Origin: Rhodanobacteraceae bacterium
Lineage (GTDB): Bacteria; Pseudomonadota; Gammaproteobacteria; Xanthomonadales; Rhodanobacteraceae
Length of the DNA: 54,357 nt
Assembly: GCA_016790075.1 (NCBI GenBank)
Contig: JAEUPP010000034.1
Span: 1-54,357, forward strand
Direction of reading: 5' to 3'
The notes beneath the pieces were generated by a model. The model was not told the origin of the DNA. It saw only the letters and a list, made by a program, of their open reading frames with translations, and did no database searches. How positions within the stretch are numbered: the first letter of the stretch is position 1; each line of letters begins with the position of its first letter. Made by a program: the position numbers and the translations under genes. Shown piece by piece: positions 1 to 54,357 of the stretch.

Positions 1-66
1 AGACGCTTCTTGGATGTTCTGGATCGCATCGCTGGATGATCGCAAACTCCGACCGACATCGACTAC

Positions 67-1077
67 GTGAAGTGCCCTGAAAACAGGCCTCCGGTGATCA
101 TTACGGCCGTATATTCACCCACACGACTTCCCGAAGAGCCCTTTCCCAAGGCCCGGCAAGGCTATGCCCTGGGCATGAACGCCGGCCTGGGCAATCTGGG
201 CGTGTCGGCGGTGCAGTTCGTGATTCCGCTCGTCACAGGCTTCGCCCTGTTTGGCAGCCTTGCGGGTGGACCGCAGACAGCCGCCGACGGCCGCCAGCTA
301 TTCCTGCAGAACGCCGGCCTGGTCTGGGTACCCTTCATTTTCGCCGCTGCGGTGGCTGCCTGGTTCGGCATGAATGATCTACAGGCGTCGCGGTCGAGTT
401 TCGCCGAGCAGTCGGTCATTTTCCGGCGCAAACACAACTGGCTGATGTGCTGGCTCTACGTGGGCACGTTCGGTAGCTTCATCGGCTTCTCCGCCGGCTT
501 CCCTATGCTCAGCAAGACCTTGTTCCCTGGGGTCGATGCGCTGAAGTACGCGTTTCTCGGCCCCCTGGTCGGTGCGCTGATGCGCTCGGCCGGCGGCGCC
601 ATCGCCGACCGCGTGGGGGGCGCCCTGCTCACCCTGGTCGTATTCATCGGCATGGCAGTGGCGGTGCTCGGCGTCATGGTCTTCCTCCCAGGCACCGCCG
701 GCGGCGGCAGCTTCGGCGGGTTCCTGGCCATGTTCCTGCTGCTGTTCGTGCTGTCGGGCGTCGGCAATGCCAGCACATTCCGCATGATTCCAGTGATCTT
801 CCGCGCCGGGCACGAGCGCGCACTGCCGGCGGATGCGGACGCGAGCCAGCGCGCGGCCGCGCTGCGCCGCGCCAGCATCGAGTCGGCGGCGGTCATCGGG
901 TTCTCGTCGGCGATCGGCGCCTACGGCGGGTTCTTCATTCCCAAGAGCTTCGGCTCGTCGCTGGCGCTGACCGGCGGCGCCGAGGCGGCGCTGTGCGGCT
1001 TCACCGTTTTCTACCTCAGCTGCATCGCGATCACGTGGTGGTGGTACTTCCGCCGCGGCGCGGAATGTCCGTGCTGA
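67..1077 (+). CDS. narK: NarK-type nitrate/nitrite transporter, N-terminal part missing
   Basis: This is the C-terminal two thirds of a major-facilitator nitrate/nitrite transporter. From about position 138 the product reads as NarK, with the family signature FPKARQGYALGMNAGLGNLG followed by hydrophobic segments to the end. The first 24 or so residues encoded from the ATG at 67 do not resemble NarK, and the expected first four to five membrane helices are absent. A full NarK has about 440-460 residues; this has at most 336. I infer that a rearrangement near position 135-140 replaced the 5' end, so the protein is probably not a working transporter. It lies 61 bp upstream of narG in the same direction, the usual narK position, so it marks the original start of the operon. 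A complete narK exists downstream at 8745. Confidence 0.75.
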   Translation: MKCPENRPPVIITAVYSPTRLPEEPFPKARQGYALGMNAGLGNLGVSAVQFVIPLVTGFALFGSLAGGPQTAADGRQLFLQNAGLVWVPFIFAAAVAAWFGMNDLQASRSSFAEQSVIFRRKHNWLMCWLYVGTFGSFIGFSAGFPMLSKTLFPGVDALKYAFLGPLVGALMRSAGGAIADRVGGALLTLVVFIGMAVAVLGVMVFLPGTAGGGSFGGFLAMFLLLFVLSGVGNASTFRMIPVIFRAGHERALPADADASQRAAALRRASIESAAVIGFSSAIGAYGGFFIPKSFGSSLALTGGAEAALCGFTVFYLSCIAITWWWYFRRGAECPC

Positions 1078-1138
1078 TCCATCCGCAACGGCTAGCGGCA
1101 TACGCCGGCAGAGCAAGGCTTCCTATGGAGACCCAGCC

Positions 1139-4100
1139 ATGAGTTATTTTCTCGACCGTCTGAACTTCTTCAAGCCGGCCTCCGAGCCGTTCTCGGACGG
1201 GCACGGTGCCGCGCGTCGGGAGGATCGCAGCTGGGAAGATAGCTATCGCAGGCGCTGGCAGTACGACAAGATCGTGCGTTCGACCCACGGCGTGAACTGC
1301 ACCGGCTCGTGCAGCTGGAAGGTCTACGTCAAGAACGGGCTGGTGACGTGGGAGACGCAGCAGACCGACTATCCGCGGACGCGGCCGGACCTGCCCAATC
1401 ACGAGCCGCGCGGCTGCCCCCGCGGCGCCAGCTATTCCTGGTACCTCTACAGCGCCAACCGGGTGAAATATCCGCTGGTGCGCTCGGCCCTGCTCAAGCT
1501 CTGGCGCGAGGCCCGCCGCACCCGTGCGCCCGTCGAGGCCTGGGCCAGCATCATCGCGGATCCGGAGCAGTCGCGGAGCTACAAGTCCAAGCGCGGAATG
1601 GGCGGCTTCGTGCGGTCGAGCTGGGACGAGGTCAACGAGATCATTGCCGCTGCCAACCTGCACACGGTCAAAGCATTCGGCCCGGATCGCGTAGTCGGCT
1701 TCTCGCCGATTCCGGCGATGTCGATGGTCAGCTACGCGGCCGGCGCGCGGTATCTGTCGCTGCTCGGCGGCGCCTGCCTGTCCTTCTACGATTGGTACTG
1801 CGACCTGCCGCCGTCGAGCCCACAAGTCTGGGGCGAGCAGACCGATGTGCCCGAATCGGCAGACTGGTACAACAGCCGCTACCTCATCGCCTGGGGCTCG
1901 AACGTTCCGCAGACGCGCACGCCGGATGCCCACTTCTTCACCGAGGCGCGTTACAACGGCACGAAGACGGTGGCGATAACGCCGGACTATTCCGAGGTAG
2001 CCAAGCTCACTGATCATTGGCTGCATCCCAAGCAAGGTACCGACGCGGCGCTGGCCTTTGCCATGGGTCACGTGATCCTGCGCGAGTTCCATGTCGACAA
2101 TCCCTCGCCCTACTTCACCGCCTATTGCCGCCAGTACAGCGACATGCCGCTGCTCGTCCGGCTCGAGCGCCGGCCCGATGGGCGTCTTGTGCCGGAACGC
2201 TTTCTGCGCGCGGCCGACCTGGGCGGTCTCGGCGAACGCAATAATCCGGAATGGAAGACCCTGGCCTATGACGAGATCAGCGGCGCGCTCGTCGTGCCCA
2301 ACGGCTCGGTCGGCTTCCGCTGGGGCGAGAAGGGCAAGTGGAACATCGAGGAAAAAGACAGCGCCGGCCGCGCCACGCTTCTGCGCCTGAGTCTGGCCGG
2401 CGTCCACGATGGCCTGGAGCCCGTGAGCTTTCCGTACTTCGGCGGCGTAGAGCATGCGTACTGGATCGAATCCAAGTTTGAGGACGTGCTGGAACGCACG
2501 ATCCCGGTTCGCCGCCTTGCGCTCGGTGACGGCAAGGAATGGCTGGTCGCGACCGTCTACGATCTGCTGCTGGCGCAGTACGGCGTGGACCGCGGTTTCG
2601 GCGGGGGCCATGTCGCTGCGAGCTACGACGACAACGTGCCCGGCACGCCGGCTTGGCAGGAGAAAATCACCGGTGTACCGCGTGCCGACGTAATCCAGAT
2701 CGCGCGCGAGTTCGCGCGCACCGCAGACAAGACCCGCGGCCGCGCCATGATCATCGTCGGGGCGGCGATGAACCACTGGTTCCACAACGACATGAACTAT
2801 CGCGGGCTCATCAACATGCTCGTGATGTGCGGCTGCGTCGGCCAATCCGGCGGCGGCTGGGCGCACTACGTTGGCCAGGAAAAACTGCGCCCGCAGTCGG
2901 GCTGGACGCCGGTGGCCTTCGGCCTGGACTGGAGCAAGCCGCCGCGGCAGATGAACGGCACCAGTTTTTTCTACTTCAACAGTAGCCAATATCGCTATGA
3001 AAAGCTCGGCGTGGAGGAAATCCTCTCGCCGCTGGCCGATCGCTCGCGCCATACCGGATCGCTTGCCGACTACAACCTGCGTGCGGTGCGCATGGGGTGG
3101 CTGCCGGCGGTTCCGCAGCTCAACACCAATCCGCTGCAACTGATGCGCGAGGCTGAGAAAGCCGGCATCCCTCCCGTGGACTACGCCGTCGGCAAGCTCA
3201 AGGACGGTAGCCTCGATTTCGCATTCGCCGACCCGGAGGCGCCGGAGAACTATCCGCGCAATCTGTTCATCTGGCGTTCCAACCTGCTCGGCAGTTCGGG
3301 CAAGGGGCACGAGTACATGCTCAAGCATCTGCTCGGTACCCGCCACGGCCTGCAGGGCAAGGATCTTGGCGAACGCGGCGCCACCAAGCCCGAAGAAGTG
3401 AAATGGCGCGACGAGGCGCCGGAAGGCAAGCTCGATCTTCTTGTCACGCTCGATTTCCGCATGTGCACTACGGCGCTCTACAGCGACATCGTGCTGCCGA
3501 CCGCAACTTGGTACGAGAAGGACGACCTCAACACTTCCGACATGCATCCGTTCATTCACCCGCTGTCCAAGGCGGTGGATCCGGCTTGGGAGGCGCGTTC
3601 GGACTGGGAGATCTTCAAGGGCATCGCGCGCAGCGTCAGCGCGATGGCACCCGGCGTGCTCGGCGTCGAGAAAGATCTTGTGCTGGTGCCGACGCTGCAC
3701 GACACGCCGAACGAGATCGCCATGCCCTACGGCGTCACTGACTGGAAAAAGGGCGAGTGCGAGCTCATACCCGGCAAGACCGCACCGAGCATGGTCGTGG
3801 TCGAGCGCGACTATCCGAATCTCTACCGGAAATTCACCTCGCTCGGTCCGCTGCTCGACCAGCAGGGCAACGGCGGCAAAGGCATGAGCTGGGAAACCGG
3901 CCACGAGGTCGAGTTCCTCGCCCGCCTCAACCGCGAAGTCGCCGAACCAGGCGTAAGCCAGGGCCGCCCGCGCCTGGACACAGCGATCGACGTTGCAGAG
4001 GCGATTCTGCATCTCGCGCCGGAAACCAACGGCCATGTCGCCGTCAAAGCGTGGAAGTCGCTCGAGAGTTTCACCGGACGCAGCCATACCCACCTGGCCG

Positions 4101-4882
4101 AAGGCAAGGAGCACGAGGCGATCCGCTTCCGCGACATCCAGGCGCAGCCCCGCAAGATCATTTCCTCGCCGATCTGGTCCGGACTGGAAGACGACAACGT
4201 CAGCTACAACGCGAGCTACACCAACGTGCACGAGCTGATCCCCTGGCGCACGCTGACCGGCCGCCAGCAGTTCTACCAGGACCACGAATGGATGCGCGAC
4301 TTCGGCGAAGGCCTCATGAGCTATCGCCCGCCGGTCGACACCAAGACGATCAAGCCCATATTCGGCAAGAAGCCCAACGGCAACACCGAAATCGTACTGA
4401 ACTGGATCACGCCGCACCAGAAGTGGGGCATCCACAGCACCTACAGCGACAACATGATCATGCAGACGTTGTCGCGCGGTGGTCCCATCGTCTGGCTCAG
4501 CGAGGATGACGCGAAACGCGCTGGCATCGAGGACAACGACTGGATAGAGCTTTTCAACGTCAACGGCGCCATCGCAGCGCGCGCGGTGGTCAGCCAGCGC
4601 GTGATGAATGGCATCGCAATGATGTATCACGCGCAGGAGCGCATCATTAACACGCCCGGTTCCGAGATCACCGGCACCCGCGGCGGCATCCATAATTCTG
4701 TGACCCGCGTGGTGGTCAAGCCCACGCACATGATCGGCGGCTACGCCCAGCTCGCCTACGGCTTCAACTACTACGGCACGGTGGGCACCAACCGTGACGA
4801 ACTCGTAATCGTGCGCAAGATGAGCACAGTCGACTGGCTCGACGGAGAACCCGTGCCTCCATCGGCCAAGGAGGTGGCGTGA
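1139..4882 (+). CDS. narG: Respiratory nitrate reductase alpha subunit NarG
   Basis: Catalytic subunit of membrane-bound nitrate reductase A, which reduces nitrate to nitrite with electrons from quinol, on the cytoplasmic face. The 1247-residue length matches the family. The N-terminal FS0 iron-sulfur motif is present: His50, Cys54 and Cys58, with a fourth Cys in the segment PRGCPRG. The molybdenum-ligand segment SFYDWYCDLPP and the motif WGSNVPQTRTPDAH are both conserved. The molybdopterin-dinucleotide binding domain occupies the C-terminal third. The start is the ATG at 1139, after a purine-rich stretch ending GGAGACCC. The stop overlaps the narH start, so the two are translationally coupled. 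No FNR box lies in the 61 bp upstream, so transcription probably starts further upstream, before the truncated narK. Confidence 0.98.
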   Translation: MSYFLDRLNFFKPASEPFSDGHGAARREDRSWEDSYRRRWQYDKIVRSTHGVNCTGSCSWKVYVKNGLVTWETQQTDYPRTRPDLPNHEPRGCPRGASYSWYLYSANRVKYPLVRSALLKLWREARRTRAPVEAWASIIADPEQSRSYKSKRGMGGFVRSSWDEVNEIIAAANLHTVKAFGPDRVVGFSPIPAMSMVSYAAGARYLSLLGGACLSFYDWYCDLPPSSPQVWGEQTDVPESADWYNSRYLIAWGSNVPQTRTPDAHFFTEARYNGTKTVAITPDYSEVAKLTDHWLHPKQGTDAALAFAMGHVILREFHVDNPSPYFTAYCRQYSDMPLLVRLERRPDGRLVPERFLRAADLGGLGERNNPEWKTLAYDEISGALVVPNGSVGFRWGEKGKWNIEEKDSAGRATLLRLSLAGVHDGLEPVSFPYFGGVEHAYWIESKFEDVLERTIPVRRLALGDGKEWLVATVYDLLLAQYGVDRGFGGGHVAASYDDNVPGTPAWQEKITGVPRADVIQIAREFARTADKTRGRAMIIVGAAMNHWFHNDMNYRGLINMLVMCGCVGQSGGGWAHYVGQEKLRPQSGWTPVAFGLDWSKPPRQMNGTSFFYFNSSQYRYEKLGVEEILSPLADRSRHTGSLADYNLRAVRMGWLPAVPQLNTNPLQLMREAEKAGIPPVDYAVGKLKDGSLDFAFADPEAPENYPRNLFIWRSNLLGSSGKGHEYMLKHLLGTRHGLQGKDLGERGATKPEEVKWRDEAPEGKLDLLVTLDFRMCTTALYSDIVLPTATWYEKDDLNTSDMHPFIHPLSKAVDPAWEARSDWEIFKGIARSVSAMAPGVLGVEKDLVLVPTLHDTPNEIAMPYGVTDWKKGECELIPGKTAPSMVVVERDYPNLYRKFTSLGPLLDQQGNGGKGMSWETGHEVEFLARLNREVAEPGVSQGRPRLDTAIDVAEAILHLAPETNGHVAVKAWKSLESFTGRSHTHLAEGKEHEAIRFRDIQAQPRKIISSPIWSGLEDDNVSYNASYTNVHELIPWRTLTGRQQFYQDHEWMRDFGEGLMSYRPPVDTKTIKPIFGKKPNGNTEIVLNWITPHQKWGIHSTYSDNMIMQTLSRGGPIVWLSEDDAKRAGIEDNDWIELFNVNGAIAARAVVSQRVMNGIAMMYHAQERIINTPGSEITGTRGGIHNSVTRVVVKPTHMIGGYAQLAYGFNYYGTVGTNRDELVIVRKMSTVDWLDGEPVPPSAKEVA

Positions 4883-6429
4883 TGAAAGTCCGTGCCCAAA
4901 TCGCGATGGTCCTCAACCTCGACAAGTGCATCGGTTGCCATACCTGCTCGATCACCTGCAAGAACGTCTGGACCTCGCGCGAAGGCGTCGAGTACGCCTG
5001 GTTTAACAACGTCGAAACGAAGCCCGGCGTGGGCTATCCCAAGGAATGGGAAAACCAGCAGAAGTGGAACGGCGGCTGGGTCCGCGACGGTGCCGGCCGA
5101 CTGCAGCTCAAGGCCGGTGGTCGCTTCCGCCTGCTCGCCAAGATCTTCGCCAATCCCGATCTGCCTCAGATCGACGACTACTACGAGCCGTTCGACTTCG
5201 ACTACCAGCATCTGCACCAAGCGCCGGAGGGCCAGCACCAACCGACGGCGCGTCCGCGCTCGCTGATCAGCGGCGAACGCATGCAGAAAATCCACTGGGG
5301 ACCGAATTGGGAGGAAATCCTCGGTACCGAGTTCGCCAAGCGCTCCAAGGACACGAACTTCGACGGCGTGCAGCGCGAGATCTACGGTGCGTTCGAGAAG
5401 ACCTTCATGATGTATCTGCCGCGCCTGTGCGAGCACTGCCTTAATCCGGCCTGCGTCGCATCGTGCCCCAGCGGCGCGATCTACAAGCGCGAGGAGGACG
5501 GCATCGTCCTGATCGACCAGGACAAGTGCCGCGGTTGGCGCATGTGCGTCTCGGCCTGCCCGTACAAGAAAATCTATTACAACTGGAAATCAGGTAAATC
5601 AGAGAAATGCATCTTTTGCTATCCGCGCATTGAGATGGGCGAGCCGACCGTGTGCGCCGAGACCTGCGTCGGACGAATCCGCTATCTCGGCGTCCTTCTC
5701 TATGACGCCGACCGCATCGAAGCCGCCGCTAACGTGGCCAACGAGAAGGAACTCTATCCGGCGCACCTGGACGTGTTCCTCGACCCGCGCGATCCGGAGA
5801 TCGTCGCGGCTGCGCGCGCCGAAGGCATTCCCGACAGCTGGCTGGACGCTGCGCAGGCCTCGCCGGTCTACAAGCTCGCGATCGACTGGAAGCTCGCGCT
5901 GCCGCTACACCCGGAATACCGCACCCTGCCGATGGTCTGGTACGTGCCGCCTCTGTCGCCGATCCAGTCGGCCGCCGATGCGGGCCGTATCGGCAAGAAC
6001 GGCGAACTCCCCGACGTCTCTTCGCTGCGTATCCCGGTGCGCTACTTGGCCAACCTGCTGACGGCCGGCGACGAACGGCCCGTCGTCGTGGCGCTGGAAC
6101 GCATGCTCGCGATGCGCGCCTGGCGCCGCGCGATGAACGTGGACGGCGTGGAGGACGACGAGGTGCTCGCTCAGGTCGGCCTTACCCGCGCGCAGGCCGA
6201 GGAAATGTACCGGTACCTTGCGATCGCGAACTACGAGGACCGCTTCGTCATACCCAGCGCCCACCGCGAATACGCCAACGACGCCTTTGGCGAACGCGGC
6301 GGGTGCGGCTTCACCTTCGGCGAGGGCTGCTCGCCTGGTTCCGACGGCGCCGCCTTGTTCGGCGGGCGGGCCACGACGACCTTCCAAGTGCCGCCTGCGC
6401 GCCAGAAATCCGAGAGGGAGCGAGCATGA
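4882..6429 (+). CDS. narH: Respiratory nitrate reductase beta subunit NarH
   Basis: Electron-transfer subunit carrying one [3Fe-4S] and three [4Fe-4S] clusters between NarI hemes and NarG. The cysteine groups are visible: CIGCHTCSITCKNVW near the N-terminus, CEHCLNPACVASCP, CRGWRMCVSACPYKK and CIFCYP followed by CAETC. The Trp in CRGW is the known substitution that gives the [3Fe-4S] cluster. I chose the ATG at 4882, which overlaps the narG stop as TGATG and has AGGAGG seven bases upstream; a GTG at 4879 is a weaker alternative. Product about 515 residues, typical of NarH. Confidence 0.98.
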   Translation: MKVRAQIAMVLNLDKCIGCHTCSITCKNVWTSREGVEYAWFNNVETKPGVGYPKEWENQQKWNGGWVRDGAGRLQLKAGGRFRLLAKIFANPDLPQIDDYYEPFDFDYQHLHQAPEGQHQPTARPRSLISGERMQKIHWGPNWEEILGTEFAKRSKDTNFDGVQREIYGAFEKTFMMYLPRLCEHCLNPACVASCPSGAIYKREEDGIVLIDQDKCRGWRMCVSACPYKKIYYNWKSGKSEKCIFCYPRIEMGEPTVCAETCVGRIRYLGVLLYDADRIEAAANVANEKELYPAHLDVFLDPRDPEIVAAARAEGIPDSWLDAAQASPVYKLAIDWKLALPLHPEYRTLPMVWYVPPLSPIQSAADAGRIGKNGELPDVSSLRIPVRYLANLLTAGDERPVVVALERMLAMRAWRRAMNVDGVEDDEVLAQVGLTRAQAEEMYRYLAIANYEDRFVIPSAHREYANDAFGERGGCGFTFGEGCSPGSDGAALFGGRATTTFQVPPARQKSERERA

Positions 6430-7112
6430 GAGTCCTGAAACTGGTCGGCGTACTGCTGGACTATCCGCAAGAGGAACTGTGGTCGCATCGCGATGCGCTG
6501 CTGCAGGCCTGCGTCGAGTGCGCCCTGCCGCCCGCGTCGGCGCATCGGCTGCAGGTGTTCGCGCAGGCGCTGCTCGCGCTGGAACCCATGGCAGCACAGG
6601 AACGCTGGCTGGGTCTGTTCGACCGCGGCCGCGCCATGAGCCTGCTGCTGTTCGAGCACATCCACGGCGAATCGCGCGACCGGGGCCAGGCCATGGTCGA
6701 CCTGATCGAAACTTACCGCCGCGGCGGTCTTGAACTCGACGCGCGCGAGCTTCCCGACTACCTGCCCTTGGTGCTCGAGTACCTTTCCGGGCGACCCGAG
6801 GCTGAGGTCGTCGACTGGCTTGGCCATGTTGCGCAGATCGTCGCGCTGCTGGCGGGGCGCGCCGCAGAGCGCGAAAGCCCTTACGCGACACTGCTCGAAA
6901 TCCTGGTGGAGATTAGCCAGGGCAAGGTTGATCTCGCCCTGATGCGACGCAAAGCCCGCGACGAAACGCGCGATGACACGCCCGAGGCCATAGACCGTGT
7001 GTGGGAGGAAGAGGCCGTGCGCTTCGGTGTCGAGCCCCCCCAGGACGAGTGCTCACCGCCGCGCCGGCTACCGGCCGGCGCCCACCCGCACGAATCGCAG
7101 GTGAGTCCATGA
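6426..7112 (+). CDS. narJ: Nitrate reductase assembly chaperone NarJ
   Basis: Cytosolic chaperone of the TorD/NarJ family that binds apo-NarG and guides cofactor insertion and membrane attachment. The 228-residue all-helical product starts MRVLKLVGVLLDYPQEELW and contains the family segment ELPDYLPLVLEYLS around residues 111-124. The start ATG overlaps the narH stop (ATGA), and its own stop overlaps narI in the same way. The C-terminal 40 residues are charged and proline-rich, as usual for a NarJ tail. Identification rests on position and these motifs. Confidence 0.95.
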   Translation: MRVLKLVGVLLDYPQEELWSHRDALLQACVECALPPASAHRLQVFAQALLALEPMAAQERWLGLFDRGRAMSLLLFEHIHGESRDRGQAMVDLIETYRRGGLELDARELPDYLPLVLEYLSGRPEAEVVDWLGHVAQIVALLAGRAAERESPYATLLEILVEISQGKVDLALMRRKARDETRDDTPEAIDRVWEEEAVRFGVEPPQDECSPPRRLPAGAHPHESQVSP

Positions 7113-7813
7113 ACGCCGTTAACTACATCATGTTCCAGATCTTTCCGTACGTCGCACTGGCCGTGTTCGCGATCGGCTGCTGGGCGCGCTTCGATCATGG
7201 CGCCTACACCTGGCGCAGCGGCTCAAGCCAGCTGCTGTCGAGCAGGTGGATGCGACTGGGCAGCAACGCGTTCCACATCGGCGTCCTTGCCATCCTCAGC
7301 GGCCACCTGGTCGGCCTGCTCACGCCGCATTCGGTCTATGAGCACTTCATGACGAGTGGCCAGAAGCAGCTCCTCGCGATGGTGGTCGGCGGCCTGTTCG
7401 GCCTGCTCTGCCTCGTCGGCATGAGCCTGCTGCTCGTGCGCCGCATCGCCAACGCGCGCATCCGCGCCACCGGCAGCGGCCGCGATCTTGCCGTCCTGGT
7501 ATTGCTTTTTGCGCAGCTCCTCCTCGGTCTCGGCTCCATCGTCGTCTCCGCCGGCCACATGGACGGCTCGCAGATGGTGAAGCTCGGCGAATGGGCGCAG
7601 CACATCGTCACCTTGCGCGGCGGCGCCGCCGACTACGTGGCTGACGCCCACTGGATCTACAAGGCGCACGTCACGCTGGGGCTTACCCTGATCCTGATCA
7701 CGCCGTTCACGCGGCTGGTCCACGTCTGGAGCATTCCACTGGGCTACGTCGTCCGCCCATACCAGATCGTGCGCCGCCGCACGGCGCCGCTCGACTACTC
7801 CAGCCGCCGGTGA
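7109..7813 (+). CDS. narI: Respiratory nitrate reductase gamma subunit NarI
   Basis: Membrane cytochrome b subunit that oxidises quinol and passes electrons through two b hemes to NarH. The 234-residue product has five hydrophobic segments. Heme-ligand histidines are expected in FHIGVLAILSGH (near residues 52-63) and in the late segment around AHWIYKAHVTLG. The last segment, TPFTRLVHVWSIPLGYVVRP, is typical of the family. The ATG overlaps the narJ stop. It completes the narGHJI core. Confidence 0.97.
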   Translation: MNAVNYIMFQIFPYVALAVFAIGCWARFDHGAYTWRSGSSQLLSSRWMRLGSNAFHIGVLAILSGHLVGLLTPHSVYEHFMTSGQKQLLAMVVGGLFGLLCLVGMSLLLVRRIANARIRATGSGRDLAVLVLLFAQLLLGLGSIVVSAGHMDGSQMVKLGEWAQHIVTLRGGAADYVADAHWIYKAHVTLGLTLILITPFTRLVHVWSIPLGYVVRPYQIVRRRTAPLDYSSRR

Positions 7814-7817
7814 CGCC

Positions 7818-8717
7818 ATGCGAACGACCATTCCCATCCTGCTGGACAGCCGCCCGCAACGGGCTACCGGTCCTGGCGAAACGCCCCGCCCTGGGCTCGC
7901 CGGACACGACACCGACAGCTCGCCGAGCCGTCCGCCGCCGGGTCCGGCGCCTGTCTTCGTTCATGTCGGCGCCACCGCGATCAGCGAAGCGGAGATCGCG
8001 CGCGAGATGCAGCACCACCGCGCAGACCATCCGCAACGGGCACGCGCCGATGCCGCCCGGGCGTTGGTCGTGCGCGAGTTGCTGAGGCTGGAAATCCACC
8101 GCCTCAGCCTGGCCGGTGCGGCACGGCCCGAAGGCCCAGAGACGCACGAAGAGGCCGAGGTTGCGCTGCTGATCGAACGCGAAGTGCCGACACCAGCACC
8201 CGACGAAGCCGACTGCCGCCGTTATTTCGACGCGAACCGCGACCGCATGCATGAAGCGGACGCCGCTCGCGTGCGCCACATCCTGCTTCCAGCACTGCCC
8301 GGCGATGGCGCCGGCCGCAACAAGGCACGCGAGCTCGGCGAACAGCTGATTGATCAGCTCCGGCGGGAACCGGCGCGCTTCGAACAACTCGCACGCCTGC
8401 ATTCGGCCTGTCCTTCCCGCAACGAGGGCGGCAATCTCGGATGGGTTTCATCCGGCGACACCGTGCCGGAATTCGAGCGCCAGGTGTTCCGCCTCAAGCC
8501 GGGGCTGGCCGGTCTGACCGTCGAGAGTCGTTACGGCCATCACGTCGTTGTGCTGGATGAGCACAGACCCGGCCAGCCCCTGTCTTTTGCCGCCTGTCGC
8601 GAGCGTATCGCCGCCTACCTCGAAACCCAGGTCAAGCAGAACGCACTGCACCAGTACCTCAACATCCTGGCCGAGCGGCACGGCGTCCGCGGCCTGGAGA
8701 TGTTTGAGGCTGCCTGA
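7818..8717 (+). CDS. PpiC-type (parvulin) peptidyl-prolyl isomerase of the nar operon
   Basis: A 299-residue parvulin-like foldase. The rotamase domain spans about residues 145-255, with the recognisable segments VRHILLPA, CPSRNEGGNLGWVSSGD and SRYGHHVVVLDE. The first 50 residues are proline-rich and show no signal peptide or membrane helix, so it should act in the cytosol, unlike SurA or PpiD. The central helical region resembles NifM, the cytosolic parvulin needed for nitrogenase maturation. It starts 4 bp after narI and is followed 27 bp later by narK, so it belongs to the operon. Parvulins occur at this position in other proteobacterial nar operons. A role in folding nitrate reductase or its maturation factors is inference. 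Confidence 0.88.
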   Translation: MRTTIPILLDSRPQRATGPGETPRPGLAGHDTDSSPSRPPPGPAPVFVHVGATAISEAEIAREMQHHRADHPQRARADAARALVVRELLRLEIHRLSLAGAARPEGPETHEEAEVALLIEREVPTPAPDEADCRRYFDANRDRMHEADAARVRHILLPALPGDGAGRNKARELGEQLIDQLRREPARFEQLARLHSACPSRNEGGNLGWVSSGDTVPEFERQVFRLKPGLAGLTVESRYGHHVVVLDEHRPGQPLSFAACRERIAAYLETQVKQNALHQYLNILAERHGVRGLEMFEAA

Positions 8718-8744
8718 TTTCCTTCGCCGGCAAGCATTCCCTCC

Positions 8745-10070
8745 ATGAACTCACCCTCCCCCGCACAGCAACAGACTGCCCTTTGGGCCGGTACCGCCGC
8801 CTTCACTGTGAGTTTTGCGGTTTGGACGATCTTCTCCATCATCGGCGTACAGATCAAAGCCGAGCTGGGCCTGAACGACACCCAGTTCGGCCTGCTCGTC
8901 GCTACGCCCATCCTCACTGGCTCGCTCTCGCGCATTTTCCTGGGCGTGTGGACCGAGCAACTCGGCGGGCGCCTCATTTTCAGTGCCGTGATGCTGGCCG
9001 GCGCCGGCGCCACCTGGCTGCTGACCTGGGCGGACACTTATCCGACCTATCTGCTGGCTGCGCTCGGCGTCGGCATCGCCGGCGGCAGTTTCACCGTCGT
9101 GATCACGTATGTCTCGAAGTGGTTTCCCAAGGAGCGCCAGGGAACAGCGCTGGGCATCGTCGGCGCGGGCAACATCGGTTCGGCCGTGACTAAGCTGTTC
9201 GCGCCGCTGGTGATGGTGGCCGTGGGCTGGCATGGAGTCGCGCGCATCTGGGCGGTGGCGCTAGCGGTCTCTGCCGTCATCTTCTACTTGGTCACCAGTG
9301 ACGAGCCCGACGTCGTCGAGCGACGCGCCAAGGGTGTGCAGGCAGTGCCTTTCCTGGTGCAGTTGCAGCCGCTGAGAAACCTGCAGGTCTGGCGCTTCTC
9401 GCTCTACTATTTCTTCGTGTTCGGCGCTTTCGTCGCGCTGGCACTTTGGCTCCCGCGCTACCTAGTCGGCGCTTACGGACTTGACCTGAAGACTGCCGGC
9501 ATGATTGCCGCGGCCTACTCGATTCCGGCCAGCCTGTTCCGCGTTGTCGGCGGCTGGGCCTCGGACAGATACGGCGCCCGCAAGGTGATGTACTGGACCT
9601 TTATCGGCTCGGTGATCTGCACTTTCCTGCTGTCCTACCCGAGCACGAGCTATGTCGTGCAGGGCATCAAGGGCCCCATTGCATTCACTCTGGCCGTCGG
9701 CGTCCTGCCCTTCACCATGCTGGTGTTCGCGCTCGGGTTCTTCATGTCGCTGGGAAAAGCCGCGGTCTACAAGCACATACCGGTCTACTACCCGGATAAC
9801 GTTGGTTCGGTGGCCGGCGTGGTAGGCATGATCGGCGGCCTCGGCGGCTTCATCCTGCCCATCGCGTTCGGCGTGCTGAACGACCTGATCGGCGTATGGA
9901 CGAGCTGCTTCATGCTGCTGTTCGTGCTGGTTGCGATAGCCCTGACCTGGATGCATTTCGCAATACGCCGCATGGAGCTCGCCCGCCATCCGCAGGTGGC
10001 GCGCGACACCGACCTGCCGGAGATCATGCAGGCGGCAGGCAGCGCGCCGGCGCTGCGTAGAGACGGTTAG
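8745..10070 (+). CDS. narK: NarK-type nitrate/nitrite transporter, full length
   Basis: Major-facilitator transporter of nitrate and/or nitrite, 441 residues with 12 predicted membrane helices. The nitrate-signature-like segment GNIGSAVTKLFAPLVMVAVG lies in the first half. A second one, VYYPDNVGSVAGVVGMIGGL, lies in the second half; internal duplication of this motif is characteristic of NarK/NasA. It reads as the NarK1 (nitrate/proton symport) branch, but assigning the transport mode from sequence alone is uncertain. It is the last gene of the nar operon and ends at a strong hairpin. With the first narK truncated, this copy is probably the operative transporter. Confidence 0.93.
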   Translation: MNSPSPAQQQTALWAGTAAFTVSFAVWTIFSIIGVQIKAELGLNDTQFGLLVATPILTGSLSRIFLGVWTEQLGGRLIFSAVMLAGAGATWLLTWADTYPTYLLAALGVGIAGGSFTVVITYVSKWFPKERQGTALGIVGAGNIGSAVTKLFAPLVMVAVGWHGVARIWAVALAVSAVIFYLVTSDEPDVVERRAKGVQAVPFLVQLQPLRNLQVWRFSLYYFFVFGAFVALALWLPRYLVGAYGLDLKTAGMIAAAYSIPASLFRVVGGWASDRYGARKVMYWTFIGSVICTFLLSYPSTSYVVQGIKGPIAFTLAVGVLPFTMLVFALGFFMSLGKAAVYKHIPVYYPDNVGSVAGVVGMIGGLGGFILPIAFGVLNDLIGVWTSCFMLLFVLVAIALTWMHFAIRRMELARHPQVARDTDLPEIMQAAGSAPALRRDG

Positions 10071-10102
10071 ATTGCCCGCGTTGTGATCGCAACGTGGGCA
10101 AT
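10071..10102. terminator. Bidirectional hairpin terminator between narK and the nnrS operon
   Basis: A 13-bp inverted repeat with one G-T wobble: the left arm ATTGCCCGCGTTG pairs with CAACGTGGGCAAT around a 6-base loop. It starts at the narK stop and sits 15 bp before the end of the convergent gene at 10118. No long T-run follows on either side. Position and symmetry suggest it serves both convergent operons. Confidence 0.7.
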
Positions 10103-10117
10103 GCGACCGCCGTCGGA

Positions 10118-10495
10118 TCAGCCACCGATCAACGGACGGCTGTGGTCGCCGAGATGCGACAGCAGCAGGAACCCGGACATCAGCAGCGCATTCAGCGCCC
10201 AGGCCACGGTGAGGAAGCGCGCCACCTGGCCGTAGCGCAGATCGCGGACATTGTCAGCGTTCACCCAGACCAGCCGGGTGATCAGCAGCGAATAGGAAGC
10301 GAACCCCGCCAGCGCCAGCGCGAACAGCGGAGTGCCCGTTTTGTCGAAGGCGAACAGTATCGCCGCGAACAGTAACTGGCTGCAGAACACGCCGTAGATC
10401 CAGAACACCCGCCACAGCGGCCGGGTGCCGCGCGTTTCCGGCGATAGCCATGTCGGCAGCGCGTGATGAACAGAATCAATTGAGTCGGCGTTCAT
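10118..10495 (-). CDS. Small membrane protein, last gene of the TonB/ABC/nnrS operon
   Basis: A 125-residue protein with about three hydrophobic segments: WRVFWIYGVFCSQLLFAAIL, ALALAGFASYSLLITRLVW and ALNALLMSGFLLLSHLG. The ATG at 10495 is preceded by a clear GGAGGG, so I prefer it to upstream starts. It is the final minus-strand gene of the operon and is separated from the preceding gene by about 180 bp. I do not recognise the family. Its placement beside nnrS suggests a membrane role in the same response, which is inference only. Confidence 0.75.
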   Translation of the reverse strand: MNADSIDSVHHALPTWLSPETRGTRPLWRVFWIYGVFCSQLLFAAILFAFDKTGTPLFALALAGFASYSLLITRLVWVNADNVRDLRYGQVARFLTVAWALNALLMSGFLLLSHLGDHSRPLIGG

Positions 10496-10675
10496 GGCAA
10501 CCCTCCAGGTAGTGAGTGATGCGACGCACTGCTGCGCGCGCGCCTGGGTGCAGCGAATGGAACTTACGACCGCGAGCCGGGCAGCGCAAGGCGGCGCCCG
10601 TTGCCGCTGAAAAACATCGGTCGCCAAGTCTTTCCTGCGGGCAGCCGGTCGGCGCAATGCCAGCGCCGTGGCGGC

Positions 10676-11086
10676 TCAGCGGCGTTGCAGATGAACCAGG
10701 TTTCCAACCTTGTCCACGGCGAGAAAGCGGGCAATCTGTCCACCCTTGATCTGCTCGACCATCATGCGCATGGGCTGCACGGCCTCGTCGCCATTCGGCG
10801 GATGCCCGCCGCGGCCAGACAAAGCCGCGACGAACAGCAGATGCCAGTCCGCTCCGGCCGCGCGCGACTCCTCGGACAGCGCCGCGAAATTCGCTATTTC
10901 CTCTGGACGCTTGTCGACGCATACGACGGGCGCCAGCGCGCCGCCCTCGCCGCGTTCGAACGCACGCTGCTCGGTTTCGGCGGCGTCGGGCGGCAGCTCA
11001 GCCGCAGCGAACACGAGCAGCAATCGCTGGGGTTCGGGCTGCGTCCGGGCAGCCTGTAGCAGATCATCGAAGGTTACGAGTTCCAT
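10676..11086 (-). CDS. Conserved nnrS-associated cytosolic protein (often mislabelled 'ribonucleotide reductase subunit alpha')
   Basis: A 136-residue soluble protein starting MELVTFDDLLQAAR. It carries the conserved segments PQRLLLVFAAAELP, ALAPVVCVDKRPEEIANF and WHLLFVAALSGRGG. From memory this matches a small family usually annotated as ribonucleotide reductase subunit alpha, although it has none of the cysteine-radical machinery of a real reductase. It is often found near nnrS and denitrification genes. I chose the ATG at 11086, which has GGGGGAG just upstream. The real function is unknown. Confidence 0.75.
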   Translation of the reverse strand: MELVTFDDLLQAARTQPEPQRLLLVFAAAELPPDAAETEQRAFERGEGGALAPVVCVDKRPEEIANFAALSEESRAAGADWHLLFVAALSGRGGHPPNGDEAVQPMRMMVEQIKGGQIARFLAVDKVGNLVHLQRR

Positions 11087-11185
11087 CAGCTCCCCCACGT
11101 AGTCATTGCAGATCATTGACAGTATTCACGTTGAATCATTGCTGCATCCGCGTAGTCGGGTGCATCGGCGACGCCCGCCGGCGCC

Positions 11186-12418
11186 TCATTCCGGTGCCCG
11201 TGGCCCCACGCACCCCCAGGCGCCGTCACCACGACGACGTGCAAGGTCGACGCCACCCCGCCACAGCCATAGGGCGAAACCCGACGACCACAGGAAACCC
11301 GCGCACCACCATAGAGGTAGTGCGTGCAGTCCAGCAATGCCGGCCAGCGCGCGCACCAGCGCTGCGCCGAGCAGCATCAGCGCCGCCAGCGGCAACCAGC
11401 GCCCTTCGTCCGGGGACAAACCGATATGCATACGGCCGGCGATGCAGAACACGACGAACGCGCCCTGCCCAAGTGCGCCGACGGCGAGCACGTGCAGGCC
11501 GGCGCTCGGTGGAATCGAGGCGCCCAGACGCGCAGCACCGTCGAGCAGATAACCCAGCCCCAGCAGCCAGGGCAGCGTGTACAGCAGCGCCACCCAGCGC
11601 CGCGCCAGCACTCGCGTATGCGGCCAGTCGCCGAGCAGCCCTAGACTGGCTGCCCCCGCGCCGAGCCCCAGCCAGCCGGCGACACCCTGCGCCCCGGCGA
11701 GGACCGCGAGTGCATGTAGGACGATCAACAGCGCTGCGATATGCCGGCGCGGTGGCCGCGCCAGATAGTCTGGCTCGGCGCCGGCTTCCTCGAGGCAGCG
11801 GTTGACCACACGCATCGAGATACGCGCCAGTGTCAGCACGATCAGCAGCAGCATCAGATGCAGGATGAGGCGCAGGCCGGCCAACGGATCCGCAAACAGG
11901 ACGCTGCCGATCGCCAGGTCAAGGCTGCACAGCGTCGCTGCCAGCAGCACGGCGGCTAGCGCCGCCCAGAGATCGAGTTGACGCCGCGCTGGATCCTGCC
12001 AGATCGCGCGCGTCAGCACGAGCAGCAGCCACAGGCACAGTGCCGTCTGGAGCAGAGCCAGCGGCCAGACGCCAATCAGCACAATCGCCGCCGCCGCCGC
12101 GCGGGCGCCGAGCCAGAGCGCGAACAATCCCAGTGAAATGCGCCGGCCGAAGCCACGGGCGCTGGTGAATTCGGGCACAGCAGTCAGGCTGAAGCCGATC
12201 ACTGATGCGAGGCCGAAGCCGAGGATCAACTCGTGCGCGTGCCAAGCCGTTGCGCCACCGGGAAATGCCGGTGCGCGCAACCGGCCGCCCAGCACGGCCA
12301 GCCACGCCGGAACGTACAGCGCGGCGACGGCCGCCCCGGCGAGGAAGAATGGTCGCAGTCCGCACTGCCAAAGCGGCCACCGCAGCAATTGCAGATACGC
12401 GGTCCGTAAAGTCAGCAT
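11186..12418 (-). CDS. nnrS: NnrS family membrane protein
   Basis: Polytopic heme- and copper-containing membrane protein. In other bacteria NnrS protects cells from nitric oxide and associated metal stress. The product is about 410 residues with roughly 12 hydrophobic helices. The segments LRPFFLAGAAVAALYVPAW near the N-terminus, AWHAHELILGFGLASVIGF and LTAVPEFTSARGF are typical of the family; the AWHAHE histidines are likely metal ligands. The ATG at 12418 overlaps the end of the upstream ATPase gene by 7 bases, so translation is probably coupled. Joining of nnrS to an ABC importer in one transcript is notable. Confidence 0.92.
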   Translation of the reverse strand: MLTLRTAYLQLLRWPLWQCGLRPFFLAGAAVAALYVPAWLAVLGGRLRAPAFPGGATAWHAHELILGFGLASVIGFSLTAVPEFTSARGFGRRISLGLFALWLGARAAAAAIVLIGVWPLALLQTALCLWLLLVLTRAIWQDPARRQLDLWAALAAVLLAATLCSLDLAIGSVLFADPLAGLRLILHLMLLLIVLTLARISMRVVNRCLEEAGAEPDYLARPPRRHIAALLIVLHALAVLAGAQGVAGWLGLGAGAASLGLLGDWPHTRVLARRWVALLYTLPWLLGLGYLLDGAARLGASIPPSAGLHVLAVGALGQGAFVVFCIAGRMHIGLSPDEGRWLPLAALMLLGAALVRALAGIAGLHALPLWWCAGFLWSSGFALWLWRGGVDLARRRGDGAWGCVGPRAPE

Positions 12419-13239
12419 GCCTGACGATCCGGCGCAGGGGTCGCAAGGCAGTGGTGCTGAAACCACGCCGTCTCCGGTGCACGATCCGTGGCCTCTACCC
12501 GTTCGTCCGGCGGCAGACCGAAGGCAGCGCGAAAGCCGGTGTCGGCGAGCAGGGCCGTCTCAAGCGCCAGCACGTCACGCTCGCTGCGATCGGTTGCCCT
12601 CAACGCAGGCTGCAGCGCGAGCAGCGGACGGCCCGGCTGTCCGCCGAGCACCAGAAGCCGATCGGCGAGGCGCAGCGCCTCGCGCGGGCTGTGCGTGATC
12701 ATCAGCATCGTGCAGCCCAGGCGCAGGCATTCTCTCAGCAGCCATTGTTCGAGTTCATGCCGCAGTCCGATGTCAATCGCCGCGAAGGGCTCGTCGAGCA
12801 GCAGCAGATCGGGTTCGATCGCCAGCGCCCGGGCCAGTGCGACGCGGCTTCGCATGCCCCCCGACAGGGCGGCGGGATAAAGTGCCAAGTCCGCGGCCGA
12901 CAGGCCGAGCCGCGTGCCTAGCGCCGTCGCGGCAGCGCGGCGCTCGCGCCGTCTGACGCCGCGCGCCTTGAGCCCCAGCGCAATGTTATCGAGCGCGCTG
13001 CGCCAAGCCAGAAGTCGGGGTTCCTGGAACACCATGCCCAAATTCTGCCAGCCGCGCTCGATTGTTCCCTCGCCGATCTCGAGCAGACCGGCCGTCGCCT
13101 GCAGCAGGGTCGACTTGCCGCACCCCGAAGGCCCGAGCACCGCCAGAGACTCCCCTCGCTCCAGTGTCAGGTCCATCGGCGCCAGCGCGCGCCGCGCGCC
13201 GTAGCGGTGCCCGAAACCGCGAATTCGGAGCAGGCTCAC
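12412..13239 (-). CDS. ABC transporter ATP-binding protein (nitrate/sulfonate/taurine type)
   Basis: Cytosolic ATPase of an importer of the NitT/TauT/SsuB group, 275 residues. Walker A is GPSGCGKSTL, the signature is LSGGMRSRVALARAL, Walker B is LLLLDEPFAAID and the switch histidine lies in ITHSPREAL, all in normal order. The start is a GTG at 13239 that overlaps the permease stop as GTGA, so the two genes are coupled. The C-terminal 50 residues have no recognised domain. The substrate cannot be told from the ATPase. Confidence 0.93.
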   Translation of the reverse strand: MSLLRIRGFGHRYGARRALAPMDLTLERGESLAVLGPSGCGKSTLLQATAGLLEIGEGTIERGWQNLGMVFQEPRLLAWRSALDNIALGLKARGVRRRERRAAATALGTRLGLSAADLALYPAALSGGMRSRVALARALAIEPDLLLLDEPFAAIDIGLRHELEQWLLRECLRLGCTMLMITHSPREALRLADRLLVLGGQPGRPLLALQPALRATDRSERDVLALETALLADTGFRAAFGLPPDERVEATDRAPETAWFQHHCLATPAPDRQAC

Positions 13240-14021
13240 CGCGCCACCTCGCGCCAGCGTTCGAGTTCGCGCTTGACCGGCTCCAGCAGGCCGTACTCGA
13301 CTAGCAGCAATGCCAGCAGGACACAGAGCACCCAGGCCAGCGCTGTCGTCATGTCAAGTTGCGTGCGCGCGTCGGCCAGTGCCGCGCCGATGCCGTCACT
13401 GCTGGTCAGGAGTTCGGCCATCACAGCCACTTTCCAGCTCGTGCCCAGCGCTGTAGTCGCTGCGGGGAACAACCAGGCGAGCAAGTGCGGCAGCTCTACT
13501 TCGATCACACGCAGGCGCCAGGACAGACCGAATGCACGCGCCATCGCCGACAGTGCCGTATCACGGGTGAGCATGCCCTGGAGCGTGGCTCCGAATACCA
13601 CGGGCAAAGCAGCCGCACAGACGGTGAACACCGGAGTGCCGTCGCCGCTGCCCAGCCACAGCAGCGCGAGCACCAGCCAGGCGATCGGCGGCATTCCCAG
13701 CAGTACCGTGACCAGCGGGCGTGCCAGCAGCGCGCCCGCTCGCGAAATTCCGGCCAGGACCCCGGCCGCGCAGCCGATGCCCAGCGCCAGGGCAAAACCC
13801 GCCAGCGCGCGGCGCGCTGTGACCAGGAACTCCGGCCATAGCACGCCGGCCTCCAGCAGCGAGTACAGGCGTGCGAATGCGTCCAGCGGCGCGGGCAGCA
13901 ACAACGGCCCCAGCCGCTCGGCCGCGAGCTGCCACCCCGCAACGAGCAGGGCAAGTCCAGCGGCGGCGCTCCATCCGCTCCAGAGCCAGGCGATCCAAGC
14001 ACGCAAGAGCCGCAGGGTCAT
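13236..14021 (-). CDS. ABC transporter permease (SsuC/TauC-like)
   Basis: Inner-membrane permease of 261 residues with about six helices and a BPD_transp_1-type core. The cytoplasmic coupling loop lies around ARAFGLSWRLRVIEVELP (about residues 168-185), equivalent to the EAA loop that contacts the ATPase. It starts 3 bp after the substrate-binding protein stop. Homodimeric permeases of this type work with one ATPase and one binding protein, matching this operon. Confidence 0.92.
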   Translation of the reverse strand: MTLRLLRAWIAWLWSGWSAAAGLALLVAGWQLAAERLGPLLLPAPLDAFARLYSLLEAGVLWPEFLVTARRALAGFALALGIGCAAGVLAGISRAGALLARPLVTVLLGMPPIAWLVLALLWLGSGDGTPVFTVCAAALPVVFGATLQGMLTRDTALSAMARAFGLSWRLRVIEVELPHLLAWLFPAATTALGTSWKVAVMAELLTSSDGIGAALADARTQLDMTTALAWVLCVLLALLLVEYGLLEPVKRELERWREVAR

Positions 14022-14024
14022 GGG

Positions 14025-15023
14025 CTAGCCACGATAGAAGCCCGACTCGGGCAGCCGTCCGCCGATCAGTCCTGATCGATGGGCGAGCAACCGGCCGAGG
14101 AACGCCTCGAGCTCGGGACGCGCCTGCGCGGCGTTCACCGCCTCCAGGCGACTGTGCCCCAGCGAGTCCGCGACGGCGACCGCGTCCAACCGTCCGCTGC
14201 GCCGGGCCACGATCGCGCCGCAATCCTGAGGCGCCGCCATGCATTCGCCCAGCGCACGAGCATGAGCTTGCGCGAATTCGGCACACAACCCCCCGTCGTC
14301 GGCGGCCGCACCCACGGCGACGATACCGGCCTGGGGCAGTCGTGCCGGTCCCAGGCCGGCGTCGGCCCAGGCCTGCTGCAGATCCAGCGTCCTGTACAGC
14401 TCGGGCGCGAACAGCGAAACAATACCGCTGCGACTACGCGCCAGCACCATCGATACGGCCGGTTCGGCCAGCAACGCGTGATCCAGGCGACGGCTCAGCA
14501 ACAGCTGCACCGCATCGAGTGGCGAGGCCAAGTAGCGCAGGCGCAGCTCGCGACGTGCGTCGACACCCTGCGCCGCGGCAAGCTGAGTCAGCACGATCTC
14601 GGGCATATCGCCGCGAAACGGTACGCCCAGTTCCTCGTCGCCCAGGTCGGCCAGCCGGTCCAGCGAGGGCCGGCGCGAGACCAGATAAAGCAGTCCCCAG
14701 GCACTGATGCATTGCAGTCGCAGCATCAGGCCGCGGTTGTACAAGGTGGCGGCTACGTTGCTGGGCATGGCGATGAAATCGGCACGCCCTTCCAGGGCTA
14801 TCAGGCGCAACTCGTCGGGATCGCGCCACGGCAGGAACTCGATGCGTTCGGCCAGCGACCCGAACTCAGCACGCTCGGCCATCCACAGTAGCGGAAACGA
14901 AACCGAGGCCCAGGGACCGGAAAGGCGCAGGATCCGCGGCCGCAACTGGGCGCGCAGACTCGGAGGCGAGGCCAGGGCCGCGAGTGCGGCGGCAGACGCG
15001 TGCAGAAAGCGGCGGCGATGCAT
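14025..15023 (-). CDS. Periplasmic substrate-binding protein (NMT1/SsuA-like), Tat-type leader
   Basis: A 332-residue type II periplasmic binding protein of the NMT1/THI5/SsuA group. The N-terminus HRRRFLHASAAALAALA has the two arginines, Phe-Leu and hydrophobic run of a Tat signal, ending near residue 25. The fold is suggested by RADFIAMPSNVAATLYN (about residues 80-96) and by LDHALLAEPAVSMVLARS. In this family such segments line the ligand cleft. It sits 21 bp after the TonB receptor stop, pairing an outer-membrane and an inner-membrane importer. The ligand is unknown; candidates include a sulfonate, a thiamine or heme precursor, or a metal chelate. This is not resolvable from sequence. Confidence 0.85.
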   Translation of the reverse strand: MHRRRFLHASAAALAALASPPSLRAQLRPRILRLSGPWASVSFPLLWMAERAEFGSLAERIEFLPWRDPDELRLIALEGRADFIAMPSNVAATLYNRGLMLRLQCISAWGLLYLVSRRPSLDRLADLGDEELGVPFRGDMPEIVLTQLAAAQGVDARRELRLRYLASPLDAVQLLLSRRLDHALLAEPAVSMVLARSRSGIVSLFAPELYRTLDLQQAWADAGLGPARLPQAGIVAVGAAADDGGLCAEFAQAHARALGECMAAPQDCGAIVARRSGRLDAVAVADSLGHSRLEAVNAAQARPELEAFLGRLLAHRSGLIGGRLPESGFYRG

Positions 15024-15044
15024 GGTGGACTCCGTGGAGGATTG

Positions 15045-17189
15045 TCAGAACCGCGCCAGCCAGCTGAGCTGCAGGCTGCGGCCGGGCGCCGGCGGTTCGG
15101 CGCCGGTGAGCCCGTCGGTGAGGTGTTCGTGATAATTCCGGTCGGCAAGATTGCGCAGAGCCAGGTGCAGGCGATGCCCGTCACGCTGCCAGGTCAATTC
15201 GGCATCGGCGGTGACGAAGCCGGCGGTCGGGTCCTCGCTGCCGCGGGCGAACATACGGGCCACACGCTGCTGGCGCCGGACCGCGCGCGCCCGGAACTCT
15301 CCGTCGAGGCGCCCGCTGAGCAGGGTGCCGACGTGGCCGTCCCAGCCCAGGCTGAGTTCGTCAGCGGGCATCTGGAACAAGGGCTCGTCGAGATCTCGGT
15401 TGTGGCCTCGCAGGCGGCTGGCTTCCAGGCTCAGCCACTGCTCGGTAGCTACCTGCCGGCGCAAACTCAGTTCCATGCCGCCGATTCGCACGCGACCGAG
15501 ATTGACCGTTTCCTTGCAGGCTCCGGCCTGGGCCGCGGGACAGGCATTGCTGCCGGATGGTCCCGACACGTCGCGGCCGGTGATGTAGTCGGTGATGCGG
15601 TTCTCGAACAGCGCCAGCCGGTACTGCAGGCCTTCCTGTTCGCCTTTTGCGCCGAGCTCGAACTGGGTGGACACCTCTGGCCGGATCTGCGGATTGCCGA
15701 GATAGTAGTAGCCGTCGCTGCGCGGCGAGGCCTCGAAGCGTTCACGCATCTCCCCGGCCCGGAAGCCGCGCGCCACGCTGGCATACGGGTGCAGGCCCTG
15801 ATGCAGGGGCCAGACCAGTCCCAGGTTGCCGGAAAATGCGCCGTCAGTGCGTGCCAGCGGCTGGCCCCGCCCGCCACCCGCGACCGTCGCAGCGCGCCCC
15901 TCGACCCGATCCCAGCGCAGCCCGCTGAGCAGTTGCAACGGCCCGAAGTCCATGTCGTCCTGCACGAACACGCCCGTCGACTCGATACGGCCGTCGACGA
16001 AGGGAGGGCTTGGCTGCAGCGCGAACGTGGGCGGCGCCGCGATCAGGCGCTCGGGACTGGCCTGCATGCGCCAGTACTGAATTCCCAGCAGACGGCGGTG
16101 TCCGGCATCGATCCAGCGATCGAGGCGCAAGTCGGCACCGTCGGAACGGAAACCGACCTGCGTTTGGCTCAGATCGCGCGCCGCCGTCGTCGCCAGCGGT
16201 CCGTTGATGCGGCCGAAAATCGCCCGTTGCATTTGCTGCCGGTAAAAGCGGAGATCCCAGTTCCAGCCTGCTGGTCCGGCCCCGGCGTGGGCCAGGCCGA
16301 GTTCGACAAGACGCCTCTCCTGCTCGGGCGAATAAACCGTGGTGCTGCCAACCTGCGCGAGCGGGTGCGGCCTCGTTGATCCCGGATACGCGACGTCGAG
16401 ATCGCGCTGTCCCTGCAGCGAAAGTCGCGCTTCGAGCGCATCGCCGAGGCGCTGGCGGAACTGGCCGATCAGCGCGCGACTACGATAGCCCGTGTCAGCC
16501 ACGCGTCCTGACGGGGCGAGATAGTCGTCCTGGTCGAGGCTGGCGCCGCCGAGGACGAGCGCGGAATCCGCGTCATGCCAGCGTGCCAGCGCAGACATGC
16601 CGATGCCGTGGCTCGCGCCGTCGAGCTGGCTCCCCAGCTCATAGCGCGGCGTTTCGTCGAAACGCGCCTGCGGCGTCAGCACGTTGACAACACCGCCTAG
16701 CGCTCCGCTGCCGTACAACACCGACGCCGGACCTTTCACGACTTCGACGCGTTCGGCCAGCCCCAGGCTCAGGAACGAAGCGATTGCGCCGGCCGGCTGG
16801 GCCGAATTCAGGCGCATGCCGTCGGCGAGGACCACGACGCTCTCTTTCTTCAGTCCTCGCAGTACCGGGTTCTGACCCTGCGCCCCGTCGGCAGCGACGG
16901 CCAGACCGGCGCGGCCGCGCAGCAGATCGCCCAGGGTGCGATAGCCGTTTCCAGCGATTTCGTCGCGCCCGCTGACGATCACGGCCGCCGGCGTGGCAAG
17001 GTCGGCGGCGGCATATCCCTTGGCGCTGATCACGACAGTGTCCAGGCAGGACAGCTCTTCCACCAGGCAGGCCTCTATCGCAGGCGCCGTTTCCGCCCAG
17101 ACGGAATACGGACCGAGGCCGAGGGCAATGGAGACAGCGAGCGCCAGCACGCGGGGCGGACGGCGGAGACGGACGGCGAGTGAACGCAT
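15045..17189 (-). CDS. TonB-dependent outer-membrane receptor, first gene of the ABC/nnrS operon
   Basis: A 714-residue outer-membrane receptor. A signal peptide (about residues 1-32, ending SVWAET) precedes a TonB-box-like DTVVISA. The plug domain spans about residues 60-170, with VLRGLKKESVVVLADGMRL and VEVVKGPASVLYGSGALGGV. A beta-barrel follows, ending in LQLSWLARF with the expected C-terminal Phe. Two cysteines lie between signal and plug (ACLVEELSC). Overall it resembles the OprC/NosA and heme/siderophore receptors, without the Met/His-rich stretch of the copper receptors. It is the promoter-proximal gene, and an FNR-like palindrome lies 65 bp upstream of its ATG. Confidence 0.92.
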   Translation of the reverse strand: MRSLAVRLRRPPRVLALAVSIALGLGPYSVWAETAPAIEACLVEELSCLDTVVISAKGYAAADLATPAAVIVSGRDEIAGNGYRTLGDLLRGRAGLAVAADGAQGQNPVLRGLKKESVVVLADGMRLNSAQPAGAIASFLSLGLAERVEVVKGPASVLYGSGALGGVVNVLTPQARFDETPRYELGSQLDGASHGIGMSALARWHDADSALVLGGASLDQDDYLAPSGRVADTGYRSRALIGQFRQRLGDALEARLSLQGQRDLDVAYPGSTRPHPLAQVGSTTVYSPEQERRLVELGLAHAGAGPAGWNWDLRFYRQQMQRAIFGRINGPLATTAARDLSQTQVGFRSDGADLRLDRWIDAGHRRLLGIQYWRMQASPERLIAAPPTFALQPSPPFVDGRIESTGVFVQDDMDFGPLQLLSGLRWDRVEGRAATVAGGGRGQPLARTDGAFSGNLGLVWPLHQGLHPYASVARGFRAGEMRERFEASPRSDGYYYLGNPQIRPEVSTQFELGAKGEQEGLQYRLALFENRITDYITGRDVSGPSGSNACPAAQAGACKETVNLGRVRIGGMELSLRRQVATEQWLSLEASRLRGHNRDLDEPLFQMPADELSLGWDGHVGTLLSGRLDGEFRARAVRRQQRVARMFARGSEDPTAGFVTADAELTWQRDGHRLHLALRNLADRNYHEHLTDGLTGAEPPAPGRSLQLSWLARF

Positions 17190-17247
17190 CGTGGGAAGTT
17201 CGGTAGTTGTGACGCCCTCATTGTTAGTTAATGCGAATCATTTTCAT

Positions 17248-17261
17248 CTGACCCAGGTCAA
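17248..17261 (-). promoter_or_regulatory. FNR/DNR-like operator for the TonB receptor operon
   Basis: On the minus strand the site reads TTGAC-CTGG-GTCAG, with the spacing of the FNR consensus TTGAT-N4-ATCAA and intact TGA/TCA cores. Its centre (17254.5) is about 65 bp upstream of the receptor ATG at 17189. That distance fits activation from about -41.5 with a leader of some 24 bases. Confidence 0.55.
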
Positions 17262-17336
17262 GCAAGCCGCAGATGGCCGTCCTTTGCCGGCTTCCGGCGT
17301 CACGCCGATGCGCCGCGAAATCTCTGTGGCTTGCGG

Positions 17337-17350
17337 CTGACCTGGATCAG
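17337..17350 (+). promoter_or_regulatory. FNR/DNR-like operator for ubiU-ubiV
   Basis: The site CTGAC-CTGG-ATCAG keeps the TGA-N6-TCA core of the FNR/DNR palindrome. Its centre (17343.5) is 64-65 bp upstream of the ubiU ATG, the same offset as the other two boxes. It is a separate site from the one serving the divergent operon. Confidence 0.55.
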
Positions 17351-17407
17351 GGCGCGATGGGGGTACTCAGAACGAGCATCTGACCTCCCCCGTCGCCGGA
17401 TCCCCCC

Positions 17408-18406
17408 ATGCTGCTCGTATGCCCTGCCGGCAACCTGCCCGGCTTAATTGCTGCCGTGGATGCCGGCGCAGACGCGGTCTATCTCGGTTTCCGTGACCAG
17501 ACCAATGCGCGTGCATTCGCCGGGCTGAACTTCGGCGACGCGGATCTGAGGGCTGGTGTCGCCTATGCACAAGCCCGCGGTCGCAAGGTCTATGTCGCGC
17601 TCAATACTTACCCCGGCCCGTCGCGCGTCGCGCAGTGGCAGGGCGCCGTCGACCGTGCCGCCGAATTCGGCGCGGACGCAATCATCGCCGCCGATGCGGG
17701 GCTGCTCGCCTACGCCGCGCGCACGCATCCGCGACTGGACCGTCACTTATCGGTGCAGGGCTCAGCCACGACGCAGGCAGCACTGAGCTGGTACCACGAA
17801 CACTTCGGAATCAGCCGGGCGGTGCTACCGCGCGTACTGTCGGTGCAGCAGGTCGAGCGCATCTGCGAACAGTCTCCGGTGCCGCTGGAGGTTTTCGCGT
17901 TCGGCAGTCTATGCATCATGGTCGAAGGGCGCTGCCAGCTATCCAGTTATGTCACCGGACAATCGCCGAATCGCCACGGCGTCTGCTCACCGGCCAGTTT
18001 CGTGCGCTGGGAGGACCACGCCGACGGTAGCCGCACGGTGCGCCTCAACTCGGTGCTGCTGGACGTCTACGCCTCGGGCGAGGCGGCCGGCTACCCCACC
18101 GTCTGCAAAGGCCGCTTCGTGGTCGGCGGCGAGACCTTCCACGCACTGGAGGAGCCGACCAGCTTGAACACGCTGTCGCTGCTTCCGCGGCTGCGCTCGG
18201 CCGGCGTTGCCGCCCTCAAGATCGAAGGTCGTCAGCGCAGTAGTGCCTACATCCGGACCGTGACGCGGGTCTGGCGCGAGGCTATCGATCGCCTGCGCCA
18301 GGACACCGACCGCTGGCGCGAGCTGCCCGAGTGGAATGCGGCGCTGTCGGCCCACGCCGAAGGCCATCAGACCACGCTGGGTCCTTACCATCGCTCGTGG
18401 CACTGA
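17408..18406 (+). CDS. ubiU: UbiU, O2-independent ubiquinone hydroxylation component (U32 family)
   Basis: Iron-sulfur protein of the U32 'peptidase' family that works with UbiV. Together they hydroxylate ubiquinone precursors without oxygen, using prephenate as the oxygen donor in E. coli. The product has 332 residues, starting MLLVCPAGNLPGLIAAVDAG. Four cysteines fall at residues 169, 176, 193 and 233, almost exactly where E. coli UbiU binds its [4Fe-4S] cluster (169, 176, 193, 232). ubiV begins 4 bp later. Its place between the nar and nnrS operons fits the need for ubiquinone during nitrate respiration. Confidence 0.95.
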   Translation: MLLVCPAGNLPGLIAAVDAGADAVYLGFRDQTNARAFAGLNFGDADLRAGVAYAQARGRKVYVALNTYPGPSRVAQWQGAVDRAAEFGADAIIAADAGLLAYAARTHPRLDRHLSVQGSATTQAALSWYHEHFGISRAVLPRVLSVQQVERICEQSPVPLEVFAFGSLCIMVEGRCQLSSYVTGQSPNRHGVCSPASFVRWEDHADGSRTVRLNSVLLDVYASGEAAGYPTVCKGRFVVGGETFHALEEPTSLNTLSLLPRLRSAGVAALKIEGRQRSSAYIRTVTRVWREAIDRLRQDTDRWRELPEWNAALSAHAEGHQTTLGPYHRSWH

Positions 18407-18410
18407 CGAG

Positions 18411-19286
18411 ATGCGACTGACCCTCGGGCCCCTGCAGTACTTCTGGCCGCGCCGGCAGGTGCTGGACTTTTATGCCGAAAGCCTCGACTGGCCGTTGGAC
18501 GTGGTCTATCTCGGCGAGACCGTCTGCAGCAAGCGCCGCGAACTGAATCTGCGCGACTGGGTCGGACTGGCCGAGCAGCAGACTAAGGCGGGGCGCGAGG
18601 TTGTGCTCTCCTCGCTGGCCCTGATAGAGGCCGAATCCGAACTCGGCGCCCTGCGCCGGCTCGCCGGACTGGGCAACGTTCGCATCGAGGCCAACGACAT
18701 CTCGGCCGTGCAGGTCTGCCGCCGGCACGGCGTGCCCTTCGTGGGCGGTCCGAGCCTCAATGTCTACAACCTCGAAACCCTACGCCTGCTGCAGGACGAC
18801 GGGCTTTACCGGCTGGTGCTGAACGTCGAGATGGGATGCGAACTGGTGGCAGAGCTGCGCCAGGCCGCGGCCGCGGCCGGCTGCGATCTGCCTGAGCTCG
18901 AGCTGATCGCCTGGGGCCGTCTGCCGCTGTCTTACTCGGCACGTTGCTTCACGGCGCGCGCGCTGGATCTCGCCAAGGATCAATGCGGATTCCGCTGCAT
19001 CGAATACCCGGACGGGCTGCCGCTATCCACCCGCGAGGGCCGGCACTTCCTGACCATCAACGGCGTGCAGATGCAGGGTGCCGAGAACTGCGACCTGCTG
19101 CCGGAATGGACGGAGCTTGCCGCCGCCGGCATCGTGCTGCTGCGGCTGTACCCGCAGCAGCACGGCACTGCACAGGCAGTACGCCGCTTCGACGCTGTGC
19201 GCGGAGGGGCGGCAGTGCCACCGCGCGAGCCGGGCTGCACGGCCGGCTACTGGAGCGGCCTGCCGGGCATGCAGCCGCCACCATGA
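18411..19286 (+). CDS. ubiV: UbiV, O2-independent ubiquinone hydroxylation component (U32 family)
   Basis: Partner of UbiU in the anaerobic hydroxylation heterodimer. The 291-residue product carries cysteines at 39, 179, 192 and 196, matching the cluster ligands 39, 180, 193 and 197 of E. coli UbiV. They lie in ETVCSKRRE and SARCFTARALDLAKDQCGFR. The ATG at 18411 is 4 bp past the ubiU stop, so co-translation is expected. Nothing appears truncated. Confidence 0.95.
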   Translation: MRLTLGPLQYFWPRRQVLDFYAESLDWPLDVVYLGETVCSKRRELNLRDWVGLAEQQTKAGREVVLSSLALIEAESELGALRRLAGLGNVRIEANDISAVQVCRRHGVPFVGGPSLNVYNLETLRLLQDDGLYRLVLNVEMGCELVAELRQAAAAAGCDLPELELIAWGRLPLSYSARCFTARALDLAKDQCGFRCIEYPDGLPLSTREGRHFLTINGVQMQGAENCDLLPEWTELAAAGIVLLRLYPQQHGTAQAVRRFDAVRGGAAVPPREPGCTAGYWSGLPGMQPPP

Positions 19287-19380
19287 GCACGGCTGCCGCA
19301 TCGGAGCACGCGTTCGTCATTGCCCTGAGTCCGCAGCCGGCAAACGGGCCGGTCCCTTCCTCTTCCATCGGAACCAAGTC

Positions 19381-19677
19381 ATGAGTCAAGACAAACTGGA
19401 ACGCGTGCATTACGCCCTGGAACTACTCGACACGGCACATGCCGCGCTGCTACGCCTGTGCCACCTGGATGCGCCGAAGTCGATCCTGCATACGTTGCGC
19501 ACGGTCGACAGGGAGCGCGAACACCTGCTCGGCGCGCTCGGCCTCGGCGAACCCGATCTCGCGCGGGCCTGGATGAGCTGCGAGCCCCGAGCCGCGGAGA
19601 CGGAAAGACCGGACCTCGGCCTTGGCGATAAGTCGTCTGCTCGCCGACCCTGCCTCGCGCCGGGCCGCCGGGTGTGA
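19381..19677 (+). CDS. Small protein of unknown function after ubiV
   Basis: A 98-residue product. The first 60 residues look helical (MSQDKLERVHYALELLDTAH and following), while the last 35 are basic and low in complexity. It begins 94 bp after ubiV, with only a weak ribosome-binding site (GGAAC). Its stop lies 9 bp from the convergent ubiT stop. I do not recognise the family. It may be the last gene of the ubiUV transcript or a partly decayed gene. Confidence 0.5.
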   Translation: MSQDKLERVHYALELLDTAHAALLRLCHLDAPKSILHTLRTVDREREHLLGALGLGEPDLARAWMSCEPRAAETERPDLGLGDKSSARRPCLAPGRRV

Positions 19678-19685
19678 CGCCGGTG

Positions 19686-20207
19686 CTATCCGTCGATCTC
19701 GCGGCTCGAGCGCGATGACGCACGTGCCCAGTCGGCAAACCGCGCCGCGCGGTTAAGAACAATGCGCAAAGGCAGCGGCACCTGCGCCCAGTCGAGCTGG
19801 TCGAGGAGATTGCGTGCGGTGAGGCCGAGTTCGGTGTCGCCGGTAAGCCCTAGCCGGCGCTGGAAAAACAGCGTGTCCGCGTCTTCGAGTCGGCTGGCCA
19901 GCAGCAGCAGATCCGTAAGCGTGCCCTGCACACGCGCCTCAATTGCCGCATCTCCCTCGTCCGACGAGGCGATCCGGACATGACCGGCATTCACGCGCAC
20001 GGCGAAGCGCAGTCCGAGATCGAGTACGTCGATGCCCAGCACCCGCCCTTCCAGCGCGAGCAGTTCACCACGTTCCAGCGCGTCAGCCAGTACGGTAGCA
20101 GCGGCACGCTCGAAAACTTGCGCCAGCATCCGACGGGGAACGAGTCGCATCGGGAGCGCCCAGCGCCGGGGCGGGGGCAGAAATCGCAACAGAGATGAAA
20201 AGGACAT
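19686..20207 (-). CDS. ubiT: UbiT, SCP2-domain lipid-binding accessory factor of anaerobic ubiquinone synthesis
   Basis: A 173-residue protein with an SCP2 (sterol carrier protein 2) domain over most of its length: ELLALEGRVLGIDVLDLGL, then AAIEARVQGTLTDLLLLASR and DTLFFQRRLGLTGDTELGL. UbiT carries hydrophobic ubiquinone intermediates to the anaerobic pathway. The ATG at 20207 gives the usual family length. It is convergent with ubiUV, and an FNR-like palindrome is centred 65 bp upstream. Having ubiT, ubiU and ubiV together makes the assignment firm. Confidence 0.92.
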   Translation of the reverse strand: MSFSSLLRFLPPPRRWALPMRLVPRRMLAQVFERAAATVLADALERGELLALEGRVLGIDVLDLGLRFAVRVNAGHVRIASSDEGDAAIEARVQGTLTDLLLLASRLEDADTLFFQRRLGLTGDTELGLTARNLLDQLDWAQVPLPLRIVLNRAARFADWARASSRSSREIDG

Positions 20208-20265
20208 TCGGTAGGTATCCGACAACGGCAGGTGACAAGACTGCCTTTCATCACCCTCCCCTGCT

Positions 20266-20279
20266 CTGATCCACATCAA
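20266..20279 (-). promoter_or_regulatory. FNR/DNR-like operator for ubiT
   Basis: On the minus strand the site reads TTGAT-GTGG-ATCAG, nine of ten positions of the FNR consensus. It is the best match of the three boxes in this region. Its centre (20272.5) is about 65 bp upstream of the ubiT ATG. Confidence 0.65.
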
Positions 20280-20321
20280 TACGGCGGCGGGAAACGTGGG
20301 GGTGAGGCAACTTAAGGTCAA

Positions 20322-20752
20322 AAATCGATCTTAAATATCTGTCCAGCCGCGGATCTCCTAAAGAAAATGCGTTGACCAAAATGGAATCAGGCATTCGTGT
20401 AGCGCCGACTACACGTAAAGAATCGCAGTACCGTCGCCTCCGGATTCCGCTGCCTACACGGACCAGCATCGACGCCGATAGGGTCTGGTAGTAATCGAAC
20501 AGGGAGATACAGTTGCGTCTCAAGAAGGAACGAATTGTGCCTGTAGTCGAACGTGACTGGCCTCGCGCCGTCCCTCCGTCTTGGTTGGGCGACAGCGAGC
20601 CCGCGGCTCGAATCACCGAGAGGAAATCGGCGCTTTGTCACATGGAATACATATCCCTCAAGCAGGTGTGTCACGGGCTCCATGGCTGCCGTTTCACGGA
20701 AGGTGAAATCGGGGTCGTGACCGGATTGAGTGCAAATTAGGACATAGCGCGC
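20322..20752. other. Gene-poor stretch with two short unrecognised reading frames
   Basis: No convincing gene. A 36-codon frame starts at the ATG at 20381. A 75-codon frame ends at 20740, opening with a TTG at 20516 or a nearby codon; its C-terminus reads ITERKSALCHMEYISLKQVC. Neither matches a family I know. The composition is less GC-rich than the flanks, consistent with mobile or decayed DNA. Confidence 0.4.
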
Positions 20753-21103
20753 TCACTCGCTTTTCGGCGCCGGCGGTGAGATCCCATTCGGCGAGACAGC
20801 GCCCAGCCGCGATAGCATCTCTTCGGTTGCCTGATCGCGCACCGCGGCGAGCGCGGCCGCCGTCTCTGCGGTCTACCGTAACTGGCGTTCTCGCACGATG
20901 CCGGCGCGTGCCGCCGCCAGATCGGCGCGCAGCGCTTCACCGCAGAGCTGTTCCTACGCGTAACGTCCCTGCAGGCTGTTGTGCTGACAGGCGATCGGGC
21001 GAAGGGTTTGCAGCTCCCCTTCCAGACGCCGCTGCCACGAACGCAGCTCGCGCAGATCCTTGTCCTGCTGGCCGGTGTGCTCGGTGAGCCGAGCATTTAA
21101 CGA
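20753..21103 (-). pseudogene. Decayed coiled-coil protein gene (possibly KfrA-like)
   Basis: On the minus strand one frame reads as a protein throughout (LTEHTGQQDKDLRELRSWQ, then RLEGELQTLRP, RADLAAARAGIVRERQLR and DQATEEMLSRLG). It is interrupted by two in-frame TAG codons at 20954-20956 and 20873-20875 and ends at TGA 20753-20755. The heptad-like Leu/Ala/Glu/Arg pattern indicates a long coiled coil. The style resembles the C-terminal region of plasmid KfrA-type DNA-binding proteins, but that is a guess. The N-terminal part is not found upstream. It marks the start of a degraded accessory region. Confidence 0.5.
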
Positions 21104-21540
21104 TGAGTGAGTTTGTAGACGAATTCGAGTCGCGCTTGACGGACCGTTAACGGGGAATTCGTTCCTCCGTCCTCGCTCTGGAAGGAGTTCAGGTTCGCGA
21201 CGCCGGCGTCGTTCCGAACGGCGCTGTCGCAGAATCGGTCAAGGTGGAAGTCTTCGACATTTCGGGGCGCCGTGGTTCGTTCGCCCGCGCGCGCGATGTC
21301 GCTCGGTGGCAAGCGACGGCGGTGTACGCCTCTCGCCGGCGTCACGCGACTCAGAAAAAACTGAGCGCGGTCAATGCGGGGGCTCGGTCGGTAGACCGAG
21401 CATCGTCTCGTCACCGGCCCCTGGGAACCTTCGGGACGAACCGGAGTCTCGTGGGGGTGCGATCGTCGAAAACAGAGCCTAAGCTGTTGCCGTCATCGTC
21501 GGTCTCATTGCCGCTCCCTTTGGACATCCGTCGTCTACCA
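21104..21540. other. Intergenic region before the metal-efflux operon
   Basis: I see no convincing gene here. Frames in this interval are arginine-rich shadows. The promoter of the downstream metal-efflux operon must lie here or just upstream of 21541, but no clear -35/-10 pair or MerR/CopR-type site was found by eye. Confidence 0.4.
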
Positions 21541-21924
21541 ATGCCGTTTCGCTACCGCCGCCATCGTCGCTTGATAGCGCTTTTCGCGCTGATCGGACTG
21601 CTGTTCCAGCAGTTTGCGATGGCTGCGTACCGGTGTCCGCAGGAAATCGCCGTCGCGGCCGCACAGGCGACCGTCGAAACGACGCCGTACCAGATGCCCG
21701 ACACGACAGATCAGGCGCGCTGCCACGAGCACTGCTATCCGACCACGCCATCGTCGGACCATGTGCCGGCGCCGACCGTCTCGCCGGCGCTACTGCCAGC
21801 GACCACGTGGTCGCGTGAATACGTGCGCCCGGTGCTACCGGACGACACCACGCAGGCGTACGCCCGTCGAGCGCGTGGGCAACCGCCGCCGGTGAGCATC
21901 CAGCACTGCACCTTCCAGATTTGA
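21541..21924 (+). CDS. Small exported protein heading the metal-efflux operon
   Basis: A 127-residue protein with a basic N-terminus and hydrophobic segment (RRHRRLIALFALIGLLFQQF) ending near AMAA, which looks like a cleaved signal peptide. The mature part holds few but suggestive metal-ligand residues, CP at its start, CHEHC in the middle and HC near the end; the remainder is rich in Thr, Pro and Ala. It ends 67 bp before the outer-membrane factor gene and probably shares its promoter. Small exported Cys/His proteins often precede czc/cus operons, and periplasmic metal binding is a reasonable inference. I cannot name the family. Confidence 0.65.
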   Translation: MPFRYRRHRRLIALFALIGLLFQQFAMAAYRCPQEIAVAAAQATVETTPYQMPDTTDQARCHEHCYPTTPSSDHVPAPTVSPALLPATTWSREYVRPVLPDDTTQAYARRARGQPPPVSIQHCTFQI

Positions 21925-21991
21925 GCAAGCCTCGCGGTTGATCGTGGCGCCGTGCTGTGCGCGGCCGTTTCGTCATTCCCGTGGAGTTCTC

Positions 21992-23293
21992 ATGCTGTCC
22001 CTATATCGTTTTCTCCCGCGCGGCTTCTGCCAGGCGCACGCGTCACTTCGTTTTCTTCTGGCCGTACTGACCGCCCTCGTTGCTGGCACGGCCGTGTCGG
22101 CGAACCTCATGTCCTTGTCGTTGATGGATGCTGTCCAGTCGGCCGAACGCCACGCGCCAGAATTGCGTGCGCGAGCGGCGGGCGTGACTGCCGCTGAAGC
22201 TGCGGTGGGTCCCGCCGGCCAGTTACCAGACCCCGAGCTCATCGTGGGTCTGCAGAACCTGCCGGTGACCGGCGACGACGCCTTCAGCACCACGCGCGAC
22301 TTTATGACCATGCGCACGGTCGGCATCGCGCAGCAGCTCCCGCGGCGGGAGAAACGCCGCTTGCGCAGCGAACGCGCCGCGACCGATGTGGACCGTGAAC
22401 GGGCCCTGTTGACGAACGAGCAGCTCGTAGTGCGCGAAGCCGTGGCGCGATCCTGGATTGCTGCGGCATCCGCCGAACACCGCCTGACACTGCTGACCGC
22501 GCTGCAGCCGCGGGCCAACGCGCAGCTGGCCGCGGCCACCGCCGCGCTGACCGCCGGACGCGCGACGGCCGCGGAAGGCATCGCCGCACGTTCGGCGATC
22601 GCGACGTTGCAGGATCGCCTCGATGCCGCGCGGGCCGACCGCGACACGGCACGCACGGAACTGGCGCGCTGGTTGCCGGACCTGGGCGATCGTCCGCTCG
22701 GCGAACCGCCGGACTGGCGCGATCTAGGCGGCGATCCCGAATCACTGGTGAGGAACATCGCGCACCACCGCGAGTTGCTGGCTTATGACGCCGCCGAACG
22801 TGCCGCTACCGCCGACGTGGCGCTTGCCCGAGCCGAGAAGCGGCCCGACTGGTCACTCGAGTTCGCGTACGCGCAGCGCGGACCGCAATTCTCCAACATG
22901 GTGTCGGTGCAGTTTCGGGTGCCGCTGGCGCTGTTCGCTGCGCATCGGCAAGACCCGCTCATCGCGTCGAAGCAAGCGCTGGTTACGCGCATTGACGCGG
23001 AGCGCCAGGCGGCCCAGCGCATGCACGGCGCCGAGTTGCGCAAGACGCTTACGACCTGGCGCAGCGCGGCCGATCGCCTGGCGCGCTATGAGCGTGAGCT
23101 GCTACCGCTGAGCGAAGACCGCGCAGACGCGGTAATTGCGGCCTACCGCGGCGGTCGCGGCGACCTCACCGCATCACTGCGCGCACTGGACGAAGCCATC
23201 GAGCAACGGCTGGCTTACACCGACCTGCAGAACACTCTGGGGCAAGCCTGGGCGACGCTGTATTTCGCGTTTCCGACGGAGCGAACGCCATGA
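21992..23293 (+). CDS. Outer-membrane efflux protein (TolC/CusC/CzcC type)
   Basis: Outer-membrane channel of a tripartite metal efflux pump, about 433 residues. A hydrophobic leader ending near VSAN is followed by the typical opening LSLMDAVQSAERHAPELRAR of the first OEP repeat. The second repeat starts near residue 235. It is long in helices and Ala/Arg-rich, as for CzcC/CusC. I chose the ATG at 21992 because GGAG lies just upstream; an in-frame start at 21938 would spoil the signal peptide. Its stop overlaps the adaptor start (ATGA). Confidence 0.88.
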   Translation: MLSLYRFLPRGFCQAHASLRFLLAVLTALVAGTAVSANLMSLSLMDAVQSAERHAPELRARAAGVTAAEAAVGPAGQLPDPELIVGLQNLPVTGDDAFSTTRDFMTMRTVGIAQQLPRREKRRLRSERAATDVDRERALLTNEQLVVREAVARSWIAAASAEHRLTLLTALQPRANAQLAAATAALTAGRATAAEGIAARSAIATLQDRLDAARADRDTARTELARWLPDLGDRPLGEPPDWRDLGGDPESLVRNIAHHRELLAYDAAERAATADVALARAEKRPDWSLEFAYAQRGPQFSNMVSVQFRVPLALFAAHRQDPLIASKQALVTRIDAERQAAQRMHGAELRKTLTTWRSAADRLARYERELLPLSEDRADAVIAAYRGGRGDLTASLRALDEAIEQRLAYTDLQNTLGQAWATLYFAFPTERTP

Positions 23294-24780
23294 ACCGTCA
23301 AACTCTGCTTCTCGCACTGCTCGTGGGTATCGTCATCGGCGTCAGCTCGACCTGGTGGCTCATGGGCCGTGGACACCGCGACATGCCGGCTGCGTCGCCG
23401 GCACCGACCGAGAAAAAGATCCTGTACTGGTACGACCCGATGGTGCCGGCCCAGCACTTCGACCAGCCCGGCAAATCGCCGTTCATGGACATGGAGCTGG
23501 TCCCGAAGTACGCCAGCGACGGACCTGCCGACGCGGATACTGTGCGCATCGAACCGCGCCTCGTGCAGAACCTCGGCGTGCGCACCGCACTCGCGACGCG
23601 TGGCACGCAGGTGGCCTCGGTCCGTGCGACGGGGACGGTGACGTTCGACGAACGCGGCGTGGTGGTCGTGCAGGCGCGCGTCGCTGGCATCGTGGAGCAC
23701 CTTGCCGTGCGCACACCGTTGACGACGGTCACCGCAGGCCAACCCTTGCTCACGCTGATTGCACCGGAGTGGACGGCCGCGCAGGCCGAGTACCTGTCGC
23801 TGCGCACAGCCCGCAGCGAGGGGCTGGATGCCGTGCGCGCGGCCGCGCGTCAACGGTTGCTGTTGCTCGGAATGAGCGAAGGCCAGATCCGTGCCGTCGA
23901 GCGCCTTGGGCGCGCCGAGGACCGGTTCACGATCGTCGCGCCGCGTGCCGGCGTCGTCAGCGAACTGCTGGTGCGCGACGGCGCAAGCGTCACGGCCGGC
24001 TCACAGTTGCTGCGCATCAATGATCTCGACACCGTGTGGGTCAATGTCGCAATTCCCGAAGCGCAGACCGGCCGCGTCGCACCGGGCAATGCCGTGACGC
24101 TGGAACTCCCGGGCTTCCCTGGCGAATCGCTCGCCGGCACCGTCGACACCTTGCTGCCCGAACTTGATGTCACGACGCGTACGCAGAGCGCCCGCATCGT
24201 CGTGCCGAACCCGACACGCCGCCTGGTACCCGGCATGTTTGCGCGCGTCGCCGTCACCGGCCGTGCCGCCGATGCAGAGATTGTGCAAATACCGACTGAG
24301 GCCGTAATTGCGACCGGCGCACGCCAGGTTGTCATCGTCGATGCCGGTGATGGCCGCTTCCGTGCGCAGGAAGTGCGTGTCGGTCACGAAAGCGATGGCC
24401 GTACCGCGGTGCTCGACGGCGTAGCCGAAGGCGACCGCATCGTGCTGTCCGGCCAATTTCTGATCGATTCCGAAGCAAGCCTCGCCGGTACGCTGGCGCG
24501 TCTCGATGCGTCGGACACGTCGCCGGCGCCAAGCACGCCGTCGCGGTACTCCGCCGACGGTACCGTCAAACGCATCGACGGCAGCACCTGGTCCATCGCG
24601 ACCGACGCCATCCCCGCGTTGGAAATGGGCGAGATGACCATGACTTTCGTGCGTCCCGAAACCGTGCCCGTCGATGGTCTTCGGGTCGGTCAGCGCGTGC
24701 GCTTCACCTTTGTGCGCAACGCTGACGACGCGTTCGAAATCGCAACGATCGCCGCGTTGCCGGCAGGGGCCACGCCATGA
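23290..24780 (+). CDS. cusB: CusB-type periplasmic adaptor with N-terminal metal-binding motif and C-terminal CusF-like domain
   Basis: Membrane-fusion protein linking the RND pump to the outer-membrane channel, 496 residues. After an N-terminal membrane anchor (residues 6-22), residues 42-72 hold [20 protein letters not shown], the heavy-metal-binding motif of CusB. The lipoyl/barrel-sandwich and beta-barrel regions follow to about residue 390. Residues 415-490 read as a fused CusF-like domain, with [29 protein letters not shown] and VRFTFVR. In E. coli CusF is a separate periplasmic Cu/Ag chaperone. The fusion supports Cu(I)/Ag(I) specificity. Start and stop overlap both neighbours by 4 bases. 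Confidence 0.92.
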
Positions 24781-27700
24781 TCGCGCGCATCATCCGCGGA
24801 TCGATCGCGAATCGATTCCTCGTGTTGCTCGCGGCATTGTTCCTGGCTACCTGGGGCGTGTACGCCGTGCGGCAAACGCCGGTCGATGCGTTGCCGGACC
24901 TGTCGGACGTGCAGGTGATCATCCGCACGACCTGGCCCGGGCAGTCGCCACAACTGGTCGAGGACCAGATCACCTATCCATTGACGACGACGATGCTGTC
25001 GGTGCCGGGGGCCAAGACGGTGCGCGGCTTCTCATTCTTCGGCGACTCGTACGTCTACGTGCTGTTCGAAGACGGCACAGACCTGTACTGGGCGCGGTCG
25101 CGCGTGCTGGAGTACCTCAACCAGGTGCAGTCGCGGTTGCCGCGCGACGCGAGCGCCGCGCTCGGCCCTGACGCCACGGGTGTCGGCTGGATCTACGAAT
25201 ACGCGCTGGTCGATCGCAGCGGTCAGCATGACTTGTCCGAGTTGCGCGCCCTGCAGGACTGGTTCCTTCGCTACGAGCTGAAAAGCGTGCCAGACGTCGC
25301 CGAAGTAGCGACCGTCGGCGGTATGGTGCGGCAGTACCAGATCGTGCTAGACCCGGACCGCTTGCGCGCCTACGACATCACGCAGGCCGCGGTGACCGAG
25401 GCTGTGCAGCGCGCCAACGGCGAAGCCGGTGGCTCGGCGTTGGAACTGGCCGAAGCCGAGTACATGGTGCGTGCGAGCGGTTATCTGAAAACGCTTGACG
25501 ACTTCCGGATGATTCCGCTTAGCGTCGGCGCAGGCGGCGTACCGGTGCGACTGACCGATGTCGCGCGCGTGCAACTAGGCCCCGAGATGCGCCGCGGTAT
25601 CGCCGAACTCAACGGCGATGGCGAAGTCGTCGGCGGCGTGATCGTGATGCGTTCGGGCAAGAATGCGCAGGCGACCATAGCCGCGGTCAAAGCAAAACTC
25701 GCGAGCTTGCGGGCGAGCCTGCCGGCCGGCGTGGAGATCGTCGAAACCTATGATCGTTCGCAACTGATCGGGCGCGCGATCGACAACCTGAGCGGCAAGC
25801 TGATCGAGGAATTCCTCGTCGTCGCGCTGGTGTGCGCCGTGTTCCTGTTCCACCTGCGCTCGGCGTTGGTCGCGATCGTCGCGCTACCGCTCGGCGTACT
25901 CGCCGCGTTCATCATGATGCACTGGCAAGGGCTCAACGCGAACATCCTGTCGCTCGGTGGTATTGCGATCGCGATCGGCGCGATGGTCGATGCCGCCATC
26001 GTGATGATCGAGAACGCGCACAAGCACCTGGAAGCCTGGCAGCACGCGCATCCGGACGACACGCTGTCCGCCGATGCGCGCTGGCGACTGATCGGCGACG
26101 CAGCAGCCGAGGTGGGGCCGGCGCTGTTCTTCAGTCTCGTCATCATCACTCTCTCGTTCGTGCCGGTGTTTACGCTCGAAGCGCAGGAGGGGCGTCTGTT
26201 CGCGCCGCTCGCGTTTACGAAGACCTACGCGATGGCTGCGGCCGCGGGCTTGTCGATCACGTTGATTCCCGTGTTGATGGGTTACTGGATCCGCGGACGC
26301 ATCCCGGAGGAGCGGGCCAATCCGTTGCCGCGCGCCTTGATCGCGCTCTACCGGCCGATCCTAGATGTCGCGCTGCGAGTTCCCAAAGTGACTTTGTTAA
26401 CCGCAGCGCTCCTGCTCGCGGCTACGGCATGGCCGATCAGCCGCCTCGGCGGCGAATTCCTGCCGCCGCTCGACGAAGGTGACGTGCTCTACATGCCGAG
26501 CGCGTTGCCTGGGCTGTCCGCCGGCAAGGCAGCGCAAGTATTGCAGCAGACCGACAAGATGATCCGCTCTGTGCCAGAAGTCGCCAGCGTGTTCGGCAAG
26601 ATCGGCCGCGCTGAAACGGCGACCGATCCGGCGCCGATGGAGATGGTCGAGACGACGGTGCGCTTCAAGCCGCGCGATCAATGGCGCGCCGGCATGACGC
26701 CGGAAAAACTGATCAATGAACTCGACGCTGCGGTACGGCTGCCAGGTCTGACAAACCTGTGGGTGCCGCCGATCCGCAATCGTCTGGACATGCTCGCGAC
26801 CGGCATCAAGAGTCCGATCGGCATCAAAGTCAACGGCAGCGATCTGGCGGTCATCGACCAAGTGGCCACCGAGATCGAACAGGCGATCAAGATGGTGCCG
26901 GGGGTGACCTCGGCGCTCGCCGAGCGCCTGACCGGTGGTCGTTACGTCGACGTCGATATCGACCGCGCCGACGCCTCGCGCTACGGCCTCAACATCGCCG
27001 ACGTGCAGAGCGTCGTGAGCGCGTCAATCGGTGGCGAAACCATCGGTGAAACGGTAGAGGGGCGGCGACGCTTTCCGATCAGCGTGCGCTATCCGCGCGA
27101 ATTACGCGACAGCGTGCAGAAGCTGCGCGACTTGCCGTTCCTGACGGCGGGCGGCGCGCAGATCACGCTCGGAAGCGTCTCGCGAATCGCGATCAGCGAC
27201 GGCCCACCGATGATCCGCAGCGAGAACGCGCGTTTGTCCGGTTGGATCTACGTGGATGCACGCGGCCGTGATCTCGCATCGGTCGTGCACGACCTGCGCG
27301 AGCGCGTGGCTCGGGACGTGGTACTGCCAGCCGGCACGTCGATCACCTGGTCAGGTCAATTCGAGTATTTCGAGCATGCCATGGCCAAGCTGCGCGTCGT
27401 GATCCCGGCGACGTTGCTGATCATTTTCGTGCTGCTGTATATGACCTTTGGGCGCGTTGACGAGGCGGTAATGATCCTGGCCAGCGTGCCGTTCGCGCTG
27501 ATCGGCGGGTTCTGGCTGATGTATACCTTGGGGCATGCGTTCTCGATCGCGACTGCGGTCGGCTTCATCGCGCTCGCGGGCGTGTCGGCCGAGTTCGGCG
27601 TGATCATGCTGCTGTATCTGAAACACGCCTGGGAGCGACGCCTCGCCGCTGGCGAACCGGCCACGTCGGACACGTTGCTCGCCGCGATCCGCGAAGGCGC

Positions 27701-27959
27701 GGTGCAGCGCGTGCGCCCGAAAGCGATGACCGTGGCCGTCATCCTGGCCGGCCTGCTGCCGATCCTCATCGGCACCGGCACCGGCTCGGAAATCATGCAG
27801 CGCATCGCCGCCCCCATGGTGGGCGGAATGATCACTGCGCCGCTGCTGTCGATGCTCGTGATTCCCGTCGTCTTTCGGCTGCTGCGCGAGCGCTCGCTGC
27901 GTGCTTCTGTCGGTCTCGATCGATCTGCTTCTTCCCATGTGCCGGCGACGCCGGCGTGA
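24777..27959 (+). CDS. cusA: CusA-type heavy-metal efflux RND pump
   Basis: Inner-membrane proton-driven pump of 1060 residues, full length for the HME-RND family. Hallmarks include the opening [19 protein letters not shown] and [17 protein letters not shown]. The porter-domain stretch [19 protein letters not shown] and [18 protein letters not shown] hold the methionines equivalent to CusA M573 and M623. The charged membrane residues for proton relay lie in the [20 protein letters not shown] region. The Met pattern points to Cu(I)/Ag(I) rather than Zn/Co/Cd, as does the CusF-like domain of its adaptor. A hairpin follows the stop. Confidence 0.93.
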
Positions 27960-27964
27960 CGTAG

Positions 27965-27985
27965 CTCGCGCGCCGATCGCGCGAG
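27965..27985 (+). terminator. Hairpin after cusA
   Basis: A perfect 8-bp stem (CTCGCGCG with CGCGCGAG) around a 5-base loop, followed shortly by TGCTTTGTT. It lies 5 bp after the cusA stop and 30 bp before the next gene, so it probably terminates or attenuates the efflux operon transcript. Confidence 0.55.
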
Positions 27986-28015
27986 TGCTTTGTTCCCAAG
28001 AAAGGAGGATTTCTC

Positions 28016-28400
28016 ATGGAACGTTCAACGCTCTCATTCGTCGTTGGTCTGCTGTTCTGGACGCTGGTTGCGACCTCGTCTGTCCATGCAACATCCTTGG
28101 CTCGCTCTCGTGACGGTTCGATCATGGCAATCGACGGCGACAGGCTGATGAAGTGCTTTAGACATGCGCCGGTGCCTGCTGTCGGCGACAAGCTGTCGCT
28201 CGTGCGCGAATGGATTCCGTTCTCGAAATGCACGCCGGGGGGCGCAATCTCGTCATGGGGCATGCGCGCGTAGTCGCCATCAGCGCACCGCCGTGCGTAC
28301 AGGCCGAGAAACTTGACGGCAAGCCACGCCGGTACGACCGCGCGCGCGGCCGGCCGAGGTGGCGCCCGTTTCGCCGACGTCTCAGGCAGCCTGAGCCTGG
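28016..28400 (+). pseudogene. Small exported protein gene, apparently frameshifted
   Basis: An ATG at 28016 with an excellent ribosome-binding site (AAGGAGG) opens an 85-codon frame that stops at 28273. It has a signal-like N-terminus, LSFVVGLLFWTLVATSSVHA. After a run of six Gs near 28237-28242 the coding character moves into another frame, reading GRNLVMGHARVVAISAPPC and VQAEKLDGKPRRYDRARG, without its own ribosome-binding site. The natural product is probably one exported protein of about 120 residues, split by a homopolymer indel or sequencing error. The last gene of the efflux locus; family unknown. Confidence 0.5.
28381..28395. repeat. Perfect 7+1+7 inverted repeat
   Basis: CTCAGGC-A-GCCTGAG, 7 bp upstream of the MerR-type operator. 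It could be a second regulatory site or a weak transcription stop. There is no T-run. Confidence 0.4.
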
Positions 28401-28402
28401 GC

Positions 28403-28433
28403 TTGACCCTGTAGCAGCTACAGGGGGTTCAGC
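28403..28433 (+). promoter_or_regulatory. Orphan MerR-family promoter/operator
   Basis: A -35-like TTGACC (28403-28408) runs into a perfect 9+1+9 palindrome, CCCTGTAGC-A-GCTACAGGG (28407-28425). A -10-like TTCAGC would follow a 19-base spacer. A palindrome placed in an over-long spacer is the hallmark of MerR-family metal sensors. No metal-transport or merR gene follows; the next gene is a PIN-domain fragment 270 bp away. The regulated gene was probably lost by rearrangement. Confidence 0.55.
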
Positions 28434-28695
28434 CGAGATACGTGTAAAGATGCCCCACAGAATCCGGAAAAACTCGGTGATTCATAAGCTTGCGGGATAA
28501 AATTTCCTGAACAGCGAGTGCCGTCCGTTCTTTGTCGTGCGATGAACGCCGCGCGCCTCGCCGCGGTACGGTGCGAAGAACCACCCGACCAGTTGCCTCT
28601 CCCCGGCGTATGCCGAGCTCGTCTACTGGCGACTGGAACGCGGACACCGCCGACCCGTAGACTGTCCCGGGGCCCGAACAACACGAGGGAAAATC

Positions 28696-29127
28696 TTGCA
28701 CGGCCTCCGCAAGCGGTCGATCCGCATCCTTCTCGACAGCAACATCTGGCGCTACTTCATAGACGCCGGCGCGATTCCTGCGCTAGGCAACGCGGCACGC
28801 ATGTCGCGACACACCGTTCTGATCTCGCCAGCGACGCTGTACGAAGCGGCGCATACCTCGGAAACGTCCGTGCGTAACGCGCTACTTGCGGCCATGACGA
28901 AGCCGTGGTGGAAACGCCTCATGCCGGAGGCGTACTCGGAAGCGGAGGAGTTCAAGATCGAAGCACGGCGGCTGCGCAGCGAATGGCTTCGACCGCATCC
29001 GGATCTTGCCTTGACTCGCCTAGAGCCTGCACGACGTGGTGTTCGGCCAGTGTTACCGTTAGATCAGGCCCTCGTGTCAGGGAATACGTGCCGTCGGCAT
29101 GGACATGGTCGCGATCCATCATGCTGA
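28696..29127 (+). CDS. PIN-domain-like protein, C-terminus lost at a breakpoint
   Basis: The first 105 residues look like a PIN-type nuclease: IRILLDSNIWRYFIDAGAIP places the first catalytic Asp next to a conserved Asn, and ISPATLYEAAHTS supplies a conserved Glu. After about residue 106 (position 29013) the frame runs over antisense sequence of a recombinase remnant and reads as nonsense. PIN toxins are usually 130-150 residues with a final Asp cluster that is missing here. It starts at TTG 28696 after GAGGGAAA. No antitoxin gene is visible. Probably an inactive fragment. Confidence 0.5.
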   Translation: MHGLRKRSIRILLDSNIWRYFIDAGAIPALGNAARMSRHTVLISPATLYEAAHTSETSVRNALLAAMTKPWWKRLMPEAYSEAEEFKIEARRLRSEWLRPHPDLALTRLEPARRGVRPVLPLDQALVSGNTCRRHGHGRDPSC

Positions 29128-29777
29128 CCATTTCGGGCGTGGCAAAGTCAAAATACAACAGGCTCAGAATCGCACGATCGCGCAGACCCGACATGGACGC
29201 ATCGATGCGTTGCATCACGCGCCACAGTTCCGCGAAGACCGGATGGTCGGCGCGCATGGGAATGCCGTACTGGGTAATCAACGGCCTGTCGTCCAGCGGT
29301 GCGAGCAGGCCCGCCACGCGTATCAACGTGTGCGGTCGAAGACCCGTGCACTGCTCCAGGGATTTGATAGCGACACCCAGCTGCAGCAGAAACCGGATGG
29401 CGGCTTCCTGGACCTCGCGCATCGACACCGAGCGGCCGAGCACGGCCTCGGCACAACGGCCCAGGTCCCGGTTGATCCGATGGCTCGACAACGCCGTCGC
29501 GCCCCCATTGCCGCTGAAGGGGAAAGCGTCTGCTCCTGATGAACACGCCCAGACGCTGCAGGGAATGAACCTCGTCCTCCTCAAGGGGCGTTGCGTAGGT
29601 GCCCCGGCGATGATGCAATGTAAGCACCGCGTCCGCGATCTCCCGCTGCCGCACCTGCAGCAGCGTGCGTAACGACGCCCCCGTTCGGTCGGTCACGGCG
29701 AGCAGCACGCGCAACCAGTGGAAATCGGCGTCGACCTCGAGGTAGTCGATCAATCGATGGGTTTCGAACACCGTCAA
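29013..29777 (-). pseudogene. Frameshifted tyrosine-recombinase-like gene
   Basis: Two adjacent minus-strand frames together encode one protein. The N-terminal part (TVFETHRLIDYLEVDADFHW, then LRTLLQVRQREIADAVLTLH) is in one frame. The C-terminal part (RDLGRCAEAVLGRSVSMREV, then ASMSGLRDRAILSLLYFDFA and EMVSMMDRDHV) is in another. They join near a run of five Gs at about 29502-29506. The segment LRDRAILSLLYFDFATPEMV aligns with the first catalytic box of tyrosine recombinases, but the expected Arg is absent. The end, with the second box and Tyr, is lost at about 29013. A further frameshift at the 5' end is possible: MGALDLELRTHAQRW is encoded just upstream in a third frame. Not functional. 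Confidence 0.5.
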
Positions 29778-29890
29778 TCGAGGCCTCGGCCCTCCACCTT
29801 TGCGCGTGGGTACGCAGCTCTAGATCCAGCGCGCCCATGCCGCGGCGGACAACGCCGTCAAAGTGACATTCCCACGATCGAGGCGACTGA

Positions 29891-30568
29891 TCACTCAGAC
29901 ATTCCGTCCGACTTGTCGGGCTTCTTCGGCTTTTTCGGACGCAAGCTCGGTTGGCCGGGTTTCGTCTGCGTAAGCGCGCCCTCTCCGGCCGTAACTATCT
30001 CAAGCAATTTCGGAAACTGTTTGAGATCGATCAATCGAGCGGCGTAGTCAAAGCGCACTGAAAGTGCACATAGCAAAACCGTCACGCCGACAGCGTTGAA
30101 AGCAGACAGAATTCCTACCGCGATTCCCTGGTCCCACACAAGTGCAGAATGTAGCGACAGAAGAATGGCAGAGGCCAATGCGCCCTTCCAGAAACCACGT
30201 TGGAGATCGCCAAAATGAATTTTCGTCCAGCCATCTGCGCGAGTATCTTCGTAGCCCGAATGATCCCCGTTCAGTTGAACCATGTTGCCCGCCCATTTTC
30301 GTGCCGCAAGACATCGCAACGGTTCCACACGCGTGAGCGCGAATCGGATGTCGTCCGGGTGCAACGTGCCGTAGATGGATGAACACGCGAGCGTAAGTGC
30401 TGCATTGCTTGCTCGGGAGATGTCCTTCTTAGTGACGAGCTGCCATAGCCGCACTGTGCGTGCCTGCGCAATCCGCAACCCGACATGTCGTACCTGGACC
30501 CATGCGATGACACAGCTCAACGCAACACTGATTCCGACTACCCAATTGTGATCGGAAAAGACTCTCAT
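29891..30568 (-). CDS. Membrane protein of unknown function next to the IS21 element
   Basis: A 225-residue protein. An N-terminal membrane helix (WVVGISVALSCVIAWVQV) is followed by a soluble helical region and two more hydrophobic segments, around ALASAILLSLHSALVWDQGI and LSAFNAVGVTVLLCALSV. The tail is lysine/proline-rich (RPKKPKKPDKSDG). The ATG at 30568 has GGAG just upstream. The insertion sequence landed 30 bp upstream of this ATG, so it has probably separated the gene from its promoter. The family is not recognised. Confidence 0.6.
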   Translation of the reverse strand: MRVFSDHNWVVGISVALSCVIAWVQVRHVGLRIAQARTVRLWQLVTKKDISRASNAALTLACSSIYGTLHPDDIRFALTRVEPLRCLAARKWAGNMVQLNGDHSGYEDTRADGWTKIHFGDLQRGFWKGALASAILLSLHSALVWDQGIAVGILSAFNAVGVTVLLCALSVRFDYAARLIDLKQFPKLLEIVTAGEGALTQTKPGQPSLRPKKPKKPDKSDGMSE

Positions 30569-30593
30569 ACTGCTCGATCTCCATCTGAACCTG

Positions 30594-30598
30594 GGATT
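30594..30598. repeat. Target-site duplication GGATT, left copy
   Basis: Directly abuts the left end of the IS21-family element; the identical partner is at 33213-33217. Confidence 0.8.
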
Positions 30599-30602
30599 TG
30601 GA

Positions 30603-30751
30603 GATTCCGGTTCATGAGAAGCCACTGTTCCGGAGCATGTGAAGCCAGGATTCCGGAGCATGAGAGGCCACGGTTCCGGGCCATGTGAAGCCAGGATTCC
30701 GGAGCATGTGAAGCCAGCCCCTGCGGCCCGATTCCGGTCCATGGGAAGCCA
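30603..30751. repeat. Six 22-bp direct repeats at the IS21 left end
   Basis: Copies of the pattern GATTCCGG-(A/T/C)-CATG-(T/A/G)-GAAGCCA start at about 30603, 30626, 30649, 30672, 30695 and 30730. The first five are spaced 23 bp apart. IS21 ends normally hold two or three such transposase-binding repeats, so six is many. Confidence 0.85.
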
Positions 30752-30805
30752 GTGCGGATGCTCGGTTGGCGTGGGTCACTCTCGCGGATTTACCGCGAGG
30801 TTCCC

Positions 30806-32350
30806 ATGGCTCAATCGAGGATTCCCATGCGCCAGATTCGTGAGTTGTTGCGATTGCATTTCGAGGAGGGGCTCGGCCAGCGCGTGATCGCGCGTGCGCT
30901 GGGCGTGGTGCGCTCCACCGTGGAGCGGGTGTTGCAGCGCTTTGTGGCGTCGGGGCTGACGTGGCCGCCAGATCCGGCGCTCACTGACGCGGAGCTGGAG
31001 CGGCGGCTGTATCGCGGCCCGGCGCAGACAGGCTTGGCCAAGCGCTGTGTGCGTCCGAACTACGCCGAGGTCGCCAAGGAGCTGGCGCGCAAGGGCGTGA
31101 CGCGGCGGCTGTTGTGGAGCGAGTACCACGACCGGCACGCCGACGGCATCGGCTACAGCGTGTTTTGCGATGAGCTTGCGGCCTTCCTCGGTGACCGCGA
31201 TCTGGCCTACCGCCACGATCACGTGCCCGGCGAGAAGTGCTACTTCGACTTTGCCGGTCTCAAGCTGCGTTACCGAGACGGTGCCGCCATCGGCGATGCG
31301 CACATCTTCGCCGCCGCGTTGGGTTGGTCGAACGCGATCTTCGCGTACGCGTACGCAGATGAGACGGCGCCGAGCTGGCTCGACGGCCAGCATCGCGCGT
31401 TCGTCGCGTTCGGCGGTGTAACGAAGATCGGCGTGCCCGACAACCCCAAGCCGCTGATCGCACGCGCCGATCGCTACGAGCCGACGTTGACGCCGGTATA
31501 CGACGACTTCGCGCGTCACTACGGCCTGATCGTGATCCCGGCTCGCGTGCGCAAGCCCAAAGACAAGGCCACCGTCGAAGGCGCGGTCAAAGTCATCGAG
31601 ATGCGCATTCTTGCAACCGCGCGCGATCGCGTCTTCCCGTCGCTCGCTGCGTTGAATGATTGGCTGGCCGAAGCCGTTGTCGCACTCAACGCCGCATCGT
31701 TCCAGAAGCGCGCCGGTTCGCGGCACGGCCAGTTGCTCGAGGAACGCGCACATCTCGCGCCGCTACCGGCGGCGCGCTTCGAAGCGCCGACGTACATCCG
31801 CCGCAAGGTCGCGCGTGACTATCACGTTGACGTGTATCGGCAGTACTACAGCGTGCCATATCAGCATGCCGGCCAGACCGTCGAAGTGCGCCTGACACGC
31901 GAACATGTCGAGGTGTTGCGCAACGACACGCGCATCGCGCTGCATCGACGAGCGCCGGCGAGTCAGCGCTTCGTTACCGAGACCGATCACATGCCCGCGC
32001 ATCACCGCGCATTCCGCGACCCCAGGATCATGCAGCGCGCCACAGCGATCGGCCCACAGACGGTGACGCTGATCGAGACGCTGTTCGCCAAGCGTCGGCA
32101 TCCAGAACAGGCGATCCGCAGCGCACAAGGCGTGCTCGCGCTCGCGCGCGATCACAGCGCCGTGGCGTTGGAAGCCGCCTGCGCGCGCGCCATGGCGCTC
32201 GACACGGTCGGCTACGAAGCCGTGCGCCGGTTGCTGCTTGTGGCGCAGCTCCAGGCACCGCTGCCGCTACCGGCGGTCACTCACGAGCACGTGCGTGGCG
32301 GCGATTACTACGGCGCCACGAGCGCTGCGGAGGTGAACCATGCTGCATGA
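30806..32350 (+). CDS. istA: IS21-family transposase IstA
   Basis: DDE transposase of 514 residues. The N-terminus (MAQSRIPMRQIRELLRLHFE and LGQRVIARALGVVRSTVERV) is a helix-turn-helix for terminal-repeat binding. The rve core shows the catalytic pattern in CYFDFAGLKLRYRDG, IGVPDNPKPLI and KPKDKATVEGAVKVIE. The C-terminal part contains the Mu-transposase-like beta-barrel region (ARDYHVDVYRQYYSVPYQHA). The ATG at 30806 follows CGAGG; an in-frame start at 30752 would extend into the terminal repeats. It overlaps istB by 11 bp. Confidence 0.95.
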   Translation: MAQSRIPMRQIRELLRLHFEEGLGQRVIARALGVVRSTVERVLQRFVASGLTWPPDPALTDAELERRLYRGPAQTGLAKRCVRPNYAEVAKELARKGVTRRLLWSEYHDRHADGIGYSVFCDELAAFLGDRDLAYRHDHVPGEKCYFDFAGLKLRYRDGAAIGDAHIFAAALGWSNAIFAYAYADETAPSWLDGQHRAFVAFGGVTKIGVPDNPKPLIARADRYEPTLTPVYDDFARHYGLIVIPARVRKPKDKATVEGAVKVIEMRILATARDRVFPSLAALNDWLAEAVVALNAASFQKRAGSRHGQLLEERAHLAPLPAARFEAPTYIRRKVARDYHVDVYRQYYSVPYQHAGQTVEVRLTREHVEVLRNDTRIALHRRAPASQRFVTETDHMPAHHRAFRDPRIMQRATAIGPQTVTLIETLFAKRRHPEQAIRSAQGVLALARDHSAVALEAACARAMALDTVGYEAVRRLLLVAQLQAPLPLPAVTHEHVRGGDYYGATSAAEVNHAA

Positions 32351-33083
32351 GCCCATTCACCAGCAACTGATCCGCCTGGGCTTGCGCGGTTCTGCCGACG
32401 CGCTCGCGCGCCTGGCGATCAATGCCGATGTCATCGACACGCTCGCCGTGCTGCTCGAAGCCGAGTGCCTGCATCGCGACAGCCTTGCGCAAGCGCGCCG
32501 ACTCAAGCTCGCCAAGCTCGGCACGCACGCCCATCCCGCCGACGTCGATCTGCGTACAGCGCGCGGCCTCGGCAAGACGCGCTGGCAGCAGCTCGCCAGC
32601 CTCAACTGGCTCAAGCAGCACCAGCATCTGTTACTGATCGGCCCAACGGGCATCGGCAAGAGTTGGCTCGCCTGCGCGCTCGCCAAAGCAGCGATCGACC
32701 ACAAGCGCTCTGTGCGGTATCTGCGGATGTCGCGGCTCGGCGAAGAACTCGCGCTGCTGCAGGCGCAGGGTCGCATCAGTCATTGGCTGAAAACGCTGGG
32801 TCGGATCGATCTGCTGATCCTCGAAGATCTGGGGCTCGTGCCACTCGCTCCGAACCAGCAGCCGCTTCTGCTCGAACTTCTCGAAGATCGCCAGCAACGC
32901 GGCAGCGTCATCGTCACCAGTCAGCTGCCGCTCAAGCTCTGGCACGCGCAGTTCCAAGACCCAACGCTCGCCGACGCCATCCTCGATCGACTCGTCCACA
33001 ATGCGGAGATTGTCGAGCTAACCGGCGAATCAATGCGCAAACGCAAACCCTCCAACGGCGACAAACCCGAAGCCGCCGCCTAA
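32340..33083 (+). CDS. istB: IS21-family helper ATPase IstB
   Basis: AAA+ ATPase of 247 residues that assembles target DNA and activates IstA. Walker A is GPTGIGKSWLACALAKA (about residue 100). Walker B is IDLLILEDLGLVPL, and a sensor segment SVIVTSQLPLKLWH follows. The length is typical of IstB. Translation is coupled to istA by the 11-bp overlap. Confidence 0.95.
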   Translation: MLHEPIHQQLIRLGLRGSADALARLAINADVIDTLAVLLEAECLHRDSLAQARRLKLAKLGTHAHPADVDLRTARGLGKTRWQQLASLNWLKQHQHLLLIGPTGIGKSWLACALAKAAIDHKRSVRYLRMSRLGEELALLQAQGRISHWLKTLGRIDLLILEDLGLVPLAPNQQPLLLELLEDRQQRGSVIVTSQLPLKLWHAQFQDPTLADAILDRLVHNAEIVELTGESMRKRKPSNGDKPEAAA

Positions 33084-33117
33084 ACTTCAACCGCCACGCT
33101 CAACCGGCATCCGACAC

Positions 33118-33207
33118 TGGCTTCCCATGCGCCGGAATCGTGGCTTCCCATCAACCGGAACGCTGGCTTCCCATGCGCCCGGAACGGTGGCTTCTCATGG
33201 GCGGAAT
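33118..33207. repeat. Four inverted copies of the IS21 terminal repeat at the right end
   Basis: Copies of TGGCTTCCCAT-(GCGC)-CGGAA start at 33118, 33141, 33164 and 33188. They have the same 23-24 bp period as the left end and the opposite orientation. Confidence 0.85.
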
Positions 33208-33212
33208 ATCCA

Positions 33213-33217
33213 GGATT
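33213..33217. repeat. Target-site duplication GGATT, right copy
   Basis: Directly abuts the right end of the IS21-family element; the partner is at 30594-30598. Confidence 0.8.
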
Positions 33218-33332
33218 GTTGTCTTCGAAGTCGAACGCCTGATCGCTAGATCGGCATGGCCATGTCTCGCGCAACACATGGCGCCGTTCCTCGTGGAAAC
33301 GGGGCATCGTCACGGCGACCTCATCGTGACGA

Positions 33333-33713
33333 TCACAGGACAGCAAAGCCCTGTCTCACTACGCGAGACGGACAACGTACCTGGCGCACACCACCAGTCC
33401 GACAATTTGCGGAGCGCAGCCCGACCACCAACGCAGCACGTTGGGCGGCTTGCGTGGACGCGGAATTGAATTCGTCGATCAGATCCCGCTGGCCCAGCTT
33501 AGCGGTGAGCCTACCGCTACCGAGGAGCACGTCGGCCGAGGTCGAAGCCTCCCGCGTCTTCACGCCCAAGCGCCGATCGCTGGCGACACGGATGCCGGTG
33601 TTCCATCGGAAATCTTTGCGCGGGGCAGACCCCGTTCGAACACGCACCGAGAAGTGCCCACTGCGCTCGTATTTACCGTCAGACGAACACAAACAAGTCG
33701 GCCCCAGGCCCAT
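33333..33713 (-). CDS. Unrecognised reading frame right of the IS21 element
   Basis: A 126-codon minus-strand frame, starting MGLGPTCLCSSDGKYERSGH. Charged segments (KTREASTSADVLLGSGRLTA, KLGQRDLIDEFNSASTQAAQ) look plausible for a protein, but there is no ribosome-binding site and no known motif. The stretch 33218-33787 contains nothing else convincing and may be disrupted DNA from before the IS insertion. Confidence 0.25.
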   Translation of the reverse strand: MGLGPTCLCSSDGKYERSGHFSVRVRTGSAPRKDFRWNTGIRVASDRRLGVKTREASTSADVLLGSGRLTAKLGQRDLIDEFNSASTQAAQRAALVVGLRSANCRTGGVRQVRCPSRVVRQGFAVL

Positions 33714-33787
33714 CCCGCGTAGCGCAGGTGTGGATAGCGGACACAGGCGTATTGAAACGGTTTGCAGTATCGGTCGCGGCGCGGACC

Positions 33788-34096
33788 TTAGCGCCGCGAA
33801 GTCCGGCGGCGTTGTGACTGAATTCCGCCAGCGCCTGTTGCCAATGCACCGCGCGCCTTGAGCTTTGCAATCAGCATGTCGAGCAGCACGTGAGGATCGA
33901 GGTCGAGCGCCGCACAGAGTTCCACATACTCCACGACATCCAAGCGCCGATCGCCGCGCTCAAGCAAACTCACCCATTGCTGAGATCGACCCAGCAAAGT
34001 GGCTAGACCGGTTTGCGTCAAGCCTTGCGCTTCGCGGTGATCGCGAAGCGTGTCGATGATGCGTCGATACTCTGCTCGATGGATGGATTTGGGCAT
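33788..34096 (-). CDS. XRE-family helix-turn-helix regulator
   Basis: A 102-residue DNA-binding protein with a Cro/CI-type HTH over residues 10-68: IDTLRDHREAQGLTQTGLAT, then LLGRSQQWVSLLERGDRRLD. A short C-terminal region follows, with LLDMLIAKLKARGA. Small XRE proteins of this kind regulate neighbouring genes or act as antitoxins. It is divergent from the gene at 34200, and an inverted repeat in the shared intergenic region is a likely operator. It belongs to the cargo side of the tni element. Confidence 0.85.
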   Translation of the reverse strand: MPKSIHRAEYRRIIDTLRDHREAQGLTQTGLATLLGRSQQWVSLLERGDRRLDVVEYVELCAALDLDPHVLLDMLIAKLKARGALATGAGGIQSQRRRTSRR

Positions 34097-34132
34097 CGCC
34101 GCTGCTCAGTCGCGACGGCGAAGGTAGGAAGT

Positions 34133-34157
34133 ACAAGGCGATACGCGAAAACCTTGT
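34133..34157. promoter_or_regulatory. Candidate operator of the XRE regulator
   Basis: A perfect 6-bp inverted repeat, ACAAGG-N13-CCTTGT, abuts a -10-like TATAGT at 34158-34163 that faces the gene at 34200. It lies 37 bp upstream of the divergent XRE start. Position and symmetry fit a regulator controlling itself and its neighbour. Confidence 0.45.
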
Positions 34158-34199
34158 TATAGTGTGCCCAGGCATCTCATCCTGTGACTGGAGGGCTCC

Positions 34200-34559
34200 A
34201 TGTCGCTGAAGCCCGACGGGTACCCTGCTTCAACGCTGACGTTTTCGCTCAGCGGAACGGCTGTACGCATCGAGCTGCCGGTTGACATGCCACCCTCAAC
34301 GCTCAGCGCGTTTGAGCGGCAGATCGCCCGGCAACGCGAACAGGACGCCGGTGGCCTATGGACCGGTTTCTCGCGCGCACTGCGCGAAGCCGTCATTCGC
34401 GTGTTGGACGACGACCTGAAAGAACCCAGCGATGTCCAGCTGCGTGAAGCAGCCCGGCTTGCCCGCGCCCACGGCCTGGATTTGCCCCATGACGCGATGT
34501 GCTACCGCGGGGCGCTACGGCAATTCGTGGCGAGCTTGAAGTCCGCCGACACGACGTAG
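34200..34559 (+). CDS. Hypothetical protein divergent from the XRE regulator
   Basis: A 119-residue soluble protein. It has a beta-like N-terminus (YPASTLTFSLSGTAVRIELP) and a helical C-terminus (FSRALREAVIRVLDDDLKEP, REAARLARAHGLDLP). The ATG at 34200 follows GGAGGG with good spacing. A -10-like TATAGT at 34158 would serve it. The next gene follows after 77 bp in the same direction, suggesting an operon. No domain is recognised. The XRE neighbour raises the possibility of a toxin-antitoxin or defence cargo, which is speculative. Confidence 0.6.
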   Translation: MSLKPDGYPASTLTFSLSGTAVRIELPVDMPPSTLSAFERQIARQREQDAGGLWTGFSRALREAVIRVLDDDLKEPSDVQLREAARLARAHGLDLPHDAMCYRGALRQFVASLKSADTT

Positions 34560-34636
34560 CGGCTACTTTCCTTGCGACACCCGATTCTGTCGGCGCCACC
34601 TCTGATGAGCGCACGACCGACTTTGCGGAGGGCACC

Positions 34637-35137
34637 ATGCTGACGTCGTACTTCGTTGCGCACGTTGAGGAGGGAATTGTCGTCGTCGGCGTGGGTGCGG
34701 CGCCATTGTCCGAGATCCTAGCTCTGGCGCCATCCTGTAGCGCCACGGTATTCGTGGTCGAACCCGTCCAGGTTGACATCCGGGTGCGGTGCGGCTCAGC
34801 CGAGTTCACAGAATCAGACATCGTTCCTCGCTACAGGCACCCCAGCGAACGCGTCGGGGCTTGGCTCCGCGTTCTGCCGATTGCCGACAAAGCACTAGCG
34901 CAGTGCGACCGGATGGAGCTATCTCAGGCCGAGGACATTGAGGACTGGTTTGTCGATGAGGCGGTAGTGGGATGGCATCGCGTCACACCCGAAGACGGGC
35001 GTCGGCGGTTGGAAGACCCGCGCCGACAGCTTGGCGATACCGCCTTGCTCCTGCGCGGACAACGAGCGGCGCTGACCGCGTTGCTGGAGGCCATCGGCCA
35101 GGTGGTCACTTGCGACAAATCTCGCCACGACGCGTGA
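34637..35137 (+). CDS. Hypothetical protein, cargo of the tni element
   Basis: A 166-residue product starting MLTSYFVAHVEEGIVVVGVG, acidic and soluble. A helical middle (VLPIADKALAQCDRMELSQA, EDIEDWFVDE) precedes a basic helical end (LLLRGQRAALTALLEAIGQV). The ATG at 34637 has GGAGGG upstream, so I do not use the longer in-frame start at 34499. It follows the 119-residue gene in the same direction. Family unknown. Confidence 0.6.
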   Translation: MLTSYFVAHVEEGIVVVGVGAAPLSEILALAPSCSATVFVVEPVQVDIRVRCGSAEFTESDIVPRYRHPSERVGAWLRVLPIADKALAQCDRMELSQAEDIEDWFVDEAVVGWHRVTPEDGRRRLEDPRRQLGDTALLLRGQRAALTALLEAIGQVVTCDKSRHDA

Positions 35138-35306
35138 ACGTGCTAGGGATTGTCGTGCTCCAACTTCAACACGGGTGGCGTAAACGCACCGGTGAGCGGC
35201 TCGATGCGGCCTGGCCGTTTTGCGCCAGGGAGAGTTTCGAGCCTCCCGGTGCTCACGGCATGTGCGGAAGGCGACAACTCGACGGTTCCGCCCTTCCCTC
35301 ATCCAA

Positions 35307-36356
35307 CTAACGGACGCGCGTTCGTTTCCGGATGCGAAGCCAGTTCTGCGCCTCGTAACGGAACACAACCGGCCACGCTTCGCTGCGGTCCAGCACCCAG
35401 CGCATGGCCGTCTCCGGCAGATGGGGCAATACGGCCGGCCAGCCCCAGGGGCGGCGCCGCTCGTGCTGCTGCGTTGCGCGTTCGGAGGACAGCCCCAATA
35501 CCGCATCGCCTACGCAGAGCAACAGCGTGCGTCGTTCGGCCGGATCTTCCCAATGCCGCCAGAGTTGCGCCGGCGTGCTCGGTGACAGCGGCGCTACCCG
35601 CGGCACGCGCAAAAAGGCTGAACGATCTACCCAACGGGCAGGCAATGCCGCACCGGCCAACGAGGCTTCGGTCAGCGGCCCCCAACTGACGCTGCACAGC
35701 GTTAGGAGATCCTGCCATACACGAAGCCGAGAACCCGGTACAGCCTCACCGGCGTCGGGGTGTCCCATCGCGCACTGCTCAGCCCACGCTTCCAGGAGTG
35801 CAATCTCCAGCGCATAAGCGCCGCGCCGGATCGCCAGTGGAAGCTCCGACCATCCTCGGCGCAGTCTCGGAACGAGCGCGCCAGGCAGGTGCATGAGTCC
35901 GGCGTGTACGCGTCGCCGCGTCGGCGTCAGATCACCCCAGCGCCAACCGATTGCGGGCACTTTGACCAACGGCAGGTCATGTCGCTGGCACACCGTGCGC
36001 CAACTATCGGTCCAGGCCGTCCGCATGTATTGCTGACCTGGCGCCCCGTCTTCTGACAAACACGCTAGACAGGCGACGCAGCGAGCCGAGGGTGCGAGGA
36101 ACCACGGCGTCGATGGGCGGCCCACTGCTTCTAACGCCTCCGACGAAACGCCGGTCCACTGCGCCACGACCCGCCGCCACAGTGGACTCGCCGGAAAGTC
36201 GGGTTCGCGAGTGAGCTGATCTGCTAGCCCAATCAAGGAGTGCTCCAGGCATAGGCGCCAACTCGCGGGCGTGATCTGACGAGTACCGCACCAGCGCGCA
36301 AGCCAGGACGAGAGGGTTTCGTCCGGCTTCGGCCAGGGGAGATCCGCGGCATTCAC
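35307..36356 (-). CDS. tniQ: TniQ family transposition/targeting protein
   Basis: A 349-residue TniQ/TnsD-like protein. The family opening PDETLSSWLARWCGTRQITP (from residue 11) leads to a zinc-binding motif near residues 93-130: CVACLACLSEDG, then CQRHDLPLVKV. In Tn7/Tn402-like elements this protein links target-site recognition to the transposition ATPase. Its start overlaps the tniB stop (ATGA). The last gene of the three-gene module. Confidence 0.88.
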   Translation of the reverse strand: MNAADLPWPKPDETLSSWLARWCGTRQITPASWRLCLEHSLIGLADQLTREPDFPASPLWRRVVAQWTGVSSEALEAVGRPSTPWFLAPSARCVACLACLSEDGAPGQQYMRTAWTDSWRTVCQRHDLPLVKVPAIGWRWGDLTPTRRRVHAGLMHLPGALVPRLRRGWSELPLAIRRGAYALEIALLEAWAEQCAMGHPDAGEAVPGSRLRVWQDLLTLCSVSWGPLTEASLAGAALPARWVDRSAFLRVPRVAPLSPSTPAQLWRHWEDPAERRTLLLCVGDAVLGLSSERATQQHERRRPWGWPAVLPHLPETAMRWVLDRSEAWPVVFRYEAQNWLRIRKRTRVR

Positions 36357-37258
36357 TGCGCACCACCGGCAACTGGCGAAGGCGGCGGCATCACGGGTTT
36401 CGGTCGAGCTTCTGCCAGGCGATCGGCGGTGGCCTTGATAAGCGCTTCGTCGATACGTTCCACGCCATTCTTGATTGCTGTCGCTGCCGATTCTCGCAGC
36501 AGCCGCACCACGCGGTTCATGCGCCCATCGCTCACACGCAGCAGCTGCGGCAAATGTTTCTGGTTCGACAAATCGGATCGATGTCGTAGCGGCAGCCGAT
36601 ATTCAAACGTCGCAACGAAGTTGCGGAACGACGTCGACTCATCCCACGGACGCAAGGTGTAACGATCGAAGCGTTCGTCCAATTGGTCATCCACCACGAT
36701 GCAGCTTTCGGCTTGTTGCGTACCGGCACAGATCAACGACAGGCGTGGCGTATTCGTCATGTCGCGGATCGTCGCCATCACCAGCGGCAAGGCGTTCTTG
36801 GGCCCTAGGAAGATGTTGTGAAATTCATCGAGCACGAGCCCCACAACGTTCTGTGCGAGCAAAGACGTGAATGCGCTTTCAACCAGCACCCCGGGTTTGT
36901 CTTTGGGGCTGTGCGGAACATGCAGGGCCAGCAAGAGTCGCGTGAAAAACGTCGTCAGATCGAAAACGCCGGGCAAATTGATGCGCACAATCTTCGTGGG
37001 CGTCGGATTACTGTCTCGATGTGAAGATACGATTTTTGTCATTAACGTACTTTTCCCAAAACCGGGCTCCCCCACGACCAGCATGCAGCGGGGACGTTCG
37101 CGGCGAGGGCCGTGAATGATTTCCGAGCTTGCACTCAGAATTTTCGTGCCCCACGCGTAGGGCACGTAGCTGTCGGCTAAGATGAATGCGGCGCGCTCGT
37201 CATTGCTGCGTTCGAACCAATGAAGCAGCTGCGGATCGACATGGGTTGGCGCCGTCAT
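36353..37258 (-). CDS. tniB: TniB (TnsC-like) transposition ATPase
   Basis: AAA+ ATPase of 301 residues, the target-selection regulator of Tn402/Tn7-like transposition. Walker A is VVGEPGFGKSTLMTKI (near residue 70). Walker B is VGLVLDEFHNIF (near residue 140). The arginine/sensor region is ERFDRYTLRPWDE. The C-terminal helical domain contains LLRVSDGRMNRVVRLLRESA. It overlaps tniA and tniQ by 4 bp each, so the three proteins are made from one transcript. Confidence 0.92.
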   Translation of the reverse strand: MTAPTHVDPQLLHWFERSNDERAAFILADSYVPYAWGTKILSASSEIIHGPRRERPRCMLVVGEPGFGKSTLMTKIVSSHRDSNPTPTKIVRINLPGVFDLTTFFTRLLLALHVPHSPKDKPGVLVESAFTSLLAQNVVGLVLDEFHNIFLGPKNALPLVMATIRDMTNTPRLSLICAGTQQAESCIVVDDQLDERFDRYTLRPWDESTSFRNFVATFEYRLPLRHRSDLSNQKHLPQLLRVSDGRMNRVVRLLRESAATAIKNGVERIDEALIKATADRLAEARPKPVMPPPSPVAGGAQ

Positions 37259-39117
37259 GACGAACCTCCCAGTGGCGTGACCTCGGGTGGCTCGGAATAG
37301 TCGACCGCACCCGGTGGCTGCGCCGACGGGGCGGTTTGCTTCAGCACCGCGTGAGTGGACTCTGGCGGCACGGCGTCACGCTGCCCCAGTCGTTTGCGCT
37401 CCTCCTGGCGTCGTTGACGGGTGGCGCGACGTGCCGAGGATATCAATGCGTGCTGCGTGTTCAAATGCTGCTCACGCGCGGCGGGATCCTTTGCTTCGCG
37501 CGCAAGCCGAGCACGATGGCTTCGCACCGCTTTCATCTCCCACAGCGACTGCGCCGGCTGCGTAGGATCGGCTAGCGGCACGTCGACGTAGTGGCCGTCC
37601 AGCGTTTGCACGTAGATCTTGGACATATCCCGCGGGTCGTAACGAAATGGACGCCGCTTTTCCAGGCCTACCATCGGACGCAGCGCAGGCGCCCAGTAAC
37701 GGTTGTTTTTGAACGAGATTCCCACCGCGGTCACGCGACGTTTTTCCAGCGGCAGGAAATCCAGGAGCAGCCGGCGTCGGTCAGTCACGATTCCCGGCAA
37801 TTGCAGACCCATGGGTGTTTCATGGGCCTGCCGCCACGCAAGACCTGGCGCCATCTGCAGCGTGCGGTGCGTGTCGCGGTGGTATGCCACAATCTCACGC
37901 ACGAGCCAGATCTCGGATTCTTGCAGCGTCATGCAGGCCGTCTCGGCTGGGTCGTACCCGCGGCGCTGTTTCGCGCTCGCGCCGGTCGCGCCGGGAAGTA
38001 CCTCGGCTTTGCGTTGGAACGTGCCAATCAGACGCTCAACAAAGGCGCCCTGTTCCTTGGCTCCCGGATTGCGCCACTCCGGCGTGATGCCCCATTCATG
38101 GCATCCAGTGATGTACGCATTCCCCTTAAACTCAGCCGCATTGTCTGCTTTGGAGGCGGTTGGCTTCCCATACATGGGCCACTCGATGTCACTTAAACCG
38201 CGTTCAGCTAGCCACGAGTCCTTCGGCAAGATCGCGTGCACAAGTGCCAGCGCGGCCGTCAGCGAACTAGGCGGCTCGAGTGACACGCAAATACCCAATA
38301 CTGCACGCGTATGGATATCCATCACCCAGGTGACGTATCCCCGCCCGATCGGCAGGCGCTCGATCGAGTCCACCAGGATTAAATCCAACGGCGAGTGATC
38401 GATCTGGACCTGCGCGAGCGCGTGGCTCGTTTTCATGACACCCGGTTTGGCACGCACACGTTCGCGCGCACGTTGGGGCCCCAATCGGCGCCGAAATCGT
38501 AGTTCGGGGCCATCGACGCTCACTCGGCGCGCTAGAGTCTGGCGATGCGGTGCCTTTTGTCCGGCATTCCCACAGAGTCGGGTGACCTCGTCATTCAACG
38601 CCGACAGGGACACCGTTTTCTTACCTCGCACCGCCCCAATAATCGCGGTGCGAACGATGCTCTCGACCGGCTTTGGAAGCATGCGGCAGTTGCGACGCCG
38701 TCCGCGCGCCCTGCGAACGATGGACAATGGCACGGGGTCGCGGGCCAGCTGCCGCATGAGCTTGCGAATCTGGCTTTCCTTGAGACCCAACTCTTCCTTG
38801 ATCATGCTCATCTGCGCGGCACTGAGGCGTTCGCCGCACAGCACGAACGGCCGCAGGGCTTTCTCACGCGTGCATGCACGCGCAAGTTCAGCAGGATCGA
38901 CGTCGCCGACAGGTGGGCTCTCGAGGGACGCCCCCATCGGCAACAACTCACCGACAGGAGCAACAACACGCTCACCCGTGATCAAATGGCGTAGTTGCAC
39001 ACGCTGCAGGTCGTCAATCGAGACGACGTCGTACAGGGCCGTGTTCCATACAACGCTCGCGCCGGGCACGAGCTGCCACAACGCTGGAGCACGCTCCGGC
39101 GCCTCTTGTTCGTTCAT
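37255..39117 (-). CDS. tniA: TniA (TnsB-like) DDE transposase
   Basis: Transposase of about 620 residues. An N-terminal DNA-binding region (EELGLKESQIRKLMRQLARD, residues 100-165) is followed by an rve core. The catalytic acids are visible in VQIDHSPLDLILVD, SKADNAAEFKG and KEQGAFVERLIGTF. A Mu-type C-terminal barrel and a basic, glutamine-rich tail (ARRATRQRRQEERKRLG) complete it. AGGAGG is placed seven bases before the ATG at 39117; a second ATG two codons earlier is too close. It is somewhat longer than TniA of Tn402. Confidence 0.92.
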   Translation of the reverse strand: MNEQEAPERAPALWQLVPGASVVWNTALYDVVSIDDLQRVQLRHLITGERVVAPVGELLPMGASLESPPVGDVDPAELARACTREKALRPFVLCGERLSAAQMSMIKEELGLKESQIRKLMRQLARDPVPLSIVRRARGRRRNCRMLPKPVESIVRTAIIGAVRGKKTVSLSALNDEVTRLCGNAGQKAPHRQTLARRVSVDGPELRFRRRLGPQRARERVRAKPGVMKTSHALAQVQIDHSPLDLILVDSIERLPIGRGYVTWVMDIHTRAVLGICVSLEPPSSLTAALALVHAILPKDSWLAERGLSDIEWPMYGKPTASKADNAAEFKGNAYITGCHEWGITPEWRNPGAKEQGAFVERLIGTFQRKAEVLPGATGASAKQRRGYDPAETACMTLQESEIWLVREIVAYHRDTHRTLQMAPGLAWRQAHETPMGLQLPGIVTDRRRLLLDFLPLEKRRVTAVGISFKNNRYWAPALRPMVGLEKRRPFRYDPRDMSKIYVQTLDGHYVDVPLADPTQPAQSLWEMKAVRSHRARLAREAKDPAAREQHLNTQHALISSARRATRQRRQEERKRLGQRDAVPPESTHAVLKQTAPSAQPPGAVDYSEPPEVTPLGGSS

Positions 39118-39231
39118 GGTCATGCCTCCTCCTTCAGGAGGCAGCAACCAGCCCTGCCAGCAGCGAGAACTGCTTGACACCTACGCTGCACGTCAGGACA
39201 CTAACGCCCAGACTCTCCGCTCAATTGAGTC

Positions 39232-39278
39232 CTCCCGGCCCCAAGCGACCACGAATCGCTGGGGCCGGCGCGTTTTTG
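39232..39278 (+). terminator. Strong hairpin with T-run upstream of tniA, possible antisense/small RNA terminator
   Basis: A 13-bp stem (CGGCCCC, bulged A, AGCGA paired with TCGCTGGGGCCG) is followed by CGCG and TTTTT on the plus strand. No plus-strand gene precedes it, but a TTGACA box at 39174-39179 lies about 60 bp upstream. It sits 115 bp upstream of tniA on the opposite strand. A short plus-strand transcript here is possible. Confidence 0.45.
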
Positions 39279-39385
39279 GCTGCTGCAAACACTTGTGCTT
39301 GTGCCAAAATCGCCTCCGTGCCGACCCTCCTTGTTCGCGTCGGGTACGTCCTTCGCACCCAGCGAACGCACCTGCCCTCCCCTGT

Positions 39386-39766
39386 TTAGTCGGCGGCCTC
39401 GCCACCGGGCTGTTTGTTGACGCTGTTCGTCTGCGATACCACCAGGTCAGGGCGCCGAAACTGCCGCCCCTCCGAGATGCTCCAGAGCCAATCCGCGATA
39501 TCCGCGGTCAAAGCAAAACGCCCCCGCCGACCTTGGATCTCAAAAACGGCGACGGGTAGGCGCTGATGCGCCAAGGCTTGCCGAAAGGCGCTCTGACTGG
39601 GATAGCCCAACGCACGGGTCAACGCAGCGCCGCCAACCAGCGGCCCGTACGAACTCGTGAGCGATTCACGCAATGCGCGTAACCGGCTAGTCACGGAAAA
39701 CGCCTCCTCGTGCGCGCCAATCACGCTAGATGACGCTTGAGAGATCGTAGACTTGTCGGTCAGCAC
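39386..39766 (-). CDS. Small DNA-binding-like protein upstream of tniA
   Basis: A soluble product of about 126 residues. The conserved-looking core GGAALTRALGYPSQSAFRQA, LAHQRLPVAVFEIQGRRGRF and ALTADIADWLW resembles small helix-turn-helix/MerR-like proteins found on integrative elements. Those use a 'pick the helix, read the wing' pattern, so regulation or excision is a reasonable guess. No ATG lies in the conserved part, and I suggest the GTG at 39766. A longer frame to 39848 or 39964 would collide with the divergent gene's ribosome-binding site. It ends 205 bp upstream of tniA in the same direction. Confidence 0.6.
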   Translation of the reverse strand: MLTDKSTISQASSSVIGAHEEAFSVTSRLRALRESLTSSYGPLVGGAALTRALGYPSQSAFRQALAHQRLPVAVFEIQGRRGRFALTADIADWLWSISEGRQFRRPDLVVSQTNSVNKQPGGEAAD

Positions 39767-39820
39767 CGCAAGTACGTCGCCCGAATCCAGAACGACAAAA
39801 ATCTGAGCAGGAGGAAAGAA

Positions 39821-39883
39821 GTGGACTCTTCCAACCTTCTTTACCACATGCAACCTCGCCTCAAGCGTGCGCGACGAGGATGA
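39821..39883 (+). CDS. Short reading frame with canonical ribosome-binding site (leader peptide or frameshifted 5' end)
   Basis: AGGAGG at 39809-39814, six bases before a GTG at 39821, is the best ribosome-binding site in this area. It opens a 20-codon frame (MDSSNLLYHMQPRLKRARRG) that stops at 39883. The next gene's GTG (39867) lies inside it, in the +1 frame. It is either a leader peptide coupled to that gene, or the true N-terminus separated from it by a +1 frameshift. Confidence 0.4.
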   Translation: MDSSNLLYHMQPRLKRARRG

Positions 39884-40649
39884 TCGTTGGCGCGGGAACG
39901 ACGCGCTTTGGCGGCACCGGTACGCCGTCGCTCGCTGCGCGGGCTCGGCATGCTTTGCTGCCATCGCGCTTCATTTCGGGACGGACTCGCCCATTGTGCT
40001 TGAGCGACGTATCGACCGCCGCCGTCCCTACCTCACCGAACTCGGTACGCCAGTCTGGGCGGGCACTTATCGTCGCTGGCGCAACCATGGCGTGGTTCCG
40101 AGTGCTGCCAAATCGGCGCTGATCGAGAAACGCTCGGGCGGCTCCGTGCACATCCGCACCTGGAGCCGATCATGGCTGTGGCCGCTGCTCGCGGAACCGA
40201 CTATCGTTCTCGGGCAAACGGAGTTGCTCAACGCCTTCCCGGCGCAGATTGTGCGCATCTTGCTGCGCAGCGCGCCACGCAACGACACGGCAATTGTCTG
40301 GTTGGAGGCTCGCCCACCCGACGTACAAGCGCTGTTTCGTCTGGGCTCGCTCAACGCATTTCTGGCACTGCTTCTGTTGGCACGACATGCCGAGCGACTC
40401 GGAAGTACAGGCCGCGACCTCTACGCCAGTCAGTGCGCCTATCGCTTGCTGCCGCAAATCTTGTATCAGACGCCGGTCTTGCGGTACCGCTGGAGCGCGC
40501 TCTATCAATGCATCGAGCGGGTGCTCAAGCGTTCTTTCAGTGAGCCCATCTCGATGGAAATGTCAGAACGCGACGTAGCCTCACGGTTGACGGAACTGGA
40601 TCAGAGGCCCTGCGGGGCCAGCGAACTGAACCCGCCTCCGATTTCGTGA
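39867..40649 (+). CDS. Hypothetical protein divergent from the tni module
   Basis: A 260-residue protein, Trp/Arg/Leu-rich and soluble. It has a charged N-terminal third (RRIDRRRPYLTELGTPVWAG) and a helical C-terminal half (ALFRLGSLNAFLALLLLARH, LPQILYQTPVLRYRWSALYQ). Its start is weak (GTG 39867 with no site of its own), so the product may continue from the 39821 frame by +1 frameshifting. I do not recognise the family. Its position beyond tniA, divergent from the small regulator, suggests an accessory gene of the element. Confidence 0.55.
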   Translation: MRDEDDRWRGNDALWRHRYAVARCAGSACFAAIALHFGTDSPIVLERRIDRRRPYLTELGTPVWAGTYRRWRNHGVVPSAAKSALIEKRSGGSVHIRTWSRSWLWPLLAEPTIVLGQTELLNAFPAQIVRILLRSAPRNDTAIVWLEARPPDVQALFRLGSLNAFLALLLLARHAERLGSTGRDLYASQCAYRLLPQILYQTPVLRYRWSALYQCIERVLKRSFSEPISMEMSERDVASRLTELDQRPCGASELNPPPIS

Positions 40650-40822
40650 CGGAAGCAATACAGGTGATCCTCGCAGCCTAAGCCCCCCGCGGTACATCGT
40701 TCGCCGGCAAGCGCTGCGCGCGCCGAGCCTGCCCAACCGGCGTACGGTCGCGAGCTTTTCCGCCAGCAGTGGGCGCACATCTTGCCCTGCTCTCGGTCGT
40801 GGATAGACTGGCCGCAGGTCAT
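40601..40822 (-). CDS. Small Cys-rich putative zinc-binding protein
   Basis: A 73-residue frame starting MTCGQSIHDREQGKMCAHCW. A second Cys/His group (ERCTAGGLGCEDHLYCFRHE) follows, a spacing suggestive of a zinc ribbon. The ATG at 40822 has no obvious ribosome-binding site. It overlaps the convergent gene's last 49 bp. Related small Cys-rich proteins are common on mobile elements, but I cannot name this one. The plus strand opposite also has an open frame with CYDCRTDEWVC, so the strand choice is not certain. Confidence 0.35.
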   Translation of the reverse strand: MTCGQSIHDREQGKMCAHCWRKSSRPYAGWAGSARAALAGERCTAGGLGCEDHLYCFRHEIGGGFSSLAPQGL

Positions 40823-41158
40823 GTTTTTACGGGACTGCCGGCGGGTACGAACACCCCTAAGCAACTGCTACGACTGCCGGACAGACGAATGGGTGTGCAG
40901 AAATCGTCGCCGATTCGACTCATTGATCGCCGTTTCCAAGAACGACATCGAAAAACATTTAGGATTCGTTCCGTCCGCTCAATCAGCGATTTTTTGTGCA
41001 GCGGCACACCGCTCTAACTATATGAAAAATCATTATTTTTGGCGATATTCCGATTGAGCGCGATTTAGCGCGTCTGCCAGAGTTGTTGGCGCCGGACGCT
41101 TTGATCGCAAGCATCGACTGCCTGCTTCTGCAACCTTTGCTCGCGCAGCCGGTTCGGC
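40823..41158. other. AT-richer junction between the tni region and core genes
   Basis: No convincing gene. The sequence becomes AT-rich around 40955-41045, unlike either side, and includes a direct repeat AGCGCG-ATTT-AGCGCG at about 41055-41071. The right end of the tni element is expected near here, but no TGT...ACA terminal repeat pair could be matched by eye. Confidence 0.4.
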
Positions 41159-41332
41159 ATGCGCTGGCTGCTGCTGCAAATCGGCCTAGTTTGCTTTGGG
41201 TCGACTACCTTTTCGCGGGTCACTGCTGCGACCGGTGCGACGGTGCTGAACGCCTGGACTGCGCTCTGGCAGAGATTGCTGCGGTACCCGCCTCCAGGCC
41301 AGCCTTCGGATATGAGAGGCTTGCGCGCATGA
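41159..41332 (+). CDS. Small protein overlapping the MFS transporter start
   Basis: A 57-residue frame beginning MRWLLLQIGLVCFGSTTFSR, hydrophobic at its N-terminus and ending PDMRGLRA-like. Its stop overlaps the MFS transporter ATG as ATGA, which suggests coupling. No ribosome-binding site is evident. It could be a small membrane protein, or the chance end of a lost gene. Confidence 0.3.
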   Translation: MRWLLLQIGLVCFGSTTFSRVTAATGATVLNAWTALWQRLLRYPPPGQPSDMRGLRA

Positions 41333-42492
41333 CTCCTATCGTTCCCGCGCTGCGCCTGTCCAGTTTCTATTTCGCCTACTACGCGGTACTCGGCGGGTTT
41401 ACGCCGTATTGGAGCTTGTACCTCAAAGATCGCGGCCAGAGCGAAGCGGCTATCGGTGTACTGATGAGTCTGTGGTACGCGACCCGCATCGTGGCACCGA
41501 GCAGCTGGAACTGGATCGCGGCACGATCGCCACGGCCAGTGCGCTGGCTGCGTATAGGCTGCATCGCTAGCCTGGCCAGTTTCTGCGCATTCCTGCTGCC
41601 GCTGGACTTCGCCTGGCTGTTTGCTGCTATGTGTGTATTTTGCTTTTTCCACAATGCAACCATGCCGCAGTTCGAAGCCATTACGCTGTCGCATCTGCAC
41701 GGCGCGAGCGAACGCTATGGCGCGATAAGGCTCTGGGGTTCACTGGGGTTTATCACCATTGTCGGCCTGTATGGTTTTCTGCTCGACCATGTTGCCGTTG
41801 CCTGGCTGCCGTTGCTGATGTTGCCGCTGCTGGCGGGTACGGCGGTAACGGCCTTTGCCAATGACTACGGCCCGGCGCAGCACCAGGCGCGATCCGCTGC
41901 GGGTAGTGGTTTGCGCGAACGCCTGCGCCGCCCGGAAATCCTCGCGTTCTTCATCGCCTGCCTGCTGGTGCAGATTTCATTTGGACCGCTGTATACGTTC
42001 TTTGCGCTTTATCTGGAACAGCATGGCTACAAGGCGTCGCTGCTTGGATTGTTCTGGGTGATCGGCGTCGCGGTTGAAGTACTGGTTTTCTTCGTTTCGC
42101 CCAGGCTATTCCTGCGCGTGCCGGCGCAGACCGTATTGCTGGTTGCCATCGCCAGCGCCGCGCTGCGTTGGTTGGCGACGGCGTTGTTTCCGGAAACGGT
42201 CTGGATCATGGCGTTGGCTCAGCTCACCCACGCCATCAACTTCGCGGCGTTTTTTGCTGCCGCAATGCAGTTGATGGCGCAGTATTTCCCTGGGCCGCTG
42301 GCGGGGCACGGCCAGGGCGTGTTCTACGGATTTTCCTCCGGCGTAGGCGGTGCGCTCGGTGCGCTGATCGCCGGTCAGGCCTGGCACCTGGGGGGCGGAC
42401 GGCTGGCGTTTGAATGGGCGGCCGGATTCGCCGCAGTCGCCGCACTCATTGTCTGGCGCTGGGTGCGACCGCTGCCGGCGCTCGCACGTTAA
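41329..42492 (+). CDS. MFS transporter, 3-phenylpropionate/nucleoside-H+ symporter-like (MFS_1_like)
   Basis: A 387-residue transporter with 12 hydrophobic segments. Its opening (LSSFYFAYYAVLGGFTPYWS) and the segment ERYGAIRLWGSLGFITIVGL are typical of the HcaT/YcaD-like PPP family, whose substrates are mostly untested. The ATG at 41329 follows GGATATGAGAGG; a longer in-frame start at 41083 adds non-membrane sequence and is unlikely. It is convergent with epmA, only 3 bp away. Confidence 0.85.
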   Translation: MTPIVPALRLSSFYFAYYAVLGGFTPYWSLYLKDRGQSEAAIGVLMSLWYATRIVAPSSWNWIAARSPRPVRWLRIGCIASLASFCAFLLPLDFAWLFAAMCVFCFFHNATMPQFEAITLSHLHGASERYGAIRLWGSLGFITIVGLYGFLLDHVAVAWLPLLMLPLLAGTAVTAFANDYGPAQHQARSAAGSGLRERLRRPEILAFFIACLLVQISFGPLYTFFALYLEQHGYKASLLGLFWVIGVAVEVLVFFVSPRLFLRVPAQTVLLVAIASAALRWLATALFPETVWIMALAQLTHAINFAAFFAAAMQLMAQYFPGPLAGHGQGVFYGFSSGVGGALGALIAGQAWHLGGGRLAFEWAAGFAAVAALIVWRWVRPLPALAR

Positions 42493-42495
42493 GCA

Positions 42496-45740
<3,245 letters not shown>

Positions 45741-45756
45741 TCACGGAGAGCTGATC

Positions 45757-46599
45757 ATGGCGAAGAAGGGCTGGGCTGCGTTTCCCTATGCCGACAAGGC
45801 CTACGACTACGCTGGCGACAAGCTGGCGAAATCCTGGAAGGCGCTGCACGCGGGCGACCAGGAACCATTTCCGGACGAAAAACACCTCACCAAGCTGTTC
45901 AAGGCCAACCCCAAGCTTGGCAAGGACGCTGCTACCAGTGCCAACGCCTTGCAGGAGGCCTGGCGCGCCTTTCATCGCGGCGACTTCGAGGCGGCCTATG
46001 AACAGGGCAAGGCGCTGAAAGCGCTGGGCGCTTCGGTCGCGATCAAGGCCGGTGGCATCCATGCGACCTATCTCGTCGAGGCGGAAAAAGAAAAACTCGC
46101 CCGCTATGAATCACTCGCCACTTTCGCCGAGGAGGCAATTGCCGCCCTGCCGGATGAAGCGAATAGCCACTACCGCCGTGCCTTTGCCATAGGCCGTTAC
46201 AGCCAGTGCATATCGATTACCAAGGCACTGACCCAGGGTCTGGCCGGCAAAGTCAAGGAATCGCTGGATGCGACCCTGGAACTCGCGCCCAAACATGCCG
46301 AGGCGCAAACCGCGCTAGGGCTTTACCACGCCGAGATCGTGGGCAAGGTTGGCGGCATGCTCGCAAAACTGACCTATGGTGCGAGTGCAGCCACAGCTGA
46401 AAAGCATCTCAAGGAGGCGACCAAGCTTACCGCCGATTCGCCCATTGCCTGGATCGAATACGGCAATGGCCTGTTGCTGCTGCACGGGGACAAGCAGGAA
46501 GACGCCGCCGCTGAAGCCTATGCCAAGGCCGCCAAACTCAAGCCGCGCGACGCCATGGAAGCTCTGGACGTGGCCTGGGCAAAGGACCAGCTCGCCTGA
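45757..46599 (+). CDS. Tetratricopeptide-like protein
   Basis: A 280-residue soluble protein starting MAKKGWAAFPYADKAYDYAG. The helical repeats resemble TPRs, with motifs such as EAWRAFHRGDFEAAYEQGKA, EEAIAALPDEANSHYRRAFA and KHAEAQTALGLYHAEIVGKV. A final repeat reads DAAAEAYAKAAKLKPRD. It lies divergent from ligA with a 133-bp gap. Similar proteins occur in proteobacteria without a known role, possibly in peptide or protein-complex handling. A hairpin follows. Confidence 0.8.
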   Translation: MAKKGWAAFPYADKAYDYAGDKLAKSWKALHAGDQEPFPDEKHLTKLFKANPKLGKDAATSANALQEAWRAFHRGDFEAAYEQGKALKALGASVAIKAGGIHATYLVEAEKEKLARYESLATFAEEAIAALPDEANSHYRRAFAIGRYSQCISITKALTQGLAGKVKESLDATLELAPKHAEAQTALGLYHAEIVGKVGGMLAKLTYGASAATAEKHLKEATKLTADSPIAWIEYGNGLLLLHGDKQEDAAAEAYAKAAKLKPRDAMEALDVAWAKDQLA

Positions 46600-46619
46600 C
46601 TGAAAGGTGAGCGTCAAGC

Positions 46620-46651
46620 CCAACCGGCAGCGGTATTCGCGCTGCCGTTGG
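46620..46651. terminator. Hairpin between convergent genes
   Basis: A 12-bp stem with a single bulged base (CCAACCGGCAGCG with CGCTGCCGTTGG) around a 7-base loop. It lies between the TPR-like gene (+) and the periplasmic protein gene (-). It probably terminates both. Confidence 0.55.
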
Positions 46652-46660
46652 CGCGAATCC

Positions 46661-47179
46661 CTAATTGCCGCCCGCGCCCCGCAATTCGGCCGCATTCGGC
46701 AACCCTGAGGGGCCTGGCGATTTCATCTGCAGGCGGCGCACTTCGGTTTCCGAGTTGCGCCGCGCACGCTCGCGCTCGGCCAGGGTCTGGCATTTGTCGC
46801 GCCCCAGGTGCGAGCCGGTCTGCCGTTCGCGCTCGCAGATCAACCGGCGCCCGTCGTTACGGGTCAATACGGCATTGACGCTTTCCTGCGCCTGCAACAG
46901 TTCCGCCTTGTCCGCACTGCCAAATAGCTTCACGTCCGGGTGACGGCTCAGTACGGTCGCAATGTGCTCGAGATTCTGCTCGACTTCGGTACGCTCGCTG
47001 ACTGAAACAAACTCGTAGTGACCGCCCGGTTGCATCTGCTGGCGGATCGCTGCGGCCTGGTCGTCGAACAACTGTTTTGTCTCAGCCGTCAGCGGTCGCT
47101 CGAGACGCTCCTTGGCAGATACAGTCGCCGAGACCGCCACTACAGCCGCCAGCAGGGCTGCCGAACAAATGCGCTTCAT
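46661..47179 (-). CDS. Periplasmic protein of unknown function
   Basis: A 172-residue exported protein. The signal peptide MKRICSAALLAAVVAVSATV ends at VSA near residue 22. The mature part is charged and helical (TKQLFDDQAAAIRQQMQPGG, EQNLEHIATVLSRHPD) and contains two Cys (RRLICERERQ, DKCQTLAERE) that could form a disulfide. The ATG at 47179 follows GTGGAGC. It is divergent from yajD. No domain is recognised; similar small proteins occur in Xanthomonadales. Confidence 0.75.
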   Translation of the reverse strand: MKRICSAALLAAVVAVSATVSAKERLERPLTAETKQLFDDQAAAIRQQMQPGGHYEFVSVSERTEVEQNLEHIATVLSRHPDVKLFGSADKAELLQAQESVNAVLTRNDGRRLICERERQTGSHLGRDKCQTLAERERARRNSETEVRRLQMKSPGPSGLPNAAELRGAGGN

Positions 47180-47300
47180 CGTATGCTCCACGATAGAGTG
47201 ATGGCCGCATTGTGGCCGCAAGCCCCTTGCGGGCGCGTTGCTGAAGCTGCTGACATACGAATATTGTCGTAGAAATCCCCCAATACTGCCCGAAGCATCC

Positions 47301-47669
47301 ATGAGCCCATCCGGCCCTAATCCCAGCCGACTTGACCGCATCGTCGCCGATGCACGCGCCGCCGCCAGCGAACGCGAGAAAGGTTATCGCGAGCGTGCGT
47401 TGAAAATGTATCCGTGGATTTGCGGCCGCTGCGCCCGGGAATTCACGCGGGCGAACCTGCATGAACTGACGGTACACCATCGCAACCACAACCACGACGA
47501 CAACCCGGCTGACGGCAGTAACTGGGAACTGCTCTGCCTCTACTGCCACGACAACGAACATTCCCGCTATATCGACCACACCGGCGACAACAGCGAAACC
47601 AGAGTCGCTGAGGCCACTGCGAATCCTTTTGCGGCCTTGCGTGAAATGATGAATCGGCAGAAAAGCTGA
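47301..47669 (+). CDS. yajD: YajD family HNH nuclease
   Basis: A 122-residue HNH-endonuclease-like protein. A zinc pair (CGRCAREFTRANLHELTVHH, then CLYCHDNEHSRY) flanks the HNH core, whose His-His and Asn residues are in TVHHRNHNHDDNPADGSNW. This matches E. coli YajD in length and motif. Its cellular role is not established. The ATG at 47301 follows CGAAG. Confidence 0.92.
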   Translation: MSPSGPNPSRLDRIVADARAAASEREKGYRERALKMYPWICGRCAREFTRANLHELTVHHRNHNHDDNPADGSNWELLCLYCHDNEHSRYIDHTGDNSETRVAEATANPFAALREMMNRQKS

Positions 47670-47784
47670 GTTGCGGCCGATTCCGCAGCTTCTTGGCGCT
47701 GCTCAAGACCGGAGGCTGCCAGGGGTTTGCTGCTGAAGTGATTGCGTATGGAAATTCCTCCAGTGAGCGTTAGCCGCCATGCCT

Positions 47785-47849
47785 GCCGGCATCAGTTCGA
47801 CAGCAGGCGCTAGTCGAATCCGCCGAAGAACAGGCGATCGGTTGCGGTG
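47785..47849 (+). repeat. 65-bp direct repeat, copy 1 (candidate attachment site)
   Basis: Identical to 53892-53956 at 64 of 65 positions, in the same orientation. Read on the minus strand, it includes the last codons of an FG-GAP gene (ATDRLFFGGFD, stop). The full context of that gene is present only at copy 2. It lies 115 bp after yajD. Confidence 0.85.
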
Positions 47850-47854
47850 CGTAG

Positions 47855-48318
47855 TTCGGCCACGTCGAGGGCTCGCTTCCGCGGCGAAGCGCCTGCGTGA
47901 GCGAAGCCCGCCTGGAAAGCTGCTTGATGGTCTGCAGCGGGATTTTCTTGGCGTTCTCGTCGCGAATGAGCAAGCCGTCGAGCTGCCGTTTCTCCGCATC
48001 CGTCAGCCGTGCCGCGATCAGCTGGAAGTAGCCGCCATTGACCGGGGAGCGCACACGTAGCGATAGCGCTTGTTCGGCGCGACCGGCACCGGCTTCACCT
48101 GCACCTGGTACTGCAATTCCGTCCGGATGTGCCCGGACGACGGCTGCGGGCTCCGCCAATCTGGCCATCGGCTGACCTTGGCGGTGTACCTGAAATGCTT
48201 CCAGCGCTTCGGGTACTTTCCCGCCTTCGACGAGGTGCCCGGCCGACACGAAGGCAATTTCGGTCTCGTTAGGTGCATACGCGGCGAGCGGAAAAGGCTC
48301 AATAAAACATTGAATTAA
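47855..48318. pseudogene. Tn3-family transposase remnants (DUF4158 region), in two orientations
   Basis: On the plus strand 48070-48318 encodes SGHRLTLAVYLKCFQRFGYF followed by PAFDEVP, very like the start of the DUF4158 domain of Tn3-type transposases. On the minus strand 47855-48060 encodes ARLTDAEKRQLDGLLIRDEN and KKIPLQTIKQLSRRASLTQA, which resembles a later part of the same domain. Both are short, flanked by stops and opposite in direction, so the element has been broken and rearranged. No catalytic part remains. The family call is from pattern memory. Confidence 0.4.
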
Positions 48319-48464
48319 CGCGTAAAACCGCGCGTTTCGGCGAGAGGCCCGTCGAGCGGGCAGCCGGCCGATGCGTGGTTGGCGAGACCACATCGGGTAT
48401 CCTGTTCAACTCGGTCGTCAGCCCCCGGCTGGCGAGACTTCGACCCCAATTTCGAGGCGACTCG

Positions 48465-49715
48465 ATGCAAATCACCATGGAAGGCGTCGCAGCCGCTGTG
48501 TTTGGCCTGGCTCTGCTGCATACGTTCTCGACCAAGCTGTTCGAGACGTTGGCCGGCCGCAACCCAAAACATGCCGGTCTGTTGCACCTGTTGGGCGAAG
48601 TCGAGATCGTCTTTGGCTTCTGGGCGTTCGTACTGGTCGTGATCATGGCCTTCATGAAGGGAGCGGACGCAGCCGTCAGCTATGCCGAGAGCCGCAAGTA
48701 CACGGAGCCCTTATTCGTGTTCGTGGTGATGGTGGTGGCGGCATCGCGGCCGGTGCTGGAAGCAGTACGCCAGCTCGTCTCGGGCATGGCGCGCTTGCTG
48801 CCCGTGCGCCCGGCGCTGGCGCAGACGTGGCTGGGCTTGTCGGTCGTGCCACTGCTGGGTTCGCTGGTCACCGAGCCGGCGGCAATGACGTTGGCCGCAT
48901 TGACCTTGGCGCCCTTGGTCTTCCGTCGTGATGTCCCGGAGCGTGTGAAGTACGCCGCGCTGGGCGTGCTTTTCGTCAACGTCTCCATCGGGGGCACGCT
49001 CACGTCCTACGCCGCGCCGCCGGTGTTGATGGTCGCCGACGCTTGGCAGTGGAACACGGCCTTCATGGCCGCGAACTTCGGCTGGAAAGCCGCAGTGGCA
49101 GTGATCGTGAATGCTTCAGCGATGACGCTGGTGCTGCGCCGACACCTGGTCACCCAGGACAAGGCATCCCCATCGACCCGGCCGCCGGTACCGGTGACGG
49201 TGAGCCTCATCCACCTGCTATTCCTGGGCGCGATCGTCGCGTTCGCACACCACCCGGTCATTTTTCTCTGGATGTTCCTGTTTTTCCTCGGATTCGCGCA
49301 TGCCTACGAGCGGCACCAGAGTCGCCTGATCTTGAAGGAGAGCTTGTTGGTCGGCTTCTTCCTGGCGGGCCTGGTCGTGCTGGGGGGAATGCAAGAATGG
49401 TGGCTCTCCCCGATCGTGTCGAGCCTGCAGCCGGTTGCCCTGTTCTTTGGTGCGCTCGGCCTTACAGCGATCACCGACAACGCCGCACTGACGTACCTCG
49501 GTTCCCTCATTCCCGGGATCAGCGACCCGGCGAAGTACATGCTGGTTGCCGGCGCGGTCGCCGGCGGCGGACTCACCATCATTGCCAACGCGCCGAATCC
49601 CGCTGGCGTCGCCTTGCTGCGCGAGGGCTTCAAGGACGAGTCAATCGGTGCTGGCGGGCTGTTGCTCGGCGCATTGCCGCCGACCGTTGTTGCGGCGGCG
49701 GCATTCCTGCTGTAG
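48465..49715 (+). CDS. Putative Na+/H+ antiporter (Na_H_antiport_3-like)
   Basis: A 416-residue membrane protein with about 11-12 helices. Recognisable segments are ALLHTFSTKLFETLAGRNPK, LVTEPAAMTLAALTLAP and LTAITDNAALTYLGSLIPGI, the last two typical of a putative sodium/proton antiporter family. A charge relay in the ITDNAAL region is plausible. The ATG at 48465 is not preceded by a strong ribosome-binding site. It is the first intact gene inside the island flanked by the 65-bp repeats. The transported ion is untested. Confidence 0.82.
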   Translation: MQITMEGVAAAVFGLALLHTFSTKLFETLAGRNPKHAGLLHLLGEVEIVFGFWAFVLVVIMAFMKGADAAVSYAESRKYTEPLFVFVVMVVAASRPVLEAVRQLVSGMARLLPVRPALAQTWLGLSVVPLLGSLVTEPAAMTLAALTLAPLVFRRDVPERVKYAALGVLFVNVSIGGTLTSYAAPPVLMVADAWQWNTAFMAANFGWKAAVAVIVNASAMTLVLRRHLVTQDKASPSTRPPVPVTVSLIHLLFLGAIVAFAHHPVIFLWMFLFFLGFAHAYERHQSRLILKESLLVGFFLAGLVVLGGMQEWWLSPIVSSLQPVALFFGALGLTAITDNAALTYLGSLIPGISDPAKYMLVAGAVAGGGLTIIANAPNPAGVALLREGFKDESIGAGGLLLGALPPTVVAAAAFLL

Positions 49716-49803
49716 CCAGAGTGCCCTGCGGTATCCGCGCATCGACGCGTATTCATGACCAAATTGCTACAGTTTGGCCTCTTCGTACGGCAATCTTTCG
49801 ATC

Positions 49804-51666
49804 ATGCGCACCCTTGAGGCAATGCATCGCTGGACCGTCACGCTCGGAAAGTCCATCGGTGCTGCGCTCGGCTGGAGCCTGGTCGCGCTGACCGTCGCGG
49901 GGTTGGTCGCAGTAAGCCTGGACCCGGCTGCGGGCCTGGCACCCGGCGCAGAATTGATCGAAGCATTGACTCGTGTGCTGCTCAACGGCATTCCGTTGGC
50001 GATCGCGATCCTGTGCCTGATCGCACTGACCGGTCGACCGTTGATGGCCGCGGCATCGGGTGCCGCCGCCTACGCCGCCTTGATTGTGGCGGGCACGATC
50101 AAACTTGAGCAGCTCGGCCTGCCGTTGCTTCCCGCCGATTTCCGTTTTCTGAGCGCTGGTGGTGGAGCTACGTTGTTCTCGCACTACATTGAACCGATTC
50201 AATTGATCCTACCGGTGAGTTTGTTGGCCATCGCGGCGATTGCCGTCCGTTGGGAGCCGAAACGCTGGCGGCCAGGAGCGCGCACCCGGCGCGTGCTCTG
50301 CAGCATCGCGGGCGTGGCGGGCATCACGTTGGTGACCGGCACGAGCGGCTGGCGCAGTACCTACGATGGCTGGAACCGCGGATTTGAACCGTGGTCGCCG
50401 GCCGAGACTGTTGCCCGTCTCGGTGTGGTGCCGACCCTGCTGATGTACCACTGGGAACTGGCCCGACCCGATCGCCACCCACCAAACCGTGACCGCGTGC
50501 TCGAATTCCTCGCTGAACATGCGGAGGCCTTCGGTCGCATGGCGAGCACGGATGGTGACGGCGTCCTGCCCGACATCCTGGTCGTACAGAGTGAATCGTT
50601 TTTCGACCCGGCGCTGCTGACCGGCATCGCTGCCGAGGACACGCTGCCGCAGTTTCGACGCCTGCGCACGCAAGGATGGTCCGGAAATCTGCGCGTACCC
50701 ACGTACGCCGGCGGGACGATCCGTACGGAATTCGAAGTCCTCAGCGGCGTGCCGTTGGCGGCGTTTCCGGGCGTGGAATACCCGTATTTCGAACTCGTCG
50801 ATGCTCCCATGCCGGGCCTGATGCGGACATTGACCGAACAGGGCTATCGAACCACGGTGTTGCACCCCAATGACGCCAGCTTCTGGAATCGGCGAGACTC
50901 CTTGGCGCGCCTGGGCGCTGAGCGATTCCTCGCGCTACCAGAATTTGCGAACGCGCCCAAAACCGGTCTGTTTATCGCCGATGCCGCGTTGACTGATCGC
51001 ATGCTGGCCGAACTGCGGGAAGACGGGCCGCCGCAATTTCTGTTCGCGATCAGCATGGAAAGCCATGGTCCCTACGAGGTCCGACCCGGACTGGACGAAG
51101 CGGTTCTCTCGGCGATCGGCGTGCCCGATACGCTGGACGAATACGGCGCACGTACGTTGCGTCACTACCTCTACCACCTGGCCAATGCAGATCGTGAGCT
51201 CGGTCGTCTCGCTGCAGCGGTGCAGCAGCGGGCACGGCCGACAGTGCTGGTCTTTTATGGCGACCACCTACCTGGGCTGCACTCCGCGTTTGCACAGTTG
51301 GGATTTCGGGATGGTCTTGGGCCGCGATCGCAACCGGCCCCCTACCTCGTGCTCGACAACCGTCGCGCCGAGCAACGCGAAGAGGACACGCTCGCATGGA
51401 TGCTACCGGCATTGCTACTGGAGGCGGCACGCGTGCCGCCTGACGCCTACTTGGCGCTGGTCGGCGCGTTACGCCACACCCCGACGATGCTGCTACCCGA
51501 CAGCGCGGGTGGACGGCCGGAGCCTCGCTTCACGGAGCTGGCTCGACTGCGCGTGCGCGATGAATTCAATCTCGGCGACTACACCGCGGCGCTGACGCCA
51601 GCGCCGGTGGTGATGGATTCGAACGTCACCGAGACGCCCCCTACCGAAGAGGCGGCGACCAATTGA
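49804..51666 (+). CDS. LTA-synthase-like sulfatase / phosphoglycerol transferase family protein
   Basis: A 620-residue membrane enzyme with four to five N-terminal helices (residues 1-180) and an extracytoplasmic sulfatase-fold domain. Catalytic residues can be placed: QSESFFDPAL supplies the metal-ligand Glu, TYAGGTIRTEFEVLSG the nucleophilic Thr, MESHGPYE the His and FYGDHLPG the Asp-His. This matches LtaS and OpgB enzymes, which transfer phosphoglycerol or related groups onto glycolipids or periplasmic glucans. No other glucan or teichoic acid gene is nearby. Start chosen at ATG 49804; upstream TTG 49774 is possible. Confidence 0.85.
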   Translation: MRTLEAMHRWTVTLGKSIGAALGWSLVALTVAGLVAVSLDPAAGLAPGAELIEALTRVLLNGIPLAIAILCLIALTGRPLMAAASGAAAYAALIVAGTIKLEQLGLPLLPADFRFLSAGGGATLFSHYIEPIQLILPVSLLAIAAIAVRWEPKRWRPGARTRRVLCSIAGVAGITLVTGTSGWRSTYDGWNRGFEPWSPAETVARLGVVPTLLMYHWELARPDRHPPNRDRVLEFLAEHAEAFGRMASTDGDGVLPDILVVQSESFFDPALLTGIAAEDTLPQFRRLRTQGWSGNLRVPTYAGGTIRTEFEVLSGVPLAAFPGVEYPYFELVDAPMPGLMRTLTEQGYRTTVLHPNDASFWNRRDSLARLGAERFLALPEFANAPKTGLFIADAALTDRMLAELREDGPPQFLFAISMESHGPYEVRPGLDEAVLSAIGVPDTLDEYGARTLRHYLYHLANADRELGRLAAAVQQRARPTVLVFYGDHLPGLHSAFAQLGFRDGLGPRSQPAPYLVLDNRRAEQREEDTLAWMLPALLLEAARVPPDAYLALVGALRHTPTMLLPDSAGGRPEPRFTELARLRVRDEFNLGDYTAALTPAPVVMDSNVTETPPTEEAATN

Positions 51667-51757
51667 GCCGTTTCACTGCTCGTTGCGGTCTGGTGTCCCA
51701 AGACGCAGGGGGACCAACTACGAATGAGGACAACGACGTTGAATCGATGGCCAGCGC

Positions 51758-52213
51758 GTGATTGCGGAAATTCTCGAACGCCTGCAGCGGGATTTCCCGC
51801 CGAGCAACTCATCCGGCGACGTCGATCACTGCAAGACCAGCCTGTCGACGTATGCCCATTCGCTCCACGCGATCGGATCGATGTTGCTGGACACGATTCG
51901 CCGGATGGTTCCGGCGCGCCTCTTCGCCGAATCGGCGCTGGAGGTCGTCGCACCCGCTCGGCCAGAAATCACGATCGCCCAATTCCGTCTCAGGCCGAAC
52001 GACCATTACTACGAAAGCGTGGGAGCCTTGCTGCCTTCGCCCGCGAACCCGGCGGTACCACACGCCACCGGTATTGCCTTCAACCTGAGCCTGTATCGCG
52101 GCGCGGTGCAGCAGCTTGTGCGTCTGCCCGGCCTCGAGTTCTCTAGCGCGTGCTGGTTTGATGGCGTGGAGAACCCGGCTTCTCGCAATAGCCATCGTAT
52201 ACGAAGCAAATAA
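51758..52213 (+). CDS. Hypothetical protein
   Basis: A 151-residue soluble product with a GTG start at 51758 and no clear ribosome-binding site. Its segments (AIGSMLLDTIRRMVPARLFA, RLRPNDHYYESVGALLPSP) show no family I know. It ends at a perfect hairpin shared with the convergent small membrane gene. It lies 91 bp after the sulfatase gene and may share its transcript. Confidence 0.5.
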   Translation: MIAEILERLQRDFPPSNSSGDVDHCKTSLSTYAHSLHAIGSMLLDTIRRMVPARLFAESALEVVAPARPEITIAQFRLRPNDHYYESVGALLPSPANPAVPHATGIAFNLSLYRGAVQQLVRLPGLEFSSACWFDGVENPASRNSHRIRSK

Positions 52214-52236
52214 TCGCCATTCTCCTGTTCCGTTGC

Positions 52237-52273
52237 CACCGTATCGTCATCGCAAACGGATGACGATACGGTG
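52237..52273. terminator. Perfect 15-bp hairpin between convergent genes
   Basis: CACCGTATCGTCATC pairs exactly with GATGACGATACGGTG around a 7-base loop. It lies 24 bp after the end of the gene at 51758-52213 and 8 bp before the end of the convergent gene at 52281. It has no T-run, so its efficiency is uncertain. Confidence 0.65.
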
Positions 52274-52280
52274 TCGACTA

Positions 52281-52661
52281 CTACTTCGAGGTGCCCGTCT
52301 CGGTGCGCAGCAGCGAAAGCTGCAACTCGACGCGCTTTATCTCACGCAGCATCCGATTCACTTCCATGCGGTTTCCCATGAAGGTCTTGCACAGCGTCGT
52401 TATCTGAAACAGAAATAACGCTCCAATCCCCCACTTCACGGCCAACACCGCGTCGACTGTGTTCGTCATCTGCCACAGTGCGTAGACGCCGATGAGAAAC
52501 GAGACGCCGTTGGTGACGTTGACCAACCACATTACCCATGCCATCGGGCCACGGAACAGTCCGAACGCCTGGGCAAGATACCCAGGCTCGGCGTGACTTG
52601 CCAGCAGGGCCCGGTCCTCTTCCGTCAAGGCCTGGCCAATGAGATCGTCGAACTTGCTCAT
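52281..52661 (-). CDS. DUF6768-like small membrane protein paired with the ECF sigma factor
   Basis: A 126-residue protein with an acidic helical N-terminus (MSKFDDLIGQALTEEDRALL). Two central membrane helices follow (WVMWLVNVTNGVSFLIGVYA, LAVKWGIGALFLFQITTLCK), then a C-terminal coiled-coil-like end (EVNRMLREIKRVELQLSLLR). Its ATG overlaps the sigma-factor stop, a tight pairing seen for DUF6768 proteins beside ECF sigma factors. It may act as an anti-sigma factor or sensor, but this is inferred only from the linkage. Confidence 0.8.
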   Translation of the reverse strand: MSKFDDLIGQALTEEDRALLASHAEPGYLAQAFGLFRGPMAWVMWLVNVTNGVSFLIGVYALWQMTNTVDAVLAVKWGIGALFLFQITTLCKTFMGNRMEVNRMLREIKRVELQLSLLRTETGTSK

Positions 52662-53233
52662 GAATCGTCTCCTTCGAGTATCGCGCGGACCTTGCGCCGC
52701 GCATGCAAGAGCCGGGTCTTGACCGTCCCCGGGGGAACGTCGGTGGCGATAGCAATTTCCGCCACACTGAGGTCTTCAATATAGAAAAGGGCCATGGCCG
52801 CTCGCTGCGCTGCCGGCAACCGCCCGATCGCATCCAGCACGAGGGATACGTCGACCGCAGACTCTGCCGTTGGCTCAGCTGGGTTCTCGAGGTATTGCTC
52901 GACCTCGCTGACGTCAGCCATCGTGATCGATCGGTCGGCGCCAGCGAACGCACGGTGGCAACGACGTGTCACGATACGGAAGGCCCACGCAGGAAAAGCG
53001 GCCACGTCGTCGAGCCGACTGATACTTTTGACGATCTCGATCCACGCTTCCTGGACCATGTCCTTCGCCCGATCGGCGTCGCCCAGCACCCGCCACGCGT
53101 GTCGCCACAATCGGGGCTGCCAGCGTGCGACGAGCCGCTGCAGCGCCGGCCGGTCGCCGGTGATCGCCGCCGCGACTAGGAATTCGTCGTAGATTCGCTC
53201 GCTGTCCCGCTTCACGTCCCGCTCCCTTCCCAT
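52658..53233 (-). CDS. ECF-type RNA polymerase sigma factor
   Basis: A 191-residue sigma-70-family factor. Region 2 is visible in ALQRLVARWQPRLWRHAWRV, AKDMVQEAWIEIVKSI and FPAWAFRIVTRRCHR. Region 4 is visible in LPAAQRAAMALFYIEDLSVA and PPGTVKTRLLHARRKVRA. The start is the ATG at 53233. It heads a two-gene minus-strand unit with the small membrane protein. ECF factors usually control their own promoter, but no clear ECF-type -35/-10 pair was identified upstream of 53233. Confidence 0.9.
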   Translation of the reverse strand: MGRERDVKRDSERIYDEFLVAAAITGDRPALQRLVARWQPRLWRHAWRVLGDADRAKDMVQEAWIEIVKSISRLDDVAAFPAWAFRIVTRRCHRAFAGADRSITMADVSEVEQYLENPAEPTAESAVDVSLVLDAIGRLPAAQRAAMALFYIEDLSVAEIAIATDVPPGTVKTRLLHARRKVRAILEGDDS

Positions 53234-53360
53234 CACGTGATACAGGTGCACGCCTGATGCAAGATCGGTTCAATCGGCGGCGATGGCGGCCTATGATCGA
53301 ATTTCGCCCTCGGGTTGATTCGCGCTGTCCATCCGCGAACGGTAATTCGTGGTGCTGCCC

Positions 53361-53891
53361 CTACGCGGCGCTGCCGGGTGAAGTCGTGCACTGGTGGCGT
53401 TCGTCGTCCTCGACTTGCAGGTAGATCGCCGTGGTGTCTATCAAGGCGTGACGCAGGTTACGCTGAATACGCCGCAAGTCGGCGCCAGCGTCGGCTTGAT
53501 GCGAGGCCGCGGTGTACTGCAGTCAATGCGTTGAAGTACGTCGCAGCAGTGCAGCCGGGGCCGGGTCAGCGTCGGCAATGTCGTCGGCCACCTGAGCGAA
53601 GGCGCCTTTCACCACCGGATAGATCGACGTCGGGGGTAACGCGCGGCCGCAGCGCCCCGCGATCGGCAGGATGATCGGCGAGTGGTCGCTGGCCAGCGAC
53701 GTCGGTGGCAGCTCAAAGAAACGCGGGCACCAGGCGAAGTCGTCGAGCAAGTCCTGGCTGATCGGTACCTCGCCCTGGACGCTGCCTTTGCCGACGACGC
53801 GCAGCCAGCGGCGGCCGCGCCGTTGCGTGAAATCGCTGACCTTGGCGTGTGCGGCTTCTGCGGCGCGCAAACCCGTTTGGTAGAGAAAGCG
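53361..53891 (-). pseudogene. Decayed tyrosine recombinase (C-terminal catalytic half)
   Basis: Minus-strand integrase fragment. It opens with the first catalytic box FLYQTGLRAAEAAHAKVSDF (Arg kept), then RRWLRVVGKGSVQGEVPIS. The HxxR box reads H-stop-L-Q-Y, where H-W-L-R-H is expected: TGA at 53523-53525 replaces TGG, CAG replaces CGG and TAC replaces CAC. The frame then continues to RRIQRNLRHALIDTTAIYLQ, keeping the late His and the nucleophilic Tyr, and ends at TAG 53361-53363. All three changes are G:C-to-A:T transitions. The N-terminal half is missing, cut at the 65-bp repeat. It was presumably the integrase of the island. Confidence 0.7.
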
Positions 53892-53956
53892 GCCGGCATC
53901 AGTTCGACAGCAGGCGCTAGTCGAATCCGCCGAAGAACACGCGATCGGTTGCGGTG
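53892..53956 (+). repeat. 65-bp direct repeat, copy 2 (candidate attachment site)
   Basis: Partner of 47785-47849, with one mismatch. It covers the stop codon (53917-53919) and last codons of the FG-GAP gene plus 25 bp beyond. It abuts the integrase fragment directly, the usual arrangement of an attachment site. Confidence 0.85.
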
Positions 53957-54357
53957 AGTACATAGACCGCGCCGGACAGTGCGTCGGCGGCAGCGCCGCC
54001 GAGCGCGAGTGTCGGTCCGGCGCATATGCCAGCACACAATGTGGCGACTGATCCGAAATCGCGACCGTAGCCAGCGCGACACCGGTCAAATTGAAGGACT
54101 CAGGCTCGCGCACGGTGCTGCCTTCAGGCCATTGAGCTGACTCATGGCCAGGGATGCCGGCGGCGTCGCCGTACCGTAGATCACATAGGCTTCACCATTG
54201 AGGCCGGCGCCAAAGGGGGCGGCCAATGCCACATCCGGCCTGGCATCGCCGTCGAAACTGCCGCCACCGGCAATCACGCTGCCGAATCCGTCCCCGTTGC
54301 CAGCACCGACGAGCACCAGGCCCGTTGAGCCCAAACTGTCGAGATCAATCGCCGCGG
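53917..54357 (-). pseudogene. FG-GAP repeat protein gene, 3' end, frameshifted; runs off the window
   Basis: The sequence entering from the right edge encodes FG-GAP/integrin-alpha-like repeats: VLVGAGNGDGFGSVIAGGGS, FDGDARPDVALAAPFGAG and LNGEAYVIYGTATPPASLAM. The coding character then changes frame at least twice (near 54130 and 54055) before the typical end SGAVYVLTATDRVFFGGFD and TAG at 53917-53919. The real gene would be a large exported beta-propeller protein. As written it is broken, by mutation or by sequencing error. Confidence 0.6.

Follow-up and report, generated by a model that had tools for sequence, protein, structure and literature searches.

The window, that is, the whole stretch of 54,357 nt that was analyzed, carries seven genes on its minus strand, whose content, order and strand are as a preliminary description had given them (Table 1). 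The core is a set of five genes (window 11186-17189) encoding a TonB receptor, a binding protein, the permease and ATPase of an ABC importer, and NnrS; with gene starts chosen among the in-frame start codons, neighboring core genes overlap or are separated by 3-21 bp. The two small genes lie downstream behind gaps of 99 bp (NnrS to the 136 aa gene) and then 180 bp, so that the spacing of under 25 bp previously ascribed to most of the genes is true of the core five only. The hairpin that had been placed at the end of the set was also found, and a 76-base stretch there folds at a z of -3.5, but it lacks a T-run, and the terminator scan did not pick it up. The scan for sigma-70 promoters and terminators was uninformative, and Rfam gave nothing at its gathering thresholds. 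The neighbors of the module in the window are nar and ubi genes.

Table 1. Genes and DNA elements of the locus, with their positions in the window
Feature	Position	Strand	Remarks
TonB-dependent outer-membrane receptor, 714 aa	15045..17189	-	plug (PF07715) and barrel (PF00593) domains
Periplasmic binding protein, 332 aa	14025..15023	-	N-terminal MHRRRF, twin-Arg-like signal (by eye)
ABC permease, 261 aa	13236..14021	-	PF00528
ABC ATPase, 275 aa	12412..13239	-	PF00005
Importer-linked NnrS, 410 aa	11186..12418	-	PF05940; 12 long predicted helices
136 aa protein, no assigned family	10676..11086	-	nar-associated, outside the conserved module
125 aa small hydrophobic protein	10118..10495	-	nar-associated, outside the conserved module
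FNR/DNR-type box TTGACCTGGGTCAG	17248..17261	-	9/10 consensus positions; identical sequence in locus L031
Fur-like box GAAAATGATTCGCATTAAC	17227..17245	-	begins 16 bp past the start of the FNR box
Hairpin	about 10071..10102		between the convergent ends of the gene set and narK

Conservation of the five-gene module

The relatives fetched for comparison were the best 80 of 485. The five genes occur in order and close together in 63 of these 80, and NnrS is present in 72, the remaining eight loci ending at contig ends; a recount with stricter spacing again gave 63 and 72 among the best 80 of 485. In a sample of 398 genomes of the phylum, a profile search matches 11 places in 10 genomes, and NnrS adjoins eight of these 11 places, the window being counted among them. 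Counted over loci that are phylogenetically non-independent, the conservation of the five-gene order far exceeds chance, and the module is common to many proteobacteria. The view that nnrS belongs with the receptor and importer in a single conserved unit is thereby supported, and their linkage extends to relatives outside this genome, where its absence would have spoken against that view. The unit is apparently undescribed as well, our searches of the CC-licensed literature in PubMed Central having turned up no account of it. The possibility that the module is an oddity of Tahibacter only was rejected, since it recurs in other genomes.

The two small genes had been counted as members of the unit, and here the preliminary description has to be corrected. 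Among the 91 loci that hold the binding protein (two of which, L021 and L092, are the same contig), L031, the Tahibacter copy, is the only one in which the two small genes adjoin the module. The 136 aa family was found near nar genes in five of the seven other loci examined (L024 and L027-L030, but not L025 and L026), and in L024 the 125 aa family lies next to it, narK and narG being located beyond. Neither protein has a Pfam or NCBIfam match. Being linked to nar elsewhere and to the module only in L031, the two small genes were rejected as module members and are a nar-associated addition to it.

A composite promoter element

The FNR-like box reported ahead of the first gene is present, its consensus being TTGAt/c-N4-a/gTCAA. 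A Fur-like box adjoining it was absent from the preliminary description. With 15 of 19 positions, this box is the best match to the Fur consensus in the 54-kb window. Among the 65 unique upstream regions of the relatives, an FNR/DNR-type box occurs in 48-50 (in 48 with at least 9 of 10 positions), the background for at least 9/10 being 0.6% in mononucleotide shuffles and 4.1% for other ORFs. A Fur-like box with at least 13 of 19 positions is found in 29 of the 65 (background 1.2% and 6.7%, respectively) and the other 36 fall below this threshold; in 28 of the 50 relatives having an FNR box, the Fur-like box stands at offset +16. None of the 26 upstream regions of other nnrS genes contains a Fur-like box of at least 13/19, in a comparison that sets operon heads (the module) against genes possibly located inside operons. 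By its upstream box the module qualifies for an FNR/DNR regulon, some CRP/FNR-family protein being the candidate binder, and the Fur-like box constitutes a putative Fur site at the promoter. Judged from these DNA elements, the module is apparently induced once oxygen and iron are exhausted.

The importer-linked NnrS

NnrS is a membrane protein common in proteobacteria and so far known for protection against nitric oxide. The NnrS of the module matches PF05940 at 227.4 bits (gathering cut-off 28) over positions 1-370 of 371, and is thus a member of the same family as the NnrS proteins of Rhodobacter sphaeroides and Vibrio cholerae. In a tree limited to NnrS matches having a locus, one branch (SH-aLRT 99) divides all 80 importer-linked NnrS from 26 other NnrS; 32 loci had been offered for this comparison, from which six duplicates of module rows were removed. 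Residue conservation was analyzed without one row on a long branch (L089), which was kept in the tree. His60, His62, His309 and His331 (window numbering) are conserved in the importer-linked NnrS, and His60, His309 and His331 are common to the 26 others as well. What distinguishes the module NnrS from the latter are its separate clade, residues of its own (E83, W249, D264 and C403 are particular to it), its place in an importer operon and the Fur-like box. Of the 32 genomes having a linked NnrS, 31 have a further NnrS too.

In haem-copper oxidases and NO reductases, the haem-ligand histidines lie in helices 2 and 10, and the metal-site histidines in helices 6 and 7. The predicted model of the module NnrS has the fold of haem-copper oxidase subunit I and NO reductase, a likeness that is possibly known already. 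By Foldseek alone the likeness is weaker (four matches at E ≤ 0.001, TM about 0.6), and a search for sequence similarity to the haem-copper oxidase family (CcoN, NorB) found none. Going by the helix limits, His60 falls at the beginning of the second helix (55-85) and His309 at that of the tenth (304-330); the sixth and seventh helices of NnrS contain no conserved histidine.

Cargo of the importer and role of NnrS

On balance, we lean towards the view that the five genes form an iron-related uptake module. The ligands proposed previously were haem, copper, molybdenum and sulfonate, a list that omits an iron chelate, towards which the regulation points. TonB-dependent uptake of metallophores or haem with an ABC importer is known from the FecA-FecBCDE, HmuR-HmuTUV and FhuA-FhuBCD systems. 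The module resembles them in that a single operon with a Fur-like box encodes receptor and binding protein together with the permease and the ATPase; it departs from them in its binding protein, whose fold is of the SsuA/NrtA/TauA type, in its permease, which has relatives of that type, and in the NnrS gene that closes the operon. Iron-linked genes confirmed by Pfam (FeoA, FeoB, FTR1, imelysin, DUF1513, PKHD hydroxylase, ferritin, HmuS-like CobN, ExbB and PepSY_TM) neighbor single copies of the module, and none lies beside it in the window. An iron marker of any kind was found in 18 of 52 long loci (34 have none) versus 1 of 39 control stretches, in a test that is partly circular, the markers having been chosen from the same loci. 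It should be noted that TonB-ExbBD and hmuUV of Magnetospirillum decrease without oxygen, according to a passage of PMC9549626, and anaerobic TonB iron uptake is therefore not the usual pattern.

We consider it improbable that copper, as such or as a chelate, is what the module imports, to serve NnrS or nitrous oxide reductase. A role in supplying copper to this reductase has been suggested for NosA/OprC-type receptors, and the copper site of OprC is made up of Cys, Met and His. The likeness to these receptors lies in matches to the TonB-copper model TIGR01778, which are strongest in distant modules: it is the top model for the receptor-position proteins of L022, L122 and L125 (E 3e-57 to 4e-52), and that of L125 matches OprC. 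However, every score is below the cut-off of 472.45 bits (178-195 for the distant receptors, 93.2 for that of the window), the close group has no conserved Cys, no column reaching 60% Cys among 69 receptor rows, and the promoter boxes are Fur-like. nosZ, for its part, is present in 26 of the 35 genomes with the binding protein versus 61 of the 398 in the phylum sample, but has no match in the other nine, the genome of the window among them. A passage of PMC10256816, which describes NnrS as haem- and copper-containing, also speaks for copper.

We would likewise be surprised if the cargo were an organic cofactor or anion, such as a PQQ-like, quinone-like or sulfonate compound, with no metal complex involved. 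The binding protein, previously called SsuA/NMT1-type, does have the SsuA/NMT1/TauA fold in its predicted model, but it matches no Pfam family at E 0.01 and no NCBIfam model, and so is not a member of PF09084 (NMT1); the relative L074 matches PF12974 at 5.3e-10 and NMT1 at 0.0097, under its cut-off. SaoP, SsuC and NtrB models match the permease, and taurine/sulfonate-type models the ATPase, in each case below the cut-off. The ligands known for SsuA/PqqT-fold proteins are organic acids and anions rather than iron chelates, which is a point against an iron cargo, and the nearest of these proteins is PqqT of Methylorubrum extorquens (PDB 9b1u, 9b1v and 9ooz), at 20% identity; another related entry, 3hn0 (BDI_1369 of Parabacteroides distasonis), names no ligand in its title. 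PqqU of E. coli exemplifies the TonB-dependent entry of a small organic acid in passages of PMC12124388, where NnrS is unmentioned. However, the main-group receptor is no PqqU, scores with the PqqU model are 56-108 bits (cut-off 1200), and it would be difficult to account for a Fur-type element if the cargo were PQQ or a sulfonate.

Haem, serving the haem-rich enzymes of denitrification and NnrS, seems to us another poor candidate. In receptors of the ShuA/HemR type, haem is ligated by conserved histidines of the plug and of the segment bounded by the FRAP and NPNL motifs, and the haem-binding HmuT/PhuT proteins are of a different class from the SsuA/PqqT fold, which is that of the module's binding protein. 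Among named models, TIGR01785 (TonB-hemin) fits the close receptor group best, and by sequence the best relatives of the receptor in the PDB are ShuA and PhuR, but the TIGR01785 scores (249.1 bits for the window, 248.4 for L056) are under the cut-off of 316.85, and in the receptor columns aligned with ShuA no histidine is conserved at what we take to be the haem-ligand positions. Some receptors, that of the window excepted, carry a histidine elsewhere, in YYHVGNP. A CobN-type gene and an HmuR-like gene each occur in 7 of 81 loci, which is in favor of haem in that a CobN-type HmuS takes iron out of haem anaerobically (PMC12583661). Finally, a mere NO-stress operon, with the importer just supplying something to NnrS and no special part for iron, is very improbable. 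In its favor, nnrS is a known member of the NsrR, NorR, DNR and NnrR regulons (in passages of PMC1274295), and boxes of the FNR type would fit control by DNR. Against it stand the Fur-like boxes that the 26 other nnrS upstream regions lack, the further NnrS in 31 of the 32 genomes with a linked one, and the absence of narG, cd1 nitrite reductase and nosZ altogether from 4 of the 35 genomes. The last of these points also weakens the NO part of the iron reading given below, and together with the further NnrS it leaves the earlier reading of the locus as NO defence unproven.

If the module does serve iron uptake, the operon would be made when an FNR/DNR-type activator acts without oxygen and a Fur repressor is released without iron. 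A small organic chelator complexed with iron would then enter through the TonB receptor; in the periplasm this chelate, or the chelator, would be bound by the SsuA/PqqT-fold protein, to be carried into the cytoplasm by the ABC importer. More tentatively, and with doubts on our part, the dedicated NnrS may handle or shield the imported iron: this inner-membrane protein of haem-copper-oxidase fold would preserve the imported iron in usable form while the cell respires nitrate/NO, most likely by stopping NO from trapping it as dinitrosyl-iron complexes, and possibly by redox handling. Consistent with shielding, the NnrS of V. cholerae is reported, in passages of PMC4601167 and PMC9246220, to protect the iron pool from such complexes. 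It is unlikely, in our estimate, that this NnrS clade is mainly a working part of the iron importer, a haem-bearing, oxidase-fold redox enzyme of the inner membrane, driven by the quinone pool, and not an NO-stress protein, which would free iron from the chelate, or keep it ferrous and NO-free, without oxygen. We know of no haem-copper-oxidase-fold protein in metal import, and the module NnrS would be the first if this were true; a general function of NnrS in iron handling would then be suggested.

Whichever role NnrS has, the operon ties one clade of this family to a Fur-/FNR-type promoter and a TonB-ABC importer, and this provides a handle on NnrS function that consists of one gene set, one promoter and one purifiable binding protein. 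The module may also be a route, undescribed in the CC-licensed literature of PubMed Central, by which denitrifiers and other bacteria get iron without oxygen. Such a route would matter for the enzymes that reduce nitrate and NO, which are rich in haem and iron, and, through them, for the release of N2O.

Conservation and surroundings of the five-gene module

The TonB receptor, binding protein, ABC permease, ABC ATPase and NnrS genes of the window are packed at spacings of -7 to +21 bp, and the two small genes follow downstream at gaps of 99 and 180 bp. One flank of this gene set holds narK, narGHJI, a PpiC-type gene and a second narK, and the opposite flank holds ubiU, ubiV and ubiT (narG, ubiU and ubiV scored above curated cut-offs; the remaining flank genes were named by eye or from weaker matches). 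The window spans all of contig C80, and the genome to which it belongs is 5.6 Mb in size. On C80 and a further contig, C64, this genome carries two narG and three nnrS genes; nosZ and cd1 nitrite reductase gave no match in it.

Coordinates of the module, its promoter elements and other features (window positions unless a locus from another genome is named)
Feature	Location	Strand	Remarks
TonB receptor, binding protein, ABC permease, ABC ATPase, NnrS	17189-11186	minus	in that order
FNR/DNR-type box	17248-17261		upstream of receptor gene
Fur-like box	17227-17245		16 bp on from FNR/DNR-type box; 15/19, the window's best Fur-consensus match
ubiU, ubiV (oxygen-independent ubiquinone synthesis)	17408-20321		adjoin the module, as also at L125 and L126, in two genomes related to that of the window at no closer rank than the phylum
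CusCBA-like efflux set, IS21-type pair, Tni-type transposition genes	21938-27959 and 30752-39180		by eye
Proteins at the receptor position in distant modules	L022:6017-7903; L122:9462-11381; L125:9255-11216		match TonB barrel or copper-receptor models

A five-row binding-protein profile (A1), searched against GTDB genome contigs, yielded 485 relatives, and the best 80 of these, that is, the most similar ones, mostly from Rhodocyclaceae, Burkholderiales and Stutzerimonas, were retained. The nearest named relative found was Tahibacter aquaticus (binding protein, 98%). In tblastn searches of these best 80 of 485, the permease was present in all 80 loci, the ATPase in 79, with the remaining locus running out at a contig edge, and NnrS in 72. 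Of the eight loci without NnrS, seven reach their contig end less than 2.6 kb from the binding protein; the remaining one, L096, scored as "none", has its contig end 388 bp past the ATPase match. A homologous receptor lies on the same strand, ending at most 1.2 kb upstream, in 67 of the 80; of the remaining cases, one is divergent, one is slightly farther away, one locus begins at a contig edge, and 10 are without a homologous receptor, four of which (L092, L094, L101 and L108) carry a different TonB receptor nearby. The complete five-gene order was found in 63 of the best 80, a count that was the same with stricter spacing.

In a less biased sample of 398 genomes of the phylum, the profile matched (E <= 1e-15) at 11 places in 10 genomes, and NnrS adjoins the binding-protein locus at eight of these 11 places, the window being counted; the adjacent NnrS is missing at G407, G572 and one of the two G149 loci. 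Two genomes sharing only the phylum with the window, G556 and G566, have kept the binding protein, permease, ATPase and NnrS, adjoining ubiU and ubiV; a barrel protein occupies the receptor position in G556, and no receptor was seen at the G566 locus. Among near relatives the distribution of the module is patchy: the profile gave no match in one genome from the window's own genus and in two from its family. The Pfam plug domain gave no match in the receptor-position proteins of L022, L122 and L125, which appear to be plug-less or to have a very divergent plug.

A composite FNR-type and Fur-like element upstream of the receptor gene

The boxes were scored against FNR and Fur consensus strings, with gene starts chosen by length. 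Among 65 upstream regions of relatives, including that of the Tahibacter copy L031, an FNR score of at least 9/10 was reached in 48 and a Fur score of at least 13/19 in 29, these loci not being phylogenetically independent. The same thresholds were reached at 0.6% and 1.2%, respectively, in 1300 mononucleotide shuffles, and at 4.1% and 6.7% upstream of 1003 other mechanical ORFs. The best Fur score lay at offset +16 in 28 of the 50 unique upstream regions with an FNR box, and the consensus of the composite element across relatives reads cTTGAtc...ATCAAat...AAt.aTTc.caTTt. Of the distant loci, L022, L023, L092, L121 and L127 have FNR boxes scoring 9-10, L122 and L123 lack an FNR box and score 15 and 14, respectively, for the Fur-like box, and L124, L125 and L126 fall below both thresholds. 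Within 300 bp upstream of 26 other nnrS genes, FNR scores of at least 9 occurred in 6/26 and Fur scores of at least 13 in 0/26, although some of these genes may sit inside operons and have their promoters elsewhere.

Among the matches listed for the CC-licensed PMC literature, no work was recognisable as dealing with the receptor-importer-NnrS operon; the comparison covered parts of PMC9409073, PMC6769254, PMC11526790, PMC4601167, PMC9246220, PMC10256816, PMC12124388, PMC12828617, PMC9549626 and PMC12583661. A 2005 regulon study assigns nnrS to NsrR, NorR, DNR and NnrR; its text contains neither "TonB" nor "ABC transporter" (PMC1274295). NnrS is also named in two Nitrosomonas genome notes, which mention TonB siderophore transporters in other sentences and draw no connection between the two (PMC4786657, PMC4714114).

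The importer-linked NnrS clade and iron-related neighbours

NnrS was found in all 34 genomes with the binding protein; 31 of them have two to four copies, and G372, G407 and G572 have one each. In a 106-row NnrS tree, built by a quick method, rooted at the midpoint and including several near-copies, all 80 importer-linked proteins and the 26 others lie on opposite sides of a single branch (SH-aLRT 99), and the importer-linked label changes once, as against about 23 times in shuffles. The two further NnrS proteins of the window genome fall among the 26 others. Both groups share R22, W39, W59, H60, H62, H309, H331 and R356, and the clade of the module has the additional conserved residues E83, W249, D264 and C403.

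Beside individual module copies, Pfam confirmed FeoA, FeoB, FTR1, imelysin, DUF1513 and a di-haem oxidoreductase, as well as PKHD hydroxylase, ferritin, PepSY_TM, CobN, ExbB and a P-type ATPase. Of the 52 module loci at least 15 kb long, 18 contain one or more of these marker genes and 34 contain none; among 39 control stretches, each of 18 kb and taken from genomes with the module, a single one contains a marker (Fisher p 1.5e-4). The test is partly circular because the markers were picked from module loci.

Other neighbours were observed in subsets of loci. Downstream of NnrS in L034, L068, L072, L073 and L076 lie a P-type ATPase, small glycine/tyrosine-rich proteins and sometimes FeoA/FeoB; these are reminiscent of ferrosome genes, as is the grouping in Thauera of a P-type ATPase with small membrane proteins and FeoAB. 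In 11 loci, a protein that falls into one cluster with a DUF2325 protein is encoded near the module (L043, L044, L046-L048, L051, L060, L062, L081, L085 and L090). A CobN-type protein lies near the module in L035, L037, L040, L050, L062, L063 and L095, with an HmuR-like receptor in six of the seven; these genes are possibly a counterpart, in proteobacteria, of the hmu haem de-chelatase set known from Bacteroidota.

The two small genes

Neither the 136 aa protein (minus strand, 10676-11086) nor the 125 aa protein (minus strand, 10118-10495) of the window matched a Pfam or NCBIfam model. Of 274 genomes from the class, 9 gave a match to the 136 aa family, a count that includes the window genome and one weak match. 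Nar genes lie near it in five of the seven loci examined (L024 and L027-L030), and none were found near it in L025 and L026; in L024 the 136 aa protein has as neighbours the membrane protein of 125 aa and genes that by eye are moaA-like. Among 91 binding-protein loci (L021 and L092 being one contig), both small genes are present only in the Tahibacter copy, where they are followed by narI, narJ and narH, the stretch stopping short of narG. Both small genes belong to the nar neighbourhood.
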